Below are positions 1 to 64,000 of a DNA stretch of 64,000 nt, piece by piece. Every line of letters begins with the position of its first letter. The first letter of the stretch is position 1. The position numbers were made by a program, and so were the translations under genes. The stretch covers positions 1,984,001-2,048,000 of the forward strand of contig NZ_AP018664.1 of assembly GCF_003967075.1 (NCBI RefSeq). The letters are read 5' to 3'. The notes beneath the pieces are model-generated. The model saw only the letters and a program-made list of their open reading frames with translations. It was not told the DNA's origin and made no database searches. This DNA comes from Sphingobium amiense. GTDB lineage: Bacteria > Pseudomonadota > Alphaproteobacteria > Sphingomonadales > Sphingomonadaceae.

Positions 1-488
1 TCGAGCATCATCGCAAGCGCGTGCGGTTCTTCTCCACGGTCGAGCTGGTCAACGCGCTGGAACAGGAGAAGGCGCAGGGCAAGGCAGGGCAGATCGCCGG
101 AAGGCTTGCCCACTCCGATCTCGTGATCCTCGACGAGCTTGGTTATCTGCCGTTCAGCGCCTCAGGCGGCGCCCTGCTGTTCCATCTGCTGAGCAAGCTT
201 TACGAGCGCACCAGCGTCATCATCACCACCAACCTCAGCTTCAGCGAATGGGCCACCGTGTTCGGAGATGCCAAGATGACCACCGCGCTCCTCGATCGGC
301 TCACCCATCACTGCCACATCCTCGAGACCGGCAACGACAGCTTCAGGTTCAAGAACAGCTCCGCTCAGCAGCCCAAAACCCGGAAGGAGAAAACCCCATC
401 TTGACCCACCCCTGACATCCGAAACATAATCGCAAGGTGGGTCACTTCTCGATGAAAACCCCGGGTCACTTCTCAGCAGCAATCAACA
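1..488 (+). mobile_element. IS21-family element, right-hand part only
   Basis: The window opens inside an IS21-type element: the istB helper gene is followed by an 84-bp terminal region. That region carries repeated GTGACCC-type motifs (gtgggtcacttctc near 437-450 and ccgggtcacttctc near 461-474; an inverted gacccacc near 404-411). Multiple short repeats at the ends are characteristic of IS21 elements. Read on the minus strand the terminus is TGTTGATTGCTGCTGAGAAG, a typical IS21-like end, so I place the element boundary at about 488. The left end, istA and the target duplication are outside the window. Confidence 0.75.
3..404 (+). CDS. istB: IS21 helper ATPase IstB, C-terminal part (5' truncated by window)
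   Basis: IstB is the AAA+ ATPase that assists the IstA transposase of IS21 elements by selecting target DNA. The reading frame is open from the first bases of the window (it begins [10 protein letters not shown]), so the N-terminus and Walker A lie upstream. The visible 133 residues include Walker B ([10 protein letters not shown]), the conserved [14 protein letters not shown] segment, the sensor-like [10 protein letters not shown] and the C-terminal [15 protein letters not shown] block with its arginine finger region. The stop is at 402-404, followed by the element's terminal repeats. No internal stops or frameshift are seen, so the protein is probably intact in the full element. Confidence 0.93.
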
Positions 489-801
489 GCTTTTCATCCT
501 TTCTTCCAAAGCTGGAAAATTTCCGATTCAAGCCGCTCTGGACATCATTTTCCGCCTTCGGCGGCAAATCATCCAAATCCGTGACATCGCCATTTTCAAA
601 GGCTGAATTCAGACTCTCATCGATCTTTCGAACCTGATCGATTCTGGAAAATGCCTGCTGACCGAATTCTAAAATATACCCATAGAGCAGCTCATTCAGA
701 ATTTGTGATCTTGGCTTGCCGTACAAACGGCATAGCTTATCGAATGTCTGTAGAGTGGCTGTTGGCACGTTGAAATTTACAAGTGTTTTTGTGTCTGTCA
801 T
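466..801 (-). CDS. Ribbon-helix-helix-like small protein, 3' end replaced by IS21 terminus
   Basis: This 111-residue protein begins MTDTKTLVNFNVPTATLQTF and continues into a helix-rich segment (KPRSQILNELLYGYI). That pattern is typical of ribbon-helix-helix DNA-binding or copy-control proteins of small mobile elements. The start is well supported by AAGGAG about 6 nt upstream of the ATG. The C-terminal half is acidic (ENGDVTDLDDLPP). The last seven codons and the stop (LLIAAEK-stop) lie inside the IS21 terminal repeat, so the insertion supplied the stop codon and the native C-terminus is probably lost. Codon use is AT-richer than in neighbouring genes, which suggests a horizontally acquired origin. 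Assignment as RHH is by pattern only; it could be another small regulator. Confidence 0.6.
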   Translation of the reverse strand: MTDTKTLVNFNVPTATLQTFDKLCRLYGKPRSQILNELLYGYILEFGQQAFSRIDQVRKIDESLNSAFENGDVTDLDDLPPKAENDVQSGLNRKFSSFGRKDEKLLIAAEK

Positions 802-1016
802 ATATTCTCCTTAGCTGGTTTTATAATACATCCTTCGGATGGTGCTTCGCACGGTGTTGATGTGTTTCTTGAATGTTTTTTATAGAGATGATTTTTCAGA
901 ATTGTTTCTGAAGGTTTTTAGACAATATTATAGAATCAAGGTCCGAAGCTGTTTTCGAACCAAGTCGGGTTTGCGGATGATAGCGAAGGTGGTCGAAGGG
1001 GTCTTAGACCCAGCAA

Positions 1017-1517
1017 TCAACTCAGGTGAGAGTTTTCCCAGTCGAACGATTCATCGTAAACGACCTTACTCTGTAGCTTGCTAATGTAGGACACCCATCC
1101 CTCGTCACAGAGGGATTGGATGTGAATCTCGTTGTATCCCCACGGGGTCCGAGACCAGCAGTCGCGGATCATCGCAGGATATTCCAGTTCCAGTTCCGGC
1201 CGGGGACAATCGAGAATCAGATGGTAGTGGACACGGACACCGTTCCCTCCCTCGATCACCGGAAGGACGTTGATCCGTTTCCCGTACCGAGCAGTAGCCT
1301 TCCCATAAACCTGACGGTTCAGAAGGTTCATGAAGTGACGGAAATTCTTCCTAGCTTCGTACATGTCGATCTTCTGATACCGACCAGCAAAACCACCGAC
1401 ACCCGCGATCCCCTGTTTCAGGGTCAGGGTCACAGCGAAGGGGAACGAGAATCGCTGGAGATTCACGAACGACAGGACAGACTGACGGTAGGAAATTCGA
1501 TCTTGGTTTGTTCTCAT
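1017..1517 (-). CDS. HUH-endonuclease (rolling-circle Rep-like) protein
   Basis: HUH endonucleases nick single-stranded DNA through a catalytic tyrosine and initiate rolling-circle replication or transposition. All three family motifs can be seen in order in this 166-residue protein: motif 1 TLTLK (residues 30-34), motif 2 HYH in VRVHYHLIL (H97, H99) and motif 3 YISK (Y144 to K147). The protein is short for a plasmid or phage Rep and may lack an accessory helicase or DNA-binding domain. It lies on the same strand as the small RHH-like gene downstream and 265 bp from the 3' end of a tRNA gene, so it may belong to an integrated small replicon or satellite. Function is inferred from the motifs; no origin (dso) was identified. 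Confidence 0.65.
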   Translation of the reverse strand: MRTNQDRISYRQSVLSFVNLQRFSFPFAVTLTLKQGIAGVGGFAGRYQKIDMYEARKNFRHFMNLLNRQVYGKATARYGKRINVLPVIEGGNGVRVHYHLILDCPRPELELEYPAMIRDCWSRTPWGYNEIHIQSLCDEGWVSYISKLQSKVVYDESFDWENSHLS

Positions 1518-1781
1518 GCGGACGTGCAGAACCGATAGTTAGTTTTGTGGTATTTAGGGATGGGATGAAGGGGAGACGGATAGAAATTAAAGAAAATCCG
1601 TTCATTCAATATATCCGACACGTCGAATCGCACCAATAGCTCATGAACAACTATGGAAGAAAAATCTGATCCCTGAACGGTCGTCAGGAGATTTTCTATG
1701 AGGAAGAGAACGACAGACTGCCGGTTGTGATCGGATCACACCGGGGAGAAGTCAGAAGACTAATCAGTTTCAAATGAGGAC

Positions 1782-1857
1782 TGGTGCCGCTTACGTGACT
1801 CGAACACGTGACCCTCGCATTACGAATGCGATGCTCTACCAACTGAGCTAAAGCGGC
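1782..1857 (-). tRNA. tRNA-Thr (anticodon CGT)
   Basis: The minus strand folds as a complete 76-nt cloverleaf. The acceptor stem is GCCGCTT paired with AAGCGGC. The anticodon stem is TCGCA/TGCGA with loop TTCGTAA, giving anticodon CGT, which reads ACG (Thr). The T arm is ACGTG-TTCGAGT-CACGT. The discriminator is A and the 3' CCA is encoded (1782-1784). The D arm contains AGCTCAGTTGGTAGAGC. The 3' end faces the HUH-Rep tract at lower coordinates, the usual side for integration of mobile elements. Confidence 0.96.
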
Positions 1858-2041
1858 GTCGGGGCGGGCAGATAACAGTGGTTGGGGCGCAGGACAACCC
1901 GCCAATTTCGCCGATGGCCGATAATCCTGCGCGCCGTTCCTCCACCCCCGCCCTGCGCCGGCCCATTAACTCCTATTTTACCATCGCCTGCCAGTGTGGG
2001 ATATGTGAAGAAGCTTTCAGACTGTGGGTTGGAACGTTCGG

Positions 2042-3340
2042 ATGGATATTCTGCAGGAGCGTAACGCAGACGGCGACCGGGACGACCTGGCCTATCTGGA
2101 CGGCGAAGGCGTCGATCCGCAGCCTCCTTCGGCTATTTCGGAAGAACGGCGCATGCAGGTTCGCGCCTATAATTACTGGGCGTCCCTGCTGGGCGATCGC
2201 GCGCTGCCGTCGATCGAGGATCTTTCGCCGGACGAACTGGAGGATTTCGGTCCCTATGCCGTGCTGCTGGATTTCAGCGCCGGGATCGACAACCCCGCCA
2301 TCGTCTATCTGGGAACGGCGCTTCGCGAGGAATGCGGTGTCGACGGCACCATCGCCTATATCGACGATGTTCCGGCCCGGTCGCTGCTGTCGCGGCTGAC
2401 CGATCATTATCTCCAGATCATCGCCAATGCCGCGCCCATCGGGTTCGAGGCTGAGTTCGTCAACCAGCGCAATGCCGAGATCATGTATCGCGGCATCCTG
2501 ATGCCCTTTTCTTCCGACGACGAGACGATTGATTTCGTGTTCGGCGTCATCAACTGGAAGGAAGTGGCGAGCCACGACATGATGCAGGCTCTGGAGGCGG
2601 AAGTGGGCGAAGCGCTGCGCACCGCGCCGATGCCGCATTCCGCCGTGCCGATCTGGGCGGATGGCCCGGCCGGGTCGATGATGGCCGACGGTGAGGAAGA
2701 CTCGCTGGACGAACTCGATCTGTCCGGCATGGAGTGTCCGCAGGAGGATGCGTCGCTGGCCGACTGGCTGGCGCTGGCGCGAGAGGGTGCAGCGCGGGTG
2801 CGCATCTCGGAGGCGCGCAGCCATGCTGCGCTCTATCGCGCGGTCAGTCTCTCCTATGATTTCGCTCTGGTCGCACGGGCGCGCCCTGCCGACTATGCCG
2901 AGTTGCTGCACGATTATGGCGTCAAGGCGCAGGCCCGCAGCCCGATGACCGCGATCATCAAGCTGGTTTTCGGCGCCACTTACGACAAGACCCGCATCAC
3001 CGAATATGCAACGGCGCTCGACCATGCGATGCGCCGCGATCTCGAAGTCGGAACGCTGGCGGAATATCTTGGCGCGTATAAGGGCGGGCTGAAGGCGCTT
3101 GTGTCGGAGGAGCGCGCTCTGCGCCGGTCGCATCAGACAGCGAAGCCGGATCGCGCCACGGTCGCGCGCCGCGCCATGCGCGCCGCTCCTCCGCTGGCCG
3201 CCGCTGCCATCGGCACCGATGAAGACGGGCTGGCCGTCGTCGTCGCCCGGCGCGAAGCGGACGGCAGCCTTTCCATCGTGGCGGCTCTGCCGGAAGGATC
3301 GGATCTTGGCCGGAAAGTCATGATCGCGTCGGCGAAATAG
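2042..3340 (+). CDS. PAS-domain (PAS_5-type) sensory protein
   Basis: The protein has about 432 residues and is predicted to be cytoplasmic, with no signal peptide or membrane segment. Its N-terminal part contains a pattern like the alphaproteobacterial PAS_5 family: an aromatic-rich YNYWASLLGDRALPS segment, then SPDELEDFGPYAVLLDF and IVYLGTALREE. This suggests a small-molecule or redox sensing fold. The C-terminal half is alpha-helical and unrecognised; it has no histidine kinase, GGDEF or HTH signature that I can see. It stands alone between tRNA-Thr and the glutamate dehydrogenase gene. I chose the ATG at 2042; an in-frame GTG at 2024 is possible and neither has a strong ribosome binding site. 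The partner or output is unknown. Confidence 0.7.
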   Translation: MDILQERNADGDRDDLAYLDGEGVDPQPPSAISEERRMQVRAYNYWASLLGDRALPSIEDLSPDELEDFGPYAVLLDFSAGIDNPAIVYLGTALREECGVDGTIAYIDDVPARSLLSRLTDHYLQIIANAAPIGFEAEFVNQRNAEIMYRGILMPFSSDDETIDFVFGVINWKEVASHDMMQALEAEVGEALRTAPMPHSAVPIWADGPAGSMMADGEEDSLDELDLSGMECPQEDASLADWLALAREGAARVRISEARSHAALYRAVSLSYDFALVARARPADYAELLHDYGVKAQARSPMTAIIKLVFGATYDKTRITEYATALDHAMRRDLEVGTLAEYLGAYKGGLKALVSEERALRRSHQTAKPDRATVARRAMRAAPPLAAAAIGTDEDGLAVVVARREADGSLSIVAALPEGSDLGRKVMIASAK

Positions 3341-3566
3341 GCAGATTTTTCGGGGAAATGCGGGTGGTCTCAGTGACTCGCCCTTTTCGCCCACACTGCT
3401 TGAATCATTTAATTTCAATTTCGAGACATTTTATGTCGGGACCAGACTTGAGCCTCCGACGGTCGCGGCGCATATAGTCGTTCATGCCGAGGAGTCGTCT
3501 GGCGGCGATCCAGTGCCTCCTCCGTTTAGGAACAAGCGGGATCACCCGCGGTGAGAGGTGAAGCGA

Positions 3567-6500
3567 ATGACGGCGCTGGCGAACGCGAAGAATGCGCAGG
3601 TTGATGGCAAGGTTCTGGAGTCTCTGGCGCAGGCGCTGAGCCGTGGCGCATTGCCGGGCGAGAGCGAGGGATTGGACGAGGCGGCGCTCAGGGACGCGGC
3701 GACCTTCCTCGCCCGCGCCGCAGCCGGCCGCAAGCCCGGCCACAGCGCCGTCGCGGTCGAAACGCTGGGCGAAGGCGCGACAGGGCGCTTCATGCGGCTG
3801 GCGATCATCAACGATGACATGCCCTTCCTCGTCGATTCGATTGCCAATGTGCTGGCGAACGCGGACATCACGATCCATCGGCTGCTGCATCCCGTCCTGT
3901 CGGTGGAACGATCCGCAGACGGGGCGCTGACAGCCATTCTCCACGACGAGGCGGCGGGCGCGCGGCGGGAATCGATGATCTATATCGAAGCCGACCGGGC
4001 CGACGCCAAGGCGCGGCGGACGCTGGAAAAGGCGCTGGCGGAAACGCTGGCGGACGTGCGCGCCGCGGTGGCCGACTGGTCGAAGATGCAGGCCGCGATG
4101 GCCGCGGACGCAGACATGGTTCCCGATGAGGAAGGCGCGGCGCTGCTGCGCTGGTTCCTTGCGCGGCATTTCACCCAGACCGGCCACGAGATCGTGCATC
4201 GCGACGGCAGCAGCAGTCAGCCGCTCGGCATCTGCACCCGGCATGACAGGCCGCTGATCGCGCCAACATCGCTGGACGCGGCCTTCCAGTGGTTCGAGGA
4301 AGGCAAGCGCACGCCGCTCATCATCAAGGCGAGCCGCCTTTCGCGCGTTCATCGCAGCGTATTGCTCGACCTCATCATCATTCCGCTGCGTGAGGGCCGG
4401 GAGGTGAAGGCGCTGTCGATCCACGCGGGCATGTGGACGAGTTCGGGCCTGACCGCGACGCCGGACAAGGTGCCGCTGCTGCGGTCGGCGCTCTCGTCCC
4501 TGATGGACAAGTTCGGCTTCGATCCGCAGGGCCATGCGGGCAAGGCGCTGGCGCATGCGCTGACCGCCCTGCCGCACGACATCACCATCGGTTTCGACCG
4601 GGAGACGCTGGAGCGGCTGGCGCTCACCTTCATGTCGCTCAGCGACCGGCCTCGTCCCAAGCTGGCGCTGGCAACGAGTCCGCTGGCGCGGCACCTCTAC
4701 GCCTTCGTCTGGCTGCCGCGCGACGAACTGTCGACCGCGCGCCGCGTCAGCATTCAGGACATGCTGGCGCTCAAGAGCAACGGCACGGTGTTGAGCTGGT
4801 CGATCGCGCTGGAAGAAGGAGGACTGGCTCTGCTGCGCATCACGCTCGACCTGCGCGAAGGGGGTGTGGTGCCCGACGATGTGGCGCTCGACCGGATGCT
4901 GAAGCAGATGGTGCGCGGCTGGATACCGGCGGTCGAGGAAGCGCTCGCCGCGACCGAGGAGCCGGGCCGGGCCGCCGCGCTGGCGCAGCGTTTCGCGGGC
5001 GGCTTCCCCCTCGCCTACCGCAATGGCGCGGGGCCAGAGGAAGCGGCCATCGACATCCGGCTGATCCATGGCCTTGCAGGGGACGGCGACAAGTCGATCC
5101 GCATCTACCGCAATGCCGAGGACAAGGCCGAGCGCCTGCGCCTCAAACTCTACAGCCACGCGACCGTCGCCCTGTCCGAGGTCGTCCCGGCATTCGAGAA
5201 TTTCGGCTTTCGCGTCATCGAGGAGATGACCACCGCCATCGACAATGGCGCGCTCGGCTATGTCCAGCGCTTCGTGCTGGAACTGCCCGCAGGGGCCGAT
5301 GCCGACGCGGTCGTGGGCCGGGCCGAGGTCGTGACCGAAGCTGTCGCGCATGTGATGGAGGGCCGGGCGGAAAATGACCGCTTCAACGAACTGATCGTAA
5401 CGGCGGGCCTTTCGCCCCGCTCGGTCGTGCTGTTCCGCGCGCTCTATCGCTACCTTCGGCAGGCGGGCGTCGCCTATGGCATGGCGACCTTTGCGGAGAC
5501 GCTGCGCAAGGCGCAGGGCGTCGCGACGAACCTCGTCACCCTGTTCGAAGCGCTGCACGATCCTGCCGCGCGGGACGGCGCGGCGGACCGGATCGCAGCG
5601 GCGCAGGCGGAGATCGACGCGGGGCTGGAACAGGTCACGGCTATCGACGAAGACCGGGTGCTGCGCCTGCTGCGCGCCGTCATCACCGCTACGCTGCGCA
5701 CCAACTTCTTCGGCGACGCGGCGCGGGAAGCGATCGCGTTCAAGCTGGACAGCGCGCAGGTGCCGGGCCTTCCCGCGCCCCTGCCCTGGCGCGAAATCTG
5801 GGTCTACAGCCCGCGTGTTGAGGGCATTCACCTGCGTGCGGGACCGGTGGCGCGCGGCGGCCTGCGCTGGTCGGACCGGCGCGACGATTTCCGCACCGAG
5901 ATTCTCGGCCTCATGAAGGCGCAGCGGGTCAAGAACGCCGTCATCGTGCCGACCGGCGCGAAGGGCGGCTTCTATCCCAAGCAACTGCCCAATCCGCAGG
6001 CCGACCGCGACGCGTGGCTGGCGGAGGGCACCGAAAGCTACCGCATATTCATCCGGGCGCTGCTGTCGGTGACGGACAATATCGTCAAGAACAGGGTCAG
6101 GCATCCCGCACAGGTCGTGGTGCATGACGGCGACGATCCCTATTTCGTCGTCGCAGCGGACAAGGGCACGGCGACCTTCTCCGATGTCGCCAATGCCATC
6201 GCGCTGGAGCGCGACTTCTGGCTGGGCGATGCTTTTGCGAGCGGCGGCTCCAACGGATATGACCATAAGGCAATGGGCATCACCGCGCGCGGGGCGTGGA
6301 TCAGCGTTCAGCGCCACTTCGCCGAGATGGGCGTCGATGTGCAGAGCGAGCCGGTCAGCGTGGTCGGCTGCGGCGACATGTCGGGCGACGTGTTCGGCAA
6401 CGGCATGCTGCTCAGCAAGGCGATCCGGCTGGTGGCGGCCTTCGACCACCGCCATATCTTCTTCGACCCCTCGCCCGATCCGGCGAAAAGCTGGGAGGAG

Positions 6501-8231
6501 CGTAACCGCATGTTTGCGCTGCCCCGGTCGAGCTGGGACGATTATGACAAGTCATTGATTTCCAAGGGCGGCGGCGTCTTCCCCCGCAGCCTCAAGCGCA
6601 TTGCGCTGTCCGACGAGATGCGCGCCGTGCTGGACGTGACGGACACGGAGATGGAGCCGACCGCTCTCATTTCCGCGATCCTGAAAGCGCCTGCCGACCT
6701 GCTCTGGTTCGGTGGCATCGGCACCTATGTCAAATCGACGGCACAGAGCCATGGCGATGTCGGCGATCCCGCCAACGACCGCCTGCGCGTCAATGCCGAA
6801 CAGTTGCGCGTCAAGGTGGTGGGCGAAGGCGCCAATCTGGGCGTCACGCAGGCCGGACGCATCGCCTTTTCGCTGAAAGGCGGTCGGATCAACACCGACT
6901 TCATCGACAACAGCGCAGGCGTCGACTGTTCGGACAATGAAGTGAACATCAAGATCGCGCTCAACAAGGAAATGGCCGAAGGCCGCCTGCCCTTCGAAAA
7001 GCGCAATGCGCTGCTGGGCAGTATGACCGATGCCGTCGCCGACATCGTGCTGGAGGATAACCGGCTTCAGGCGCTGGGCCTCTCCATCGCCGAAGCGGGC
7101 GGCGCGGCCAGCCTCGCCAGCTATGTGCGCCTGATCGAGACGTTCGAGGAGAGCGGGCGGCTGGACCGGCAGGTCGAAGGGCTGGCGGCGAACGACCAGT
7201 TGCTGCGGCGCGGACAGGACGGTCAGGGGCTGACGCGGCCCGAGCTTGCAGTGCTGCTGTCGACCGCCAAGCTCGCGCTACAGGACGCCATAGAGCATGG
7301 CGACCTGTCCACCGACGAGAGCATGGCCGCCGAACTGATGGCTGCCTTCCCGCCTGCGATGCAGAAGAAGGAAGCCGACGCGATCGGGGGTCATGCGCTG
7401 CGCAAGGAGATCATCGCCACCAAAGTCGCGAACCGGATCGTCAACCGCCTCGGCCTTATCCATCCGTTCGAACTGGCGGAGGAAGAAGGCTGCTCGCTCG
7501 CCGACCTCGCCAGCGCGTTCCTGATCGCCGAACGGCTCTACGACATCGGATCGCTGTGGGCGGACATCGACGCGGCGGACATGTCGGAGGCGGCACGGCT
7601 GGCGCTGTTCAGCGACATTGCGGACGGGATGCGTGCGCAGATCGCCGACATATTGCGCGCCCTGCCGGCGGGCAGCCTGCCGGGTGAAGGGCAGGCCAAG
7701 CTGGCGGCCGGCGTCGGCAAGCTGGCGGCGAAGGTCGACGACCTGCTGACCAGCGAGGCGCAGCGGCGGTCCAACGGCGTGGTCGAGCGGCTGCTGGGCC
7801 TTGGCGCACCGGAGGCGCTGGCGCATCGCACCGCGGGCCTGTTCAAACTGGACGGCGCGGTCGGCATCGCCGCGTTGGCGGATCGGCTGGGCGTCGACGA
7901 GATCGCGCTGACGCGGGCCTTCACCCATCTGGGCGAAGCGGTCGGCATCGACTGGGTCCAGTCCGCTGCCGCGCGCATGGAGCCCACCGATCCGTGGGAG
8001 CGGCTGCTCATTTCCGGCGTGGCGCGGGACATGCAGCAGGTCCGGCTCGACTTCCTCGCGCTCAGCAAGGGCAAGGATGTCGCGACCCATGTCGAAGACT
8101 GGCTGAAGGCGAAGGGCAACCGGGTGCGGCAGTTCCGCACGCTGGTTCAGCGGGCGAAAGCGGCGGCGACGCCCAATGTTGCGATGCTGGCGGAAATCGC
8201 GGGACAGGCGCGAGGCCTGCTGGCGCGCTGA
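3567..8231 (+). CDS. gdhB: NAD-specific glutamate dehydrogenase, large 180-kDa type
   Basis: The enzyme catalyses reversible oxidative deamination of glutamate to 2-oxoglutarate and ammonia with NAD+, acting in glutamate catabolism in the cytosol. At about 1554 residues it matches the large GDH_L family. The N-terminal half holds regulatory regions. The catalytic core contains RGGLRWSDRRDDFRTE, then GAKGGFYPK with the catalytic lysine near residue 800, GCGDMSGDVFGNGML, GGIGTYVK, GEGANLGVTQAGRIAF and DCSDNEVNIKI. The start ATG at 3567 is preceded by GAGAGG at 8 nt; the in-frame GTG at 3558 is less likely because it overlaps that site. It appears monocistronic and ends in a perfect inverted repeat shared with the convergent mlaA. 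The gene is intact. Confidence 0.95.
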   Translation: MTALANAKNAQVDGKVLESLAQALSRGALPGESEGLDEAALRDAATFLARAAAGRKPGHSAVAVETLGEGATGRFMRLAIINDDMPFLVDSIANVLANADITIHRLLHPVLSVERSADGALTAILHDEAAGARRESMIYIEADRADAKARRTLEKALAETLADVRAAVADWSKMQAAMAADADMVPDEEGAALLRWFLARHFTQTGHEIVHRDGSSSQPLGICTRHDRPLIAPTSLDAAFQWFEEGKRTPLIIKASRLSRVHRSVLLDLIIIPLREGREVKALSIHAGMWTSSGLTATPDKVPLLRSALSSLMDKFGFDPQGHAGKALAHALTALPHDITIGFDRETLERLALTFMSLSDRPRPKLALATSPLARHLYAFVWLPRDELSTARRVSIQDMLALKSNGTVLSWSIALEEGGLALLRITLDLREGGVVPDDVALDRMLKQMVRGWIPAVEEALAATEEPGRAAALAQRFAGGFPLAYRNGAGPEEAAIDIRLIHGLAGDGDKSIRIYRNAEDKAERLRLKLYSHATVALSEVVPAFENFGFRVIEEMTTAIDNGALGYVQRFVLELPAGADADAVVGRAEVVTEAVAHVMEGRAENDRFNELIVTAGLSPRSVVLFRALYRYLRQAGVAYGMATFAETLRKAQGVATNLVTLFEALHDPAARDGAADRIAAAQAEIDAGLEQVTAIDEDRVLRLLRAVITATLRTNFFGDAAREAIAFKLDSAQVPGLPAPLPWREIWVYSPRVEGIHLRAGPVARGGLRWSDRRDDFRTEILGLMKAQRVKNAVIVPTGAKGGFYPKQLPNPQADRDAWLAEGTESYRIFIRALLSVTDNIVKNRVRHPAQVVVHDGDDPYFVVAADKGTATFSDVANAIALERDFWLGDAFASGGSNGYDHKAMGITARGAWISVQRHFAEMGVDVQSEPVSVVGCGDMSGDVFGNGMLLSKAIRLVAAFDHRHIFFDPSPDPAKSWEERNRMFALPRSSWDDYDKSLISKGGGVFPRSLKRIALSDEMRAVLDVTDTEMEPTALISAILKAPADLLWFGGIGTYVKSTAQSHGDVGDPANDRLRVNAEQLRVKVVGEGANLGVTQAGRIAFSLKGGRINTDFIDNSAGVDCSDNEVNIKIALNKEMAEGRLPFEKRNALLGSMTDAVADIVLEDNRLQALGLSIAEAGGAASLASYVRLIETFEESGRLDRQVEGLAANDQLLRRGQDGQGLTRPELAVLLSTAKLALQDAIEHGDLSTDESMAAELMAAFPPAMQKKEADAIGGHALRKEIIATKVANRIVNRLGLIHPFELAEEEGCSLADLASAFLIAERLYDIGSLWADIDAADMSEAARLALFSDIADGMRAQIADILRALPAGSLPGEGQAKLAAGVGKLAAKVDDLLTSEAQRRSNGVVERLLGLGAPEALAHRTAGLFKLDGAVGIAALADRLGVDEIALTRAFTHLGEAVGIDWVQSAAARMEPTDPWERLLISGVARDMQQVRLDFLALSKGKDVATHVEDWLKAKGNRVRQFRTLVQRAKAAATPNVAMLAEIAGQARGLLAR

Positions 8232-8237
8232 CGCCCG

Positions 8238-8267
8238 GAGGCTTCATCTCTGCCCGGATGAAGCCTC
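8238..8267. terminator. Perfect 11-bp inverted repeat between convergent genes
   Basis: GAGGCTTCATC (8238-8248) pairs perfectly with GATGAAGCCTC (8257-8267) across an 8-nt loop, immediately after the NAD-GDH stop and just before the convergent mlaA stop. There is no U-tract on either side, so it is either a weak bidirectional terminator or an mRNA 3'-end stabiliser. Confidence 0.55.
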
Positions 8268-8277
8268 GTCAGGCCCG

Positions 8278-9192
8278 TCAGGGCTGATCGTCGGCGGGCG
8301 CGTCGTCGGGGTCGGGAATCACGACTTTCGGCGCGTCCTTCTTGCCGGGCGTGCGCAGTCCCTCGCCATAAATGGGCACGACCGGCTCGGCGGGCGCGCG
8401 GCCATGGAGGGCGTCGATCTCCGCCTGCCGCTGCTTGAGGTAAAGGTCGCGATAGACGGCGTAGGGATCTTCTTCCTTGCGGATTTCGCGGATCGTCTCG
8501 TCGAACGCCGCACGCTCGCCCAACTGGTTGAGGATCGTCGCGGGGATGACGACGCTCGGCTTGTTGAACGGCGAGCCCACGACGAAAGGCAGGATCATCT
8601 TGTCCACCGTATCGCCGATGATGTCGCGCAACGTGGTCGGCCCGACGATCGGCAGGTAGAAATAGGGACCGGGCTTGACGCCATAGAAGCCCAGGGTGTT
8701 GGCGAGACCGTTAGGCCGGTAGGGCAAATGGAAGGGCTTGCGCTTGGCGACATCGACGAAGCCCGCCAGCCCCAGCGTCGTGTTGATGCCGAAGCGCCCC
8801 GCCGTCTCCATCGCCTTGCCCGGCTTGAACTGGAGCAGATAGGCCGCGAACACGATCGGTTCGCCAAGGTTGGAGAAGAAGTTGCGCAGCCCCTTGCGCA
8901 CGGGGCGCGGAAGACCCTTGTTGTACGCCTTCGCGACCGGCTCCACCACCGCCTTGTCCACCGACTGCACCGCCTCGAAACTCTTGGCGTTGAGCTGTTC
9001 GAGGGGGTCGCGCTGCGGCGCGCCCTTTTCGCCGGTGACGACGATGTCCTGCGGCTGATCGCCCTGCGCGGCGGGCGGTGACGCAGGCGTTGCTGCGGGC
9101 GGTATGGTCGCCACAACCGGAGGCGCTGCTCCGGCCTCGGCCTGAACGCCGCCTATGATCATCATTCCTGCGGCGACGGCCGGTAACAGCAT
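8278..9192 (-). CDS. mlaA: MlaA/VacJ family outer-membrane lipid asymmetry protein
   Basis: MlaA removes mislocalised phospholipids from the outer leaflet of the outer membrane and passes them to MlaC and the MlaFEDB transporter. The 304-residue protein shows the family blocks: DPLEQLNAKSFEAVQSVDKA, RNFFSNLGEPIVFAAYLLQ, GRFGINTTLGLAGFVDVA and YFYLPIVGPTTLRDIIGD. The N-terminus (MLLPAVAAGMMIIGGVQAEA) is a signal peptide without an evident lipobox cysteine, unlike the E. coli protein. The start at 9192 is preceded by AAAAGGGAC; an upstream ATG at 9224-9225 has no such site. The C-terminus is a Pro/Asp-rich tail (about 50 residues) outside the family core. Other mla genes are not in the window. 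Confidence 0.92.
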   Translation of the reverse strand: MLLPAVAAGMMIIGGVQAEAGAAPPVVATIPPAATPASPPAAQGDQPQDIVVTGEKGAPQRDPLEQLNAKSFEAVQSVDKAVVEPVAKAYNKGLPRPVRKGLRNFFSNLGEPIVFAAYLLQFKPGKAMETAGRFGINTTLGLAGFVDVAKRKPFHLPYRPNGLANTLGFYGVKPGPYFYLPIVGPTTLRDIIGDTVDKMILPFVVGSPFNKPSVVIPATILNQLGERAAFDETIREIRKEEDPYAVYRDLYLKQRQAEIDALHGRAPAEPVVPIYGEGLRTPGKKDAPKVVIPDPDDAPADDQP

Positions 9193-9418
9193 ATATGTCC
9201 CTTTTGGCGCGCAGCCAGCCGACATCCGGCCGCTGCCGTCAGGACGCTCCGCACACGCGCAGCCCGTCCTGAATTATCATGACAGCGGCGCTAGGCTCCC
9301 CGACGAGGCGGGTCAAGAGATGCGACAGCGAAGGCGACAGCTTCGAACGCATTGTAAACGCATCCTGTCGTGGCGCTTACATGTTTATACAATTTTCAGG
9401 GTCGCGTGAGTTTGCAAT

Positions 9419-9433
9419 TGCGAGTCGTTCGCG
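9419..9433. promoter_or_regulatory. Possible Fur-like operator upstream of the PepSY operon
   Basis: TGCGAGTCGTTCGCG is an imperfect 7-1-7 palindrome resembling the Fur-like box TGCRAATNATTYGCA seen before the siderophore receptor at 42.8 kb. It lies 44 bp upstream of the first gene of a probable iron or flavin redox operon. The central positions deviate from a perfect palindrome, so this is a weak call. Confidence 0.35.
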
Positions 9434-9477
9434 GTATGCGGTCGACCTCATCGCCAGCCGGACTCTCCTGACCACCC

Positions 9478-10119
9478 ATGCACGGAACTACCCCCCTTGC
9501 GCAGCCCCGGAAAAAGGCCAGGGCTTTCTGGCTGAAGCAGCTCCATAGCTGGCACTGGATCAGCTCGGCGGTCAGCCTTGTCGGGCTGCTCCTGTTCGCG
9601 TTCACGGGCATCACCCTCAACCACGCCGCCGATGTGGAAGGCGCGCCTGCGACGGTGGAAAAGAGCACGACGCTGCCCGCCAGCCTGCGCCCGCTGGTCG
9701 CGCCGGACGGCAAGGCTGACGAGAAGAAGCCCCTGCCCGCGCCTGTCGCCGAATGGATCGCGAAAGCAGTGGGGCAGAGCGGCGCGGGCGAAGCCGAATG
9801 GTCCGCCGACGAAGTCTATCTCGCCCTGCCGCGTCCGGGCGGCGACGGCTGGGTCTCGATCGACCGGGCGAGCGGCGCCGTCACCAGCGAAAGCACGAGC
9901 CGGGGCTGGATCAGCTATCTCAACGATCTGCACAAGGGCCGGAACACCGGGACGGCGTGGAAATGGTTCATCGACATTTTTGCGGTCGCCTGCTTCCTCT
10001 TCGCGCTGACCGGACTGCTGCTGCTGCAACTTCATGCGAAGAAGCGGCCGACAACGTGGCCCATCGTCGCGGCCGGCCTCGCCATCCCGGCGGTCCTCGC
10101 CATCATCTTCATCCACTAA
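9478..10119 (+). CDS. PepSY-associated transmembrane protein
   Basis: This 213-residue inner-membrane protein resembles the PepSY-associated TM family, which includes ferric-siderophore-reductase-like proteins. A first transmembrane helix (WISSAVSLVGLLLFAFTGITL, about residues 27-48) follows the motif KQLHSWHWISS, whose histidines could bind haem. A periplasmic PepSY-like segment (EVYLALPRPGGDGWVSIDRASGAV) comes next, then NDLHKGRNTG before a second helix (FIDIFAVACFLFALTGLLLLQLH) and a third C-terminal helix. It heads an operon with DUF2271, DUF4198 and ApbE genes (12- and 11-nt gaps). The operon suggests it passes electrons across the membrane to a flavinylated periplasmic partner; this role is inference. 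The ATG at 9478 lacks a clear ribosome binding site. Confidence 0.8.
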   Translation: MHGTTPLAQPRKKARAFWLKQLHSWHWISSAVSLVGLLLFAFTGITLNHAADVEGAPATVEKSTTLPASLRPLVAPDGKADEKKPLPAPVAEWIAKAVGQSGAGEAEWSADEVYLALPRPGGDGWVSIDRASGAVTSESTSRGWISYLNDLHKGRNTGTAWKWFIDIFAVACFLFALTGLLLLQLHAKKRPTTWPIVAAGLAIPAVLAIIFIH

Positions 10120-10131
10120 GGGAAATACTTG

Positions 10132-10656
10132 ATGTCCATCAGCCATCGCCTGATCCTGACCGGCACGGCGGCGCTTGGAGCGGCGGCAACGCCCGCTGGC
10201 GCGCAGACGATGACCGTCAGCATCGGCATCCCGCGCCTGTCGGTCGCGGAATATCACCGCCCCTATGTCGCGATCTGGGTTGAAAAGGAGGGCGCGGCCC
10301 CGCGCACCCTGTCGGTCTGGTACGATAATGACAAAAAGAACGGCGAAGGCACCAAATGGCTGCGCGACGTCAGGCAATGGTGGCGCGCTTCGGGAAGGAC
10401 GATCAGCTTTCCCGCCGATGGCGTGACCGGCGCGACGCGCGCGCCGGGCGATCAGAAGATCGCCTTCACCGCTGGCAAAGGTCCATTGGGCGCGTTGTCG
10501 CCGGGCAACTATACGCTGCTGGTCGAAGCAGCGCGCGAAGTCGGCGGGCGGGAAGTGCTGCGGCTGCCCTTCGTCTGGCCGCCAAAGCCCGGCGCGACAG
10601 TGAACGTCAAGGGAAGCACGGAACTGGGCGCGGTGGCGCTGACCTTCGGCAAATGA
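10132..10656 (+). CDS. DUF2271 periplasmic protein with ApbE flavinylation motif
   Basis: The 174-residue protein has a signal peptide (MSISHRLILTGTAALGAAATPAGAQ) and a DUF2271 domain (YVAIWVEKEG, LSVWYDNDKKNGEGTKWL). Residues 96-102 read DGVTGAT, which matches the Dxx[ST]GAT motif to which ApbE attaches FMN through the final threonine (T102 here). DUF2271 proteins are known to co-occur with ApbE and PepSY proteins in extracytosolic flavin electron-transfer systems, and apbE is two genes downstream. The start ATG at 10132 has AAGGGA about 11 nt upstream; the TTG at 10129 is an alternative. The likely role is a covalently flavinylated electron carrier in the periplasm, by inference from motif and context. 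Confidence 0.82.
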   Translation: MSISHRLILTGTAALGAAATPAGAQTMTVSIGIPRLSVAEYHRPYVAIWVEKEGAAPRTLSVWYDNDKKNGEGTKWLRDVRQWWRASGRTISFPADGVTGATRAPGDQKIAFTAGKGPLGALSPGNYTLLVEAAREVGGREVLRLPFVWPPKPGATVNVKGSTELGAVALTFGK

Positions 10657-10667
10657 GGGGAACGAGG

Positions 10668-11501
10668 ATGAAGACGAGACATGTGATCGCGGGCGCCCTG
10701 GCCGCCCTGATGCTGGCAGGCACCGCGCAGGCGCACCGGCAGTGGATGATGCCGTCCGCGACGACGCTGTCGGGAACGGATAGCTGGGTGACGGTGGACG
10801 CCGCCATATCCAACGATCTTTTCTATTTCGAACATTTCCCGATGCCGACCGACAATATCGTCGTGACCGAGCCGGACGGCGCGACGGGCCGGATCGAGAA
10901 CGCCGCCAAAGGGCGCTACCGCTCCACGTTCGATGTGCACCTGACGAAGCCCGGCACCTATCGCATCGCCAGCGTGACCAGCGGCATGATCGGCAGCTAC
11001 ATGCTGAACGGCAAGCGCGAGCGGCTGCCGCGCGGCACCACGAAGTCGACGCTGGCGACTGCCATCCCTGCTGGCGCGACCGATGTGCAGACGGCGGAGA
11101 TGGCCAACCGGAACGAGATTTTCGTGACGCTGGGCGCGCCGACCACAACCCTGTTCAAGCCGACCGGCGAAGGGATCGAAATGGTGCCGGTGACGCACCC
11201 CAACGATCTGGTCTCCGGCGAGGCGGCGACGTTCCAGTTTCTGCTCGACGGCAAGCCCGCTTCGGGCCTTAAAGTCACGGTGATCCCCGGCGGCATCCGC
11301 TATCGCGACGCTCTGGGGCAGATGGACCTTGTCGCCGACAAGAATGGCAAGGTCGCGGTCAACTGGCCGCAGCCGGGCCTCTATTGGCTGAACGCGACGC
11401 TGGGCGGTGGCCGTGAAGGTGGCGAGGGCGCGCCGCAGCCCGCCGGTCCGCCGCAGCGCCGGGCTTCCTACATCACGACGCTGGAAGTGCTCGCGCCCTG
11501 A
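10668..11501 (+). CDS. DUF4198 periplasmic protein
   Basis: The protein has 277 residues with a signal peptide (MKTRHVIAGALAALMLAGTAQA) followed directly by HRQWMMPS, the start typical of DUF4198 (PF10670) proteins linked to nickel, cobalt or iron uptake. The mature N-terminal histidine could act as a metal ligand, as in other periplasmic proteins that begin with His after signal cleavage; this is inference. Beta-rich segments resembling carboxypeptidase-regulatory folds follow (GKPASGLKVTVIPGG, ADKNGKVAVNWPQPGLYWL). It lies 11 nt after the DUF2271 gene with an AGGGGAACGAGG ribosome binding region. Probable function: periplasmic metal binding or delivery for the PepSY/DUF2271/ApbE system. Confidence 0.8.
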   Translation: MKTRHVIAGALAALMLAGTAQAHRQWMMPSATTLSGTDSWVTVDAAISNDLFYFEHFPMPTDNIVVTEPDGATGRIENAAKGRYRSTFDVHLTKPGTYRIASVTSGMIGSYMLNGKRERLPRGTTKSTLATAIPAGATDVQTAEMANRNEIFVTLGAPTTTLFKPTGEGIEMVPVTHPNDLVSGEAATFQFLLDGKPASGLKVTVIPGGIRYRDALGQMDLVADKNGKVAVNWPQPGLYWLNATLGGGREGGEGAPQPAGPPQRRASYITTLEVLAP

Positions 11502-11608
11502 TCGCAGCGCCTCCGCCCGTCCGCATCGCCATCGCGCCCGGCCTGTCGCCCGACATCTTCGTCGCGCGGCGGCGGTCTGGCGCAATTGCGACGCTGGGCG
11601 GCGAAACG

Positions 11609-12475
11609 ATGGGGACGAGCTGGTCCGCGCAGATCGTCGATCCGCCGGAAGAATGCGCCGCGACGATCGAAACCGTGCTGGCGCGCGTCATCGACCAGAT
11701 GAGCAACTGGGAAGCGGACTCGGCGATCAGCCGGTTCAACCGGACGCCGGTCGGGGAATGGATGGCGCTCCCCCGCGACATGCTGACGGTATTGGGAGCG
11801 GCGCTGGAGGTCGCGCGGCTTTCGGATGGCGCGTTCGATCCCGCAGTGGGGCGGATGGTCGCTGCATGGGGGTTTGGGCCGGGGACGGCCGATGCAGCGC
11901 CCGCCACGGGACGGGCGCATCCATGGACCGCGATCGAAATGGGCGACGAACGGGCCAGACGTCTGGCCGATGTCGCGCTCGATTTTTCGGGCATCGCCAA
12001 GGGATTTGCCGTCGATGCCGTCGCCGAAGCGCTACGCGGCATCGGTGTCGACAATGGGCTGGTGGAGATCGGCGGCGAGCTGCGCGGGATCGGTGTGAAG
12101 CCCGACATCCAGCCCTGGTGGGTCGATATGGAAACGCCCCCCGACATCGCCGTCCCGCCGCTTCGCGTGGCGCTGAGCGGCCTCGCGGTGGCGACGTCGG
12201 GCGATTACCGGCGCTTTCGGGTGGCGCAGGGGCGGAGGCTGTCGCATAATATCGACCCTGCGACGGGAGAGCCTGTCGTCGATTCCCTCGCCTCCGTGAC
12301 GGTGCTGCACGACAGCGCGATGATGGCCGATGCATGGGCGACCGCGATCCTCGTGTCGGGCGCAGGGCGCGGTATGGCGCTGGCCCAGCGGCACGGGCTG
12401 GCAGCGCGGCTGATCGAACGCGCGCCCCTGCCCCGCGAGCATCTCAGCCCGGCGCTCGCCGCGATGCTGGATTGA
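11609..12475 (+). CDS. apbE: ApbE-type FAD:protein FMN transferase
   Basis: ApbE transfers FMN from FAD to a threonine of target proteins; here the DUF2271 protein two genes upstream carries the target motif. Family blocks are clear: GGETMGTSWSAQI around the start, NWEADSAISRFN, SDGAFDPAVGRMVAAWGFG, DFSGIAKGFAVDAVAE, EIGGELRGIG, and HNIDPATGEPV with SVTVLHDSAMMADAWATAI, which holds metal and FAD ligands. The first ATG (11609) cuts into the conserved GGETMGTSW block. The same frame stays open upstream through RIAIAPGLSPDIFVARRR to a CTG at 11498 that overlaps the preceding stop (CTGA), so the true protein is probably about 37 residues longer with a non-ATG start. No signal peptide is evident in either version. 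Confidence 0.9.
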   Translation: MGTSWSAQIVDPPEECAATIETVLARVIDQMSNWEADSAISRFNRTPVGEWMALPRDMLTVLGAALEVARLSDGAFDPAVGRMVAAWGFGPGTADAAPATGRAHPWTAIEMGDERARRLADVALDFSGIAKGFAVDAVAEALRGIGVDNGLVEIGGELRGIGVKPDIQPWWVDMETPPDIAVPPLRVALSGLAVATSGDYRRFRVAQGRRLSHNIDPATGEPVVDSLASVTVLHDSAMMADAWATAILVSGAGRGMALAQRHGLAARLIERAPLPREHLSPALAAMLD

Positions 12476-12485
12476 GGCGCACCCC

Positions 12486-12521
12486 AAAAAGAAACCCCGC
12501 CGGAGATGTCTCACGGCGGGG
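12486..12521 (-). terminator. Rho-independent terminator of glpK / small RNA A
   Basis: On the minus strand the stem CCCCGCCG (12521-12514) pairs with CGGCGGGG (12502-12495) over an 11-nt loop and is followed by TTTCTTTTT (12494-12486). It terminates both the candidate RNA and the glpK message. Confidence 0.8.
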
Positions 12522-12562
12522 CCAGGTTCAGGGAGGTGTCACTCCAAAGGGGAAAGAGTGAC
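12486..12562 (-). ncRNA. Candidate double-hairpin small RNA, copy A (downstream of glpK)
   Basis: Read on the minus strand from 12562, a 7-bp hairpin (GTCACTC/GAGTGAC, C-rich loop TTTCCCCTTTG) is followed by a linker containing CCTCCCTGAACC. A second hairpin follows (CCCCGCCG/CGGCGGGG), then TTTCTTTTT. A sigma70-like promoter sits exactly upstream (TTGATT, 16-nt spacer, TATATT), and its predicted +1 is the first G of the first hairpin. The same order of parts recurs at 21367-21437 with near-identical sequence. Length is about 77 nt. The C-rich loop and CCTCCC linker could base-pair with ribosome binding sites. The RNA family is not one I can name. Confidence 0.6.
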
Positions 12563-12568
12563 AAAGCC

Positions 12569-12596
12569 AATATAGACAGGCTGCATGAACAATCAA
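12569..12596 (-). promoter_or_regulatory. Sigma70-like promoter for candidate small RNA A
   Basis: On the minus strand TTGATT (12596-12591) and TATATT (12574-12569) are separated by 16 nt. The expected start point is 12562, exactly the first base of the first hairpin. It lies in the 74 bp between the glpK stop and the RNA, so the RNA need not depend on glpK transcription. Confidence 0.5.
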
Positions 12597-12635
12597 TGAC
12601 CGGATCATGCCCATTTATCCACGAGGACGAACAGG

Positions 12636-14120
12636 TCAGCGCGGTGCCGGTCCGTCGAGCTGATGCCCCAGCCCCTGCCGCCAGAAGGCGATGCGGGCGG
12701 CACGCGTCTCTTCAGCCATCGCCGGGTCGAAACGGGCGGCGGCGCTGCCCATGGACGCCGCTTCGGCAAGGCTCCGGTGAAGCCCCGCGCCCACGCTGGC
12801 CAGCATGGCGGCCCCCAGCGCCGTGGTTTCGGTATCGGCGGGCCGCTCGACCGGAATGGCGAGGATGTCCGCCAGATCCTGCGCCATCCAGTTGTTGACG
12901 CTCATGCCGCCGTCGATGCGCAGCTTCGACCAGTCCGCCCCGTCCGCCGCGAAAGCGGCCTGAAGATCATGGGCCTGATGCGTAAGCGATTCCATGGCGG
13001 CGCGCACGATATGCGCGCGCTTCGTCCCCAGCGTCAGCCCGGTGATGGCCCCCTTCGCATCGGGCCGCCAGTGCGGCGCGCCAAGCCCGGCGAGTGCGGG
13101 GAGAAACTGCACCCCTGCGCTGTCGGGCACCGAGGCCGCGAGCGCTTCGCTTTCCCCGGCATATTGGATGATGCCCAGCTCATCGCGGAGCCATTTGATG
13201 AGGCTGCCCGCGACGAAGATCGAGCCTTCCAGCGCGTAGATGCGCTTGCCCGACGCCTGATACAGCACGGTGCCGAGCAGCCGGTGCGCCGATGCGGGCA
13301 GGCTCTCCCCCATATTGGTGAGGATGAAGGCGCCTGTGCCGAATGTCGCTTTCGTATCGCCCGGCGTCAGGCAATTCTGGCCGATGGAGGCCGCCTGCTG
13401 ATCGCCCGCAAGGCCGCAGATCGGAATAGGGGCACCGAGGATCGCGGGATTGCAGGTGCCGAAATGGCCGTAATTGTCCACGACCTGCGGCAGCGCGCGC
13501 CGCGTCACACCGAACAGGTCCAGCAAATCCTCATCCCAATCGGCTCCGTCGAGCGCCAGCAACTGCGTGCGGCTGGCGTTGCTGGCGTCGCTGATATGAA
13601 GGCCACCGGTCAGTTTCCACACCAGCCAGCTTTCCACCGTGCCGAAAGCGAGCCGGTCGCCCAGTTCGCGCGCCTGCGGCACATGATCAAGGATCCAGCG
13701 CATCTTGCTGGCGGAAAAATAGGGATCGAGGATAAGGCCGGTGCGCGCCTGCACCCGCTCCTCATGCCCTTCTTCCCGCAAACGGGTGCAGAAGGGTGCG
13801 GTGCGGCGGTCCTGCCACACAATAGCGCGGGTGATCGGCTCGCCTGTCCCCCGGTCCCAGGCGACGACGGTTTCGCGCTGGTTGGTGATGCCGAGCGCCG
13901 CGATGCGATCCGCGCCGCCCGCTGCCGCGACGGCTTCGCGCACACAGGCCAGCGTTCGGGTCCAGATTTCGGCGGCGTCATGCTCGACCCGGCCGGGCTG
14001 TGGATAATATTGCGTCAGTTCCTGCTGCGCGACATGCATCGCCCTGCCGTCGGGGGTATAAACAATGGCGCGTGTCGATGTGGTGCCTTCGTCGAGGACG
14101 AGAATATGGTCCGCGCTCAC
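12636..14120 (-). CDS. glpK: Glycerol kinase
   Basis: The enzyme phosphorylates glycerol to sn-glycerol 3-phosphate with ATP in the cytosol. At 494 residues it has normal family length. Visible FGGY-kinase blocks are the N-terminal phosphate loop (VLDEGTTSTRAIVY), GITNQRETVVAWDRGTG, VWQDRRTAPFC, the SKMRWILDHVP segment, CGLAGDQQAASIGQ, KATFGTGAFILTN and RIDGGMSVNNWMAQ near the C-terminus. Its start overlaps the glpD stop by 4 nt (ATGA), so the two are translationally coupled and act in sequence. No glycerol facilitator gene is visible here. A terminator and candidate small RNA follow. Confidence 0.97.
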   Translation of the reverse strand: MSADHILVLDEGTTSTRAIVYTPDGRAMHVAQQELTQYYPQPGRVEHDAAEIWTRTLACVREAVAAAGGADRIAALGITNQRETVVAWDRGTGEPITRAIVWQDRRTAPFCTRLREEGHEERVQARTGLILDPYFSASKMRWILDHVPQARELGDRLAFGTVESWLVWKLTGGLHISDASNASRTQLLALDGADWDEDLLDLFGVTRRALPQVVDNYGHFGTCNPAILGAPIPICGLAGDQQAASIGQNCLTPGDTKATFGTGAFILTNMGESLPASAHRLLGTVLYQASGKRIYALEGSIFVAGSLIKWLRDELGIIQYAGESEALAASVPDSAGVQFLPALAGLGAPHWRPDAKGAITGLTLGTKRAHIVRAAMESLTHQAHDLQAAFAADGADWSKLRIDGGMSVNNWMAQDLADILAIPVERPADTETTALGAAMLASVGAGLHRSLAEAASMGSAAARFDPAMAEETRAARIAFWRQGLGHQLDGPAPR

Positions 14121-15610
14121 GCCGCTTCCCCCAGATAATGTTTCAGCGTTTCGACCTGTTCTGCCGTCAGGCGGAGGCCGAGCTTGGTGCGCCGCCAGAG
14201 GATGTCATCGACCGTCCGCGCCCATTCGTGGCTGCGCAGATAGTCGACTTCCGCGCGGGTCAGGCCATGGCCGAAATGGGCGCCAAGATCAGCCAGCGAA
14301 CGCGCCTCCCCCAGCCAGCGCCGCGCCCGCGTGCCATAGGCGCGCGCGATCCGGTCCACGCTCGCCGCGTCGAGAAAGGGATAGTCGCGGGCAAGGCCGC
14401 CCTTCAGCGCGTCGATCCCGTCCATGGCAAAATCGCCGCCCGGCAGCGGCGCGGTCGCGGTCCAGTCGCCTCCCGACAGAGCCGGGACGTGCGGCTTCAG
14501 TCGCTCCACCGCTTCGTTCGCAAGGTGGCGGTAAGTGGTGATCTTGCCGCCGAACACGGAGAGCAGGGGCGCGCCGCCCGCTTCGTTCAGGTCCAGCTCG
14601 AAACTATAGCCGCGCGTTGCCGCTTCGGGTTTGCCCGATCCATCGTCGATCAGCGGGCGCACACCGGAATAGGTCCAGACGATATCGGCGGGCGTGATCG
14701 CCTTCTCGAAGTAGGCGTTCGCCGCATCGCAGAGATAGGCGATCTCTTCCTCGCTCGCGTGAACATCCCTGAGCGATCCGTGATGGTCGCGGTCGGTGGT
14801 GCCGATCAGCGTGAAGTCGCGCTCATAGGGAATGGCGAAGAAGATGCGGCCATCGGGGATTTGGAAGAAATAGGCGTAGGGGTGGTCGAACAGGCGCGGG
14901 ACGACGATGTGCGACCCGCGCACCAGCCGCATATGCCTGTCGGTCTGCTCGTGCGCCTTGCAGAGCAGGTCGAGCACCGCAGGGCCGGCGGCATTGACGA
15001 CAGCGCGTGCGCGGAAGCTGCGGTCGCCGCTGCGGATCAGCCACCCTTCTCCGCCATGCTCCAGCGCGTCCACAGGCGTACGCGTCAGGACCGTGGCGCC
15101 CCTGTCCGCCGCGTCGCGCGCGTTGAGGATCACGAGCCGGGCGTCGTCCACCCATCCGTCCGAATAGATGAAGGCCGGGCCGAAACCGGACTTGAGCGGA
15201 GTGCCAGCGGCGTGGCGGCGGAGATCGACCGCCTGCGTCGCGGGCAACCGCGTGCGCCCGCCAATATGATCGTAGAGGAAGAGGCCGAGCCGCAGCAGCC
15301 AGCGCGGGCGAAGACCCTTCACATACGGCAGGACGAAGCGCATCGGCCGGATGATGTGCGGCGCGATGGCCCAGAGCCGCTCCCGTTCCGAAAGGGCTTC
15401 GCGCACGAGACCGAACTCATAATGTTCGAGGTAGCGCAGGCCGCCGTGGATCAGCTTGGTCGAGGCGGAGGAGGTGCCGCTGGCGAGGTCGCCCTGTTCC
15501 AGCAGCAGGACGCGCGCGCCCCGGCCCGCCGCATCGCGCGCGATACCGCACCCGTTGACGCCGCCTCCGATGACGGCAAGGTCATATGTCTCGTCGGCTC
15601 TCTCGTTCAT
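14117..15610 (-). CDS. glpD: Aerobic glycerol-3-phosphate dehydrogenase
   Basis: GlpD is a peripheral inner-membrane flavoenzyme that oxidises glycerol 3-phosphate to dihydroxyacetone phosphate and feeds electrons to quinone. The 497-residue protein starts with an FAD-binding Rossmann motif (YDLAVIGGGVNGCGIARDAA), followed by the DAO-family block TSSASTKLIHGGLRYLEHYE, VVNAAGPAVLDLLC, TLIGTTDRDHHG and VFGGKITTYRHLANEAVE. The C-terminal extension is typical of bacterial GlpD. I chose the ATG at 15610; an in-frame ATG at 15625 is possible and neither has an obvious ribosome binding site. It overlaps glpK by 4 nt and starts only 51 nt after the GH130 gene, so all four minus-strand genes may be cotranscribed. 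Confidence 0.96.
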   Translation of the reverse strand: MNERADETYDLAVIGGGVNGCGIARDAAGRGARVLLLEQGDLASGTSSASTKLIHGGLRYLEHYEFGLVREALSERERLWAIAPHIIRPMRFVLPYVKGLRPRWLLRLGLFLYDHIGGRTRLPATQAVDLRRHAAGTPLKSGFGPAFIYSDGWVDDARLVILNARDAADRGATVLTRTPVDALEHGGEGWLIRSGDRSFRARAVVNAAGPAVLDLLCKAHEQTDRHMRLVRGSHIVVPRLFDHPYAYFFQIPDGRIFFAIPYERDFTLIGTTDRDHHGSLRDVHASEEEIAYLCDAANAYFEKAITPADIVWTYSGVRPLIDDGSGKPEAATRGYSFELDLNEAGGAPLLSVFGGKITTYRHLANEAVERLKPHVPALSGGDWTATAPLPGGDFAMDGIDALKGGLARDYPFLDAASVDRIARAYGTRARRWLGEARSLADLGAHFGHGLTRAEVDYLRSHEWARTVDDILWRRTKLGLRLTAEQVETLKHYLGEAA

Positions 15611-15661
15611 GCGGCACCGTCGCATTCACTAACCGCTTGCGGTGGGGCGGGCAAATGGACG

Positions 15662-16786
15662 CTAGGCCTCGCGGAACCGCCGCTTGTCGATATGGGTGAT
15701 CCGGCAGGCAAGGTCCGCCTCCCCCGACGCAACGATATAATGATCGCCAGCATCGACGATCCCGGTCGTGAACACCACATCGCGCACATAGACCTGATGC
15801 TCCAGCGGCCCGATGAGATCGGCGTCGGGTTCGATCAGCGCTTTATGATCGGTGCGGATCACCCTGGCGGGATCGTCCCGGTCGAGCAGCGACCAGTAGG
15901 TGCGGTATGTCCCGACCGACTCATTGGGTTCGACCCCGTGCCAGAGCGTCAGCCAGCCTTCCTCCGTCAGGATCGGCGGCGCGCCCCCGCCCATGCGCGC
16001 GGTCGCGAGAGTCGCGGCATGGGGACGGATGCCGGGCTTTTCATGCGGTTTCCAGAAACGCGCATCGGGCGACAAAGCGAGGTTGATGGACGGCCCCGCG
16101 CGCCACTCGCTGCCCGGCGGATAGGCGAAATAGACGTCGCCCAGGGGCCGGGTCTGCGCCCAGTAATGACCGTCGATCAGTCCTTCGAAAATCAGCATGT
16201 CCTTGTTCTGGTGATCGAGCGCGATCCCTTCATACCGCCAGTCCAGAGCATTGCGGGAACTGTAAATGGTGGAACATTGGCGTTCGGGGCTGACCGAACA
16301 GGTGGTCATGAACCAGCGGTCGTCCACGCGGCTGATGCGCGGGTCTTCCACGCCGTAGCATTGCGCGCTGCGGGACGGCGTGATGGCGCGGTCATAGTGG
16401 AAGGCGACGACATCGAGACCGTCGGGCGACATTTCCACCGGGAGCAGCCATGACAGCGAGGTGAGGCCCATCACCTTCCACCCCGCACTCATCATGCGGA
16501 AGGTGCGCGGATCGCTGATGTCCACATCGTCCAGCGGCCACGCGTCGAGCACATAGCCCGCGTCGCTCCACCGGATCGCATGGACATGCCCGTCCCACAC
16601 CGGATCGCGCAGCGCCTCGGCGACGCGCACCATCAGCAGCAGGTTGCCGTTGGGCAGGCGGGTCAGGCCCGGATTGAAGGCGCCCAGCACATAGGTCGGC
16701 GCATCCACCTTCCCTGCCAGCGGCGACCGGCCAAGGTCTATGACGTCCGGCGTCAGGACCAGACTGTCCTTGAGGATATGGCTCAT
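15662..16786 (-). CDS. GH130-family glycoside phosphorylase/hydrolase (first copy)
   Basis: The 374-residue protein has the five-bladed propeller pattern of GH130, a family dominated by beta-mannoside phosphorylases. Blocks seen are FNPGLTRLPNGNLLLMVRVAE, YGVEDPRISRVDDRWFMT (the family's acidic catalytic region), a metal- or phosphate-site-like region around RPHAATLATARMGGGAPPI, TEEGWLTLWHGVE, YWSLLDRDDPARVI and VYVRDVVFTTGIVDAGDHY. It has no signal peptide, so it acts in the cytosol. It overlaps the SDR gene by 4 nt and precedes glpD by 51 nt. Whether it is a phosphorylase or a hydrolase, and its sugar, cannot be told from sequence alone. Confidence 0.85.
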   Translation of the reverse strand: MSHILKDSLVLTPDVIDLGRSPLAGKVDAPTYVLGAFNPGLTRLPNGNLLLMVRVAEALRDPVWDGHVHAIRWSDAGYVLDAWPLDDVDISDPRTFRMMSAGWKVMGLTSLSWLLPVEMSPDGLDVVAFHYDRAITPSRSAQCYGVEDPRISRVDDRWFMTTCSVSPERQCSTIYSSRNALDWRYEGIALDHQNKDMLIFEGLIDGHYWAQTRPLGDVYFAYPPGSEWRAGPSINLALSPDARFWKPHEKPGIRPHAATLATARMGGGAPPILTEEGWLTLWHGVEPNESVGTYRTYWSLLDRDDPARVIRTDHKALIEPDADLIGPLEHQVYVRDVVFTTGIVDAGDHYIVASGEADLACRITHIDKRRFREA

Positions 16787-17538
16787 TCGCGCTCCAATAG
16801 CGGTTCGACGCGGATCAGCGACAGGGCCGCGCGGCGCGGCTGGGTCAGCATGGTGCGCACGGCGACGGCGATGTCCTGCCCGCGCAGCATCCTGTTCTCC
16901 GCGATCAGGGCGGCCTGTTCGTCGGCCGGAAGTTCGGGATAGTGGAAGTCCGCTCCGGTGAAGCCCGGCTCCACCAGCCCCACCTTGATGTCGCGCCCGG
17001 CGACTTCCTTCCGCAGCACCTGCGCGAAGGCTTCGATCCCGGCCTTCGCCGCGACGTAGATGGAACCGCCGGGGTTGCGGGAAACGGCGGACATGGAGCC
17101 GATGAACACAAGATCGCTCCCTCCTTCCATGACCCCGACCGCCTTGTGCGCGGTTAGGAGATAAGCGGTGAAATCGACGGCGATCCTGTAGCGCAGATGG
17201 CTGGCCTCACTCTCTGCCAGTGCGCCTGCCGGAACCGCAGCGTTGGCAATGACGATGTCGGGCGCGCCGAAATAACCCTGCGCGGCTTTGAAGACCCGGT
17301 CGACGCCGTCGGGATCTGCCAAGTCGAGCGAGATGCCGTCGCCCGTTCCCACCTCCCCGATCCGCGCCAACGCGTCGGCAAGATGTTCAGGCGTCCGGCC
17401 GCAGATGAACACGTCCACGCCTTCGCTCGCCAGCAGGACAGCGATGGCGCGACCGATGCCTGTCGTCCCGCCGGTGATAAGCGCCCTGCGGCCTTTCAGC
17501 GACGGACAGGCGGTATGCGCGTCGGATAAATCGGTCAT
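16783..17538 (-). CDS. Short-chain dehydrogenase/reductase
   Basis: This is a classical SDR of 251 residues. The NAD(P)-binding motif is TGGTTGIG (about residues 22-29), followed by NAAV, the catalytic Ser in FIGSMSAV and YVAAK (Tyr and Lys). The Arg in ICGRTPEH after beta-2 hints at NADP preference. It is the first gene of the minus-strand arm and overlaps the GH130 gene by 4 nt (ATGA), which points to a shared role such as oxidation or reduction of a sugar or polyol. It is divergent from the glycosyltransferase gene about 90 bp away, so one intergenic region probably controls both arms. The substrate is unknown. Confidence 0.9.
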   Translation of the reverse strand: MTDLSDAHTACPSLKGRRALITGGTTGIGRAIAVLLASEGVDVFICGRTPEHLADALARIGEVGTGDGISLDLADPDGVDRVFKAAQGYFGAPDIVIANAAVPAGALAESEASHLRYRIAVDFTAYLLTAHKAVGVMEGGSDLVFIGSMSAVSRNPGGSIYVAAKAGIEAFAQVLRKEVAGRDIKVGLVEPGFTGADFHYPELPADEQAALIAENRMLRGQDIAVAVRTMLTQPRRAALSLIRVEPLLERE

Positions 17539-17631
17539 GCCTGCCCCTGATCGTGGTTGCGCAGCGACAACGCGCCATGCCGGTGCGCGTTGCAGCAGAA
17601 TCTTTTCACCGGAAGACAGGAAGATGTTTCG

Positions 17632-20016
17632 ATGCTGCTGCGCAGCAACTTTTGCGGCCCGTATGAGTTAACCAACCGCGATCCTCCGCCTGCGTTTCGC
17701 GCGGGCCGCATCAACAAGGAAATGTTCATGAAGCGTGGCGCGCTGTGCGACGAGGTGCCTGGGGTGGGACACATAGCTCTCATCGGGAACAGCGTTCCCC
17801 GCCGTTGCGGCATCGCCACCTTCACCACCCATTGCCATGATGCGATGAAGCAGGCTTTTCCGTCGCTGCGCATCGACCTTTACGCCATGGACAATGGCGC
17901 CGACGGCATCGTCTATCCCGATAACATCCACGTGATCGCACAGGACGATGTAGCCGCCTATTCCGAAGCCGCCGCCCGGATCGAGGATAGCGGCGCAAAG
18001 GCGATCTGGCTCCAGCATGAATTCGGCATCTTCGGCGGCCCGGCGGGCGACCTGATCCTGCGGCTACTCGACCGCACAAAGCTGCCGCTGGTCGTGACGC
18101 TGCACACGATTTCCGATGCGCCAAGCGCGGATGAGCGCCGCGTGATGGACCAGATTCTGCGCCGCGCCAGCCGCATCATCGTCATGGCTGGACGAGGGCG
18201 GGACATCCTCATCAGCGACTATGGCGTCGATCCCGCAATCGTCGCCGTCATCCCACACGGCGTTCCTGATCGTCCCTACGTCGAACCGGCGACGATGAAA
18301 CCCCGCTTCGGATGGGACGGGCACAAGGTCATCCTGACATTCGGCCTGCTCGCGCCCGACAAGGGCATCGACCAGATGATCCGCGCCATGCCCGCCGTCG
18401 TGGCGGCCCACCCCGACGCGCTCTATGTCATCATGGGAGCAACCCATCCCAATCTCGTCCGCGAACAGGGCGAGAGACTACGAGATGGGTTGAAAACTCT
18501 GGCGGCGCAACTGGGCGTTGCGGGCAATATCCGTTTCGTCGATACCTATATCGAACAGGAGGAATTGCTCGATTTCCTTCAGGCAGCGGACATTTACGTG
18601 ACCCCTTACGTCAACCCTGCACAGGTCGTGTCGGGAACGCTCAGCTATGCGCTCGGCATGGGCAAGCCTGTCGTTTCGACACCTTATGTGCAGGCCATCG
18701 AAGTGCTGGCGGAGGAACGCGGCGTCGTAGTCCCCTTCCGCGATCCAAAAGCGCTGGGGCTGGAAATTGTGCGGCTGCTGTCTGACGACGCGGTGCTCGA
18801 CGGCCATGCGCGCCGCGCCTATGCCTGTGGCCGGGCGATGATCTGGAGCGAGCTTGCGCACAATGTCGGCGGGCTGCTGAGCGCGGCCTGTGCCGGAGCG
18901 CCGGCGCGGTTCAGCCCGCGCCGCAGTTATGCGCTCCTGAAACCGGACATTCGGTCGATCGTGCGGATGAGCGATTCCACGGGCATGTTGCAGCATGGCA
19001 TCCTGTCCGTTCCCGACCGCAACCATGGCTATTGCATCGACGACAATGCGCGCGCACTGATGCTGATGGTGCAGGCAACCGAAGTCGCCGCGGACGAGCG
19101 AGACCGCTGGTCGGGCGTGTACGCCGCCTTCATCCAGCATGGCTGGAATCCGGATATCCAGCGCTTTCGCAACTTCATGAGTTTCGACCGCCGCTGGCTG
19201 GAAGAGAAAGGGTCCGAAGACAGCAACGGGCGCACGCTCTGGGCGCTGGGCGTCACCATGCGCGAAGCGGCGCAGACTCCCATCGGCGAATGGGCGCGCA
19301 GGCTGTTCAACACGGCGGTGGAGCCGCTGTCGGCGCTCGGGTCGCCGCGGGCGCGCGCCTTTGCGATGCTCGGGGCGGCGGCTGTGCTGGAGGTCGATCC
19401 GGATCATCGCGCGGCTCGCACCATCCTCACCAGCTTTGCTGACGCTTTGATGGCTCTGCCCTATGCGCCGCAGCCTCCGTCATGGGTCTGGTTCGAGGAC
19501 GTGTTGGCCTATGACAATGCGCGACTGCCCGAAGCGCTGCTGCGTGCGGGGCGGATACTGAAGCGCGACGACATGATACGGCGCGGCCTTTCAAGGCTCC
19601 GCTGGCTTTGCGGGCAGCAACGCTCACCCGAGGGGCATTTCCGCGCGGTCGGATCGGAAAGCTTCGGGCGCCCCGGCAAGCCGCCCCTCCCCTATGACCA
19701 ACAGCCTCTGGAAGCATTGGCTACAGTGGAAGCGGCGATTGCCGCGCATGCCGTCGATCCGAAGGGTGGCTGGCTGGCGCAGGCGGAATCGGCCTATCGC
19801 TGGTTTTTGGGGCAAAATGACCTCGACACGCCGCTCGCCACGCCGTTCAACCAGGGTTGTTACGATGGCCTGACACCGGGTGGCCCCAACCTCAATCAGG
19901 GAGCGGAATCACTTTTGGCCCTGCAACTTGCATCCTGCGCTATGAACCGTATCGTTGGGCTGCTATCAGGCGGCGAAGTGACGCACAATTCGGACAAGCC
20001 CTCCGTTTCTGCCTGA
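17632..20016 (+). CDS. Two-domain GT4 glycosyltransferase with C-terminal helical domain
   Basis: The protein has about 794 residues. The N-terminal half is a GT4/GT-B glycosyltransferase: IALIGNSVPRRCGIATFT, WLQHEFGIFGGPAGD, IPHGVPD, LTFGLLAPDKGIDQMIRAMP, FLQAADIYVTPYVNPAQVVSGTLSYALGMGKPVVSTPY with the nucleotide-sugar glutamate region. The C-terminal half (from about residue 430) begins VRMSDSTGMLQHGILSVPDR and contains YCIDDNARALML. It looks like an alpha/alpha-barrel domain of the kind found in carbohydrate-active enzymes. It starts the plus-strand arm and is 21 nt from a second GH130 gene. The start is uncertain: ATG 17632 (AGGAAG upstream), 17722 or 17728 (AAGGAA upstream). The donor and acceptor are unknown; mannose is plausible from the GH130 neighbours. 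Confidence 0.85.
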   Translation: MLLRSNFCGPYELTNRDPPPAFRAGRINKEMFMKRGALCDEVPGVGHIALIGNSVPRRCGIATFTTHCHDAMKQAFPSLRIDLYAMDNGADGIVYPDNIHVIAQDDVAAYSEAAARIEDSGAKAIWLQHEFGIFGGPAGDLILRLLDRTKLPLVVTLHTISDAPSADERRVMDQILRRASRIIVMAGRGRDILISDYGVDPAIVAVIPHGVPDRPYVEPATMKPRFGWDGHKVILTFGLLAPDKGIDQMIRAMPAVVAAHPDALYVIMGATHPNLVREQGERLRDGLKTLAAQLGVAGNIRFVDTYIEQEELLDFLQAADIYVTPYVNPAQVVSGTLSYALGMGKPVVSTPYVQAIEVLAEERGVVVPFRDPKALGLEIVRLLSDDAVLDGHARRAYACGRAMIWSELAHNVGGLLSAACAGAPARFSPRRSYALLKPDIRSIVRMSDSTGMLQHGILSVPDRNHGYCIDDNARALMLMVQATEVAADERDRWSGVYAAFIQHGWNPDIQRFRNFMSFDRRWLEEKGSEDSNGRTLWALGVTMREAAQTPIGEWARRLFNTAVEPLSALGSPRARAFAMLGAAAVLEVDPDHRAARTILTSFADALMALPYAPQPPSWVWFEDVLAYDNARLPEALLRAGRILKRDDMIRRGLSRLRWLCGQQRSPEGHFRAVGSESFGRPGKPPLPYDQQPLEALATVEAAIAAHAVDPKGGWLAQAESAYRWFLGQNDLDTPLATPFNQGCYDGLTPGGPNLNQGAESLLALQLASCAMNRIVGLLSGGEVTHNSDKPSVSA

Positions 20017-20037
20017 AGCGGAGGAGCACAGGACTGC

Positions 20038-21324
20038 ATGCCGCAAAAAATCAACGCGCTTCCGCTTCGTCTCACGGCCGATCCTACCCGTGTGGTCGTG
20101 AGGCCCTTTCACCTTGCTTTGCAGGGCGCACGAGGCGCGCCGAGCCGGACGCAGCGCATTACCGAAGCCGTGCTCGCCCTGTCGGACTCAGAAGTGATGA
20201 GGGGTCTGAACCATGTGCTTGTCGGGTTTGAGGCGCGCCACTGGCAGATGCGGCGCGTGTTCAAGACGCGCTTTCAAGACATCGCCCATCGCCTGATGAT
20301 CGACCCCGACAGCATCGGGGACGAACGGTCACAACTGATCGGCGCCTATTTCTGTCACGAATATAGCTATGCCGCGGCGGCGCTGATGAACCCGAGCGTC
20401 GTCCCTCATCCCGACCAGAGCGGCCTGTCGCGCGGCAATATGCGCATCGTCATGTCGCTGCGCGCGGTGGGCGAAGGGCACATCAGTTCCATCGCCTTTC
20501 GCGAGGGGATCATATCGCAGGACGGCGATCTGCACCTCGCGCCCGAGCCGCCTTTCGCCACCGCCGCCGACTTCCACGGCGACGAGGAGCAGGACAAGGT
20601 CGGGCCGGTCAGGATCTATCGCCATGCCGACAGCAACCTGTCAGGCACGGTGATCTTCCCGATCACAGCGGCGCAGGCCAAGGGCCTTGAGGATCTGCGC
20701 CTCGTCGCCTTTACCCATGACGATGGCACGCGCGAATGGCTGGGCACCTACACCGCCTATAACGGGCGTGAAATCCAGTCTGAGATGATGCGGACCAGCG
20801 ATTTCCGCAGCTTCCAGCTTTGCCCCCTGTCGGGCAGCGCGGCGCGCAACAAGGGCATGGCGCTGTTCCCGCGCAAGGTGAACGGCCGCTACATGATGAT
20901 CGGGCGGCAGGACGGCGAAAATCTTTACCTCATTCAGTCGGACGACCTGCTGGACTGGGGCGAAGGGCAGCGCATCCTGACGCCGCTTCACCCTTGGGAA
21001 CTGGTCCAGATCGGCAATTGCGGCGCGCCCATCGAACTGGACGAAGGCTGGCTGCTGCTGACGCATGGCGTCGGCGCGATGCGGGAATATTCCATCGGCG
21101 CGGTGCTGCTGGACAAGGCGAACCCCGCCAGAGTGCTGGCGCGGTCGAGCCAGCCGATCCTCGCCGCGTCGGAAGACGAGCGCGAAGGCTATGTCCCCAA
21201 TGTGGTCTACACCTGCGGCGCAACGAGGATCGGCGACCAGATTTTCATGCCCTATGGCGTCGCCGACAGCAGCGTCGCCTTCGCCTTCGTCGGCATATCC
21301 GAGATGCTGTCCTTGATGGTGTGA
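20038..21324 (+). CDS. GH130-family glycoside phosphorylase/hydrolase (second copy)
   Basis: The 428-residue protein is longer than the first GH130 and only distantly similar to it. An N-terminal helical extension (about 110 residues, RITEAVLALSDSEVMRGLNH) precedes the propeller. Core motifs are YAAAALMNPSVVPHPDQ, MRIVMSLRAVGEGHISSI, GLEDLRLVAF, KGMALFPRKVNGRYMMIGRQD, GNCGAPIELDEGWLLLTHGV and GYVPNVVYTCGATRI. The layout with an N-terminal helical region resembles the long GH130 phosphorylases that act on beta-1,2-mannan-type chains; this is a family analogy, not proof. It follows the glycosyltransferase gene by 21 nt and is followed by the second double-hairpin RNA and terminator. Confidence 0.85.
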   Translation: MPQKINALPLRLTADPTRVVVRPFHLALQGARGAPSRTQRITEAVLALSDSEVMRGLNHVLVGFEARHWQMRRVFKTRFQDIAHRLMIDPDSIGDERSQLIGAYFCHEYSYAAAALMNPSVVPHPDQSGLSRGNMRIVMSLRAVGEGHISSIAFREGIISQDGDLHLAPEPPFATAADFHGDEEQDKVGPVRIYRHADSNLSGTVIFPITAAQAKGLEDLRLVAFTHDDGTREWLGTYTAYNGREIQSEMMRTSDFRSFQLCPLSGSAARNKGMALFPRKVNGRYMMIGRQDGENLYLIQSDDLLDWGEGQRILTPLHPWELVQIGNCGAPIELDEGWLLLTHGVGAMREYSIGAVLLDKANPARVLARSSQPILAASEDEREGYVPNVVYTCGATRIGDQIFMPYGVADSSVAFAFVGISEMLSLMV

Positions 21325-21366
21325 ATTTCCGTGACGGGTCCGGCACGCGCGCGCCGTCCTTCCCGT

Positions 21367-21437
21367 GTCACTCTTCCCCCCGGAGTGACCCTGAACCTCG
21401 GCCCCGCCGTGAGCATCGCTCCGGCGGGGTTGTTTTT
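21367..21437 (+). ncRNA. Candidate double-hairpin small RNA, copy B (downstream of GH130)
   Basis: Same architecture as the element at 12486-12562 but on the plus strand: hairpin GTCACTC/GAGTGAC (21367-21389) with a C-rich loop, linker CCTGAACCTCGG, hairpin CCCCGCCG/CGGCGGGG (21402-21429), then TTGTTTTT. No convincing promoter is visible in the 42 bp after the GH130 stop, so this copy may be released from the 3' UTR of that mRNA. Conservation of both hairpins, the linker motif CCTGAACCT and the order argues for a functional RNA rather than two unrelated terminators. Confidence 0.55.
21402..21437 (+). terminator. Rho-independent terminator of the GT-GH130 arm
   Basis: CCCCGCCG (21402-21409) pairs with CGGCGGGG (21422-21429) over a 12-nt loop and is followed by TTGTTTTT. 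It separates the GH130 gene from the convergent transporter gene. Confidence 0.82.
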
Positions 21438-21448
21438 GGCGGGTTCGG

Positions 21449-22753
21449 CTAATCCTCGACGATTGCGCTCTGGCGGCGCGTGTCGCGCATCCGCAGATAG
21501 ACGATCAGCGAAATCGCGATCATCGCGGTCACATACCAGTAGAAACCCCGCTCCCACCCGGCATCCTTAAAGCGCAGCGCCACATATTCGGCCGTCCCGC
21601 CGAAGATCGTGTTGGCGAGTGCATAGGGCAGCGCCACGCCCAGCGCGCGGATATGCGCGGGAAACATCTCCGCCTTCACCACCGCGTTGATGGAAGTATA
21701 GCCCGTCACGATGACGAGACCGCCCAGCACGAGCAGGAAGGCCGTCACCGGATCGCGCGTGGTTTCGAGCGCGGCGAACAGCGGATAGGTGCAGAGCACG
21801 CCGAGCACGCCGAAGCTTACCAGCAGCGGCTTGCGCCCCACCCTGTCGCTCAGGGCGCCCGCCAGCGGTTGCAGCAGCATGAAGAGGAACAGCGTGCCGC
21901 CATTGATGCGCGAAGCTGTCTCACGGTCGAAGCCGCTCGTATTGACGAGGAATTTCTGCATGTAGATCGAATAGGCGTAGAAGGCGAGCGTGCCGCCCGC
22001 CGTCATCATCAGGACCGTGAACGCCTCGCGCGGGTGATGGCGGAACAGCGCGGTCATGCTCGACCGGGGCGCGTCGCTGCCGCTCGCGTTGCGGAAGCTT
22101 TCGGTTTCGGAAAGGCCGCGGCGAATCCAGAACACCACCACCGCCAGCGCCGCGCCGATGGCGAAGGGGATACGCCAGCCCCACACATCGAGCGCCGCTT
22201 CGCCCAGCATCGTCTGCAGCGCGAGCAGCACCCCGATCGCCAGCAATTGCCCGCCGATCAGCGTCACATACTGAAAAGACGAAAAGAAACCGCGCCGCCC
22301 CGCTCCGGCCATTTCGGACAGGTAAGTTGCGCTCGCGCCATATTCGCCGCCGATTGAAAGCCCCTGCATCAGCCGCGCCAGAATCAGCAGTGCCGGCGCG
22401 AGCAGGCCGGCACTTTCATAGGTCGGGGACACCGCGACCAGCAGCGATCCCGCACACATCAGTGTGACGGACAGCGCGAGGCCGCTCTTGCGCCCCCTCC
22501 GGTCGGCGTAGATTCCCATGATCCATGCGCCGAGCGGCCGCATGAAGAAGCCGACCGCAAACACGGCCGCAGCCCCCAGCAACTGCGCGGTCTTGTCCCC
22601 GGACGGAAAGAAATGGGGCGCGAAATAGAGGGTGAACGCCGCATAGGCATACCAGTCATACCATTCGACGAGATTGCCCGTCGATCCGCCGATGATCGCC
22701 TTCGCCCGCTCCCGCGCGGTCGGGCTGGATGGCGTCGGAGACGGTGCGGTCAT
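21449..22753 (-). CDS. MHS-family MFS transporter (KgtP/PcaT-like)
   Basis: The 434-residue, roughly 12-helix permease belongs to the metabolite:H+ symporter branch of the major facilitator superfamily. The signature N-terminus is STGNLVEWYDWYAYAAF. The loop 2-3 motif is GIYADRRGRKSGLALSV, and there is LARLMQGLSIGGEYGASATYLSEMA, characteristic of the family that moves organic acids such as 2-oxoglutarate, citrate or aromatic acids. A second MFS motif appears as GALSDRVGRKPLLV. The ATG at 22753 matches the usual family start; the frame stays open far upstream into the LysR gene but that part is not protein-like. It lies downstream of the LysR gene on the same strand and next to a catabolic operon, so it is probably the substrate or product transporter. 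Confidence 0.9.
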   Translation of the reverse strand: MTAPSPTPSSPTARERAKAIIGGSTGNLVEWYDWYAYAAFTLYFAPHFFPSGDKTAQLLGAAAVFAVGFFMRPLGAWIMGIYADRRGRKSGLALSVTLMCAGSLLVAVSPTYESAGLLAPALLILARLMQGLSIGGEYGASATYLSEMAGAGRRGFFSSFQYVTLIGGQLLAIGVLLALQTMLGEAALDVWGWRIPFAIGAALAVVVFWIRRGLSETESFRNASGSDAPRSSMTALFRHHPREAFTVLMMTAGGTLAFYAYSIYMQKFLVNTSGFDRETASRINGGTLFLFMLLQPLAGALSDRVGRKPLLVSFGVLGVLCTYPLFAALETTRDPVTAFLLVLGGLVIVTGYTSINAVVKAEMFPAHIRALGVALPYALANTIFGGTAEYVALRFKDAGWERGFYWYVTAMIAISLIVYLRMRDTRRQSAIVED

Positions 22754-22863
22754 GCTAAGCGGCGTTCCGTGCAGGAAGAGGTCGGGACAAAGGAAATCAG
22801 GGCGACCTCCGGTTTGGCGAAACGGCTGGCATCGCGCAAGGGCGCACGGTCCTTCGCCGACGC

Positions 22864-23760
22864 CTATCTCTCGACGGCGCTCCTCAACTGCTCCCGCAGC
22901 CAGGTGAGGCCGGGATCGGCTGCGCGCGCCTGATGATATTGCATCATTTCCTGCATCACCGGCAAAGCCATCGGAGGCTCCATGATCCGCAGCGGCAGCG
23001 CCCGTGCCATCACCTGCGCGAGCCGTTCGTGCATCAGGGCCAGCCGTGACGTGCCCGGCAGCATCCATCCGACCTGACTGAAAGCGGCGCATACGATCTC
23101 GATCCGCCGCCGGTCGCCATGGTCGCGCAGATGGTTGTCGATGAAGGTGCCGTCGCGAGAGACGCTGACGGTGACGTGTCCGGCCCGATGATAGACCTCC
23201 TCCGTCAGCCCGTCCCGGATCAGGGGATTGCCGGACCAGCCGACAACGACATGCCTTTCCTCGAACAGCAGTTCCCTGGGATGCGGTCCTTCCAGAAAGC
23301 GCTCGGGCGATACGATCAGGTCGATGTCGCCATCCTCCAGCCGTTCGGCGATATCGTTGCGCGGCAGGGTGATCTCCAGCCGCACATTCGGCGCGATCTT
23401 TTCGAGGCGTTCGACCAATGGGCCGATGAGGACCGTGGTGACATAATCCGACGCCACGATCCGGAAAAGGCGCTGACTGTCGGCGGGATTGAATGTGAGC
23501 CCTCGTGCGATCAGCCCGCGCAGGTCGGCGACGAGCGCGGAAATTTCGGGCGCCAGCGACAGGGCCGCGGCCGTGGGAAACATCTTCTTCCCATGCTGGA
23601 CGAGGATGTCGTCGGCAAAGGCTTCGCGCAAACGCCGCAGCGCCGCACTCATCGCCGACTGCGTCAGGTTGAGCCGCCGCGCCGCGCGCGTCACATTCCG
23701 TTCCTCGACCAGAATGTCGAAGGCAACGAGCAGATTGAGATCGAAGCGGTCCAGCCTCAT
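22864..23760 (-). CDS. LysR-family transcriptional regulator
   Basis: The protein has about 298 residues. The N-terminal winged helix reads RFDLNLLVAFDILVEERNVTRAARRLNLTQSAMSAALRRLRE, which is close to the NodD/PcaQ-like LysR style. An effector-binding domain follows (LFRIVASDYVTTVLIGPLVERL, DIDLIVSPERF). It is divergent from the nine-gene operon starting at 23877 and is probably its activator, responding to the pathway substrate or an intermediate. The ATG at 23760 is chosen; a TTG lies one codon upstream. The MFS gene follows 110 bp downstream in the same direction. Confidence 0.93.
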   Translation of the reverse strand: MRLDRFDLNLLVAFDILVEERNVTRAARRLNLTQSAMSAALRRLREAFADDILVQHGKKMFPTAAALSLAPEISALVADLRGLIARGLTFNPADSQRLFRIVASDYVTTVLIGPLVERLEKIAPNVRLEITLPRNDIAERLEDGDIDLIVSPERFLEGPHPRELLFEERHVVVGWSGNPLIRDGLTEEVYHRAGHVTVSVSRDGTFIDNHLRDHGDRRRIEIVCAAFSQVGWMLPGTSRLALMHERLAQVMARALPLRIMEPPMALPVMQEMMQYHQARAADPGLTWLREQLRSAVER

Positions 23761-23777
23761 CAATCATCACTTTCATT

Positions 23778-23791
23778 TGTGATTATGCACA
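23778..23791. promoter_or_regulatory. Possible LysR operator
   Basis: TGTGATTATGCACA has dyad symmetry (TGTG/CACA) within AT-rich DNA between the LysR start and the divergent TonB-receptor operon, the usual place for an autoregulatory LysR site. The match to the T-N11-A rule is only approximate. Confidence 0.35.
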
Positions 23792-23876
23792 TATTTCATC
23801 CATTTTACGCAATCTCAGAAATCTGTCACTCCGCTTTTCAACCGGCGCAGATCGGCTGCGAAAGAGAGGAGATGAC

Positions 23877-26168
23877 ATGAAGAAAATCCTTTGGGGTGCG
23901 ACCATGCTGAGCGGAGCGCTGGCCCCGCAATGGGCGGCGGCGCAGGCGGGCGCGGATCAGGCGAAAGATGGCGGCCTCACGGAAATCATCGTGACGGCGC
24001 AGCGGCGCGAGGAGAGCCTGCAAAAAGCGGCCATCGCGGTGACCGCCGTCACCGGCAGCGATCTCGTGCGATCGGGCATCACCGAAACATCCAACCTGGG
24101 CAAGCTGGTCCCGGCGCTGGTGGTTCAGCCCACCGGCGGCACGACCAGTTTCTTCCTGCGCGGCGTCGGCACCAATTCACAGAACAGCTTTTCCGAAAAC
24201 GCCATCGCGTTCAATTTCAACGGCGTCTATGTCGGCCGCCCGACCGCACCCGCAGGCGTGTTCTACGATCTGGAGCGGGTCGAGGTGGTGAAGGGGCCGC
24301 AGGGCACCCTCTATGGCCGCAATGCGACCGGCGGTGCGATCAACGTGCTGCCCAAGAAGCCCGTGCTCGGCCGCTTCGGCGTCGAAGGCATCGCCGAATA
24401 TGGCAATTATGACAGCAAGAAGGGTTTCCTCGCCGTCAACCTGCCGCTGGGCGATACGGTCGCGCTGCGTGTCGCGGGGCAGGTGGTCGACCGCGACGGC
24501 TACATCTCGGACGGTTATGACGACGACAAGGGCGAAGCGGCGCGCGCGTCGCTGCTCATCAAGCCGTCCGACCTCTGGTCCATCACCCTCGTCGGCGATT
24601 ATTATCATCAGGGGGGCAAGGGCGCTGGTGCGGTGCTGCTGCCCAGCCGGGCGTTCGCGGTGCCGGCCGTCGAGGACCGGGTAAGCATTTCCGACAGCCG
24701 CGCCATTGCCGCAATCAACGGCTATGCCGCGACGCTGTTCGCGCCGCCCTTCTGCGCGGGCGGATTCATCCCCAGCGGCTGCATCGAAAATGCAGGCAAG
24801 GACGGCTATCTCAACAATCATTTCTACGGCCTGAGCGCTCAGGTCGAGGGCGACATGGGCTTCGGCACGCTGACGGTGATCCCGGCGTGGCGGCGGTCGG
24901 AAGCCAAGTTCCGCACCTATCTGCCCGGCTTCCGCGGCGAGATCGAGGATAATGCCGAGCAGATGTCGCTGGAGGCACGGCTGACTTCCGCCAATGACCA
25001 GCGGCTGCGCTATGTTCTGGGCGCCTTCTTCTTCAACGAGCAGCAGGATACGCTCAACTATTTCCGGCAGGGACGGCTTTCGACCACGCGCTTCACGCCG
25101 CGGCTGAAGACGCAGAGCCTTGCCGCGTTCGGGCAGTTGACTTTCGACATCGCGGACGGCTTCCGCCTGATTGCGGGCGGGCGCTATACGCGGGAGGACA
25201 AGTCGCAACTCACTTCATCGGTATCGGGTGGCCTGCCGGGACCGGTCGATCCGCCGCTGGGCGCGCCGATCACGGGCGACCTCACCTTCACCAAATTCAC
25301 CTGGAAGGCGGGTGTGGAAGTGGATGCGGGTCCGGCGTCGCTTCTCTACGCCAATGTTGCGACGGGCTTCAAATCCGGCGGCTTCTACGTCGCTTCCCCG
25401 CCGAACAACAGCTTCGCGCCGGAGACGCTGACGGCCTATACGGTGGGCGCGAAGAACCGCTTCTTCGGCAACAAGCTGCAACTCAATTTCGAGGCCTTCT
25501 ACTGGGATTACAAGGACCAGCAGGTGACGTTCGTGGGCGGTGTGCGGACGGGCAACGGCCTCTTCGCGCAAGGGTCGCTCACGACCAACGCGGGCAAATC
25601 GCGCATCTACGGCGCGGAAGCCGAAGCCCGCTTCGCCCCGACGCGCGACGACCTCTTCAACCTCAACGTGCAATATCTGAACGGCAAATATAACAGCCTT
25701 CAGACTGCGAACTTCTCGCCCACCGGCGCGCCGGTCACGACCGGCTGCACCATCACCGGCACGCGGCTCGCCAATCCGGGCGTCAACGGCGCGCGCTTCT
25801 ACGACATCGACTGTTCGGGCAAGCCGACCGTCAACTCACCCAAATGGGCGATCAATGTCGGCTACCAGCACACATTCGCGCTGGGCGGCGATATGGGACT
25901 GGTCGCGGGCGTGCGCTCCAACATCGAAAGCAGCCGCTTCATGAACGCGAACTACCGGCCGGAGGAAAAGCAGGGCAGCTTCATGATGTCGGACGCCTTC
26001 CTCACGCTGGAAGGCCCGCAGGACAGATGGAGCATCACCGCCTTCATCAACAATATCGAGGACAAGGAAGTGCTCGCCCGCGCGGGCACGCGCCCGATCC
26101 TCGACTTCCCGGTGGGCACGCTGCGCCCGCCGCGCACCTATGGCGTCCGGGTGGGATTCAACCTGTGA
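23877..26168 (+). CDS. TonB-dependent outer-membrane receptor (operon-linked)
   Basis: The 763-residue receptor has a signal peptide (MKKILWGATMLSGALAPQWAAAQA), a TonB box-like EIIVTAQRREESLQKAAIAVT, a plug domain (FFLRGVGTNSQ, VGRPTAPAGVFYDLERVEVVKGPQGTLYGRNATGGAINV) and a beta-barrel ending in ...RVGFNL with a terminal aromatic-containing strand. The RREESLQ box is typical of the very large sphingomonad receptor group that imports plant or aromatic compounds and siderophores. The start has GAGAGGAG upstream. It is the first gene of an operon for ring cleavage, so the ligand is probably the operon's substrate, taken up across the outer membrane; this is inference from context. Confidence 0.94.
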   Translation: MKKILWGATMLSGALAPQWAAAQAGADQAKDGGLTEIIVTAQRREESLQKAAIAVTAVTGSDLVRSGITETSNLGKLVPALVVQPTGGTTSFFLRGVGTNSQNSFSENAIAFNFNGVYVGRPTAPAGVFYDLERVEVVKGPQGTLYGRNATGGAINVLPKKPVLGRFGVEGIAEYGNYDSKKGFLAVNLPLGDTVALRVAGQVVDRDGYISDGYDDDKGEAARASLLIKPSDLWSITLVGDYYHQGGKGAGAVLLPSRAFAVPAVEDRVSISDSRAIAAINGYAATLFAPPFCAGGFIPSGCIENAGKDGYLNNHFYGLSAQVEGDMGFGTLTVIPAWRRSEAKFRTYLPGFRGEIEDNAEQMSLEARLTSANDQRLRYVLGAFFFNEQQDTLNYFRQGRLSTTRFTPRLKTQSLAAFGQLTFDIADGFRLIAGGRYTREDKSQLTSSVSGGLPGPVDPPLGAPITGDLTFTKFTWKAGVEVDAGPASLLYANVATGFKSGGFYVASPPNNSFAPETLTAYTVGAKNRFFGNKLQLNFEAFYWDYKDQQVTFVGGVRTGNGLFAQGSLTTNAGKSRIYGAEAEARFAPTRDDLFNLNVQYLNGKYNSLQTANFSPTGAPVTTGCTITGTRLANPGVNGARFYDIDCSGKPTVNSPKWAINVGYQHTFALGGDMGLVAGVRSNIESSRFMNANYRPEEKQGSFMMSDAFLTLEGPQDRWSITAFINNIEDKEVLARAGTRPILDFPVGTLRPPRTYGVRVGFNL

Positions 26169-26173
26169 CACGC

Positions 26174-27142
26174 ATGACCGTGAAGGCAGCGGCGCTCGGT
26201 GCGCTGCTGCTGTCCACATCGTTGTTCGCACAGCCGCCCGTCGCGCCTTCCGGGTCGCAGTTCGTCACATTGGGCACGATGGGCGGGCCGGTTCCGGACG
26301 GTCGGCGGTCGCAGCCCGCCAATGCCATCATCCGGGGCGACAATGTCTATCTGGTCGATGCAGGCGACGGCACGGTCGGCCAGCTTGGCCGCATCGGCGT
26401 GCCACTGACGAAGGTGCGCGCCGTCTTCCTCAGCCATCTCCATATCGACCATGTCGGCGGCCTGTCGGCGATCCTCGGCCTGCGCAACCAGACCGAAGCG
26501 CGCGACGTGCTGACCGTCTATGGCCCGCCCGGCACGCAGGAGATGGTCGCGGGGCTTGTCGCCGCGCTTCAGCCTTCGGCAAAAGCGGGTTACGGCATCG
26601 TCGGCAAGCCCTGGGCGCCGCCGCAGTCCTTGGTGAAAGTCGTCGAACTGGCGGACGGACAGACGCTGGGCGTCGACGATTTCCGGGTGAGCGTCGCGCA
26701 GAACACGCATTACGACTTTCCCGCAGGCAGCGCGGAGGACCGGGTCTACAAATCCTTCGCCTATCGCTTCGACCTGCCGGACCGGTCGATCGTCTATACC
26801 GGCGACACAGGGCCGAGCGACCGGGTCGAAAAGCTGGCGCGTGGGGCCGATCTGCTCGTCAGCGAGATGATCGACATCGACGCCACGCTGGATCGGGTGA
26901 GTAAGGTCAGTCCCAACATGCCGCCCGCCGTCAAGGCGACGATGACACAGCATCTGACGACTCACCACCTGACACCGCAGGCCGTGGGAGAACTGGCGGC
27001 ACGAGCGGAGGTCAAGGCGCTCGTCGTCACGCATCTGGCCGGCGGAACCCCCGGCGAGGCACCCTCAACGGCATACGACATTGCCATTCACCGATCTTTC
27101 AAGGGGCCGGTGACGATCGCCAACGATCTTGACCGGTTCTGA
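26174..27142 (+). CDS. Exported metallo-beta-lactamase-fold hydrolase
   Basis: The protein has about 322 residues. A signal peptide (MTVKAAALGALLLSTSLFA) directs it to the periplasm. The MBL zinc motif is HLHIDH (H88, H90, D92, H93), with further ligands probably in NTHYDF, TGDTGPSD and THLAGG. This spacing resembles RNase Z/arylsulfatase-like MBL enzymes rather than class B beta-lactamases; such periplasmic members hydrolyse esters, lactones or sulfate esters. It follows the TonB receptor by 5 nt; a GTG at 26165 overlapping the receptor's stop codon is an alternative start. In the operon it may make the first hydrolytic cut on the imported compound. The substrate is unknown. Confidence 0.88.
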   Translation: MTVKAAALGALLLSTSLFAQPPVAPSGSQFVTLGTMGGPVPDGRRSQPANAIIRGDNVYLVDAGDGTVGQLGRIGVPLTKVRAVFLSHLHIDHVGGLSAILGLRNQTEARDVLTVYGPPGTQEMVAGLVAALQPSAKAGYGIVGKPWAPPQSLVKVVELADGQTLGVDDFRVSVAQNTHYDFPAGSAEDRVYKSFAYRFDLPDRSIVYTGDTGPSDRVEKLARGADLLVSEMIDIDATLDRVSKVSPNMPPAVKATMTQHLTTHHLTPQAVGELAARAEVKALVVTHLAGGTPGEAPSTAYDIAIHRSFKGPVTIANDLDRF

Positions 27143-27179
27143 CCGGCCGGTCCTCGCAGTTCAGGAACGACAAGGCTTT

Positions 27180-28295
27180 ATGGACAAGGCAAATATCCTC
27201 GTCATCGGCGGCGGCATAGGCGGCCTGACTTCCGCCATCGCGCTGCGCCGGGAAGGGTTCGACGTGACGGTCATCGAGCGCGATCCCGACTGGTCGGTTT
27301 ATGGCGTGGGCATTATCCAGCAGTCGAACGTGCTGCGGGCCATGCATCATCTGGGGCTGCTCGACGAATATGTGGCGTCGGGCGCTGGCTTCGACACGGT
27401 CGAGATTTTCGCACCGGACGGGACGAAGGTGGCGCAGGTGCCCTCGCCCCGGCTGGTGGAAGGCTATCCGGCGAATATGGGCGTCGGGCGGCGGGCGCTG
27501 CACAAGGTGCTGGGCGACCGCACCATCGGGTCGGGCGCTATCGTCAGACTGGGGGTGACGGCGACCGCGATCGAGGAGCGGGAAGACGGCGTCGCCGTTC
27601 GCTTTTCGGACGGGACGAGCCGGAATTTCGATGTCGTCATCGGAGCGGACGGCGTCTATTCCCAGACACGCGCGACAATCTTTCCCGATGCGCCGCAGCC
27701 GGAATTTACGGGTCAGGCGGTGTGGCGTTACAATCTGCCGCGGACCGAAGGCATGGACGCGCTTCAGGCCTATAACGGTCCGATCGGCGTCGGACTGGTG
27801 CCGATGTCTCCGGAGGTCATGTATCTGTTCGCGACGACGCCGGAACCGGGCAACCCCCGCTACCCGCGCGACGGCCTTGCGGCGGCAATGCGGTCGAAGC
27901 TGGCCGCCGCCGCGCCTCAGATTCGCGCTCTTGCGGAGCTGATCACGCAGGACGATGCGGTCGTCTATCGCCCGCTCGAAACGCTGATGATCCATGGGCC
28001 ATGGCACAAGGGCCGGGTCGTGCTGCTGGGCGACGCGGTTCATGCGACCACCCCGCATCTGGGCCAGGGCGCAGGGATGGCGATCGAGGACGCGATCGTT
28101 CTCGCCGAGGAACTGGCGAGAGCGGAGACACCGCAGGCCGCCTTCACCGCCTATCGCGAACGCCGCTACGAGCGGTGCCGTTACATCGTCGAACAGTCGC
28201 TGGCGATCTGCATGGGGCAGATCGGCAGGGGACCGGCGGTCGATAATCACAAGGCGACGGCAGAGATGTTCGCCGTCGTCTCTCAACCGATCTGA
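27180..28295 (+). CDS. FAD-dependent aromatic-ring monooxygenase
   Basis: This 371-residue group A flavoprotein hydroxylase is of the salicylate, 6-hydroxynicotinate or 3-hydroxybenzoate hydroxylase type. The Rossmann motif GGGIGGLTSAIALRREG is at residues 9-25 and is followed by VTVIERD. The DG-type motif is VIGADGVYSQTR. The FAD ribityl motif is GRVVLLGDAVHATTPHLGQG, with AIEDAIVLAEEL. It is probably cytosolic, using NAD(P)H and O2 to place a hydroxyl on an aromatic ring. It is 12 nt upstream of an extradiol dioxygenase gene, so the logical product is a catechol-like diol. The ATG at 27180 is chosen over an upstream in-frame codon because it begins right before the Rossmann fold. Confidence 0.92.
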   Translation: MDKANILVIGGGIGGLTSAIALRREGFDVTVIERDPDWSVYGVGIIQQSNVLRAMHHLGLLDEYVASGAGFDTVEIFAPDGTKVAQVPSPRLVEGYPANMGVGRRALHKVLGDRTIGSGAIVRLGVTATAIEEREDGVAVRFSDGTSRNFDVVIGADGVYSQTRATIFPDAPQPEFTGQAVWRYNLPRTEGMDALQAYNGPIGVGLVPMSPEVMYLFATTPEPGNPRYPRDGLAAAMRSKLAAAAPQIRALAELITQDDAVVYRPLETLMIHGPWHKGRVVLLGDAVHATTPHLGQGAGMAIEDAIVLAEELARAETPQAAFTAYRERRYERCRYIVEQSLAICMGQIGRGPAVDNHKATAEMFAVVSQPI

Positions 28296-28306
28296 AGGAA
28301 GTCGTT

Positions 28307-29209
28307 ATGAGCCGTGTCACGGAAATACGTTATGTGGGTTATGGGTTGCCGGATGTGGAGGCGGAGCGGGCTTTCTATAATGACCAGTGGAAGCTGGTGG
28401 AGGCGGGTTCTGGGGACGGGATGGTGTATTTCGCGGCCGATGGCGGAGCGGAGGGCTATGTGGTCCGGCTGCGGCAGGCGGACGAGAAGCGGGTTGATGT
28501 GATCGCGCTGGCGGCGGACAGCCGGGCCGATGTCGATGCGCTTCACGGACAGGTGGCGGCGTCGGGATGCCGCATCATCTTTGCGCCCAGGGATCTCGAC
28601 ACGCTGGGGGGCGGCTATGGCTTCCGCTTCTTCTCGCCCGACGGTCTGCCCTTCGAAGTGTCGAGCGACGTGCATGTCCGCGTGCCACGGACGCTGGAGC
28701 GCTGGGAAGGCGTGCCGCAGAAGATCAGCCACATCGTGCTGCATTCGCCCGACCACAAGGCGCTGGTGCAGTGGTTCTGCGACGTGCTGGGCTTTAAGGT
28801 TTCGGACTGGCTGGGCGACTTCATGGGCTTCCTGCGCTGCAACGCGGCGCATCACCGCATCGCCGTGCTGCCGGGACCGCCCTGCCTCAACCATGTCGCC
28901 TATGACATGCTCTCGGTCGACGACATGATGGTGGGCATCAACCGCCTGAAGCAGAAGGGCACCGACCTGCGCTGGGGTCCGGGGCGGCACACGGCGGGCA
29001 ACAACACCTTCAGCTATTTCACCACGCCCGCAGGCTTTGCGGTCGAATATACCTCGGAACTGGAGGAAGTGGACTTCGAGGCCCATGAGGCGAAGGTCCA
29101 TGTGCCCGGCCCCAAAGTGATGGACCAGTGGGGCATCGGCGTTGGCGGACCGCAAACCATGCCGCATCCGGAGGCCGACAGCGGCCTGTTCACGGGCGGG
29201 GAGGTGTAA
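28307..29209 (+). CDS. VOC-superfamily extradiol ring-cleavage dioxygenase
   Basis: This is a 300-residue two-domain type I extradiol dioxygenase. The N-terminal vicinal-oxygen-chelate module has lost its metal site. The C-terminal module carries the 2-His-1-Glu triad: H142 (KISHIVLHS), H196 (LNHVAYDML) and E247 (FAVEYTSELEE). H228 in GPGRHTAGNNTFSYF corresponds to the conserved second-sphere histidine. The enzyme would open a catecholic ring next to the diol (meta cleavage) using Fe(II) and O2. A strong ribosome binding site (AAGGAAG) precedes the start. It sits between the flavin hydroxylase and a C-C-hydrolase-like enzyme, which matches the order of steps in a meta-cleavage pathway. Confidence 0.92.
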   Translation: MSRVTEIRYVGYGLPDVEAERAFYNDQWKLVEAGSGDGMVYFAADGGAEGYVVRLRQADEKRVDVIALAADSRADVDALHGQVAASGCRIIFAPRDLDTLGGGYGFRFFSPDGLPFEVSSDVHVRVPRTLERWEGVPQKISHIVLHSPDHKALVQWFCDVLGFKVSDWLGDFMGFLRCNAAHHRIAVLPGPPCLNHVAYDMLSVDDMMVGINRLKQKGTDLRWGPGRHTAGNNTFSYFTTPAGFAVEYTSELEEVDFEAHEAKVHVPGPKVMDQWGIGVGGPQTMPHPEADSGLFTGGEV

Positions 29210-29214
29210 GCCCC

Positions 29215-30372
29215 GTGGCGCTCTACGAACCCTTCCCCAACTATATCTGGAACCTCTCGGTCGCGATCGCGCTGGAGAGCGGCGGGCGCATCGGCGAGAT
29301 CGTCGACATGTGCCAGCCGATCCTCGACGCCGCCGCCAGCGGCGCGGACGCGGGCACGCCCATGTTCATGAAGGCATGGGCGGGCATGGGCGACAGGCTG
29401 CTGGACCTTGCCGCCGAGGATGAGGGCAGGGGCCGCGCCTACTCCGCCTCGAACAAGCTGGAGCGCGCATCGCTCTACCTCTTCGTTGCCGAACGGATGC
29501 AGGGCCATGGCGCGCCGGGCCGCGCGGAAACCTATGCGAAGGCGCGCGCTGCCTTCGACCGTTCGACGAAGCTCGGGCGGATCAATCGCGAGCGGGTCGA
29601 GATCCCGCTCGATACCGGCACCATGCCCGCGCTGTTCACCCGCGCGCCGGGCGAAGGGAAAAAGCCTGTCGTCGTCTTCTGCAACGGTCTCGATAGCTGC
29701 AAGGAACTGCTCTACTGGACGGGCCTTCCGGTCGAACTGGCGCGGCGGGGCATCTCCACCCTGTGCGTCGACCAGCCGGGCTCCGGCGAAGCGCTGCGGC
29801 TCCAGAACCTCCCCGTCGATCCGCACAGCGAAAGCTGGGCGAGCAAGGCGGTGGACTGGCTGGAGCAGCAGAGCGACGTGAACCCCGGGGCCATCGGCAT
29901 GACCGGCATATCGCTCGGCGGCCATTTCGCGCCGCGCGCGGTCGCCTATGAGCCGCGCTTCGCCAGCGGCGCGGTGTGGGGCGCGAACCACAACTGGCGC
30001 GAGGTGCAGGACAGGCGCATGGCGCGCGAGGGCGAGAACCCGGTCCCGCATTACTGGGCGCATGTCCACTGGGCCTTCGGCGCAAAGGATCAGGACGACT
30101 TCCTCGCCAGGTCGGAGGCCATGAACCTCAACGGTCATATGGACCGGATCAAGGTGCCCTTCCTCGTCACCCATGGCGCCAGCGACCGGCAGATCAGCCC
30201 GTCCTACGCCGACGATCTCTACGACCAGCTCATCAACTCCCCCCGCCGCGAGAAGATGATCTTCACCCCCCGCGAAGGCGGTGTCGAACATGTCGGCGCC
30301 GACAACATGGCCTACGGCCGCGACCTCCTCGCCGACTGGTTCGCCCAAACATTGGGCGGAACCACGGGGTGA
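29215..30372 (+). CDS. Alpha/beta hydrolase, FrsA/dihydroxypseudooxynicotine-hydrolase-like
   Basis: The 385-residue protein has an N-terminal helical cap (about 130 residues, NYIWNLSVAIALESGGRIGEI) and an alpha/beta-hydrolase core. The nucleophile elbow is GISLGGHFAPR. The catalytic Asp is likely in THGASDRQIS and the His in GVEHVGADN. The oxyanion region is VVVFCNGLDSCKE. This architecture resembles PF06500 enzymes, which include the C-C bond hydrolase of nicotine catabolism. It starts at GTG 29215 with GGAGGTG about 9 nt upstream, the site lying within the end of the dioxygenase gene. The role inferred from order is hydrolysis of the ring-fission product. Confidence 0.88.
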   Translation: MALYEPFPNYIWNLSVAIALESGGRIGEIVDMCQPILDAAASGADAGTPMFMKAWAGMGDRLLDLAAEDEGRGRAYSASNKLERASLYLFVAERMQGHGAPGRAETYAKARAAFDRSTKLGRINRERVEIPLDTGTMPALFTRAPGEGKKPVVVFCNGLDSCKELLYWTGLPVELARRGISTLCVDQPGSGEALRLQNLPVDPHSESWASKAVDWLEQQSDVNPGAIGMTGISLGGHFAPRAVAYEPRFASGAVWGANHNWREVQDRRMAREGENPVPHYWAHVHWAFGAKDQDDFLARSEAMNLNGHMDRIKVPFLVTHGASDRQISPSYADDLYDQLINSPRREKMIFTPREGGVEHVGADNMAYGRDLLADWFAQTLGGTTG

Positions 30373-30836
30373 TGGGAACGACCGCATTCATCGCCCGCGA
30401 GACGATGGTCAGCGCAGTCATAAACGGCGCGATCAGCGCGGCTTTCTTCCTCGGCCTGTTCGGTTTGCGGGACGCGGTGCCGGTTACGGGATGGGGCGGC
30501 TATGCCGTCGACTTCGTGCCTCAGAGCGCACCGGTCGCGCTGATGGCCTGCCTCGTTCCCGCGCTGCTGGCACGGCGGGCGGTGAGAACGGGGCGGATCG
30601 CTTCACCGGAACTCCCCGGCGTGGCAGCATTGTTCCGAATGGCACTTATCTGTGCGGCGCTGTCCGCCCTGCTGGGCGGGGGCGTAGCGATGATCTGGAT
30701 CGGCAGCGGCATCGCCGCGCTTGCGCCCCTCCCCGCCTTTGTCGTCAAGATCGTCTATGGCGCGCTGATCGGCGCGCTCGTTACCCGGCGCGTGCTGCAA
30801 CGGCTGCTACGCCCAACCCCGCTTGCAAAGGACTGA
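30372..30836 (+). CDS. Small polytopic membrane protein of unknown function
   Basis: The protein has 154 residues with about four hydrophobic helices: SAVINGAISAAFFLGLFGL, VALMACLVPALLARRAV, MALICAALSALLGGGVAMIWI and FVVKIVYGALIGALVTRRVL. I do not recognise a family. The start ATG overlaps the hydrolase stop by one base (TGATG), so it is translationally coupled, and the cupin gene follows 6 nt after its stop. The position in the operon suggests a helper for transport or membrane anchoring of the pathway, but nothing in the sequence proves this. Confidence 0.8.
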   Translation: MGTTAFIARETMVSAVINGAISAAFFLGLFGLRDAVPVTGWGGYAVDFVPQSAPVALMACLVPALLARRAVRTGRIASPELPGVAALFRMALICAALSALLGGGVAMIWIGSGIAALAPLPAFVVKIVYGALIGALVTRRVLQRLLRPTPLAKD

Positions 30837-30842
30837 ACTGCC

Positions 30843-31412
30843 ATGGATTTTCTTCCCGTTCGCCGCATCGTAACCGGTCATGATGCATCAGGCCGCGCCA
30901 TCATCCAGCAGGACGGCGCAGTTCCGCGCGTCCAGCGCATCGGCGGGGAGATCGGTCCGATCTTCCATGAAGTGTGGAATACGCAGGCGACGCCCGCCCC
31001 CATTGATGCCGCGTCCGGCGAGCCGCCCGAAACCGGCATCATCCTCGCCCCACCCAAGGGCGGCACCCGCATCCGGGTGCTCGATATCCCGCCGGAAGGA
31101 GAGGCCATCCGCGCCATGTCGCCCGAAGAGGCGCAGGCCCATTTCGCCGAGGTCGGCGCGGGCAGCGCGTCGGCGCATCATGGCGAAGGATCGCGCCATG
31201 CCCTGATGCACCGAACCGAAACCATCGACTATGGCATCGTGCTGGAGGGCGAGCTGGTGCTCATCATGGATGAAGGCGAAACCACCGTGCGGGCGGGCGA
31301 CATCGTGATCCAGCGCGGCACCAATCATGGCTGGTCCAACCGGTCGGACCGCAACTGCCGCATCGCCTTCATCCTGATCGACGGCGCTTTCGAGCCGGAC
31401 CTGAAACGCTGA
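30843..31412 (+). CDS. Cupin-domain protein
   Basis: The 189-residue protein carries a conserved cupin beta-barrel in its C-terminal half. Motif 1 reads HRTETIDYGIVLEGELVLI and motif 2 reads GDIVIQRGTNHGWSN, with metal ligands likely among His, Glu and the final His. The N-terminal half (VPRVQRIGGEIGPIFHEVWNT) is typical of the single-cupin proteins that accompany ring-cleavage pathways. It could be a second dioxygenase, an isomerase/decarboxylase, or a protective binding protein. The AAGGA ribosome binding site lies at the end of the preceding gene. It is the eighth gene of the operon. Confidence 0.88.
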   Translation: MDFLPVRRIVTGHDASGRAIIQQDGAVPRVQRIGGEIGPIFHEVWNTQATPAPIDAASGEPPETGIILAPPKGGTRIRVLDIPPEGEAIRAMSPEEAQAHFAEVGAGSASAHHGEGSRHALMHRTETIDYGIVLEGELVLIMDEGETTVRAGDIVIQRGTNHGWSNRSDRNCRIAFILIDGAFEPDLKR

Positions 31413-31419
31413 GATTCCC

Positions 31420-32328
31420 ATGCGGCTGACGGTTACGGGTGCGGGCGGGTTCATCGGCCGGGCCGTGGTGCGCAGGCTGATGGCGCAGGGCGTGCCGCCA
31501 TCCGACCTGCTGCTGGTCGACCGCGCCTTCTCCGAGGCCAGCGCTTCGCCGACGCTGGTCGGGGATCTCACGGACGAAGCGGTCCTGAGCGCGGCGACGG
31601 CGGAGTGCGACGCGCTGCTGCATCTGGCGGCGCTGCCCGGCGGTGCGGCGCAGGCGGACCCCGACCTGTCGCGCCGCATCAACCTCGACGTGCCGGTGCG
31701 CCTGATCGAGCGGATGGAAGGGGGCAGGCTGGTTATCGCAGGCTCCATCGCGGTGCTGGGTGGCGCGCCTGCCGGACCCGTCAATGACGACAGTTTGCGG
31801 CGTCCCGACAGCGTTTACGGGACGCACAAGGCGATGGTAGAATTGGCGTTCGGCGATGCCGTCCGGCGCGGCGCGATAACCGGCGTGCTGGTGCGGCTGC
31901 CCGGGGTGGTCGCGCGACCAGTCAGCGCGGGCGGATTTGGGTCGGCATGGATGAGCGACATCTTCCACGCCGCGCGCACCGGCCAACCCCTGTGCCTGCC
32001 CGTGGCACGCGAGGCGACAAGCTGGCTGGCGTCGGTCGAGGTGACGGCGCACAACCTCGTTCACGCCCTTTGCGCAGATTTCGCAGTCGCCGCTCCGGTC
32101 ACACTCCCCGCCCTGCATGTGCGGATCGGCGACCTGATCGACCGGCTATCGCAGCGTTTCGGATATGATGGCTTCACGCATGCCGAAGATGTGGCGGTCC
32201 GGCGCATGTTCGGCAGCTATCCACCGCTTGCGACGCCGCTTGCCGAAAGCCTTGGCTTTGTGCGGGACAGGGATCTCCCCGCGCTGATCGACGCCGTGTT
32301 CGCGCATGAGGACGGCGTGGCCTTCTGA
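31420..32328 (+). CDS. NAD-dependent epimerase/dehydratase-family reductase
   Basis: This 302-residue extended SDR has the Rossmann motif TGAGGFIGRAVVRRL (residues 6-20), LLHLAALPGG (the family's HxAA position), the catalytic Ser in AGSIAVLGG and YGTHK (Tyr and Lys). The sequence style resembles D-erythronate dehydrogenase-type proteins (DenD-like) rather than sugar-nucleotide epimerases. It is the last gene of the operon, 7 nt after the cupin gene, and converges on a gamma-glutamyltransferase gene with only 23 bp between. It probably oxidises or reduces a hydroxy-acid product of ring fission. Confidence 0.88.
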   Translation: MRLTVTGAGGFIGRAVVRRLMAQGVPPSDLLLVDRAFSEASASPTLVGDLTDEAVLSAATAECDALLHLAALPGGAAQADPDLSRRINLDVPVRLIERMEGGRLVIAGSIAVLGGAPAGPVNDDSLRRPDSVYGTHKAMVELAFGDAVRRGAITGVLVRLPGVVARPVSAGGFGSAWMSDIFHAARTGQPLCLPVAREATSWLASVEVTAHNLVHALCADFAVAAPVTLPALHVRIGDLIDRLSQRFGYDGFTHAEDVAVRRMFGSYPPLATPLAESLGFVRDRDLPALIDAVFAHEDGVAF

Positions 32329-32351
32329 TGCACGATTGAATGAGCCGGGCG

Positions 32352-34229
32352 TCACCAGCCGAAGACATATCTCTCGCGGCGGACATCCGCGCCGCCGCGC
32401 AGGGTGCCTGTGCCGGGCACGACGCCGGCCGCGACGATGCCGGTCGACACGCCGAACGGACCCAGCACATCGAGCTTATGCCCCCGCGCCGACAGATCGT
32501 CGCGCACCTGTGCGGGAACGCGATCCTCGATCTCCAGCACACCTGGTTCGTCCTTCTTGATTCCGAAGGAGCCGTGGAAATGGTTGGAATTGATGCGCGG
32601 CGCTTCAATGGCGGCCTGAAGCGGCTGGCCGAAAGCGAGAACGCGCAGCAGGACGTTCATGATCTGCTGATCCTGATTGTCCCCGCCCGGCGTGCCGATG
32701 GCGAGGAACGGCGCGCCGTCCTTCATGACGATGCAGGGGGAGAGCGTCGTGCGCGGCCGCTTGCCGGGAGCGAGCACATTGGGGCTGTCGGGGTCCAGAT
32801 CGAAAACGGTCATGCGATTGCTCATCGGCACACCCGTGTTGCCGGGGATATAGGCGCCGCCCAGCATCCAGCCCGAACTGGGCGTGCAACTGAAAAGATT
32901 GCCGTCCCGGTCCACCACTTCGATCGCGGTCGTGTCGGCGGTCGGGCGCGGCGGCGCCTTGAGCATATGGGGTGTGAAGACGGGCGTGGTGCGCGCCTTG
33001 CCCTCATAGGCCCATGGGTCGCCATAGCGATGGTCGAGCGAGGCGCGGCTGGCGATCTGCGCCGCGCGGGCGGCGGCGTAGCTTTTCGACAGCAGCCCCT
33101 TCGCCGGAACGGTCGCGAAATCGGGATCGCCGAAATACATGTTGCGATCGTCGAAGGCGAGCTTGATGGATTCCGCGACGATGTGGAGATAATCGGCCGA
33201 CCCCGGCTCCATGGACACGATGCCCGCCGCCTCGGCGATGGCGAGCGCCATGAGCATGGCTGGCCCCTGACTCCAGAAACCGCCCTTACAGACGTCATAG
33301 CCAAAGATGCGGGCAGTGGCGGGCGCTTCGACCTTGCCCTTGTAGCGCGCCAAATCCTCGTATCGCATCAGGCCGCCGTCCCGCTCCATCGCCGCGCCGA
33401 TGCGCCGGGCGATGTCGCCCTTGTAGAAAGCGTCGCGCCCCGCCTGGATCGCGGCCTTGCGATCCTTGGCTTTGGCGAACGCCGCCGCATCGGCATCGGC
33501 GATGATCCGCATCGTGCGGGCGAGATTGGGCTGGCGGAAGATTTCGCCGGTGCGGGGCGGCTGTCCGCCGGGATAATAGGCGGCATAAGCATCCGCCCAT
33601 TTAGACGTCGCCTTCTGCTGGCTGACAAAGACTTCGGCGAGGAAATTATACATGACGAAACCGTCCGCCAGTTCGATGGCGGGCTGCATCACCTGATGCA
33701 GGGTCATGGTGCCGTTAAGTTGCAGAGCAAGCGCCATCGCATCGACCATGGCCGGAATAGTGCCGCCATTGGGACCGTTGCCGGGGATCACGCCCGCCGC
33801 GGCGAACCGGGCGGGCGTCGCGAGTGCGGGCGCCGTCCCCTGCCCGTTCACGACCGAGACCTTTTTCGCCTTCGCGTCATAGATGATGGTCGGTGCTTCT
33901 CCGCCGAAGCCGAAGTGGGAAATTTCGGTGACAGCGGCGGCGAACACGGCGGCGACACCTGCGTCGGTGGCGTTGCCGCCAGCCATCAAAATGCGCGTCC
34001 CGGCAGCCACCGCATAATGGCGGCCCGCCGCGACAATGCCGAAACTGCCGACGATTTCAGGCCGGAGGGTTTCTCCCGCACTCACCAATCTGGTTGGTTC
34101 TATCGCCGCTTTCGGTGCCGCCGCGGTTTGCCCGCCCGCTCTTCCCTCCAATCCGGTTACAACCGCCCCAGCCATGGCTAGAGCGGCAAGCTCGCGGCGG
34201 GAAACCCTGTTTTCCGGCCTTTCGGTCAT
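32352..34229 (-). CDS. Gamma-glutamyltransferase-family protein (first copy)
   Basis: The 625-residue N-terminal nucleophile (Ntn) hydrolase belongs to the GGT family. The N-terminus (SRRELAALAMAGAVVTGL) looks like a twin-arginine signal. The large subunit includes ATDAGVAAVFAAAVTE and GGGEAP-like FGFGGEAPTIIYDA. Autocleavage should occur before the first Thr of DTTAIEVVDRDGN (about T433), giving large and small subunits. The small subunit has TLSPCIVMKDGAPFLAIGTPGGDNQ, the family's oxyanion and substrate region. The arginine that binds the gamma-glutamyl carboxylate in the E. coli enzyme is not obvious, so it may act on other gamma-glutamyl or cephalosporin-like amides. It converges on the catabolic operon and is divergent from the 1047-aa TonB receptor. 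Confidence 0.92.
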   Translation of the reverse strand: MTERPENRVSRRELAALAMAGAVVTGLEGRAGGQTAAAPKAAIEPTRLVSAGETLRPEIVGSFGIVAAGRHYAVAAGTRILMAGGNATDAGVAAVFAAAVTEISHFGFGGEAPTIIYDAKAKKVSVVNGQGTAPALATPARFAAAGVIPGNGPNGGTIPAMVDAMALALQLNGTMTLHQVMQPAIELADGFVMYNFLAEVFVSQQKATSKWADAYAAYYPGGQPPRTGEIFRQPNLARTMRIIADADAAAFAKAKDRKAAIQAGRDAFYKGDIARRIGAAMERDGGLMRYEDLARYKGKVEAPATARIFGYDVCKGGFWSQGPAMLMALAIAEAAGIVSMEPGSADYLHIVAESIKLAFDDRNMYFGDPDFATVPAKGLLSKSYAAARAAQIASRASLDHRYGDPWAYEGKARTTPVFTPHMLKAPPRPTADTTAIEVVDRDGNLFSCTPSSGWMLGGAYIPGNTGVPMSNRMTVFDLDPDSPNVLAPGKRPRTTLSPCIVMKDGAPFLAIGTPGGDNQDQQIMNVLLRVLAFGQPLQAAIEAPRINSNHFHGSFGIKKDEPGVLEIEDRVPAQVRDDLSARGHKLDVLGPFGVSTGIVAAGVVPGTGTLRGGADVRRERYVFGW

Positions 34230-34670
34230 GATCGCTATCCCCTGTTCGTGACCGGCAACCTGCGAAGAGAGGCGCTGTCAGTCGATCCGATCCAAAATCA
34301 ACGAAAGGCGCGGCCATCTCCGCCATCCATATTGGTGCATTCAATAAATTTCACATTTCTTTCAATTTGAGTGGCGGAAATTTCGCGGTCATCAGTCTTA
34401 TGGAAACGAAGCGTGCGCCGGAGCGGGGTGGCGGACGCATCTGTGGCGCTGTTTTCATCGCCCTCGATAACTCGCGCCCAAGGGGAAGGTGCCGGCAATC
34501 CAGTTCATGGGGGTCTGCTGATACGCTGCCCGGAATTCAAGAACGACGATCGCGCCCACCGCATTCCACGCGGGCTACGGGACGCGCTTGCCCGGTCAGT
34601 CAGCCGATAAGCCCGCACGCCCTGGAATGGCCCTGAGGAGAAGGCGCATCGCAAACAGGGGAACAGAAAC
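34230..34670. other. 441-bp divergent intergenic region with no convincing gene
   Basis: It lies between the first GGT gene and the large TonB receptor. The part near the GGT start is AT-rich (around 34340-34380), fitting a promoter region. The rest is GC-rich with only short overlapping frames lacking ribosome binding sites. I see no terminator, tRNA or clear Fur-like box. The receptor's ribosome binding site (AGGGGAAC) is at its right end. Confidence 0.5.
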
Positions 34671-37600
34671 ATGAGGGTCAAGATCAAAGCGAGACATTTG
34701 CGAATATTAGCCGGAGCAAGCCTGAGCGCCTTCGCCATCGGAAGCGCGGCGGCCCAGACGGCCAGTGACGCAGCGCCTCAGAGCGAGGAACAGCCGGCGG
34801 CGGAAATCGTCGTCATCGGATCGCAGATCAGGGGTGCGAACACGACCGGCGCCCTGCCCGTCAGCGTCGTGGGCGAACAACAGATCGAAGCCGTGGCGGC
34901 GGTATCCGGCGCAGACCTGTTCCGGTCCATCCCGCAACTGGGCGGCGTCACCTTCAATGAACAGGTTCTGGGCGGCGGCAACGCCAACGCGGCACGCGGC
35001 GACGTATCCACCGTGTCGCTGCGCGGCCTGGGCCAGGGCAATACGCTGCTGCTCATCAACGGTCGCCGGACCGTGCTGCACCCGACATCGCAGGCGATCA
35101 CGGGCGTGATCGATTCCGGCGTTCCCACATTCGGCTACAACGCCAACACCATCCCGGTCGGCAACATCGCCCGCGTCGAAGTCCTGCGCGATGGCGCAGC
35201 GGCGCTCTATGGATCGGATGCGGTGGCGGGTGTCGTCAACAACGTGCTCAATTCCGATTACAAAGGCGCCAAGTTCGATATTCAATATGGCGGCGCGGAA
35301 GGAACCAACCTGCGTGAGCTGGCCGTGAACGGCCTTGTCGGAACGGACTTTGCGGAAGGCCGCGGCAACATCTCGCTGTTCGCCGGCTATGCGCGTAAGT
35401 CGAAGCTCTATCTGGCCGATCAGGATTATACCGCCGTTGCGGACCGCCGTCCGTTCGTGGCGGGCACAAGCTTTGCGAACGTCAACGCCTTCAATGGCAC
35501 CGGCACGTCGACACCATGGGGCACATTCCGCGCCCTCAACGCCACACCGAGCGCGAACGGCGTCGTGAGCTTCCTCAACCGGAGCATCGCCAGCAACGGG
35601 ACCGCGTTCAGCAACGCATCGGCCCAGTGGCATATCCAGCCCAACACCAACAGCGGCTGCCGCATCGCGGCGGGGACGCCGGGCATGTGCTATGACGATG
35701 GCAATGGCGTCACTGAAATGGCGAATATCGACTCCAACCTGCGTTTCGATTCGCCGGGCACGTTCAAGGATCTGACCACCCAGCCGTCCGTGCGGCGCAT
35801 CAATCTGTTCGCCAATGCGCATTTCGACCTGACGGATAATATCACCCTGTTCGGCGAGGCGGGATTCTATCGCGGCGTCACCCATGCCACCATCGGCGCG
35901 CCGGGATCGCTGGCGAACATCCCGATCACGGTGGCGGCCAATGCCTACTGGAACCCGCTGGGACCGGTCGGTTCCGCCAACCGCCTGCCGGGCCTGTCCA
36001 CCGCCGTCGTTCCGGCGGAGGGGCTGCCGGTGCAGATCACCGCGCTCAGCTATGTCGATGTGGGATCGCGGCCGGTCGATGTGACCAACTACCAATATCG
36101 GTTCCTGGGCGGCGTGCGCGGCAGCCTTGGCGACTGGGATTTCGACAGCGCCGCGCTCTACACCTGGGCAACCGCGGCGGATACGCAGAGGAATTTTTCC
36201 AACACATTGCTGCAACGGGCGATCAACCGCACGACGCCCGACGCCTATAACCCCTTCAATGGCGGCTGCATCGACAAGCCTTCAATCGGCGATTGCACCC
36301 CCAATTCGCAGGCGACCATCGACAGCTTCATGATCGACGCGACCCGCCGCACACGCACCAGCCTTGCGCTCGCCGACTTCAAGATTTCGAACAACGATCT
36401 GATCGGATTGTGGGGCGGTAACAGCATCGGCGTCGCTGCGGGCATCGAATATCGCCGCGAAACCTATCACGACAATCGTTCCACCTATCAGGGCGGCGTC
36501 GCGGGCGTCGATACAACCTATACCGACGCGGTAACGGGCATCTTCTACGGGTCCGACCTTGGCGGCGCCAGCCCCTCGCCCGACGTGCGCGGCAAGCGGA
36601 ACGTCAAGTCGGCCTATGCCGAACTCGCAATCCCGATCTTCAGCCCGGAAATGGAAGTGCCCTTCTTCCGCTCGCTCGAATTCCAGATCGCGGGCCGATA
36701 CGAAGATTATAGCGACGTAGGATCGGTCGCGAAGCCCAAGATCGCGGGATCGTGGGAATTGCTGGAGGGCATGCGGCTGCGCGGGTCATGGTCGCAGGGT
36801 TTCCGCGCGCCGAACCTGGAAGTCATCAACACATCCACGCTCGACCGCGTGAACACGGGCATCGACTATGTGCTGTGCGAAGCGGACGTGCGCGCCGGGC
36901 GGATCGCCAACTTCTCACAATGCGCGCGCAGCATTTCCGTCCTGCGGCGTAGCGGCGGCAACCCGAAGCTGAAGCCGGAGGAATCGACGAGCTGGAGCTT
37001 CGGCGCGGTCTTCTCGCCGCCACTGGGCGATGGGTGGGGCAAGGTCACTTTCACGGTCGACCGGTGGAAGATCCAGCAGAAGAATGTGGTTGGCCTGCTC
37101 GACTATCAGAATGCGCTGAACCTCGACTATCTGCTGCGCACGCAGGGCAGCAGCAATCCCAATGTGGTCCGCCGTGCCCCAACCCAAACTGACATTGATC
37201 TGACCGCCGGAACCGGGCTGGCGCCCGTGGGCGAGTTGCTCTACGTCGTGGCCAATTTCCAGAATTTGCTGCCGGTCACGGTACAGGGCATTGATTTCGG
37301 CCTCGATTATTATCTGCCAACGGCAGCGCTCGGCACCTTCTCGTTCAACGTCAACGCATCGCGCCTCATCAGCTACTTCGTCGATGCGCCCGCCGCCGTG
37401 CAGCAGGTGATCGACGCGCAGGGTGCGGGTGAGATCAGTCGATCCGTGCCCGTGCAGGGCGGCGGCGACGTGATCGGGCGCGATGGCCAGCCGCGCTGGC
37501 GCATTTCCGCTACGCTCGACTGGACGATGGGGCCGGTCAAGATCGGCGCTTTCACCCAATTTGTCGACGATGTGTATGAAAATGCGGTGTTCGACGCGAC

Positions 37601-37814
37601 CAACACGAAGTGGGTGGTGAAGGGGCAGACCACCGTCAATCTCTACGCACAATATACGTTCAAGAATGACGGACCGCTCAACGGTACGTCAATTCAGGTC
37701 GGAGCGCGCAACATCTTCGATAAGGACCCGCCGCTCGCTTCCACCGGCTATCTGTCGAGCGTCTACACGCCTCAGGCGCGCTACTGGTATACGAGCATCA
37801 AGAAGAGCTTCTAG
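34671..37814 (+). CDS. Large TonB-dependent receptor (1047 aa)
   Basis: The protein has a signal peptide (LAGASLSAFAIGSAAAQT region) and a TonB-box-like EIVVIGSQIRG. The plug contains GADLFRSIPQLGG, VSLRGLGQGNTLLLINGRR, NIARVEVLRDGAAALYGSDAVAGVVN. The beta-barrel ends in ...YWYTSIKKSF with a terminal Phe. The GSQIRG/LINGRR variant and length above 1000 residues are typical of sphingomonad/xanthomonad receptors for larger organic ligands such as oligopeptides or oligosaccharides. A terminator-like hairpin follows it and then a second GGT and an exported amidohydrolase. A peptide or gamma-glutamyl ligand is therefore a reasonable guess. Confidence 0.95.
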   Translation: MRVKIKARHLRILAGASLSAFAIGSAAAQTASDAAPQSEEQPAAEIVVIGSQIRGANTTGALPVSVVGEQQIEAVAAVSGADLFRSIPQLGGVTFNEQVLGGGNANAARGDVSTVSLRGLGQGNTLLLINGRRTVLHPTSQAITGVIDSGVPTFGYNANTIPVGNIARVEVLRDGAAALYGSDAVAGVVNNVLNSDYKGAKFDIQYGGAEGTNLRELAVNGLVGTDFAEGRGNISLFAGYARKSKLYLADQDYTAVADRRPFVAGTSFANVNAFNGTGTSTPWGTFRALNATPSANGVVSFLNRSIASNGTAFSNASAQWHIQPNTNSGCRIAAGTPGMCYDDGNGVTEMANIDSNLRFDSPGTFKDLTTQPSVRRINLFANAHFDLTDNITLFGEAGFYRGVTHATIGAPGSLANIPITVAANAYWNPLGPVGSANRLPGLSTAVVPAEGLPVQITALSYVDVGSRPVDVTNYQYRFLGGVRGSLGDWDFDSAALYTWATAADTQRNFSNTLLQRAINRTTPDAYNPFNGGCIDKPSIGDCTPNSQATIDSFMIDATRRTRTSLALADFKISNNDLIGLWGGNSIGVAAGIEYRRETYHDNRSTYQGGVAGVDTTYTDAVTGIFYGSDLGGASPSPDVRGKRNVKSAYAELAIPIFSPEMEVPFFRSLEFQIAGRYEDYSDVGSVAKPKIAGSWELLEGMRLRGSWSQGFRAPNLEVINTSTLDRVNTGIDYVLCEADVRAGRIANFSQCARSISVLRRSGGNPKLKPEESTSWSFGAVFSPPLGDGWGKVTFTVDRWKIQQKNVVGLLDYQNALNLDYLLRTQGSSNPNVVRRAPTQTDIDLTAGTGLAPVGELLYVVANFQNLLPVTVQGIDFGLDYYLPTAALGTFSFNVNASRLISYFVDAPAAVQQVIDAQGAGEISRSVPVQGGGDVIGRDGQPRWRISATLDWTMGPVKIGAFTQFVDDVYENAVFDATNTKWVVKGQTTVNLYAQYTFKNDGPLNGTSIQVGARNIFDKDPPLASTGYLSSVYTPQARYWYTSIKKSF

Positions 37815-37819
37815 GCTCT

Positions 37820-37852
37820 GTGGGGAGAGCGTGCTGCAGCGCCCTCCCCTTT
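37820..37852 (+). terminator. Intrinsic terminator between TonB receptor and second GGT
   Basis: GGGGAG (37820-37825) pairs with CTCCCC (37842-37847) around an inner GCG/CGC-containing loop and is followed by TTTTT. It lies 5 nt after the receptor stop and 20 nt before the GGT start, so it may reduce, rather than abolish, downstream transcription. Confidence 0.7.
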
Positions 37853-37871
37853 TTCAGGAATGAGGATTTAT

Positions 37872-39725
37872 ATGGCCGACCGGCGTCCACCTTCCGCTTC
37901 TCTGGATCGACGCGAAATGCTGGCGGCGGGGCTGGCGGGCGTCGGACTGGCTGCCCTGCCCCGTTCGGCGAAGGCCCAGTCGGGTGCGCGGGCGCCCGAT
38001 GCGCCGCGATCAGGCGGGGCAAGCGTCGCCGCGCATCGTGTGGAAGTGCCGATGCCCCATGGCGGCGTGACCGCCGGGCACCCGCTCGCCGCCATGGCGG
38101 GCACGCGCATGCTGATGCAGGGCGGCACGGCGGCGGATGCGGTCGTCGCGGCGATGGCGGTCATGAACGTGGTGGAACCCTGGGCATCGAGCGCGGGTGG
38201 CAACGGCTTTGCCACCTGCCTCGACCGCAGGAGCGGGGCCGTCCATTCGCTCGCTTTCACCGGCGGCGCGCCCCGGCTGCTCGATCCGCAGGTCGATCCG
38301 GCGGCGCTTGACCATGGACCGAAGGCGCTGACGGTGCCGGGTGCGTTCGGCGGGTGGATCGCGCTCGTCCGCCGGTTCGGAAAGCTGCCGCTGTCGGTGC
38401 TGCTGGAACCCGCCATCGGCTACGCCCGCGACGGGCATCCGCTCGATCCGTCGATTGCCCTTTTCATCGCCCGCGCACAGAAGACGCTGGCGCTCTACCC
38501 CAGCAGCGCGGCGATTTTCCTGCCGGGAGGAAAGCCCCCTGCTCCGCGCTCGATCTTCCGCAATCCCGATCTGGCGCGCACCCTTCAGTCGCTGGCGGAT
38601 GCAGAGACGAAGGCGCTGAAGGGCGGCGCAGACCGCGACCGTGCGCTTCAGGCGGCCTATGATTATTTTTACACCGGCCCCATCGCGCAGGAGTTCGCCC
38701 GATTCTCGGCTGAAACGGGCGGATGGCTGCGGCTTGACGACCTGAAAAGCTATCAGCCGCGCTGGGACAAGCCGGTCACGACGAATTATCGCGGCCTTGA
38801 TGTCTTTTGCAGCCCGCTCACATCGCGCACCGGTCTGGAACTGTGCGAGCAGCTGAATCTTGTCGAAGGGTTCGATCTCGCGGCGCTGCCGCCGGACGAT
38901 CCGCGCTTCACGCATCTTCTGATCGAGGCGATCAAGGTCGCCAAGGCGGATGTCTATAAATATGCCGCCGATCCCAGGTTCAGCCAGACACCGGTCGAAG
39001 CGCTGCTGTCGAAGGCCTATGCGGCTCAGCGGCGCAAGCTGATCGACCCGGCCCGTGCGGGCGTCTACCCGGAAGGCGGGACGCCGACGCTCGCGGCTCT
39101 TCCGGCCAGAAAGTTCGCGGCGCGGGACGAGCGCACGCGCGGTGGCGACACCACCAGCCTCTCGGCCGTGGATGCGGACGGCAATGCCATCGCGGTCACG
39201 ACGACAGTGGGCGGCGGATTCGGCACCTTCCTCGTCATGGGCAGCACCGGCATCCTGTTCAATAACGGGCTGCGCCTCGGCTCCACCGCGCCCTACGCCG
39301 GCCACCCCAACATGCGCGCGCCGGGCAAGGTGCCGCTGCTCGGCAACGGTCCGACCATCGTCCTCGACAAGGGACGGTTGAAGCTGGTCTTCGGTTCGCC
39401 GGGCGGCGAAACGATCGGCCAGACGCAGTTCCAGTTTCTCGTCAATGCCATCGACCGGCAGATGCCCATTCAGGCCGCCATCGAAGCGCCGCGCTTCGCT
39501 TTCGACGCAGATCCCAATTTCTACAGGCCCGGTGCGGCGATCACCGTTCAGGCGGAGGACCGCTTTTCGCCCGCGGTGCTGGAGGGGCTAACCGCCATGG
39601 GTCATCGGATCGAGCCGGTCGGCCCCTATGCCATCGGCAGCGTGCAGGGGATCATGGTCGATCCGTCCGGCACCCGGATGGGAGGGGCCGACCCGCGCCG
39701 CATGGGATATGCGGTCGGATACTGA
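37872..39725 (+). CDS. Gamma-glutamyltransferase-family protein (second copy)
   Basis: The 617-residue Ntn hydrolase is of the GGT family and only distantly similar to the one at 32.3 kb. A Tat-type N-terminus (SLDRREMLAAGLAGVGLAALP) indicates export in folded form. Family blocks are GGTAADAVVAAMAVMNVVEP, SSAGGNGFATCLD, KALTVPGAFGGW, the autocleavage site RGGDTTSLSAVDADG, and GNGPTIVLDKGRLKLVFGSPGG in the small subunit. The start at 37872 is favoured by GAGG 6 nt upstream; an ATG at 37860 is too close to its own potential site. It is followed by the amidohydrolase gene 35 nt downstream and probably works with it in the periplasm. Confidence 0.93.
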   Translation: MADRRPPSASLDRREMLAAGLAGVGLAALPRSAKAQSGARAPDAPRSGGASVAAHRVEVPMPHGGVTAGHPLAAMAGTRMLMQGGTAADAVVAAMAVMNVVEPWASSAGGNGFATCLDRRSGAVHSLAFTGGAPRLLDPQVDPAALDHGPKALTVPGAFGGWIALVRRFGKLPLSVLLEPAIGYARDGHPLDPSIALFIARAQKTLALYPSSAAIFLPGGKPPAPRSIFRNPDLARTLQSLADAETKALKGGADRDRALQAAYDYFYTGPIAQEFARFSAETGGWLRLDDLKSYQPRWDKPVTTNYRGLDVFCSPLTSRTGLELCEQLNLVEGFDLAALPPDDPRFTHLLIEAIKVAKADVYKYAADPRFSQTPVEALLSKAYAAQRRKLIDPARAGVYPEGGTPTLAALPARKFAARDERTRGGDTTSLSAVDADGNAIAVTTTVGGGFGTFLVMGSTGILFNNGLRLGSTAPYAGHPNMRAPGKVPLLGNGPTIVLDKGRLKLVFGSPGGETIGQTQFQFLVNAIDRQMPIQAAIEAPRFAFDADPNFYRPGAAITVQAEDRFSPAVLEGLTAMGHRIEPVGPYAIGSVQGIMVDPSGTRMGGADPRRMGYAVGY

Positions 39726-39760
39726 ATCGGGAATATTAGAGAGAACAGGGGACGCAGGGC

Positions 39761-42712
39761 ATGACCGGATCGTTGCAATCGACCATAGCCGCATTTTTGC
39801 TCGCAGGCGCGCCACTCGCCCATGCGGCGCCCGCCAACCTGCCCCCGCCCGGCGGAGAGAAACCCGTCGCGTTCGATGTGCATGAAGGCACTTCGATGGC
39901 CGTATCCGTGTCTCCGGACGGCAAATGGCTTGCGGTCGATCTTCAGGGCAGCCTCTGGATCGTCCCGGCAAAGGGCGGCAAGGCGGTGCGGATCACCGAC
40001 TATTTCAACGATGCGCGCCAGCCGGTCTGGGCGCCGGACGGCAAGGCGCTCGCCTATTTCGCCTATCGTGAAGGCGGCTATGATCTATGGACGATCCGAC
40101 CGGATGGCAGCGGCGCGCGCAAGCTGACGCAAGGCGCCTATGACGACCGGGAACCGGCTTTCTCCCCCGATGGCGGGACGATCGCCTTCTCCTCCGACCG
40201 CAGCGGCAATTACGACATCTGGACGCTGGATCTGACATCCGGCGCGATCAAACAGGTCAGCAGCGCTCCGCGCGAGGATCGCATGCCGACATGGTCGCCC
40301 GATGGCGCACGGATCGCCTATTCCGGGACGGAAGGTGCAAAGACAGGCCTCTACGCGACCACGCTCGCCACCGGAGCCGAAACTCCGCTGCGCGAGGTCA
40401 AGGGCCGGGTCGACGCGCCGTCCTTCGGGCCGAAGGGGGAACTCGCCTATGTCGTGCAGGATGCGAGCGGCAGCCGGTTGGAAATAGACGGCGCCCCCGT
40501 CAGCGGTGCGGAGAATGTTTTCCCCTTCCGCGTTTCGTGGGGGAAAAGCGGCTATTATTATGTTTCGGACGGCAAGCTGAGGCACCGCACCAGCACAAAG
40601 CTCTCCACCATTCCCTTCTCCGCCACGCTGGAGGTCGTGAAGCCCCAATATAAGCGCGCCATGCGCGACTGGGACAGCGAAGCGCCGCGCAAGGCGCTGG
40701 GCATCGTCCATCCGACCATTTCGCCCGACGGCAGCCGCATCGCCTTCGTCGCTCTGGGCGACCTCTATCTGATGTCGTCGAAGGGTGGGACGCCGGAAAA
40801 TCTGACCAGGGACGGGGCGCTGGATGCCGACCCGGCATGGTCGCCCGATGGAAAGCAGATCGCCTACACGTCCGACAAGGGCGGCGGTCTTCCGCAACTC
40901 TGGGTCCGCGACCTTGCGAGCGGCAAGGACCGCAAGCTGACCGATATCGACACACAACCGCTCGGCGCGGCATGGTCCCCGGACGGGAAGCGTATCGCCT
41001 ATATCGACGTTGACGGCCGCTGGGGCGTTGCTGGCGTCTGCATCATCGACGTCGCGACCGGCGCGATCACGCGGCTGCAAGGGTCGCTCGGCCAGCCGGG
41101 CAGTCCGAGCTGGTCAGCGGACGGCAAATATGTCGCGATCAGCCTGTCCTACAAATATTCCAACAGCTTCCGGGAGGGGACCAATCAGGTCTATGTCATC
41201 CCGGCGGACGGCAAGGGCGAACCCTTCTGGCAGATCCCGGAAGCCAACATGTCGATGGACACGCGCGGCGGCGGCGGCCCGACATGGTCGCCGGACGGGA
41301 CGAAGATGGCAGCGATCTACGAAGGGCTGCTCAAGATCTGGCCTGTCGATCCGGACGGCAAACCGATGGGTCCGCCACGCAGCTACAGCTCCGAAATCGC
41401 CTATTTCCCGACATGGACGGCGGACTCGAAGACAATCCTTTACCAGTCTGCCGACAAGCTGAAGACGGTCGATCTGGAAACCGGAAAGGTCACGGACATC
41501 CCGCTGGACCTGACCTACCGGCTGGCCAAACCGACCGGGAGCACAATCGTCCATGTCAGCAATCTGGTCGATTCCGTCCGCGACGAGACGCAGCACGACA
41601 AGGACATCGTGATCGAGGGCAACCGCATCGTCGCGGTGCAGGATCATGACCCGGCCTTGCATGCGGCTGGCAAGCTGGTCGACGGGACCGGCCTGACCGC
41701 CATCCCCGGCCTGATCGAACATCACAGCCATGTGCAGAAGGATTTCGGCGCGAACCAGCACAAGGCGTGGCTCGCCTATGGCATCACCACCGTCCGCGAT
41801 CCGGGCGCGCAGGTCTATGACGGACTGGAGGACCGCGAGGCGAGCGAAGCAGGCGTGCGGATCGGGCCGCGCATCTATACCGGCAGCCCGCTGATGGAAT
41901 GGCAGCGCGTCTATTATAAAATGGGCATCGCCGTCTCCAGCCCCGCCCATCTGGAGCGGGAACTGAAACGCATCCGTCTGCTCAAATATGACATGATGAA
42001 AAGCTATGTCCGCATGCCCGACCTTTACCAGCGGCGCATCGTGGAAGCAGCGCACGCGATGGGAATCCCGGTGTCGGGCCATGAAATCTACCCGGCCGCC
42101 TATACTGGCGTCGACGCGACCGAGCATCTGGGTGCGACCAGCCGGCGCGGCTATTCGCCCAAGCAGGGGCCGCAGGGCATGGCCTATGAGGACGTAGTCC
42201 AGTTGTTCGCGCGCAGCGGCCGCACTCTGACGCCCACGATGTTCGGATCGCTCACGGGCTATCTGGAGCAGCATCCCGCCTATCGCGACGATCCGCGCGT
42301 CAACCTCTACCCGGTATGGGCGCAGAAATCGGTGCGGGATCAGGACCCCATGGCGGCAATGCTGCGGCCTCTGATGGCGGGCAGCCTCAAGTCGCTCAAG
42401 GCCATGTATGACGCAGGCACCTTTGTAACCGCAGGAACGGACACGATCATCGCGACAAATCTCCATTCGGAAATCGCATCCTATGTCGATGCGGGCCTGA
42501 CACCGTTTCAGGCGCTCCAGACCGCGACGGTCAACAGCGCCAGGGCGCTATTACTGGATGCCGGAACGCTTGAGGCGGGCAAGCTCGCCGACATCGTCCT
42601 CCTGAAAGGAGACCCCCGCGCCGACATCGCGAACACATTCAATGTCGCCAAGGTCATCGCGAACGGCAATGTGTTCGACGAGGAGGATCTGGTGCGTCCG
42701 CCCAAAGAATGA
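39761..42712 (+). CDS. Exported PD40/TolB-propeller amidohydrolase
   Basis: The 983-residue protein has a signal peptide (LQSTIAAFLLAGAPLAHAAP). The first 600 residues contain repeated PD40/TolB-type propeller blades (WAPDGKALAYFAYR, FSPDGGTIAFSSDRSGNYDIW, WSPDGKQIAYTSDKGG). The C-terminal metal-dependent amidohydrolase domain starts near residue 605 (SNLVDSVRDETQHDKDIVIEGNRIVAVQ). Metal-site motifs are IEHHSHVQKDFG (HxH), SGHEIYPAAY, TEHLGATS and TAGTDTIIATNLHSE (final Asp). Such enzymes are periplasmic peptidases or cyclic-amide hydrolases. With the GGT upstream it could release amino acids from modified peptides. The substrate is unknown. Confidence 0.92.
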   Translation: MTGSLQSTIAAFLLAGAPLAHAAPANLPPPGGEKPVAFDVHEGTSMAVSVSPDGKWLAVDLQGSLWIVPAKGGKAVRITDYFNDARQPVWAPDGKALAYFAYREGGYDLWTIRPDGSGARKLTQGAYDDREPAFSPDGGTIAFSSDRSGNYDIWTLDLTSGAIKQVSSAPREDRMPTWSPDGARIAYSGTEGAKTGLYATTLATGAETPLREVKGRVDAPSFGPKGELAYVVQDASGSRLEIDGAPVSGAENVFPFRVSWGKSGYYYVSDGKLRHRTSTKLSTIPFSATLEVVKPQYKRAMRDWDSEAPRKALGIVHPTISPDGSRIAFVALGDLYLMSSKGGTPENLTRDGALDADPAWSPDGKQIAYTSDKGGGLPQLWVRDLASGKDRKLTDIDTQPLGAAWSPDGKRIAYIDVDGRWGVAGVCIIDVATGAITRLQGSLGQPGSPSWSADGKYVAISLSYKYSNSFREGTNQVYVIPADGKGEPFWQIPEANMSMDTRGGGGPTWSPDGTKMAAIYEGLLKIWPVDPDGKPMGPPRSYSSEIAYFPTWTADSKTILYQSADKLKTVDLETGKVTDIPLDLTYRLAKPTGSTIVHVSNLVDSVRDETQHDKDIVIEGNRIVAVQDHDPALHAAGKLVDGTGLTAIPGLIEHHSHVQKDFGANQHKAWLAYGITTVRDPGAQVYDGLEDREASEAGVRIGPRIYTGSPLMEWQRVYYKMGIAVSSPAHLERELKRIRLLKYDMMKSYVRMPDLYQRRIVEAAHAMGIPVSGHEIYPAAYTGVDATEHLGATSRRGYSPKQGPQGMAYEDVVQLFARSGRTLTPTMFGSLTGYLEQHPAYRDDPRVNLYPVWAQKSVRDQDPMAAMLRPLMAGSLKSLKAMYDAGTFVTAGTDTIIATNLHSEIASYVDAGLTPFQALQTATVNSARALLLDAGTLEAGKLADIVLLKGDPRADIANTFNVAKVIANGNVFDEEDLVRPPKE

Positions 42713-42789
42713 TCGCCGGAAATCTTGATAGCCTGTGGCCTGAGCGAACCCGCCTGCGTTTTCGCTTGCCACAGCTCCCTCTTAGAAAA

Positions 42790-42833
42790 TGCAAATGATT
42801 CGCAATTGCTGTTGACTCTGCGAATGCGTCGCA
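42790..42833. promoter_or_regulatory. Tandem Fur-like boxes and promoter of the siderophore receptor
   Basis: TGCAAATGATTCGCA (42790-42804) is a 7-1-7 imperfect palindrome with 12 of 15 self-matching positions. It closely fits the alphaproteobacterial Fur-type box. A second related site, TGCGAATGCGTCGCA, lies at 42819-42833, and TTGACT (-35-like) sits between them at 42812-42817. The pair ends 31 bp before the receptor start, ideal for iron-dependent repression. Confidence 0.65.
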
Positions 42834-42864
42834 ATAGTTCGCCATCGACCAGATGGGGGAATTT

Positions 42865-45435
42865 ATGCGAAATAGTCAGAATGTTACGACGCCGGCTTTT
42901 CTGGCGCTGTCCTGCTTCAGCGCGCTCGCGGCAGCGCAGCCCGCTGTCGCGCAGGAAGAGAAGCGCAGCCTGGGCGGCATGACCGTCACCGATACGGCAA
43001 TCGACGAAGATACGCCGAAGCGGGACGAAGCTGCGTCTCCCAAATATACGCGTCCCCTGCTCGACACCCCGCAAACCATCACGGTGATTGGCAAAGAGAC
43101 GATCCAGCAACAGAACCTGCTGACTTTGCGCGATGTGCTGTCGACTGTGCCGGGGATCACCTTCGGCGCGGGCGAAGGCGGTTTCGGCTATGGCGACCGC
43201 ATTATTTTGCGCGGGCAGGATGCGAAGAATGACGTCACCATTGATGGCGTCCGTTCAGGCGCGTTTCTTAATCGGAACGAAGTCTATAATATCGAACAGG
43301 TCGAAGTCACCAACGGCGCCAACTCCGTGATGAACGGTGGCGGTTCGGTCGCGGGCACGATCAACCTCGTGACCAAGCGTCCGCTGGCTGACGATCAGAT
43401 GATCTTGAATGCCGGCATCGGCACGGACAATTATTATCGCGGCACCGTCGACATCAATTCGCGCGTCAACGACCTGATCGCCGTCCGCCTGAACGCGGTC
43501 TATCATGAGAATGACGTGCCCGGTCGCGATGTCGAAAATTTCAGGCGGTGGGGCGTGGCCCCTGCGGTCACGATCGGCATCGACGGTCCGACAAGCCTGA
43601 CCCTTCAGGGTGAATATCTGGATGACAAGGCGATGCCGCAATATGGCATCCGCTATTATCCGCGCGAAGGCGGGTTCCTGCCGGAGTTCGACCGGAGCGG
43701 CTATTATGGCTTCGCCAACCTTGATCGCCAGAACAGCAGGACCAGATCGTTACAGGCCATCTTCAGCCACGCCTTCAGCGATTCCGTCAGCATCCGCAAT
43801 CTGACCCGATACGAGCATATCACGCAGGATACCGTGACCAGTCAGCCGACGGGCACATTCTGTCTCGCCTCCACCGGGTTGCAGCCGCCCGATGTAAACA
43901 CCGGTATTGCCGCTGCATGCACAGTCCGGATCGGGACGACCGCCGCAGGCCAGACACTGACCATTCCGGCGGGCTATTATCTGCCCACCGGCGGCCGCGG
44001 CAGTCAGCGCTTCATCTCGAACAAGACGGCTTATAATCAGCTCGATCTGAGCGCCGAGTTCGATACCGGCGGCATCGGTCATACGATGGTGATCGGCGCG
44101 TCCGCCCTGTGGGAGCGTTACGATCAGCGTCAGGGCAGCATCGGCCGCACCGGCAATGGCTTCGATCCCTATGCCGCGCCCTTTACCGCGCCAGCGACCG
44201 GTGCCGGGACGGCCAATCCGGCCTATGATGCCGGCGCGAGCCTCGGCTCCTACCTGCCGCTCGTCAGCATTTCCAATCCGGGACAGATCGTAGCCGGCCC
44301 TGTCGCCCCGGCCGGTCAGGTCGCCCGTGTTTATGGCGACAACAATTATGTCGGCCCCGTCAACTTCATTCTGGCGAGCCATGCCATCGGGGAGCAGACC
44401 AGCTATGCAGCCTATCTGTTCGACACCATGAAGTTTGCAGACTGGCTGGAACTTAACGGCGGCGTGCGTTACGAGAAAGTGGAAGGTTTCAACTACAGCG
44501 TCAGCTATAACACCGTCGCTGGCTCGCCTATGCTCGGCCAGCCTGCCAGCGTGTCGGCGCGCCTGTCGACCAGCGACCACCTCTTCTCCTTCCGCGTCGG
44601 TCTGGTCGCGAAGCCGACGCCCGAAACCAGCGTCTATATCGCCTATGGCAATTCCAGATTGCCTTCGAAGGCGTCGGTCGACGGCTCATGCACCGCCGCC
44701 AATGCGTCGGGCGGCAGCGGCACCTGCTTCGTGAAGCCGGAAACCACGGAAAACTACGAAATTGGCGCGAAGGCCGATCTGTTCGACAGGAAGCTGCTGC
44801 TGACGGTCGCGGCGTTCCGGAACGATCGGAACCAGATCAAGGTCGTTTCCGGCGATCCCACCCTGCCGGATCAGGCGACCGACGGGTTCCAGCGGGTCGA
44901 GGGCATTTCCTTCGGGGCGTCGGGAACCGTGACAGGCAACTGGACGATTTCCGCCAATTACATGTATCTCAGGAGTGAAATCAGACAGGGCGTATCGGAC
45001 TTCTGCCTGGCCAACCCCGGCGCGACGAGCAGTTCGGCTGGCAACTGCGCCAACAGCCCGGCTTACCCCGATCCCACCCGCGGATATGCGCTCACCAATA
45101 CGCCGAAGCATTCAGGCAGCCTGTTCACAACCTATCGGTTCGGCTTTGGTCTGCAGCTTGGCTATGGTTTGACATATCAGGGCAAGTTCCTGCTGAACCA
45201 GCCAACTCTCGCGCAGCTCACCGCCGGAACCTATGTCGGCTATCATGTGCCGAGCTATACGATCCATCGTTTCATGGCGAATTATCCGATCACGCCCAGT
45301 CTGACCGCGCAGGTCAACATACAGAATTTCACGAACGAGAAATATGTGACCACCGTCCGCAACGCCGTAGGAGGGAGCTGGGCACAGCCGGCTTCAACCC
45401 GTTCAGCGGTCTTCAGCCTCAACTATCGTTTCTGA
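42865..45435 (+). CDS. TonB-dependent siderophore receptor (FhuA/FcuA-like)
   Basis: The protein has about 856 residues with a signal peptide (LALSCFSALAAAQPAVAQ) and a plug (LDTPQTITVIGKETIQQQNLLTLRDVLSTVPGITFGAGEGG, then IILRGQDAKNDVTIDGVRSG, IEQVEVTNGANSVMNGGGSVAGTINLVTK). The DTPQTITVI and RDVLSTVPGITF patterns are hallmarks of the catecholate/hydroxamate siderophore receptor subfamily. The beta-barrel ends ...RSAVFSLNYRF with a C-terminal Phe. The start at 42865 is preferred because GGGGGA lies just upstream; ATG 42853 overlaps that site. The upstream Fur-like boxes indicate iron repression. It is separate from the peptide-salvage genes and probably has its own promoter. Confidence 0.95.
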   Translation: MRNSQNVTTPAFLALSCFSALAAAQPAVAQEEKRSLGGMTVTDTAIDEDTPKRDEAASPKYTRPLLDTPQTITVIGKETIQQQNLLTLRDVLSTVPGITFGAGEGGFGYGDRIILRGQDAKNDVTIDGVRSGAFLNRNEVYNIEQVEVTNGANSVMNGGGSVAGTINLVTKRPLADDQMILNAGIGTDNYYRGTVDINSRVNDLIAVRLNAVYHENDVPGRDVENFRRWGVAPAVTIGIDGPTSLTLQGEYLDDKAMPQYGIRYYPREGGFLPEFDRSGYYGFANLDRQNSRTRSLQAIFSHAFSDSVSIRNLTRYEHITQDTVTSQPTGTFCLASTGLQPPDVNTGIAAACTVRIGTTAAGQTLTIPAGYYLPTGGRGSQRFISNKTAYNQLDLSAEFDTGGIGHTMVIGASALWERYDQRQGSIGRTGNGFDPYAAPFTAPATGAGTANPAYDAGASLGSYLPLVSISNPGQIVAGPVAPAGQVARVYGDNNYVGPVNFILASHAIGEQTSYAAYLFDTMKFADWLELNGGVRYEKVEGFNYSVSYNTVAGSPMLGQPASVSARLSTSDHLFSFRVGLVAKPTPETSVYIAYGNSRLPSKASVDGSCTAANASGGSGTCFVKPETTENYEIGAKADLFDRKLLLTVAAFRNDRNQIKVVSGDPTLPDQATDGFQRVEGISFGASGTVTGNWTISANYMYLRSEIRQGVSDFCLANPGATSSSAGNCANSPAYPDPTRGYALTNTPKHSGSLFTTYRFGFGLQLGYGLTYQGKFLLNQPTLAQLTAGTYVGYHVPSYTIHRFMANYPITPSLTAQVNIQNFTNEKYVTTVRNAVGGSWAQPASTRSAVFSLNYRF

Positions 45436-45551
45436 CCGAAGGTACTTTGGGATACGGACGGGCCATAGGTGCAGAAATTGCACGATGCCCGTTCGGACGA
45501 AGCCGCCCGATATATTTATAACTGCAATAGTGGGACACGATTTGCCCCCTT

Positions 45552-45872
45552 TCAGTCGCCGTTGGCATCGACCATGAAAACCGTGGGTTTGCCCCGCGAG
45601 GCGGGGTCCCATCCCGCCGATAATGCCGCTCGCACCCCTCGGGAAGCAATCGCGTCGTTGATGTGCAGGCGGCCTTTCGGCAATCCTTTCATCAGGCGCT
45701 TGGGCGCCGGAAATTCCAGTACCGCGCCGCGCGGCATGTCTCTGCAACGTAAAGAGACAGTCATCCCCTTCCAGCCATCGGAAGAGGACAGTTGAGGCTC
45801 GCTCAGGAGTTGCCAGTCATATTTCAAACCGTCGATCTCGACAGTGCCGCTGCGGCCGGGTGATTGAACCAT
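45552..45872 (-). CDS. Conserved small protein of unknown function
   Basis: The protein has 106 residues, no signal peptide and no membrane segment. The sequence (VEIDGLKYDWQLLSEPQLSSSDGWKGMTVSLRC..., FPAPKRLMKGLPKGRLHINDAIASRGVRAALSAGWDPASRGKP) resembles a compact hypothetical family found in Sphingomonadales and Rhizobiales. It has an aromatic beta-rich N-terminus and a basic C-terminal part. It stands alone between the siderophore receptor and rlmJ. No function can be assigned. Confidence 0.8.
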   Translation of the reverse strand: MVQSPGRSGTVEIDGLKYDWQLLSEPQLSSSDGWKGMTVSLRCRDMPRGAVLEFPAPKRLMKGLPKGRLHINDAIASRGVRAALSAGWDPASRGKPTVFMVDANGD

Positions 45873-46007
45873 GTCATGCCCTTAGCATGTCGTCAGCGTT
45901 ACTCCATCCATGGTATCGAGAATGCAGGATCGTGTCTGTTGCCCACGGAGGCTGCCATCCCAAGCACGGCAGTGCGTTCTGGAGGAAAGCTGGAATGACA
46001 ATCTTTC

Positions 46008-46838
46008 TTACTCGTTCAACCAGCCGGACAGGATCTCGCCCTTATGCCCTTCCGGCGCCAATGCCGCGCGCAAAGCTTCCAGCAGTGGCGGCAGCGTCTG
46101 CGTGAAGGCGTAAGGCGGATTGACGATGAAGAGACCCGCGCCGTTATAGATGCCGGGTTGCTCGCTATCGTACAGCCAATGCTCCACCCGCAGCAATTTC
46201 GGTATGCCGAGCTTGCGTAACTGCTGCTTCCACTGCTGATGCGTGGCACGGTCTTTCAGCGGAAACCAGATCACCGTCACACCATGCGCCCATTTGCGGT
46301 GCGCAGCGGCGAGGGTCGCGGTGATGCGCGCGCGCTCGTCCGTCTGCTCATAGGGTGGATCGACCACAACGACGCCGCGCGCAGTCCGGGGAGGCAACAT
46401 GGCGAGCCAAAGTTCGTAGGCGTCGCGTTCATGCACCGCCGCGCGGGTATCCCGCATCACCGCGCGCAGGGTGTGAGCATCCTGCGGATGCTTTTCGTTG
46501 AGGATCAGGACATCCTGCGGACGCAAAAGCTGCGCCAGAAACCGCGGAGAGCCGGGATAGAGATGTGGTTCGCCACCCATATTCACCGCCCGCACGGCAG
46601 CGCGGTAGTCGTCCAGCAGGGGGGTCGGGTCGGCGAAGGCCCGCAGCACGCCCGACACGGCCTCGCCGGTGCGCTGGGCCTCGTCGCCGCGAAGGTCATA
46701 CAGTCCACACCCCGCATGGGTATCCATCAGGGTCAGCGCGCTCTCCTTGAGCTGCAACGCCCGCACCAGAGCTATCAGCAGGCTGTGCTTCACGACATCG
46801 GCGCTGTTGCCGGCATGGAAGGAATGGCGATAATTCAT
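46008..46838 (-). CDS. rlmJ: 23S rRNA (adenine-2030 N6) methyltransferase RlmJ
   Basis: RlmJ methylates A2030 of 23S rRNA before ribosome assembly is complete. At 276 residues it has family length. Diagnostic parts are the N-terminal MNYRHSFHAGNSADVVKHSLL, the SAM-binding LTLMDTHAGCGLYDL, and the catalytic motif IV DPPYEQ, followed by WAHGVTVIWFPLKD and LFIVNPPYAF. It is a conserved core gene and marks the left boundary of the accessory region starting with the integrase. Confidence 0.96.
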   Translation of the reverse strand: MNYRHSFHAGNSADVVKHSLLIALVRALQLKESALTLMDTHAGCGLYDLRGDEAQRTGEAVSGVLRAFADPTPLLDDYRAAVRAVNMGGEPHLYPGSPRFLAQLLRPQDVLILNEKHPQDAHTLRAVMRDTRAAVHERDAYELWLAMLPPRTARGVVVVDPPYEQTDERARITATLAAAHRKWAHGVTVIWFPLKDRATHQQWKQQLRKLGIPKLLRVEHWLYDSEQPGIYNGAGLFIVNPPYAFTQTLPPLLEALRAALAPEGHKGEILSGWLNE

Positions 46839-47162
46839 GGCAATTCAAAATCCTGACCAGCGGTCGTTACACGAGCGGCTGAACCTTTTGCCAAGCAAAG
46901 CCATTGCGCGCCAGTATCGAAGGATGTCGAAGCCCAGCGGCCGACGGCGCAAGCTATTTCGTGCCGGCTGCCCGCCATGGTCGGAGACCAAGTCGCTCGC
47001 GTCATTGGCGGATAATGGCTCAAGAAGTTTTGCACGTCGCAATATCTGGCTGGGGCGGCAGGATACCCAGCCAGCTTCGCTCTAAGCATTTGAGGATAAA
47101 GGAACTTTGCCCTCCTCCGCCATGCAGGAGCCATGGCGGGGGCCACAAAAGGGGCCACGCAG
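46839..47162. other. Intergenic region between rlmJ and integrase
   Basis: This 324-bp stretch separates two divergent genes. I see no tRNA or att-like duplication. Close to the integrase start there is a direct repeat GGGGCCAC (47139-47146 and 47151-47158) separated by AAAA, which may be a regulatory or recombination site. Open frames here are short and lack ribosome binding sites. Confidence 0.4.
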
Positions 47163-49124
47163 ATGACGAGCATTCAATATGTCAGCCGCAAGGACGGCAT
47201 ATATTATTTCCGACGGATCATCCGTTTAGGGGAAGATAAGCCTTTTCGCTTACGCGTTTCGCTCAGGACCATAAGTTATCGCCAGGCCAAGGCCATCGCG
47301 CCGGCGCTCGCGATGGCATGCGAGGTGATGCGGAACAGGCTGATGACGACAATGGGGCGAGACGGACTGTCGGCAGCGCAAAGGGCCGAAATTTTCAAGC
47401 GCCAGATGCTGCGCGAGCGCGACCGCATCGAGGCGGGGCACGCCCAGCTCCAGCTTCTGGATCTCGGCGGGCAACTGCCCGCCGACGCGCTCAGCTTCCG
47501 GCTCGACGCAGGCGAAGCGGTCAGTCGTGATCTTGCAGACAATGGTGCCACAGGCGAGTTTTTATTCGTTCGAATGCCGGACGAAAACGCCCCTGATGAC
47601 GATGACCACCCCATCGAAATCATGACTTGGCAGGATTTCGCGGGATCGCTGGCGGCGGATGATCCCAATGCAGCGGTCGCCGATCATCTCCATTCCCTTG
47701 GCATCGACGCAACCGCGCTCAACCGACAGATGGCGCTCAGGGTTGTGCATCAAGCCGCTGTCGAGGCTTTGCGGGAATATAAACGCAACTTGGAAAATCC
47801 CGGCGCGGCCTATCCGCCCGTTCCGGTCGCCGGCGCTGACTTGCCCGCCCCATCACTCCCCGCATGCGCGACAGGCGGTCCTAGCCACGGAGGAACGCAA
47901 CCGCCAGTCGCGCTGCAATCGCCTTGGGCCAGGATGACAGCTTCGCAAGCGGCAGCGGCCTTTATCGACGCCAACCCCCGTACCGGCGGACACGACGGGA
48001 ACGCTCGTAAAAAAGGCAGCAGCTGGACAGAAAAAACGCGTGAGCAGTTCAAATTGCCGGCCTTGTTGCTGGAGCAGGTTATGATTGGGCGGCCGCTGGC
48101 AACCATCACCGACTTCGATCTGGTCCAACTCGACAGTTGCTTCAACAGTCTGCACGGCCCCAGCTTCCGAAAGTCGCCCCGCCAACGAGGAATGACGATC
48201 CAGGAGATTGTCGAGGAAAACGCCGCAGCAGTCCGCAAGGGCGAAATCGCCGAGGACGAAATCGGACTGGGGATCGGCACGACCAACCGGCACTGGGGAT
48301 TTCTTCGCCAGCTTACAACTTGGTTCCAGCGCCATCAGCCGATTGCCAACCTTGATTATAGCGCCTTCATCATGGACGATGACCGAGATCCGCGATCGCT
48401 GCGCGACACTTACAGTGTCGAAGAGGGACAAGCTCTTTTTGCCCTTCCGCCATGGACGGGTTGCGCTTCCTCAACCCGCCGTTTGATGCCAGGCGAAACG
48501 ATCATCCATGACGCCTGCTACTTTGTGCCTCTCATCGCCTGGTACACCGGGCTTCGCCGGGAGGAAATTTGCGGCTTGCAGCTTGTCGACATCGAACAGG
48601 AAGATGGCCAGTGGCATTTCAAGGTGCAGGTAAACAGCGAGCGGAGGCTTAAAACCAGAACTTCCCGTCGGCTGGTTCCGTTTGCTTCGGAATTGGGACG
48701 GCTGCGCCTGCCTGAATATGTTGAGGCTCTTCGGGCCGCAGGTGAAACGCTGTTGTTCCCTGAACTGGCAGCGGAAAGTGGCAAGGGCACGAAAGGTGAT
48801 GCCTACTATAAAAACCACTGGAGAAAGCTTGCTACCCGCCTGCCTTTCCTTGAACCGGGCCAAGCCATGCATTCATTTCGCCACACGGTAACGGACGAGT
48901 TGAAGAATTTGAGCGTCTTTGAAGAAGTGCGCGCAGATCTGGTCGGTCATGCAATACAGTCAGAAACTGGGGGGCGATATTCTAAGGCCGCGCGACTGGG
49001 ACCCCTACGCGCAGCCGTTGATCAGATCCCCATAGTTACGTCCGCCTTGACCGCGCCGCCCCTCGCGCTGTTGCCTGCTGGGATGCGTATGCCGCGCCGG
49101 GCGCGTGCGCCGCGACAAACATGA
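47163..49124 (+). CDS. Long tyrosine recombinase (integrase) of an accessory element
   Basis: The protein has about 653 residues. The first 30 (IQYVSRKDGIYYFRRIIRL) match the N-terminal DUF6538-like region of integrases. A long, partly acidic and Pro-rich linker follows (about residues 100-290). The catalytic domain holds the active-site Arg in WYTGLRREEICGL (about residue 465), HSFRH with His/Arg near 569-572, VGHAI and the likely nucleophile Tyr in GGRYSKAA (about 606). Such long integrases mark genomic islands of alphaproteobacteria. The start at 47163 is preferred to ATG 47133 because AAGGGG precedes it. It is divergent from rlmJ; what it mobilises may include the 57.7-kb gene, though the island has been filled by IS66 copies. 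Confidence 0.9.
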   Translation: MTSIQYVSRKDGIYYFRRIIRLGEDKPFRLRVSLRTISYRQAKAIAPALAMACEVMRNRLMTTMGRDGLSAAQRAEIFKRQMLRERDRIEAGHAQLQLLDLGGQLPADALSFRLDAGEAVSRDLADNGATGEFLFVRMPDENAPDDDDHPIEIMTWQDFAGSLAADDPNAAVADHLHSLGIDATALNRQMALRVVHQAAVEALREYKRNLENPGAAYPPVPVAGADLPAPSLPACATGGPSHGGTQPPVALQSPWARMTASQAAAAFIDANPRTGGHDGNARKKGSSWTEKTREQFKLPALLLEQVMIGRPLATITDFDLVQLDSCFNSLHGPSFRKSPRQRGMTIQEIVEENAAAVRKGEIAEDEIGLGIGTTNRHWGFLRQLTTWFQRHQPIANLDYSAFIMDDDRDPRSLRDTYSVEEGQALFALPPWTGCASSTRRLMPGETIIHDACYFVPLIAWYTGLRREEICGLQLVDIEQEDGQWHFKVQVNSERRLKTRTSRRLVPFASELGRLRLPEYVEALRAAGETLLFPELAAESGKGTKGDAYYKNHWRKLATRLPFLEPGQAMHSFRHTVTDELKNLSVFEEVRADLVGHAIQSETGGRYSKAARLGPLRAAVDQIPIVTSALTAPPLALLPAGMRMPRRARAPRQT

Positions 49125-49446
49125 TAACTATTTTCGATTGGCGAAGCTCAATGGCGCGGCGCGGGCTGCCATCACCCCGGTCGCGCCAAACACCAAGAGG
49201 ACGACTGCCTGTTTGCCTGTGGTAGCTGGTAACCAGGGCGACCTAATCCATATTATCACGATAGGCGACTTGTGGACTTCGAATCAGCGGATCGTGAAAG
49301 GGGAGGGGACGCGGCTTTACCGCCTCAAAATGGACGACCGCTGATAGGTTCGACCCGATTTGATTGAGGGATTTGGATCGCCGAGCGCTCCCTCCCGGCG
49401 CCAACGCAGAAAATTGCTGTCCCTCGGTAGTCGCGCGGGTAGGGCG
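49125..49446. other. Non-coding or degraded stretch between integrase and IS66 copy 1
   Basis: It has about 320 bp without a convincing gene. On the minus strand a short frame ending at 49325 continues across the IS66 insertion (see the broken frame entry). Otherwise nothing recognisable was found. Confidence 0.4.
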
Positions 49447-49454
49447 TGATCTTC
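49447..49454. repeat. Target-site duplication of IS66 copy 1, left
   Basis: TGATCTTC directly before the left inverted repeat; the same 8 bases occur at 54885-54892 directly after the outer right inverted repeat. An 8-bp duplication is standard for IS66 elements. Confidence 0.9.
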
Positions 49455-49503
49455 GTATCCGTCATCCCAGACCCACGTGGCGGAAACGTGCCGGTCAAGC
49501 GTC

Positions 49504-51234
49504 TTAAGAGGGGGCGTTGCGCCCGGCGATCTTGGGGAAGTGCCAGGGCATGAGGGAATCGAGGTCCTTGTTGCTATGACCGTTGGCAAGCTTGGTGAGG
49601 GTGGCGGTGAGCCAGGCGAGCGGATCGACGTCCGAGAGTTTGCACGTTTCGAGAAGGCTGGCGAGCACCGCCCAATTGTCTGCCCCGGCATCGCTGCCGG
49701 CGAACAACGAGTTGCGGCGCGACAGGGCAATCGGGCGGATGCTTCTTTCGACCGTGTTGGTATCGAGCTCGACGCGGCCGTCGAGCAGGCAATAGGTGAG
49801 CTGCTGCCAGTGGTTGAGCATATAGTTGATCGCTTCGGCCATCTTGCCCTTGGCGCTGAACCGGCCGAGGTTCTTCGAGAGATAGTCGCGCAGGTTATCG
49901 AACAGCGGCTTCAGTATCAGCTGCCGCCCTTCGAACCGCGCCTCGGGCGAGGTGTCCCTGAGCGTCGCCTCGATCTTGTAGATCGCCGAGAAGCGACGGA
50001 GCACCTCGTCGGCAACGGGCTCCTTTTCGCGGAAATCGTAGAACTTGCGCCGCGCGTGAAGCAGGCAGAATGCGAGGGTGACGCCATTGCGGCGCTTGAT
50101 CTCATTGTAGCCGGCATAGCCGTCCACCTGGAGCACCCCGGCGAAGTCGCCGAGATGGTCGATCGGATGCATGCCGCCGCGGCCGGCGGCGTACATGTAG
50201 ACGACGGCGGGCGGCGCGAGTCCGCCCCATGGCCGATCGTCGCGGGCATAGGCCCACAGCTGGCCGCTCTTGGTCTTGCCGGTCCCGGGCGCCAGCACGG
50301 GCATGCGCGTCTCGTCGGCGAACAGCTTCACCGAACTTCGCAGCTCGGCGAGCAGATGCTGCCTGAGCGGAGTCAGCCACCATCCGACGCGCCCGACCCA
50401 GTCGGCGAGCGTTGCCCGGTCGAGATCGATCCCCTGGCGGGCGTAGATCTGGGCTTGCCGGTAAAGCGGAAGGTGATCGGCGTAGCGCGCGACGATGACC
50501 TGGGCGACGAGCGCGTCGGTGGGCAGGCCCTGATCGACGATGAAGCTTGGCGCCGGCGCCTGGGTGACGCCGCCCTCGTCGCAGCCGCGGCAGCCATAGC
50601 GCGGACGGCGGGTGACCAGCACGCGGAAGATGGTGGGCACGACGTCGAGGCGCTCGGTGACGTCCTCGCCGATGACATGAAGATCGTTGCCGCAGCAGGC
50701 ACACTGCTTGTCTTCGATGTCGACGACCTGCTCGATACGCTCGAGATGGGCGGGCAGCGCTCCACGGTTGTTGCGGCGGCGGCGCTTTGTCTCGCCGGTC
50801 GCGTCAGCCTGGTCGATCAGCGCTTCGAGCCCGGCCTCGGCGCGCGACAAGGCAGCTTCGAGCTCTTCGAGCACGAGCTGGTACTGGTCGGGATCGAGCC
50901 GCTCGGCGCTCTGGCCGAAACGGTGGCGCTTGAACTGGTCGAGAATGTCGTTGAGGCGCTTGACCTCATCGCGGGCGGCCGCGAGCGCGTCCTCCATCTC
51001 GGCGGCCTTCGCCTCGGCGATGACGGCGGCGTGTTCGGCCGCTTTCGCGGTGGCGAGCGCGATGATCTCGCGCGCCTCAGCTTGGGCCGCAGCGCGGGCG
51101 AGCGCCTCGTTCTCGGCGTTGATGCGAACGATCTGCTGGTCGCGTTCGGCCGCCTCGGCGGTCAGCTTCGCGATGGTCGCGAGCAGCGCAACTGGGTCTT
51201 TGCAGGAGGCCGTCAGCGGGTCCATGGCAGGCAT
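49504..51234 (-). CDS. tnpC: IS66 transposase TnpC (copy 1)
   Basis: This is the 576-residue DDE transposase that catalyses strand transfer. The N-terminus is a coiled coil (LLATIAKLTAEAAERDQQ). An IS66 zinc-binding domain follows (CACCGNDLHVIGEDVTERLD ... YGCRGCDEGG). The catalytic core has Asp in LFADETRMPVL and VDGYAGYNEI and Glu in NTVERSIRPIALSRRNSLF. The C-terminus (NWAVLASLLETCKLSDVDPLAWL) is the IS66 C-terminal domain. All three copies encode the same protein. It is preceded by tnpB with a 57-nt gap. Confidence 0.95.
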   Translation of the reverse strand: MPAMDPLTASCKDPVALLATIAKLTAEAAERDQQIVRINAENEALARAAAQAEAREIIALATAKAAEHAAVIAEAKAAEMEDALAAARDEVKRLNDILDQFKRHRFGQSAERLDPDQYQLVLEELEAALSRAEAGLEALIDQADATGETKRRRRNNRGALPAHLERIEQVVDIEDKQCACCGNDLHVIGEDVTERLDVVPTIFRVLVTRRPRYGCRGCDEGGVTQAPAPSFIVDQGLPTDALVAQVIVARYADHLPLYRQAQIYARQGIDLDRATLADWVGRVGWWLTPLRQHLLAELRSSVKLFADETRMPVLAPGTGKTKSGQLWAYARDDRPWGGLAPPAVVYMYAAGRGGMHPIDHLGDFAGVLQVDGYAGYNEIKRRNGVTLAFCLLHARRKFYDFREKEPVADEVLRRFSAIYKIEATLRDTSPEARFEGRQLILKPLFDNLRDYLSKNLGRFSAKGKMAEAINYMLNHWQQLTYCLLDGRVELDTNTVERSIRPIALSRRNSLFAGSDAGADNWAVLASLLETCKLSDVDPLAWLTATLTKLANGHSNKDLDSLMPWHFPKIAGRNAPS

Positions 51235-51291
51235 CGAATCACATGCGTAACGACGCGTCCAGCGCAGTTGACTCGGCCTGTCGCGACTATC

Positions 51292-51663
51292 TCACGCATC
51301 AGCGAAACCCTCGATTTTAGGCGGATTTACGCGCCTTGGCGCGCGGTGCCGACGCCAGTCCATGCCCGAGGTGAGTGCTGCCATCTGCGCCGCCGTGATC
51401 GAAAAACTGCCATCGACCGCCGGCGGCCAGGCGAATCCTTCGGCGGCCTCGGCGCGCTTGGTCATCAGCCAGATGCCGGTGCCGTCGAACCACAGAATCT
51501 TCAGCCTGTCCTTCCTCTTGGAACGAAAAATATAGGCGACTCCGCGCCACGGATCCTGGCTCAACTCGTGCTGGACCTTGGCCACCAGCGTGTCGATGCC
51601 GCAGCGGAAATCGATCGGCTTGGTGTAGATCAGCACCTTGGCGTCGCTGCCCGGCCCGATCAT
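51292..51663 (-). CDS. tnpB: IS66 accessory protein TnpB (copy 1)
   Basis: The 123-residue IS66 Orf2-like protein is needed with TnpA for efficient transposition of IS66 elements. The family block is DAKVLIYTKPIDFRCGIDTL, with RGVAYIFRSKRKDRLKILWFDGTGIWLMTKR, then a tail GSFSITAAQMAALTSGMDW. Its ATG overlaps the tnpA stop (ATGA). It is the same in all three copies. Confidence 0.93.
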   Translation of the reverse strand: MIGPGSDAKVLIYTKPIDFRCGIDTLVAKVQHELSQDPWRGVAYIFRSKRKDRLKILWFDGTGIWLMTKRAEAAEGFAWPPAVDGSFSITAAQMAALTSGMDWRRHRAPRRVNPPKIEGFADA

Positions 51664-52073
51664 CGCGCCCTCAGCAGCGCTGCGATTACCGAGGCGACCA
51701 GCGTCGAACTTGCGCCGTGGGCGACCATCACTGGCACGCCGCGCACTTCCATTGCGACCTGCACCACCGCGTCCGGCAGCAGCCGCGCGTTCGCGGCCTC
51801 CGGTTCGAGCAGCACCGCCGGCACCGATGTCGGCTCGATGACCGCCGGCAGGAACATCGCCCTGTCCTCGCGCGCCGCGTCCTCCGCCATCTCGCGCAAC
51901 TCGCGGCGCCAGGCATATATCTGGGCCGGAAGGACATCGAAACACGCGGCCACCTCCGCCATGCTGCACGCCGGATCGAGCGACAGCTCCACCACCGCGC
52001 GCTTCTCTTCCAGCGTCCAGCGCCGTCGGCGCCCGTTCTCCACGCCGCCACTGCCGTCGATCTCTTGCTCCAC
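51660..52073 (-). CDS. tnpA: IS66 accessory protein TnpA (copy 1, start altered by insertion)
   Basis: TnpA is a small HTH protein (TLEEKRAVVELSLDPACSMAEVAACFDVLPAQIYAWRREL) of the Tnp_IS66 Orf1 type. In copies 2 and 3 it begins GTG-ACT-GTG-GAG. In copy 1 the insertion of copy 2 falls within these codons, but the 8-bp duplication restores the second GTG at 52073, so a protein two residues shorter could still be made, though its native ribosome binding site and promoter are now 2.7 kb away. Confidence 0.85.
   Translation of the reverse strand: MEQEIDGSGGVENGRRRRWTLEEKRAVVELSLDPACSMAEVAACFDVLPAQIYAWRRELREMAEDAAREDRAMFLPAVIEPTSVPAVLLEPEAANARLLPDAVVQVAMEVRGVPVMVAHGASSTLVASVIAALLRAR
52066..52073. 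repeat. Target-site duplication of IS66 copy 2, left
   Basis: TGCTCCAC lies at the edge of copy 1 sequence just before the left inverted repeat of copy 2 and again at 54785-54792 after its right repeat, proving that copy 2 transposed into copy 1. Confidence 0.92.
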
Positions 52074-52122
52074 GTATCCGTCATCCCAGACCCACGTGGC
52101 GGAAACGTGCCGGTCAAGCGTC

Positions 52123-53853
52123 TTAAGAGGGGGCGTTGCGCCCGGCGATCTTGGGGAAGTGCCAGGGCATGAGGGAATCGAGGTCCTTGTTGCTATGACC
52201 GTTGGCAAGCTTGGTGAGGGTGGCGGTGAGCCAGGCGAGCGGATCGACGTCCGAGAGTTTGCACGTTTCGAGAAGGCTGGCGAGCACCGCCCAATTGTCT
52301 GCCCCGGCATCGCTGCCGGCGAACAACGAGTTGCGGCGCGACAGGGCAATCGGGCGGATGCTTCTTTCGACCGTGTTGGTATCGAGCTCGACGCGGCCGT
52401 CGAGCAGGCAATAGGTGAGCTGCTGCCAGTGGTTGAGCATATAGTTGATCGCTTCGGCCATCTTGCCCTTGGCGCTGAACCGGCCGAGGTTCTTCGAGAG
52501 ATAGTCGCGCAGGTTATCGAACAGCGGCTTCAGTATCAGCTGCCGCCCTTCGAACCGCGCCTCGGGCGAGGTGTCCCTGAGCGTCGCCTCGATCTTGTAG
52601 ATCGCCGAGAAGCGACGGAGCACCTCGTCGGCAACGGGCTCCTTTTCGCGGAAATCGTAGAACTTGCGCCGCGCGTGAAGCAGGCAGAATGCGAGGGTGA
52701 CGCCATTGCGGCGCTTGATCTCATTGTAGCCGGCATAGCCGTCCACCTGGAGCACCCCGGCGAAGTCGCCGAGATGGTCGATCGGATGCATGCCGCCGCG
52801 GCCGGCGGCGTACATGTAGACGACGGCGGGCGGCGCGAGTCCGCCCCATGGCCGATCGTCGCGGGCATAGGCCCACAGCTGGCCGCTCTTGGTCTTGCCG
52901 GTCCCGGGCGCCAGCACGGGCATGCGCGTCTCGTCGGCGAACAGCTTCACCGAACTTCGCAGCTCGGCGAGCAGATGCTGCCTGAGCGGAGTCAGCCACC
53001 ATCCGACGCGCCCGACCCAGTCGGCGAGCGTTGCCCGGTCGAGATCGATCCCCTGGCGGGCGTAGATCTGGGCTTGCCGGTAAAGCGGAAGGTGATCGGC
53101 GTAGCGCGCGACGATGACCTGGGCGACGAGCGCGTCGGTGGGCAGGCCCTGATCGACGATGAAGCTTGGCGCCGGCGCCTGGGTGACGCCGCCCTCGTCG
53201 CAGCCGCGGCAGCCATAGCGCGGACGGCGGGTGACCAGCACGCGGAAGATGGTGGGCACGACGTCGAGGCGCTCGGTGACGTCCTCGCCGATGACATGAA
53301 GATCGTTGCCGCAGCAGGCACACTGCTTGTCTTCGATGTCGACGACCTGCTCGATACGCTCGAGATGGGCGGGCAGCGCTCCACGGTTGTTGCGGCGGCG
53401 GCGCTTTGTCTCGCCGGTCGCGTCAGCCTGGTCGATCAGCGCTTCGAGCCCGGCCTCGGCGCGCGACAAGGCAGCTTCGAGCTCTTCGAGCACGAGCTGG
53501 TACTGGTCGGGATCGAGCCGCTCGGCGCTCTGGCCGAAACGGTGGCGCTTGAACTGGTCGAGAATGTCGTTGAGGCGCTTGACCTCATCGCGGGCGGCCG
53601 CGAGCGCGTCCTCCATCTCGGCGGCCTTCGCCTCGGCGATGACGGCGGCGTGTTCGGCCGCTTTCGCGGTGGCGAGCGCGATGATCTCGCGCGCCTCAGC
53701 TTGGGCCGCAGCGCGGGCGAGCGCCTCGTTCTCGGCGTTGATGCGAACGATCTGCTGGTCGCGTTCGGCCGCCTCGGCGGTCAGCTTCGCGATGGTCGCG
53801 AGCAGCGCAACTGGGTCTTTGCAGGAGGCCGTCAGCGGGTCCATGGCAGGCAT
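52123..53853 (-). CDS. tnpC: IS66 transposase TnpC (copy 2)
   Basis: Translation is the same 576 residues as TnpC of copy 1 (zinc domain CACCGNDLHVIGED, DDE residues in FADETRMPV, VDGYAGYN and TVERSIRP). It is intact and has its own tnpB and tnpA upstream in operon order, so copy 2 can supply all transposition proteins in trans. Confidence 0.95.
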   Translation of the reverse strand: MPAMDPLTASCKDPVALLATIAKLTAEAAERDQQIVRINAENEALARAAAQAEAREIIALATAKAAEHAAVIAEAKAAEMEDALAAARDEVKRLNDILDQFKRHRFGQSAERLDPDQYQLVLEELEAALSRAEAGLEALIDQADATGETKRRRRNNRGALPAHLERIEQVVDIEDKQCACCGNDLHVIGEDVTERLDVVPTIFRVLVTRRPRYGCRGCDEGGVTQAPAPSFIVDQGLPTDALVAQVIVARYADHLPLYRQAQIYARQGIDLDRATLADWVGRVGWWLTPLRQHLLAELRSSVKLFADETRMPVLAPGTGKTKSGQLWAYARDDRPWGGLAPPAVVYMYAAGRGGMHPIDHLGDFAGVLQVDGYAGYNEIKRRNGVTLAFCLLHARRKFYDFREKEPVADEVLRRFSAIYKIEATLRDTSPEARFEGRQLILKPLFDNLRDYLSKNLGRFSAKGKMAEAINYMLNHWQQLTYCLLDGRVELDTNTVERSIRPIALSRRNSLFAGSDAGADNWAVLASLLETCKLSDVDPLAWLTATLTKLANGHSNKDLDSLMPWHFPKIAGRNAPS

Positions 53854-53910
53854 CGAATCACATGCGTAACGACGCGTCCAGCGCAGTTGACTCGGCCTGT
53901 CGCGACTATC

Positions 53911-54282
53911 TCACGCATCAGCGAAACCCTCGATTTTAGGCGGATTTACGCGCCTTGGCGCGCGGTGCCGACGCCAGTCCATGCCCGAGGTGAGTGCTGC
54001 CATCTGCGCCGCCGTGATCGAAAAACTGCCATCGACCGCCGGCGGCCAGGCGAATCCTTCGGCGGCCTCGGCGCGCTTGGTCATCAGCCAGATGCCGGTG
54101 CCGTCGAACCACAGAATCTTCAGCCTGTCCTTCCTCTTGGAACGAAAAATATAGGCGACTCCGCGCCACGGATCCTGGCTCAACTCGTGCTGGACCTTGG
54201 CCACCAGCGTGTCGATGCCGCAGCGGAAATCGATCGGCTTGGTGTAGATCAGCACCTTGGCGTCGCTGCCCGGCCCGATCAT
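53911..54282 (-). CDS. tnpB: IS66 accessory protein TnpB (copy 2)
   Basis: The 123-residue product is the same as in copy 1. The frame is open further upstream but the ATG at 54282 overlapping the tnpA stop is the genuine start by comparison with the family. Confidence 0.93.
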   Translation of the reverse strand: MIGPGSDAKVLIYTKPIDFRCGIDTLVAKVQHELSQDPWRGVAYIFRSKRKDRLKILWFDGTGIWLMTKRAEAAEGFAWPPAVDGSFSITAAQMAALTSGMDWRRHRAPRRVNPPKIEGFADA

Positions 54283-54698
54283 CGCGCCCTCAGCAGCGCT
54301 GCGATTACCGAGGCGACCAGCGTCGAACTTGCGCCGTGGGCGACCATCACTGGCACGCCGCGCACTTCCATTGCGACCTGCACCACCGCGTCCGGCAGCA
54401 GCCGCGCGTTCGCGGCCTCCGGTTCGAGCAGCACCGCCGGCACCGATGTCGGCTCGATGACCGCCGGCAGGAACATCGCCCTGTCCTCGCGCGCCGCGTC
54501 CTCCGCCATCTCGCGCAACTCGCGGCGCCAGGCATATATCTGGGCCGGAAGGACATCGAAACACGCGGCCACCTCCGCCATGCTGCACGCCGGATCGAGC
54601 GACAGCTCCACCACCGCGCGCTTCTCTTCCAGCGTCCAGCGCCGTCGGCGCCCGTTCTCCACGCCGCCACTGCCGTCGATCTCTTGCTCCACAGTCAC
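54279..54698 (-). CDS. tnpA: IS66 accessory protein TnpA (copy 2)
   Basis: The 139-residue HTH protein has a GTG start (MTVEQEIDGSGGVENGRRRR). Here the native leader, from the right inverted repeat to tnpA (about 86 bp), is complete, so the element's promoter should be intact. Confidence 0.93.
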   Translation of the reverse strand: MTVEQEIDGSGGVENGRRRRWTLEEKRAVVELSLDPACSMAEVAACFDVLPAQIYAWRRELREMAEDAAREDRAMFLPAVIEPTSVPAVLLEPEAANARLLPDAVVQVAMEVRGVPVMVAHGASSTLVASVIAALLRAR

Positions 54699-54884
54699 CC
54701 CGCCGAATCAAATTACGCGATATGCACGCGGGACACTCAAAGCTCATGGCCATCTACGCCACGTGGGTCTGGGATGACGGATACTGCTCCACAGTCACCC
54801 CGCCGAATCAAATTACGCGATATGCACGCGGGACACTCAAAGCTCATGGCCATCTACGCCACGTGGGTCTGGGATGACGGATAC

Positions 54885-54892
54885 TGATCTTC
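54885..54892. repeat. Target-site duplication of IS66 copy 1, right
   Basis: TGATCTTC directly after the outer right inverted repeat, matching 49447-49454. Confidence 0.9.
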
Positions 54893-55001
54893 TCAACCAG
54901 GATCGGCCAGTTCCGAGAACTGGCGCTCATCGTGGTCATGAGGTTACCGGCCCTGATCGGCCGCGCCTGCGGTTACGATTTGACCAACCTGCATCGCAAG
55001 A

Positions 55002-55009
55002 CATCAACC
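55002..55009. repeat. Target-site duplication of IS66 copy 3, left
   Basis: CATCAACC before the left inverted repeat, repeated at 57721-57728. The right-hand copy holds the stop codon of the minus-strand gene ending at 57723. Confidence 0.9.
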
Positions 55010-55058
55010 GTATCCGTCATCCCAGACCCACGTGGCGGAAACGTGCCGGTCAAGCGTC

Positions 55059-56789
55059 TTAAGAGGGGGCGTTGCGCCCGGCGATCTTGGGGAAGTGCCA
55101 GGGCATGAGGGAATCGAGGTCCTTGTTGCTATGACCGTTGGCAAGCTTGGTGAGGGTGGCGGTGAGCCAGGCGAGCGGATCGACGTCCGAGAGTTTGCAC
55201 GTTTCGAGAAGGCTGGCGAGCACCGCCCAATTGTCTGCCCCGGCATCGCTGCCGGCGAACAACGAGTTGCGGCGCGACAGGGCAATCGGGCGGATGCTTC
55301 TTTCGACCGTGTTGGTATCGAGCTCGACGCGGCCGTCGAGCAGGCAATAGGTGAGCTGCTGCCAGTGGTTGAGCATATAGTTGATCGCTTCGGCCATCTT
55401 GCCCTTGGCGCTGAACCGGCCGAGGTTCTTCGAGAGATAGTCGCGCAGGTTATCGAACAGCGGCTTCAGTATCAGCTGCCGCCCTTCGAACCGCGCCTCG
55501 GGCGAGGTGTCCCTGAGCGTCGCCTCGATCTTGTAGATCGCCGAGAAGCGACGGAGCACCTCGTCGGCAACGGGCTCCTTTTCGCGGAAATCGTAGAACT
55601 TGCGCCGCGCGTGAAGCAGGCAGAATGCGAGGGTGACGCCATTGCGGCGCTTGATCTCATTGTAGCCGGCATAGCCGTCCACCTGGAGCACCCCGGCGAA
55701 GTCGCCGAGATGGTCGATCGGATGCATGCCGCCGCGGCCGGCGGCGTACATGTAGACGACGGCGGGCGGCGCGAGTCCGCCCCATGGCCGATCGTCGCGG
55801 GCATAGGCCCACAGCTGGCCGCTCTTGGTCTTGCCGGTCCCGGGCGCCAGCACGGGCATGCGCGTCTCGTCGGCGAACAGCTTCACCGAACTTCGCAGCT
55901 CGGCGAGCAGATGCTGCCTGAGCGGAGTCAGCCACCATCCGACGCGCCCGACCCAGTCGGCGAGCGTTGCCCGGTCGAGATCGATCCCCTGGCGGGCGTA
56001 GATCTGGGCTTGCCGGTAAAGCGGAAGGTGATCGGCGTAGCGCGCGACGATGACCTGGGCGACGAGCGCGTCGGTGGGCAGGCCCTGATCGACGATGAAG
56101 CTTGGCGCCGGCGCCTGGGTGACGCCGCCCTCGTCGCAGCCGCGGCAGCCATAGCGCGGACGGCGGGTGACCAGCACGCGGAAGATGGTGGGCACGACGT
56201 CGAGGCGCTCGGTGACGTCCTCGCCGATGACATGAAGATCGTTGCCGCAGCAGGCACACTGCTTGTCTTCGATGTCGACGACCTGCTCGATACGCTCGAG
56301 ATGGGCGGGCAGCGCTCCACGGTTGTTGCGGCGGCGGCGCTTTGTCTCGCCGGTCGCGTCAGCCTGGTCGATCAGCGCTTCGAGCCCGGCCTCGGCGCGC
56401 GACAAGGCAGCTTCGAGCTCTTCGAGCACGAGCTGGTACTGGTCGGGATCGAGCCGCTCGGCGCTCTGGCCGAAACGGTGGCGCTTGAACTGGTCGAGAA
56501 TGTCGTTGAGGCGCTTGACCTCATCGCGGGCGGCCGCGAGCGCGTCCTCCATCTCGGCGGCCTTCGCCTCGGCGATGACGGCGGCGTGTTCGGCCGCTTT
56601 CGCGGTGGCGAGCGCGATGATCTCGCGCGCCTCAGCTTGGGCCGCAGCGCGGGCGAGCGCCTCGTTCTCGGCGTTGATGCGAACGATCTGCTGGTCGCGT
56701 TCGGCCGCCTCGGCGGTCAGCTTCGCGATGGTCGCGAGCAGCGCAACTGGGTCTTTGCAGGAGGCCGTCAGCGGGTCCATGGCAGGCAT
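55059..56789 (-). CDS. tnpC: IS66 transposase TnpC (copy 3)
   Basis: The 576-residue DDE transposase is the same as in copies 1 and 2, with complete zinc-binding and catalytic motifs. It lies downstream of intact tnpA and tnpB of the same element. Confidence 0.95.
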   Translation of the reverse strand: MPAMDPLTASCKDPVALLATIAKLTAEAAERDQQIVRINAENEALARAAAQAEAREIIALATAKAAEHAAVIAEAKAAEMEDALAAARDEVKRLNDILDQFKRHRFGQSAERLDPDQYQLVLEELEAALSRAEAGLEALIDQADATGETKRRRRNNRGALPAHLERIEQVVDIEDKQCACCGNDLHVIGEDVTERLDVVPTIFRVLVTRRPRYGCRGCDEGGVTQAPAPSFIVDQGLPTDALVAQVIVARYADHLPLYRQAQIYARQGIDLDRATLADWVGRVGWWLTPLRQHLLAELRSSVKLFADETRMPVLAPGTGKTKSGQLWAYARDDRPWGGLAPPAVVYMYAAGRGGMHPIDHLGDFAGVLQVDGYAGYNEIKRRNGVTLAFCLLHARRKFYDFREKEPVADEVLRRFSAIYKIEATLRDTSPEARFEGRQLILKPLFDNLRDYLSKNLGRFSAKGKMAEAINYMLNHWQQLTYCLLDGRVELDTNTVERSIRPIALSRRNSLFAGSDAGADNWAVLASLLETCKLSDVDPLAWLTATLTKLANGHSNKDLDSLMPWHFPKIAGRNAPS

Positions 56790-56846
56790 CGAATCACATG
56801 CGTAACGACGCGTCCAGCGCAGTTGACTCGGCCTGTCGCGACTATC

Positions 56847-57218
56847 TCACGCATCAGCGAAACCCTCGATTTTAGGCGGATTTACGCGCCTTGGCGCGCG
56901 GTGCCGACGCCAGTCCATGCCCGAGGTGAGTGCTGCCATCTGCGCCGCCGTGATCGAAAAACTGCCATCGACCGCCGGCGGCCAGGCGAATCCTTCGGCG
57001 GCCTCGGCGCGCTTGGTCATCAGCCAGATGCCGGTGCCGTCGAACCACAGAATCTTCAGCCTGTCCTTCCTCTTGGAACGAAAAATATAGGCGACTCCGC
57101 GCCACGGATCCTGGCTCAACTCGTGCTGGACCTTGGCCACCAGCGTGTCGATGCCGCAGCGGAAATCGATCGGCTTGGTGTAGATCAGCACCTTGGCGTC
57201 GCTGCCCGGCCCGATCAT
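56847..57218 (-). CDS. tnpB: IS66 accessory protein TnpB (copy 3)
   Basis: The 123-residue Orf2-like protein starts at the ATG overlapping the tnpA stop codon, identical to the other copies. Confidence 0.93.
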   Translation of the reverse strand: MIGPGSDAKVLIYTKPIDFRCGIDTLVAKVQHELSQDPWRGVAYIFRSKRKDRLKILWFDGTGIWLMTKRAEAAEGFAWPPAVDGSFSITAAQMAALTSGMDWRRHRAPRRVNPPKIEGFADA

Positions 57219-57634
57219 CGCGCCCTCAGCAGCGCTGCGATTACCGAGGCGACCAGCGTCGAACTTGCGCCGTGGGCGACCATCACTGGCACGCCGCGCA
57301 CTTCCATTGCGACCTGCACCACCGCGTCCGGCAGCAGCCGCGCGTTCGCGGCCTCCGGTTCGAGCAGCACCGCCGGCACCGATGTCGGCTCGATGACCGC
57401 CGGCAGGAACATCGCCCTGTCCTCGCGCGCCGCGTCCTCCGCCATCTCGCGCAACTCGCGGCGCCAGGCATATATCTGGGCCGGAAGGACATCGAAACAC
57501 GCGGCCACCTCCGCCATGCTGCACGCCGGATCGAGCGACAGCTCCACCACCGCGCGCTTCTCTTCCAGCGTCCAGCGCCGTCGGCGCCCGTTCTCCACGC
57601 CGCCACTGCCGTCGATCTCTTGCTCCACAGTCAC
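57215..57634 (-). CDS. tnpA: IS66 accessory protein TnpA (copy 3)
   Basis: The 139-residue HTH protein has a GTG start; leader and right inverted repeat are intact. Identical to copy 2. Confidence 0.93.
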   Translation of the reverse strand: MTVEQEIDGSGGVENGRRRRWTLEEKRAVVELSLDPACSMAEVAACFDVLPAQIYAWRRELREMAEDAAREDRAMFLPAVIEPTSVPAVLLEPEAANARLLPDAVVQVAMEVRGVPVMVAHGASSTLVASVIAALLRAR

Positions 57635-57722
57635 CCCGCCGAATCAAATTACGCGATATGCACGCGGGACACTCAAAGCTCATGGCCATCTACGCCACGT
57701 GGGTCTGGGATGACGGATACCA

Positions 57723-58067
57723 TCAACCTTTGGGATGTCGCATCTTTTCAAAGTCGATGATCTTCGCCGGCCCCTGCGATGCGCGGCCCACGAACCAGTC
57801 AATTTCGTCGTTCCACTGCTCAGCAGTAAGACCCGACATATCAAGCGCCCACGCCGGTGGCGAACCCAACTGGCGCATCGCCAGTAATATCTTCCTTTGC
57901 AGCAGCGGGTCCCTGGCTGCCTCCCGCGCCCAGTCGACTTCGCCCTGCCGTGTTCCTCTGGCCGCATCATGCAAATTGACCTGCGGGTCAGCCAACATGT
58001 TCAGAAGTGCGGTGGCGATGAGATCTTCGATAAGCGTCCTTTCGGCCTGGCCACCTTCGGTCATCAT
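57723..58067 (-). CDS. Small hypothetical protein with IS66 insertion at its stop codon
   Basis: The protein has about 114 residues (MTEGGQAERTLIEDLIATAL..., LHDAARGTRQGEVDWAREAA, ILLAMRQLGSPPAWALDM, KIIDFEKMRHPKG). It is helical and acidic and I recognise no family. GGGAG lies a few bases before the ATGs at 58067 and 58064. The stop TGA at 57725-57723 lies within the 8-bp target of IS66 copy 3, so the protein is complete but its 3' UTR has been replaced by the element. Confidence 0.65.
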   Translation of the reverse strand: MMTEGGQAERTLIEDLIATALLNMLADPQVNLHDAARGTRQGEVDWAREAARDPLLQRKILLAMRQLGSPPAWALDMSGLTAEQWNDEIDWFVGRASQGPAKIIDFEKMRHPKG

Positions 58068-58240
58068 TCGTCTCCCGGCCACGCATCGGCTGATTTAAGA
58101 TTGTCTAGAACGTGAAGGATGTTCAGGAATGTGTCTCCATCATCCACAACCGAACCGGCTGGGAAAGCCGCTACCACAGCGAGCGCCAGGCTCTAGCATG
58201 GCCGACCGTCTCAAAGCTGAAGTTGGCGACTGTTGCATAT

Positions 58241-59134
58241 TCAAGGCCTTGCCATCATGCGGGTCACGACGCTCAAATATTCGCGCATGTAGGACGCGGT
58301 GGTATCCGTCAGGTCGATCAGATCGCGGCGTTTATCCTTGGGATCCGGCCATCTCCGCAACAAACCTTCATCTGTCATTTGCTTCACCGCCCGCAGGGCC
58401 GTGGTCATGGGCACGGACGCTGCAATGCACACGCTGGACACGGAAAGCGTCTGGTGCTCGAGGCGTGCGCGCATGAGATCCAGAAGTATGTCCCAAACCG
58501 GGTCTGCGAAGAGGCGGTTCGAAAAATATCGCATTCGCAGTGAGCGCCCACTCAAGATCGTTTGCAACGTCGCATTCAACTCTTGATCTGATAGCTCTCC
58601 AGAAGTCGAAACCTCGCCACCGGGCTCGTTCATAGACGCAATCAATCGGGTGAGTTGCAAGCCGATTCCCGACAAAGACTCTCGCCTCTGGAGATCTAAA
58701 TGCTCCCGTAAACGACCGATGGCTCGACGCAAGGCCGTGGCGAACGTGTCCACGTTGAAGGGACGGACAACCACATCGACTGCTTTGGAACGCAAGGCTT
58801 CCAATGCGAAATCGGCGGTGAGCGTGTCGGTAACGATGATTGGAACAACAGGCCGACCGTTATCGGCCCGTAGCAGGAGCTCTTCAATAACTCTGAGTCC
58901 CCCTATATGGGGCATTTGCTCGCTTGCCAGAATGATCTGTATGGAAGACACACGATGAAGGAGATCAATTGCGTCGCCGAGGTTGGTTGCACTGTGATAC
59001 TCATAGCCCAGCGTTCCGAGCACGTGCTGACAGTCACTCAACGCCGCAGGGTCATGCTCGATCACCATGACTGCCGGCTGGATGAAATCAGGTCGATCAA
59101 TAGCAGCCAGTGAAATGACCGAACTCTCGTTCAC
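58241..59134 (-). CDS. Degenerate receiver-MarR-type winged-helix regulator
   Basis: The protein has about 297 residues. The N-terminal receiver-like domain (residues 20-140) keeps the fold pattern (AVMVIEHDPA, ILASEQMPHIGGLRVIEEL, VPIIVTDT, VDVVVRPF). The phospho-acceptor Asp is replaced by Ser (S71) and the conserved Lys by Arg (R124), so it is probably not phosphorylated. The C-terminal domain is a MarR-like winged helix (DPVWDILLDLMRARLEHQTLSVSSVCIAASVPMTTALRAVKQMTDEGLLRRWPDPKDKRRDLIDLT). It starts at GTG 59134 with AAGGGGC upstream; a GTG at 59185 gives 17 more residues. Such orphan regulators in sphingomonads are often annotated as MarR-type. The targets are unknown. Confidence 0.82.
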   Translation of the reverse strand: MNESSVISLAAIDRPDFIQPAVMVIEHDPAALSDCQHVLGTLGYEYHSATNLGDAIDLLHRVSSIQIILASEQMPHIGGLRVIEELLLRADNGRPVVPIIVTDTLTADFALEALRSKAVDVVVRPFNVDTFATALRRAIGRLREHLDLQRRESLSGIGLQLTRLIASMNEPGGEVSTSGELSDQELNATLQTILSGRSLRMRYFSNRLFADPVWDILLDLMRARLEHQTLSVSSVCIAASVPMTTALRAVKQMTDEGLLRRWPDPKDKRRDLIDLTDTTASYMREYLSVVTRMMARP

Positions 59135-59325
59135 GAAGAAATGCCCCTTGTTTTTGTTAAGCCCTAAATTCGCGCAGACTTTCACGCACGTAAAACTAAA
59201 TGTTCAATTTTTACTTTGTCTTCCTCTCGCCATTTATTGTACCACCCGTTCCCATAACCACTTATCGACCCCGCGCCTTGATCCACATCAAAGTCTTGTT
59301 TCGCACCGGCCTTTCCTTGGCTAAC

Positions 59326-60018
59326 CTAGTTTAAGGGATCCACGGCTCGGCCGTTACGGAGCACCTCATAGTGCAAGTGCGGTCCCGTAGAGCGACCGGT
59401 GGAACCGACATATCCTATGACGCTGTTTCGCAGGACACGCTGTCCCGGCTCAACCGCAAGGCGTGACATATGGCCATAGCGGGTGGCCATCCGCTGACCG
59501 TGATCGATGGCCACCAGCAGGCCATAGCCACCGCTCCACCCGGCCTGCGACACAATGCCGTCCGCAGCCGCGCGGACGGGCGTGCCTATCGGCGCGGCAA
59601 GGTCTATCCCCTGGTGATTCCGCATGCCGCCCAGCAGCGGATGAGCACGCATGCCGAAAGCGCTCGTGATACGCAGGAAAGCAAGCGGCTTCGCTGCAGA
59701 TTCGGACAGAGGGAATTTGGTTGGGGAGCGCAGTGACAGGTTGCGCCTCAGTGCACCTGTTTCGTCGAAGCCATCAGCAGACTGATCGAATTTATTGAGG
59801 ACCTGTCGCGGAGCATCGGTTTCGTAGATCGCCGCGAGCGATGGCACGCGCCTGGGTTCCTCATGCCAGGCATCCATCAAGCGTTCGTATTGATCGTCGC
59901 CGAAGCCGAATTGTTCATCCTGTGCTGCCCGTTCCGACGCTGCGACAGAATTTGGCTGAAGCAGGAGCAGAAGGGCGGCTGAGCAGGCTGAACTAATCCG
60001 AGCATAATTCACGCGCAT
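59326..60018 (-). CDS. M23-family (LytM-like) peptidoglycan peptidase
   Basis: The protein has about 230 residues. A signal peptide (ARISSACSAALLLLLQPNSVAAS) is followed by a linker and the M23 catalytic domain. Zinc ligands lie in GMRNHQGIDLAAPIGTPV (H and D) and GPHLHYEV (HLH), with TRYGHMSRLAV in between. Complete motifs indicate an active metallo-endopeptidase that cuts peptidoglycan cross-links. The start at 60018 is chosen because the signal peptide begins there, although the ribosome binding site is weak and the frame continues upstream. It follows the S-layer-like gene on the same strand, after its terminator. Confidence 0.9.
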   Translation of the reverse strand: MRVNYARISSACSAALLLLLQPNSVAASERAAQDEQFGFGDDQYERLMDAWHEEPRRVPSLAAIYETDAPRQVLNKFDQSADGFDETGALRRNLSLRSPTKFPLSESAAKPLAFLRITSAFGMRAHPLLGGMRNHQGIDLAAPIGTPVRAAADGIVSQAGWSGGYGLLVAIDHGQRMATRYGHMSRLAVEPGQRVLRNSVIGYVGSTGRSTGPHLHYEVLRNGRAVDPLN

Positions 60019-60148
60019 GGAGGGTCGCTCGTTCGTGCGAGGAGAAAATATCTTAGCGATAGATGAGCCGTTCCGCCCGCTGAGCGGTCGCCGACCCAAG
60101 ACGGCCATGGAACCGGAGAATTTCACCGAGCCGAACCGGATCACCTAC

Positions 60149-60203
60149 AAAAAGCCCCCGGCGGTTATGCCGGGGGCTTCGCCCATCCCCGGCATAACCG
60201 GGG
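60149..60203 (-). terminator. Tandem hairpin terminator after the S-layer-like gene
   Basis: On the minus strand the stem GCCCCCGGC/GCCGGGGGC (within 60153-60178) is followed by TTTTT (60153-60149). A second hairpin of related sequence (ATCCCCGG / CCGGGGAT, 60184-60203) precedes it. The strength fits a highly expressed surface-protein gene. Confidence 0.8.
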
Positions 60204-60216
60204 ATAGTCCTTCGTA

Positions 60217-62763
60217 TCAGAACACGTAGACGTTGGTGTTCGCGCCGACCGTGTCGAGACCGGTCAGGCCAGTCACACCGGACAGTTCGATGACCGTGTC
60301 CGTCACAGCTCCCTGGCTGAAGACATAGCTGTCACCCAGGTACTCGAACACGAGGGTTTCACCAACCGCATCCGCTGCGGTGTTCGCCAGGCTGCGAGCC
60401 TCGGCGAGCGTGGCCGGCCCAGCACCCGTGAAGGTAAGAAGGCCATTCTCGAGCTCGTAGCCAGAGCCAGCTGGCGCAGCGTCATCGGCCTGAACTGCGG
60501 AAGCAAGCGTGATCACGTCGAAGCCGCTCTGTGCAGCAGCATCTTCAGCCGTCCCCTTCTCGAAGCCGACGATCGAGCGATCGTTGGCAGCAGCCAGGAC
60601 ATCGTCGCCTGAGCCGAGAGTGATCGAGCCACCCGCAGCCAGATTCGCCAGATCAAAGGCCAGATTACCAGTGAGCGCCGACGCATTCACCGACGTTACC
60701 TGGTTGCTCAGATCGAGATTCAACGCCTGAGCACCCGAAACGGTCACGTTGGTCAGCGACGCACCAGTGAAGTCAAGGTCATTCGTAGCGTTGGCACCCC
60801 CCGAAACGACCGACAGCGTCGTCGCGGCACCAGCATTGATCTGGAGGTTCGTAGCATTGTCCGTGGCGCCAGTCGCGGCATCGAAGAATGCCGAGTCGAA
60901 GACCGCGTTGACGGAGGTAGCATTGGTGGTGACCGAAGCATCTCTATTGGCGGCGGTCGTTGCGGCGCTCGGAGCGGTCAGTTCATCGATGTCGAGGGTG
61001 ACGGTCAGCGCACCAGGCGTCGCCTGGTTGAATACGAGATCGTTGACAACGTTGGTATCACCCGTGACGCGGTATCCGACATTAGCGCCAACATTGCTCA
61101 GTTGAGCCTGCGTAGCACCTACATCGCCGGACGCGACGAACTCGGTAACGGTGTTGTTGGTCGCCAAAATGTTGACGTCAAGCTCCTTGTTGAGGCCAAC
61201 CGCATCGAACACTTCGAAGTTCGAGAAAGCGCCGATGTTCGCCGCCCCCACGATGTTGAGCAGGAGCGTATCCGAGCCTGCACCCGCGTCGATCGTGTCG
61301 CCGGCATTGACCGTCGCGCCACCGGTCACGTTGAACGTGTCAACGTCCGCACCGAGGTTGATAGTCAGCTTGCCGTCGCCGCGGCTGTTGAGCGTGACGA
61401 CGTCATCACCGTCGCCAGCATCAACAGTCGTCGTGCCCGCGCCCGTGGTGTTGATCAGAATATCGTCGGCGCCAGCGGCCGTCGACACTGTCGCGGAAAC
61501 TGTTTCGTCCACCGATGTAGCCGAAGCGTCAACGGCAGTGGCCGTGACAAGCTCCACGATGTCGTCGCCGGCGCCCGTTTTGATAGTCGCAACCGAACCA
61601 GCGGTGCCACCACCGACCGTCCCGTCGAAGAAGATGCTGCCCGCGCTCGCCGAAGCGTCGATGGTGCGGATGTCAGCGGAAGCCGCGCTTGCCGCGTTTT
61701 CATTGACAACGAGGATTGTCTCAACCGCAGTATTGACGGAGAAAGTTTCAACGTTGGCGCCAGCATTGGCTACCAGGATGAGGCTAGCTTCGTCTGCATC
61801 GGTCTCATCGCCCTTAACAATCGTTCCGGACACCGAAACCGAGTTGAGCGAAGAAGTCGCCGATGTGGGCCCCCCATTTACAACGATCAGCTGATCATTC
61901 GGACCGCCGAAGATGCCCGTTCCACGCGTGTTATCCAACGCAATCGAGACCGACGTTGCAACATCAGTCGCCTGAACATTGAGCCCAGCGCTCAGATCAG
62001 CATTGCGGAAGCCAGCGACCGTGCCTTCGGACAGGTTGGTGACGTTGTTGGCGGCATTGATCTGCCACAGCTCCTCCACCCCGACAAACTTCGATGCGTC
62101 GGCAATGTTGGCGGCGGCGGGCGTCGTATTGATGATGTTGACAGTTTCGATGTTCTGGATCGAAGCCGTGCTCGGGAGCGTTCGATTGTTGTTTGCATCT
62201 GTGAAGATGTTGAGCGTATCGGAACCCGCACCACCGTCGAGATCGTCGAAATCCGACAGCGTGTTTGCTTCATCTCCAGCGGCACTCACCGTCAGCGCAT
62301 TGAACACGTCATCGCCATTGGTGGCAACAAAGGTATCGGGCCCAGGAGTCAAGGTCAGTGTCTGCACGGCGGTGCCGCTGCTGCTGTCAATGGTGGTTGG
62401 CACCACGGGCGAGGCTGCAGTAGACGGGACGGTAGTGCCGCCGAGGGTCAGGCCCGAAGCAGAAACCTTCGCTTCAACGGTGCCGTTGGCGAAGCTGATC
62501 AGCGTGCCGTTGGTGTCGTTCTGCAGGGTGATGCGAGCAACCTGAGCGCCGCTGCTAAACACCAGCAGCTGATTACCGGCCTGCTGGAAGGTGTAGGACG
62601 AGGTGGCGCCCGCTAGACGAACCTGCTCGACATTCTGGTCGACGACAATGCCGGTTGCGTTGTTGGTGTAGGTGACGGTTTCGGTGCCAGCGGCGCCGAA
62701 CACGTTGCCGCCGAAGGTCACGCCAGTGAGATTGTCACCCGACGAAAGATAAAGATCAGCCAT
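60217..62763 (-). CDS. RsaA-like beta-strand repeat protein, probable type I-secreted surface protein
   Basis: This 848-residue acidic protein is rich in Thr, Ala, Asn, Asp and Val with almost no Cys or Lys, and has no N-terminal signal peptide. Long beta-strand repeats are interspersed with calcium-binding-like nonapeptides (GGAGSDTL, GAGDDIV, GDGDDVV, GSGDDVL), as in Caulobacter RsaA and other S-layer or RTX proteins. The C-terminal VIELSGVTGLTGLDTV...NVYVF is aliphatic and hydroxylated, typical of type I secretion signals. The start has GGAG about 9 nt upstream. It may form a surface layer or biofilm matrix. The companion upstream is a cadherin-like repeat protein. No ABC/HlyD genes are seen here, so the exporter is elsewhere or beyond the window. 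Confidence 0.85.
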   Translation of the reverse strand: MADLYLSSGDNLTGVTFGGNVFGAAGTETVTYTNNATGIVVDQNVEQVRLAGATSSYTFQQAGNQLLVFSSGAQVARITLQNDTNGTLISFANGTVEAKVSASGLTLGGTTVPSTAASPVVPTTIDSSSGTAVQTLTLTPGPDTFVATNGDDVFNALTVSAAGDEANTLSDFDDLDGGAGSDTLNIFTDANNNRTLPSTASIQNIETVNIINTTPAAANIADASKFVGVEELWQINAANNVTNLSEGTVAGFRNADLSAGLNVQATDVATSVSIALDNTRGTGIFGGPNDQLIVVNGGPTSATSSLNSVSVSGTIVKGDETDADEASLILVANAGANVETFSVNTAVETILVVNENAASAASADIRTIDASASAGSIFFDGTVGGGTAGSVATIKTGAGDDIVELVTATAVDASATSVDETVSATVSTAAGADDILINTTGAGTTTVDAGDGDDVVTLNSRGDGKLTINLGADVDTFNVTGGATVNAGDTIDAGAGSDTLLLNIVGAANIGAFSNFEVFDAVGLNKELDVNILATNNTVTEFVASGDVGATQAQLSNVGANVGYRVTGDTNVVNDLVFNQATPGALTVTLDIDELTAPSAATTAANRDASVTTNATSVNAVFDSAFFDAATGATDNATNLQINAGAATTLSVVSGGANATNDLDFTGASLTNVTVSGAQALNLDLSNQVTSVNASALTGNLAFDLANLAAGGSITLGSGDDVLAAANDRSIVGFEKGTAEDAAAQSGFDVITLASAVQADDAAPAGSGYELENGLLTFTGAGPATLAEARSLANTAADAVGETLVFEYLGDSYVFSQGAVTDTVIELSGVTGLTGLDTVGANTNVYVF

Positions 62764-62824
62764 TTGCTTGCTCCAGGAAAACTGGGATGTCCAGTTAGGA
62801 AGGTTATTGCACTGTGACGACGAT

Positions 62825-62850
62825 GATCCCGCCCTAGAGGGGGCGGGATC
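62825..62850. terminator. Perfect 10-bp hairpin between the two surface-protein genes
   Basis: GATCCCGCCC (62825-62834) pairs with GGGCGGGATC (62841-62850) over a 6-nt loop. It lies 10 bases beyond the end of the upstream repeat-protein gene (transcription runs leftward). There is no U-tract, so it may be a processing or stability element rather than a strong terminator. Confidence 0.6.
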
Positions 62851-62859
62851 ACACCAGGA

Positions 62860-64000
62860 TCAGGCGAAGGTGCCTGCGCCGAAGACAGTATTCAGGTCGC
62901 TCGGGCCGAACAGCGCCTCATCCTGCGCCCGGGTAAGACCCGTCAGCACTATCTGCGTCACCTGTCCGCTGTTGGCATATTGGATAGTCGCCTGGCCATC
63001 GGTGAAGTCGCTGTTGTTGAGCGTCCCCGGATTGCCAGCCGGGCTGACGATCTCGTCGCCCGCACCGAAGCCGCTGATGGTGTGCACATAGTTGCCGGCT
63101 TCCACCGTGTAGGTGACGTCGCCCGCCGAAGCGTCGCTCGTTCCTGCAGCGTTGATCGTCACGCCCGTCGACGGCGGCGCGGTGACGTTCACCGTGACCG
63201 TGTATTCGGTCACTGCGGTGCCGTCGCTCACCTGGATGGTGAAGTCGTCGGTGCCGACAAAGCCCGCATTCGCGGTATAGGTGTTGGTCGCCAGATCGAT
63301 CGTGCCATTCGCCGGGCCATCAGTGGGGCTGATGGAAGCGGTTAGTGCATCCCCGTCAACGTCCGACGCGCTGATCGTGAAAGCCTGCGAGGCGCCCGAT
63401 ACAACCGAGAAGGCCCTCGTGGCCGACGCATCGATGGTCGGTGCGTCGTTCACAGCCGCAAGGTTGACGGTGACGGTCTGGGTCGATGAAGCACCAGCCG
63501 AATCGGTCACAGTCACCGTGAAGGTATCCGTGCCATTGAAGTTCGCGTTCGGCGTGTAAGTGAATACGCCATCCTGACCACCCGTTACGGTGCCATTCTG
63601 GGCGCCCGCGGCCGAATAGGTCAGCGCGTTATTCTCTGCGTCAGTCGCCGAGACAGTGACGGTCGCAGCAGCATCTTCCGTGCCGGCCACGGTCTGAGTT
63701 GCGGCAACGGTCGGCGCAGTGTTGGCCGGCGGGGGCGGCGGGGGAGCCACGGTGTCATTGTCATCATCGTCGCCACCAGACGCCGCAATCGCGATCAGAC
63801 CGCCCGCTGCAACGACGCCGCCGATGATCAGCGGAGTGCTGACGCCACCGCCACCGACGCCAGCACCGGCGTCCGCGCCGCCGGAAGCCTGGGCGAAGGA
63901 GAAGGCCTCGCCGCCGAACATTCCAGCGGAACCGGCCATGGAACCGGACACATCGGCCATGACGTTAGCAAACGAGAAATCGCCGGCGAGCGACGCGTCA
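62860..64000 (-). CDS. Cadherin/Ig-like repeat surface protein (5' end beyond window)
   Basis: The frame runs off the right edge (it continues upstream as [13 protein letters not shown]), so the N-terminus is missing; a Met at 63960 is internal. A Gly-rich region leads to a hydrophobic stretch ([22 protein letters not shown]), an acidic DDDDN linker and a Pro run. At least two cadherin-like/Ig-like domains follow ([21 protein letters not shown] ... [21 protein letters not shown]; then [16 protein letters not shown] ... [15 protein letters not shown]). The C-terminus resembles a type I secretion signal ([20 protein letters not shown]). It is probably a large adhesin or matrix protein cotranscribed with the RsaA-like gene. 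Confidence 0.85.

Follow-up and report, generated by a model that had tools for sequence, protein, structure and literature searches.

In the genome of Sphingobium amiense, two divergent gene arms with a GH130-family gene on one side and a glycerol kinase-like gene on the other are each followed by a short, hairpin-rich module. This arrangement raises two questions, namely what kind of element the modules represent and whether they serve the genes that they flank. The window analyzed here (the whole stretch of 64,000 nt) had been described in a first-pass annotation as containing two homologous double-hairpin RNAs, and both were recovered at the places given for them by an independent covariance model (termed R1). 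The modules, their parts and their neighbors are:

11609..12475, plus strand: ApbE-family gene (PF02424), convergent with copy A
12486..12562, minus strand: predicted sRNA copy A, 77 nt (hairpin 1, linker, terminator hairpin, U-tract); R1 90.3 bits, E 5.5e-22
12486-12492, minus strand: U-tract of copy A, following the terminator hairpin (fold)
12493..12523, minus strand: terminator hairpin of copy A (fold; covariation of helix 2)
12524..12537, minus strand: linker of copy A, ACCUCCCUGAACCU, putative seed (unpaired in the fold; most constant part of the alignment)
12538..12562, minus strand: hairpin 1 of copy A, loop with UUUCCCCUUU (fold; helix covariation)
12636..14120, minus strand: FGGY-family carbohydrate kinase gene, glycerol kinase-like (PF00370, PF02782), upstream neighbor of copy A
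20038..21324, plus strand: GH130-family gene (PF04041), upstream neighbor of copy B
21367..21437, plus strand: copy B, 71 nt, the same module with a short linker and without a promoter; R1 match 21367-21438, 65.3 bits, E 2.3e-15
21390..21398, plus strand: linker of copy B, CCUGAACCU, 5 bases shorter than that of copy A (R1 alignment)
21449..23776, minus strand: sugar/MFS transporter ORF with an uncertain start (PF00083, PF07690), convergent with copy B

Both copies consist of a hairpin GTCACTC..GAGTGAC with a C-rich loop, a linker with CCTGAACCT, a second hairpin CCCCGCCG..CGGCGGGG and a U-tract. The proposal of a common linker holds for the motif CCTGAACCT, which occurs in both, but not for the linker as a whole (ACCTCCCTGAACCT in copy A, CCTGAACCT in copy B). 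The fold energy of each copy beats 200/200 dinucleotide shuffles (z -5.98 for A and -5.65 for B). A simple terminator scan with limits on loop and T-run detected none at copy A and merely a short inner stem at copy B, although a hairpin followed by a U-tract is visible in both folds. At the gathering threshold, Rfam models matched only one feature in the whole window, a tRNA, and the R1 search of the window returned nothing significant beyond copies A and B, the third listed match (E 0.57) being the antisense of the terminator of copy A.

Eight relatives from other genomes served as the seed of the R1 model, with both window copies excluded; they are a clean subset, used because several rows of the MAFFT alignment showed the 5' arm of hairpin 1 in the wrong place. 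The search for copies took the window and 79 loci (L180-L257 and L259), while L258, which repeats the window, was excluded. In a structural alignment of 81 rows (77 of them distinct), drawn mainly from the higher-scoring copies of the genus search, changes on both sides were found in 20 of 21 pairs, including all eight pairs of the hairpin 1 helix, although an alignment fitted to the model biases such counts towards the model. Paired cells amounted to 96.4%, compared with 42.1-51.0% when the partners were slid and 86.4% after shuffling. In a second set of 26 rows, mostly from other genera and including three weak matches that are probably due to chance, 17 of 21 pairs were changed on both sides and 96.2% of cells were paired. 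The most constant part of the alignment is the linker, which is single-stranded in the fold of copy A.

Three matches to R1 stand out in the 4.77 Mb genome of S. amiense, i.e., copy A, copy B and a third, “core” copy with 53.1 bits; a fourth match is doubtful (E 0.065). Sphingobium genomes carry one to six copies each, and a match was obtained in 93 of 94 genomes and in all 83 of the good ones. Across the order, a match (E<=0.001, strict filters) was obtained in 182 of 296 genomes, which represent 51 of the 79 genera sampled. Among 15 copies printed from other genera, the linker CCUCCCUGAACCUUGGCCACC is nearly invariant while the stems vary; the module is preceded by an additional hairpin-like stretch that, by eye, is rich in C in most of these copies. 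As far as sequence is concerned, the first-pass annotation would have been undermined by a lack of compensatory changes or of conservation outside this strain; instead, both are present, in the 20 covarying pairs and the 93 genomes of the genus. A covarying family of putative sRNAs is real, is spread through the order and falls below every Rfam cut-off where tested.

The elements found upstream of copy A are:

12569..12574, minus strand: -10 element TATATT (promoter scan)
12585..12600, minus strand: 11-bp direct repeat GTCAT-TGATTG-TTCAT, putative response-regulator site (10/10 match at -38)
12591-12596, minus strand: TTGATT in the -35 position (promoter scan)

A sigma70-like promoter had been suggested at the start of copy A, and TTGATT-16-TATATT was indeed located just before hairpin 1 (one site, compared with 0.0 in shuffles, sd 0.2), with 6 nt between TATATT and the start of the hairpin. 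The same scan found no promoter-like site upstream of copy B. The repeat of copy A ends 10 nt before TATATT and recurs upstream of other copies in the genus. After reduction of 73 non-core upstream regions to 54 at 75% identity, with the eight core copies omitted, [GT]TCAT-N6-[GT]TCAT was detected before the -10 element at 9/10 or better in 31 of 54 regions (0.33% in mononucleotide shuffles) and as a perfect 10/10 repeat in 15 of them (0.04% in shuffles). Only a period of 11 works, as other periods from 6 to 17 give 0-4 regions, and the distance from the start of the repeat to the RNA is 38-39 nt in 27 of the 31 repeat-bearing regions. The remaining 23 regions lack it at this threshold, among them that of copy B, whose best match is 6/10, and by eye none of the eight core copies has such a repeat. 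Because several copies retain the repeat without TTGAA, it is more than a -35 hexamer. In the S. amiense genome, the repeat combined with a -10 element matches exactly at a single site, namely copy A, and with one mismatch at five others. A position weight matrix of the repeat scores copy A at 22.5 and the next site of the window at 11.7; in 552,601 bases, 44 sites scoring at least 14 lie by the RNA (the matrix's own training sites included) and 13 elsewhere. This shared 11-bp repeat is a new and testable point, and its presence before 31 of the 54 Sphingobium regions makes the questions of signal and regulator directly accessible to experiment. A conserved repeat of the form TTCAT-N6-TTCAA (ATTCATCGACNGTTCAACC), similar to the sRNA promoter box, was also observed in L243, L245, L248, L249, L253 and L256. 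There it is located close to the far side of the sapC gene group, in which the core copy is found.

With its promoter and repeat, copy A is most likely a regulated sRNA gene, whereas copy B is, by its sequence, a promoterless relative with a shortened putative seed. An alternative view would regard all copies as dispersed intrinsic terminators of the upstream genes that have an extra hairpin and encode no regulatory RNA. Copies A and B do lie shortly past a stop codon (73 nt after the FGGY kinase gene and 42 nt after the GH130 gene, respectively), each between convergent genes, and each has a strong hairpin with a U-tract; for copy B, with no promoter and a partial seed, this description fits well. 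A covarying second hairpin, a constant single-stranded linker and a promoter at a set distance would, however, all be superfluous in a terminator, and as an account of the whole family this explanation is unlikely.

Which regulator might act on the repeat can be narrowed down by its layout, which is that of a site for a response regulator of the PhoB/OmpR family, and such a site is predicted here. In E. coli, the sites of pstS, phoA and phoB are described in PMC10294691 as (T/G)TCA(T/C) half-sites with 11-bp spacing, and the sRNA repeat matches this PhoB box, copy A in full and the 31 regions at 9/10 or better. When scored with the sRNA matrix, the E. coli PhoB sites range from 1.0 to 17.4. 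The pst region of S. amiense was located via pstC, as the PstS model TIGR00975 gave no match; its promoter region (L298:5600-5640) carries TGTCAT, TGAAAC and TGTCAC at 11-bp steps, two of the three half-sites being good, and the best score of the matrix in this 14-kb stretch was 10.0. The CenR motif of Rhodobacter, given as TGA-N8-TGA in PMC9275681, contains the same core on the other strand and fits the reverse complement of the repeat equally well as the PhoB box fits the repeat itself. In the regions of tolQ, a CenR target named in that paper, the best sites reached 5.5 and 9.3 with the sRNA matrix. ChvI was rejected, since neither the TTGC-N3-GCAA consensus of Caulobacter nor the GCC repeats of S. 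meliloti fit (PMC9731502, in part).

Among known RNAs, the closest resemblance is to the alphaR8/suhB/MmgR family (RF00519), which includes SisA-D of Caulobacter and SuhB of Sphingopyxis granuli. A 5' hairpin, an unpaired stretch and a Rho-independent terminator within about 75 nt are found here as well, as are a single-stranded C-rich stretch with CCUCCCU and the presence of several siblings per genome. In the S. amiense genome, the RF00519 model scores copy A at 27.6 and the core copy at 39.3, short of the gathering cut-off of 41. Copy B is missing both from the matches with E up to 5 that were listed for its own stretch and from the 24 listed genome-wide (E<=10). Core copies reach E 0.05 in 14 of 24 loci scanned, the S. 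amiense core included (10 of 20 in one scan and 4 of 4 in another), and score 29.6 to 39.9 bits in these, the upper value being the best in the other genomes scanned; of 16 scanned A-type loci, one reaches E 0.05. Conversely, five separate RF00519 copies of the same genome exceed the cut-off, and R1 finds none of them. The single-stranded 10-mer UUUCCUCCCU reported for alphaR8 RNAs (PMC12559287) does not occur in copies A and B; copy A has ACACCUCCCU instead, with CCUCCCU in common, which copy B lacks, and the seed here runs on as GAACCU. AlphaR8 has been reported beside an N-formylglutamate amidohydrolase gene, whereas the core copy lies by sapC in the loci examined; no such amidohydrolase was found among 10 scanned neighbor proteins of core and RF00519 copies, which represent part of all neighbors. 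Since the RF00519 scores stay below the cut-off and R1 misses the five RF00519 copies, the family is regarded as a sister or look-alike of alphaR8 rather than a member. A C-rich hairpin loop and a GC-rich terminator are also shared with Burkholderia RNA 7/anti-hemB (RF02837), the Rfam model to which copy B scores highest (25.4 bits, about half of the cut-off of 49.5; copy A 17.2). In the searched subset of PMC, no description of the family was found, and papers on Zymomonas sRNAs gave no matchable sequence.

The genomic context differs between the core copy and all others. The eight core copies examined from the genus form one clade (support 100/100), and in 8/8 loci examined the core copy is located downstream of sapC, a label based on a neighbor protein cluster present in all eight loci, of which the two members scanned are SapC. 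In all five genus loci scanned (L008:1664-1735, L032, L035, L036, L038), the core copy has a tRNA gene no more than about 100 nt away. The non-core copies are dispersed, and the 81 copies fall into 32 context groups, even though the linkage used lumps some unrelated loci together. Matches also occur on four Sphingobium plasmid records, two of which were examined: pTK3 of Sphingobium sp. TKS (L331) and p1 of S. fuliginis KK22 (L332) each carry a variant copy (matches at 3001-3065) within a gene group, where a small ORF and a gene for an error-prone DNA polymerase flank it and a gene for DNA polymerase Y lies upstream of it. The copies in L187, L189 and L194 are located near a DUF3363 gene (assigned by Pfam for L189 and by a shared cluster for the others). 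This gene is presumably relaxase-like, and its proximity hints at carriage of copies by mobile elements.

The plasmid matches, the diverse contexts and the up to six copies per genome would also be expected of a REP- or MITE-like palindromic repeat that spreads by copying and has no function in the cell. Against such an element stand the single, fully supported clade of core copies with its conserved neighbors and the retention of the promoter repeat in 31 of 54 regions; in addition, phages gave no match at E<=0.01 and viral contigs no exact match to a 19-base pattern. A purely mobile repeat is therefore very unlikely.

The observations are best explained, and probably so, by a sphingomonad family of trans-acting sRNAs with an alphaR8-like architecture, in which copy A would be signal-controlled, copy B promoterless and the genes of the GH130/glycerol block incidental. 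In the predicted architecture, a 5' hairpin whose loop is rich in C is followed by an exposed seed that is likewise C-rich (CUCCCUGAACCU) and by a terminator. A response regulator of the OmpR/PhoB family would bind the repeat that overlaps the -35 position and thereby allow copy A to be transcribed into a discrete RNA some 77 nt long. Via its seed and loop, this RNA could pair with G-rich regions around the translation starts of distant mRNAs and block them, probably assisted by Hfq. Copy B would end the GH130 transcript and, at most, be cut out of its 3' untranslated region. Functions are known for related RNAs: SisA of Caulobacter represses many mRNAs via its seed and is sponged by CrfA (PMC12559287), SuhB of Sphingopyxis granuli lowers translation of thnR together with Hfq (PMC6563040), and MmgR limits storage granules in Sinorhizobium (PMC7143759).

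The search for such targets did not single out any mRNA. In the S. amiense genome, the only mismatch-free complements of the 13-base seed are those at copy A and at the core copy themselves, and with up to two mismatches 75 matches were obtained (52 for a reversed control), of which no target stands out; a possible start codon lies just downstream in 6 of 28 loci, each time inside or antisense to a longer called ORF. Taken as a group, start regions pair with the linker no better than random 50-mers do (-9.82 and -10.06, respectively), and the reversed linker performs better (-11.49); for the loop, start regions are slightly better (-5.92, compared with -5.28 for random and -5.82 for reversed sequences). 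ACAGGGG before ATG was considered as a target signature (71 occurrences and 7 for the reversed motif) and rejected, as some other NNAGGGG motifs are equal or better in the fetched loci; its enrichment is that of ordinary ribosome-binding sites. A leader AACAGGGG before ATG is common to the genes for a gamma-glutamyltranspeptidase (32352-34229, minus strand), a TonB-dependent receptor (34671-37814, plus strand) and an amidohydrolase (39761-42712, plus strand), and leaders of this type showed nothing special in the fetched loci.

Pairing with the ribosome-binding sites of flanking genes had been proposed as well. The loop of copy A can form eight contiguous pairs with the start region of the FGGY kinase gene, but the signal is weak, as 1.6% of 568 start regions do as well as this (-13.2) or better, and the trials covered several genes and two seeds. 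For the linker, the best start region of the window belongs to a gene outside the block; second of 39 is that of the first minus-arm gene, with an energy reached by 6.7% of the 568 start regions. The closest relatives of the GH130 gene are mostly from Sphingobium, and a search of 80 GH130 loci in named genomes did not detect the element at any of them (blastn E<=0.1 and covariance model E<=0.1; a regex scan also found none), although some of these loci end early at contig ends and a copy lying outside the fetched flanks would escape detection. The arm-end placement is thus most plausibly the result of two separate gains at the ends of genes.

Of the first-pass reading, the homologous RNA modules and, for copy A, a putative sRNA gene with its own promoter are supported; copy B has no promoter-like site. 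The two copies are 77.2% identical, and each has a nearer relative elsewhere (copy A in L220, 88.6%; copy B in L230, 84.4%), while a tree in which A and B were constrained together lies 3.77 log units above the free search (p-AU 0.59) and most forks of the copy tree are unresolved. That the pair coordinates the two divergent arms is the least probable of the explanations and highly improbable in itself: its position after the last gene of each arm, the eight loop pairs and the unrejected A+B clade are outweighed by the element-free GH130 loci, the commonness of such loop pairing, the missing promoter of copy B, the nearer relatives and the varied genes beside the copies elsewhere. Under the preferred reading of trans-acting sRNAs, the nearby sugar and glycerol genes are probably incidental to both copies.

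A wider scenario can be put forward tentatively, with somewhat less than even confidence. An order-wide sRNA, not found in Rfam or the searched papers, would have been copied repeatedly over the Sphingobium genome and its plasmids, and most of the extra copies would share one response-regulator promoter of the PhoB or CenR type. A single two-component signal could then fire species-specific sibling sRNAs with the same seed and different loops beside the core copy. The 51 genera in which the family was detected belong to the order in which the related SuhB of Sphingopyxis controls a catabolic pathway (PMC6563040, in part). Elsewhere in the window, the same 45-base stretch occurs three times on the minus strand (51843, 54462 and 57398), at distances of 2.6-2.9 kb, suggesting a set of repeated genes or domains.
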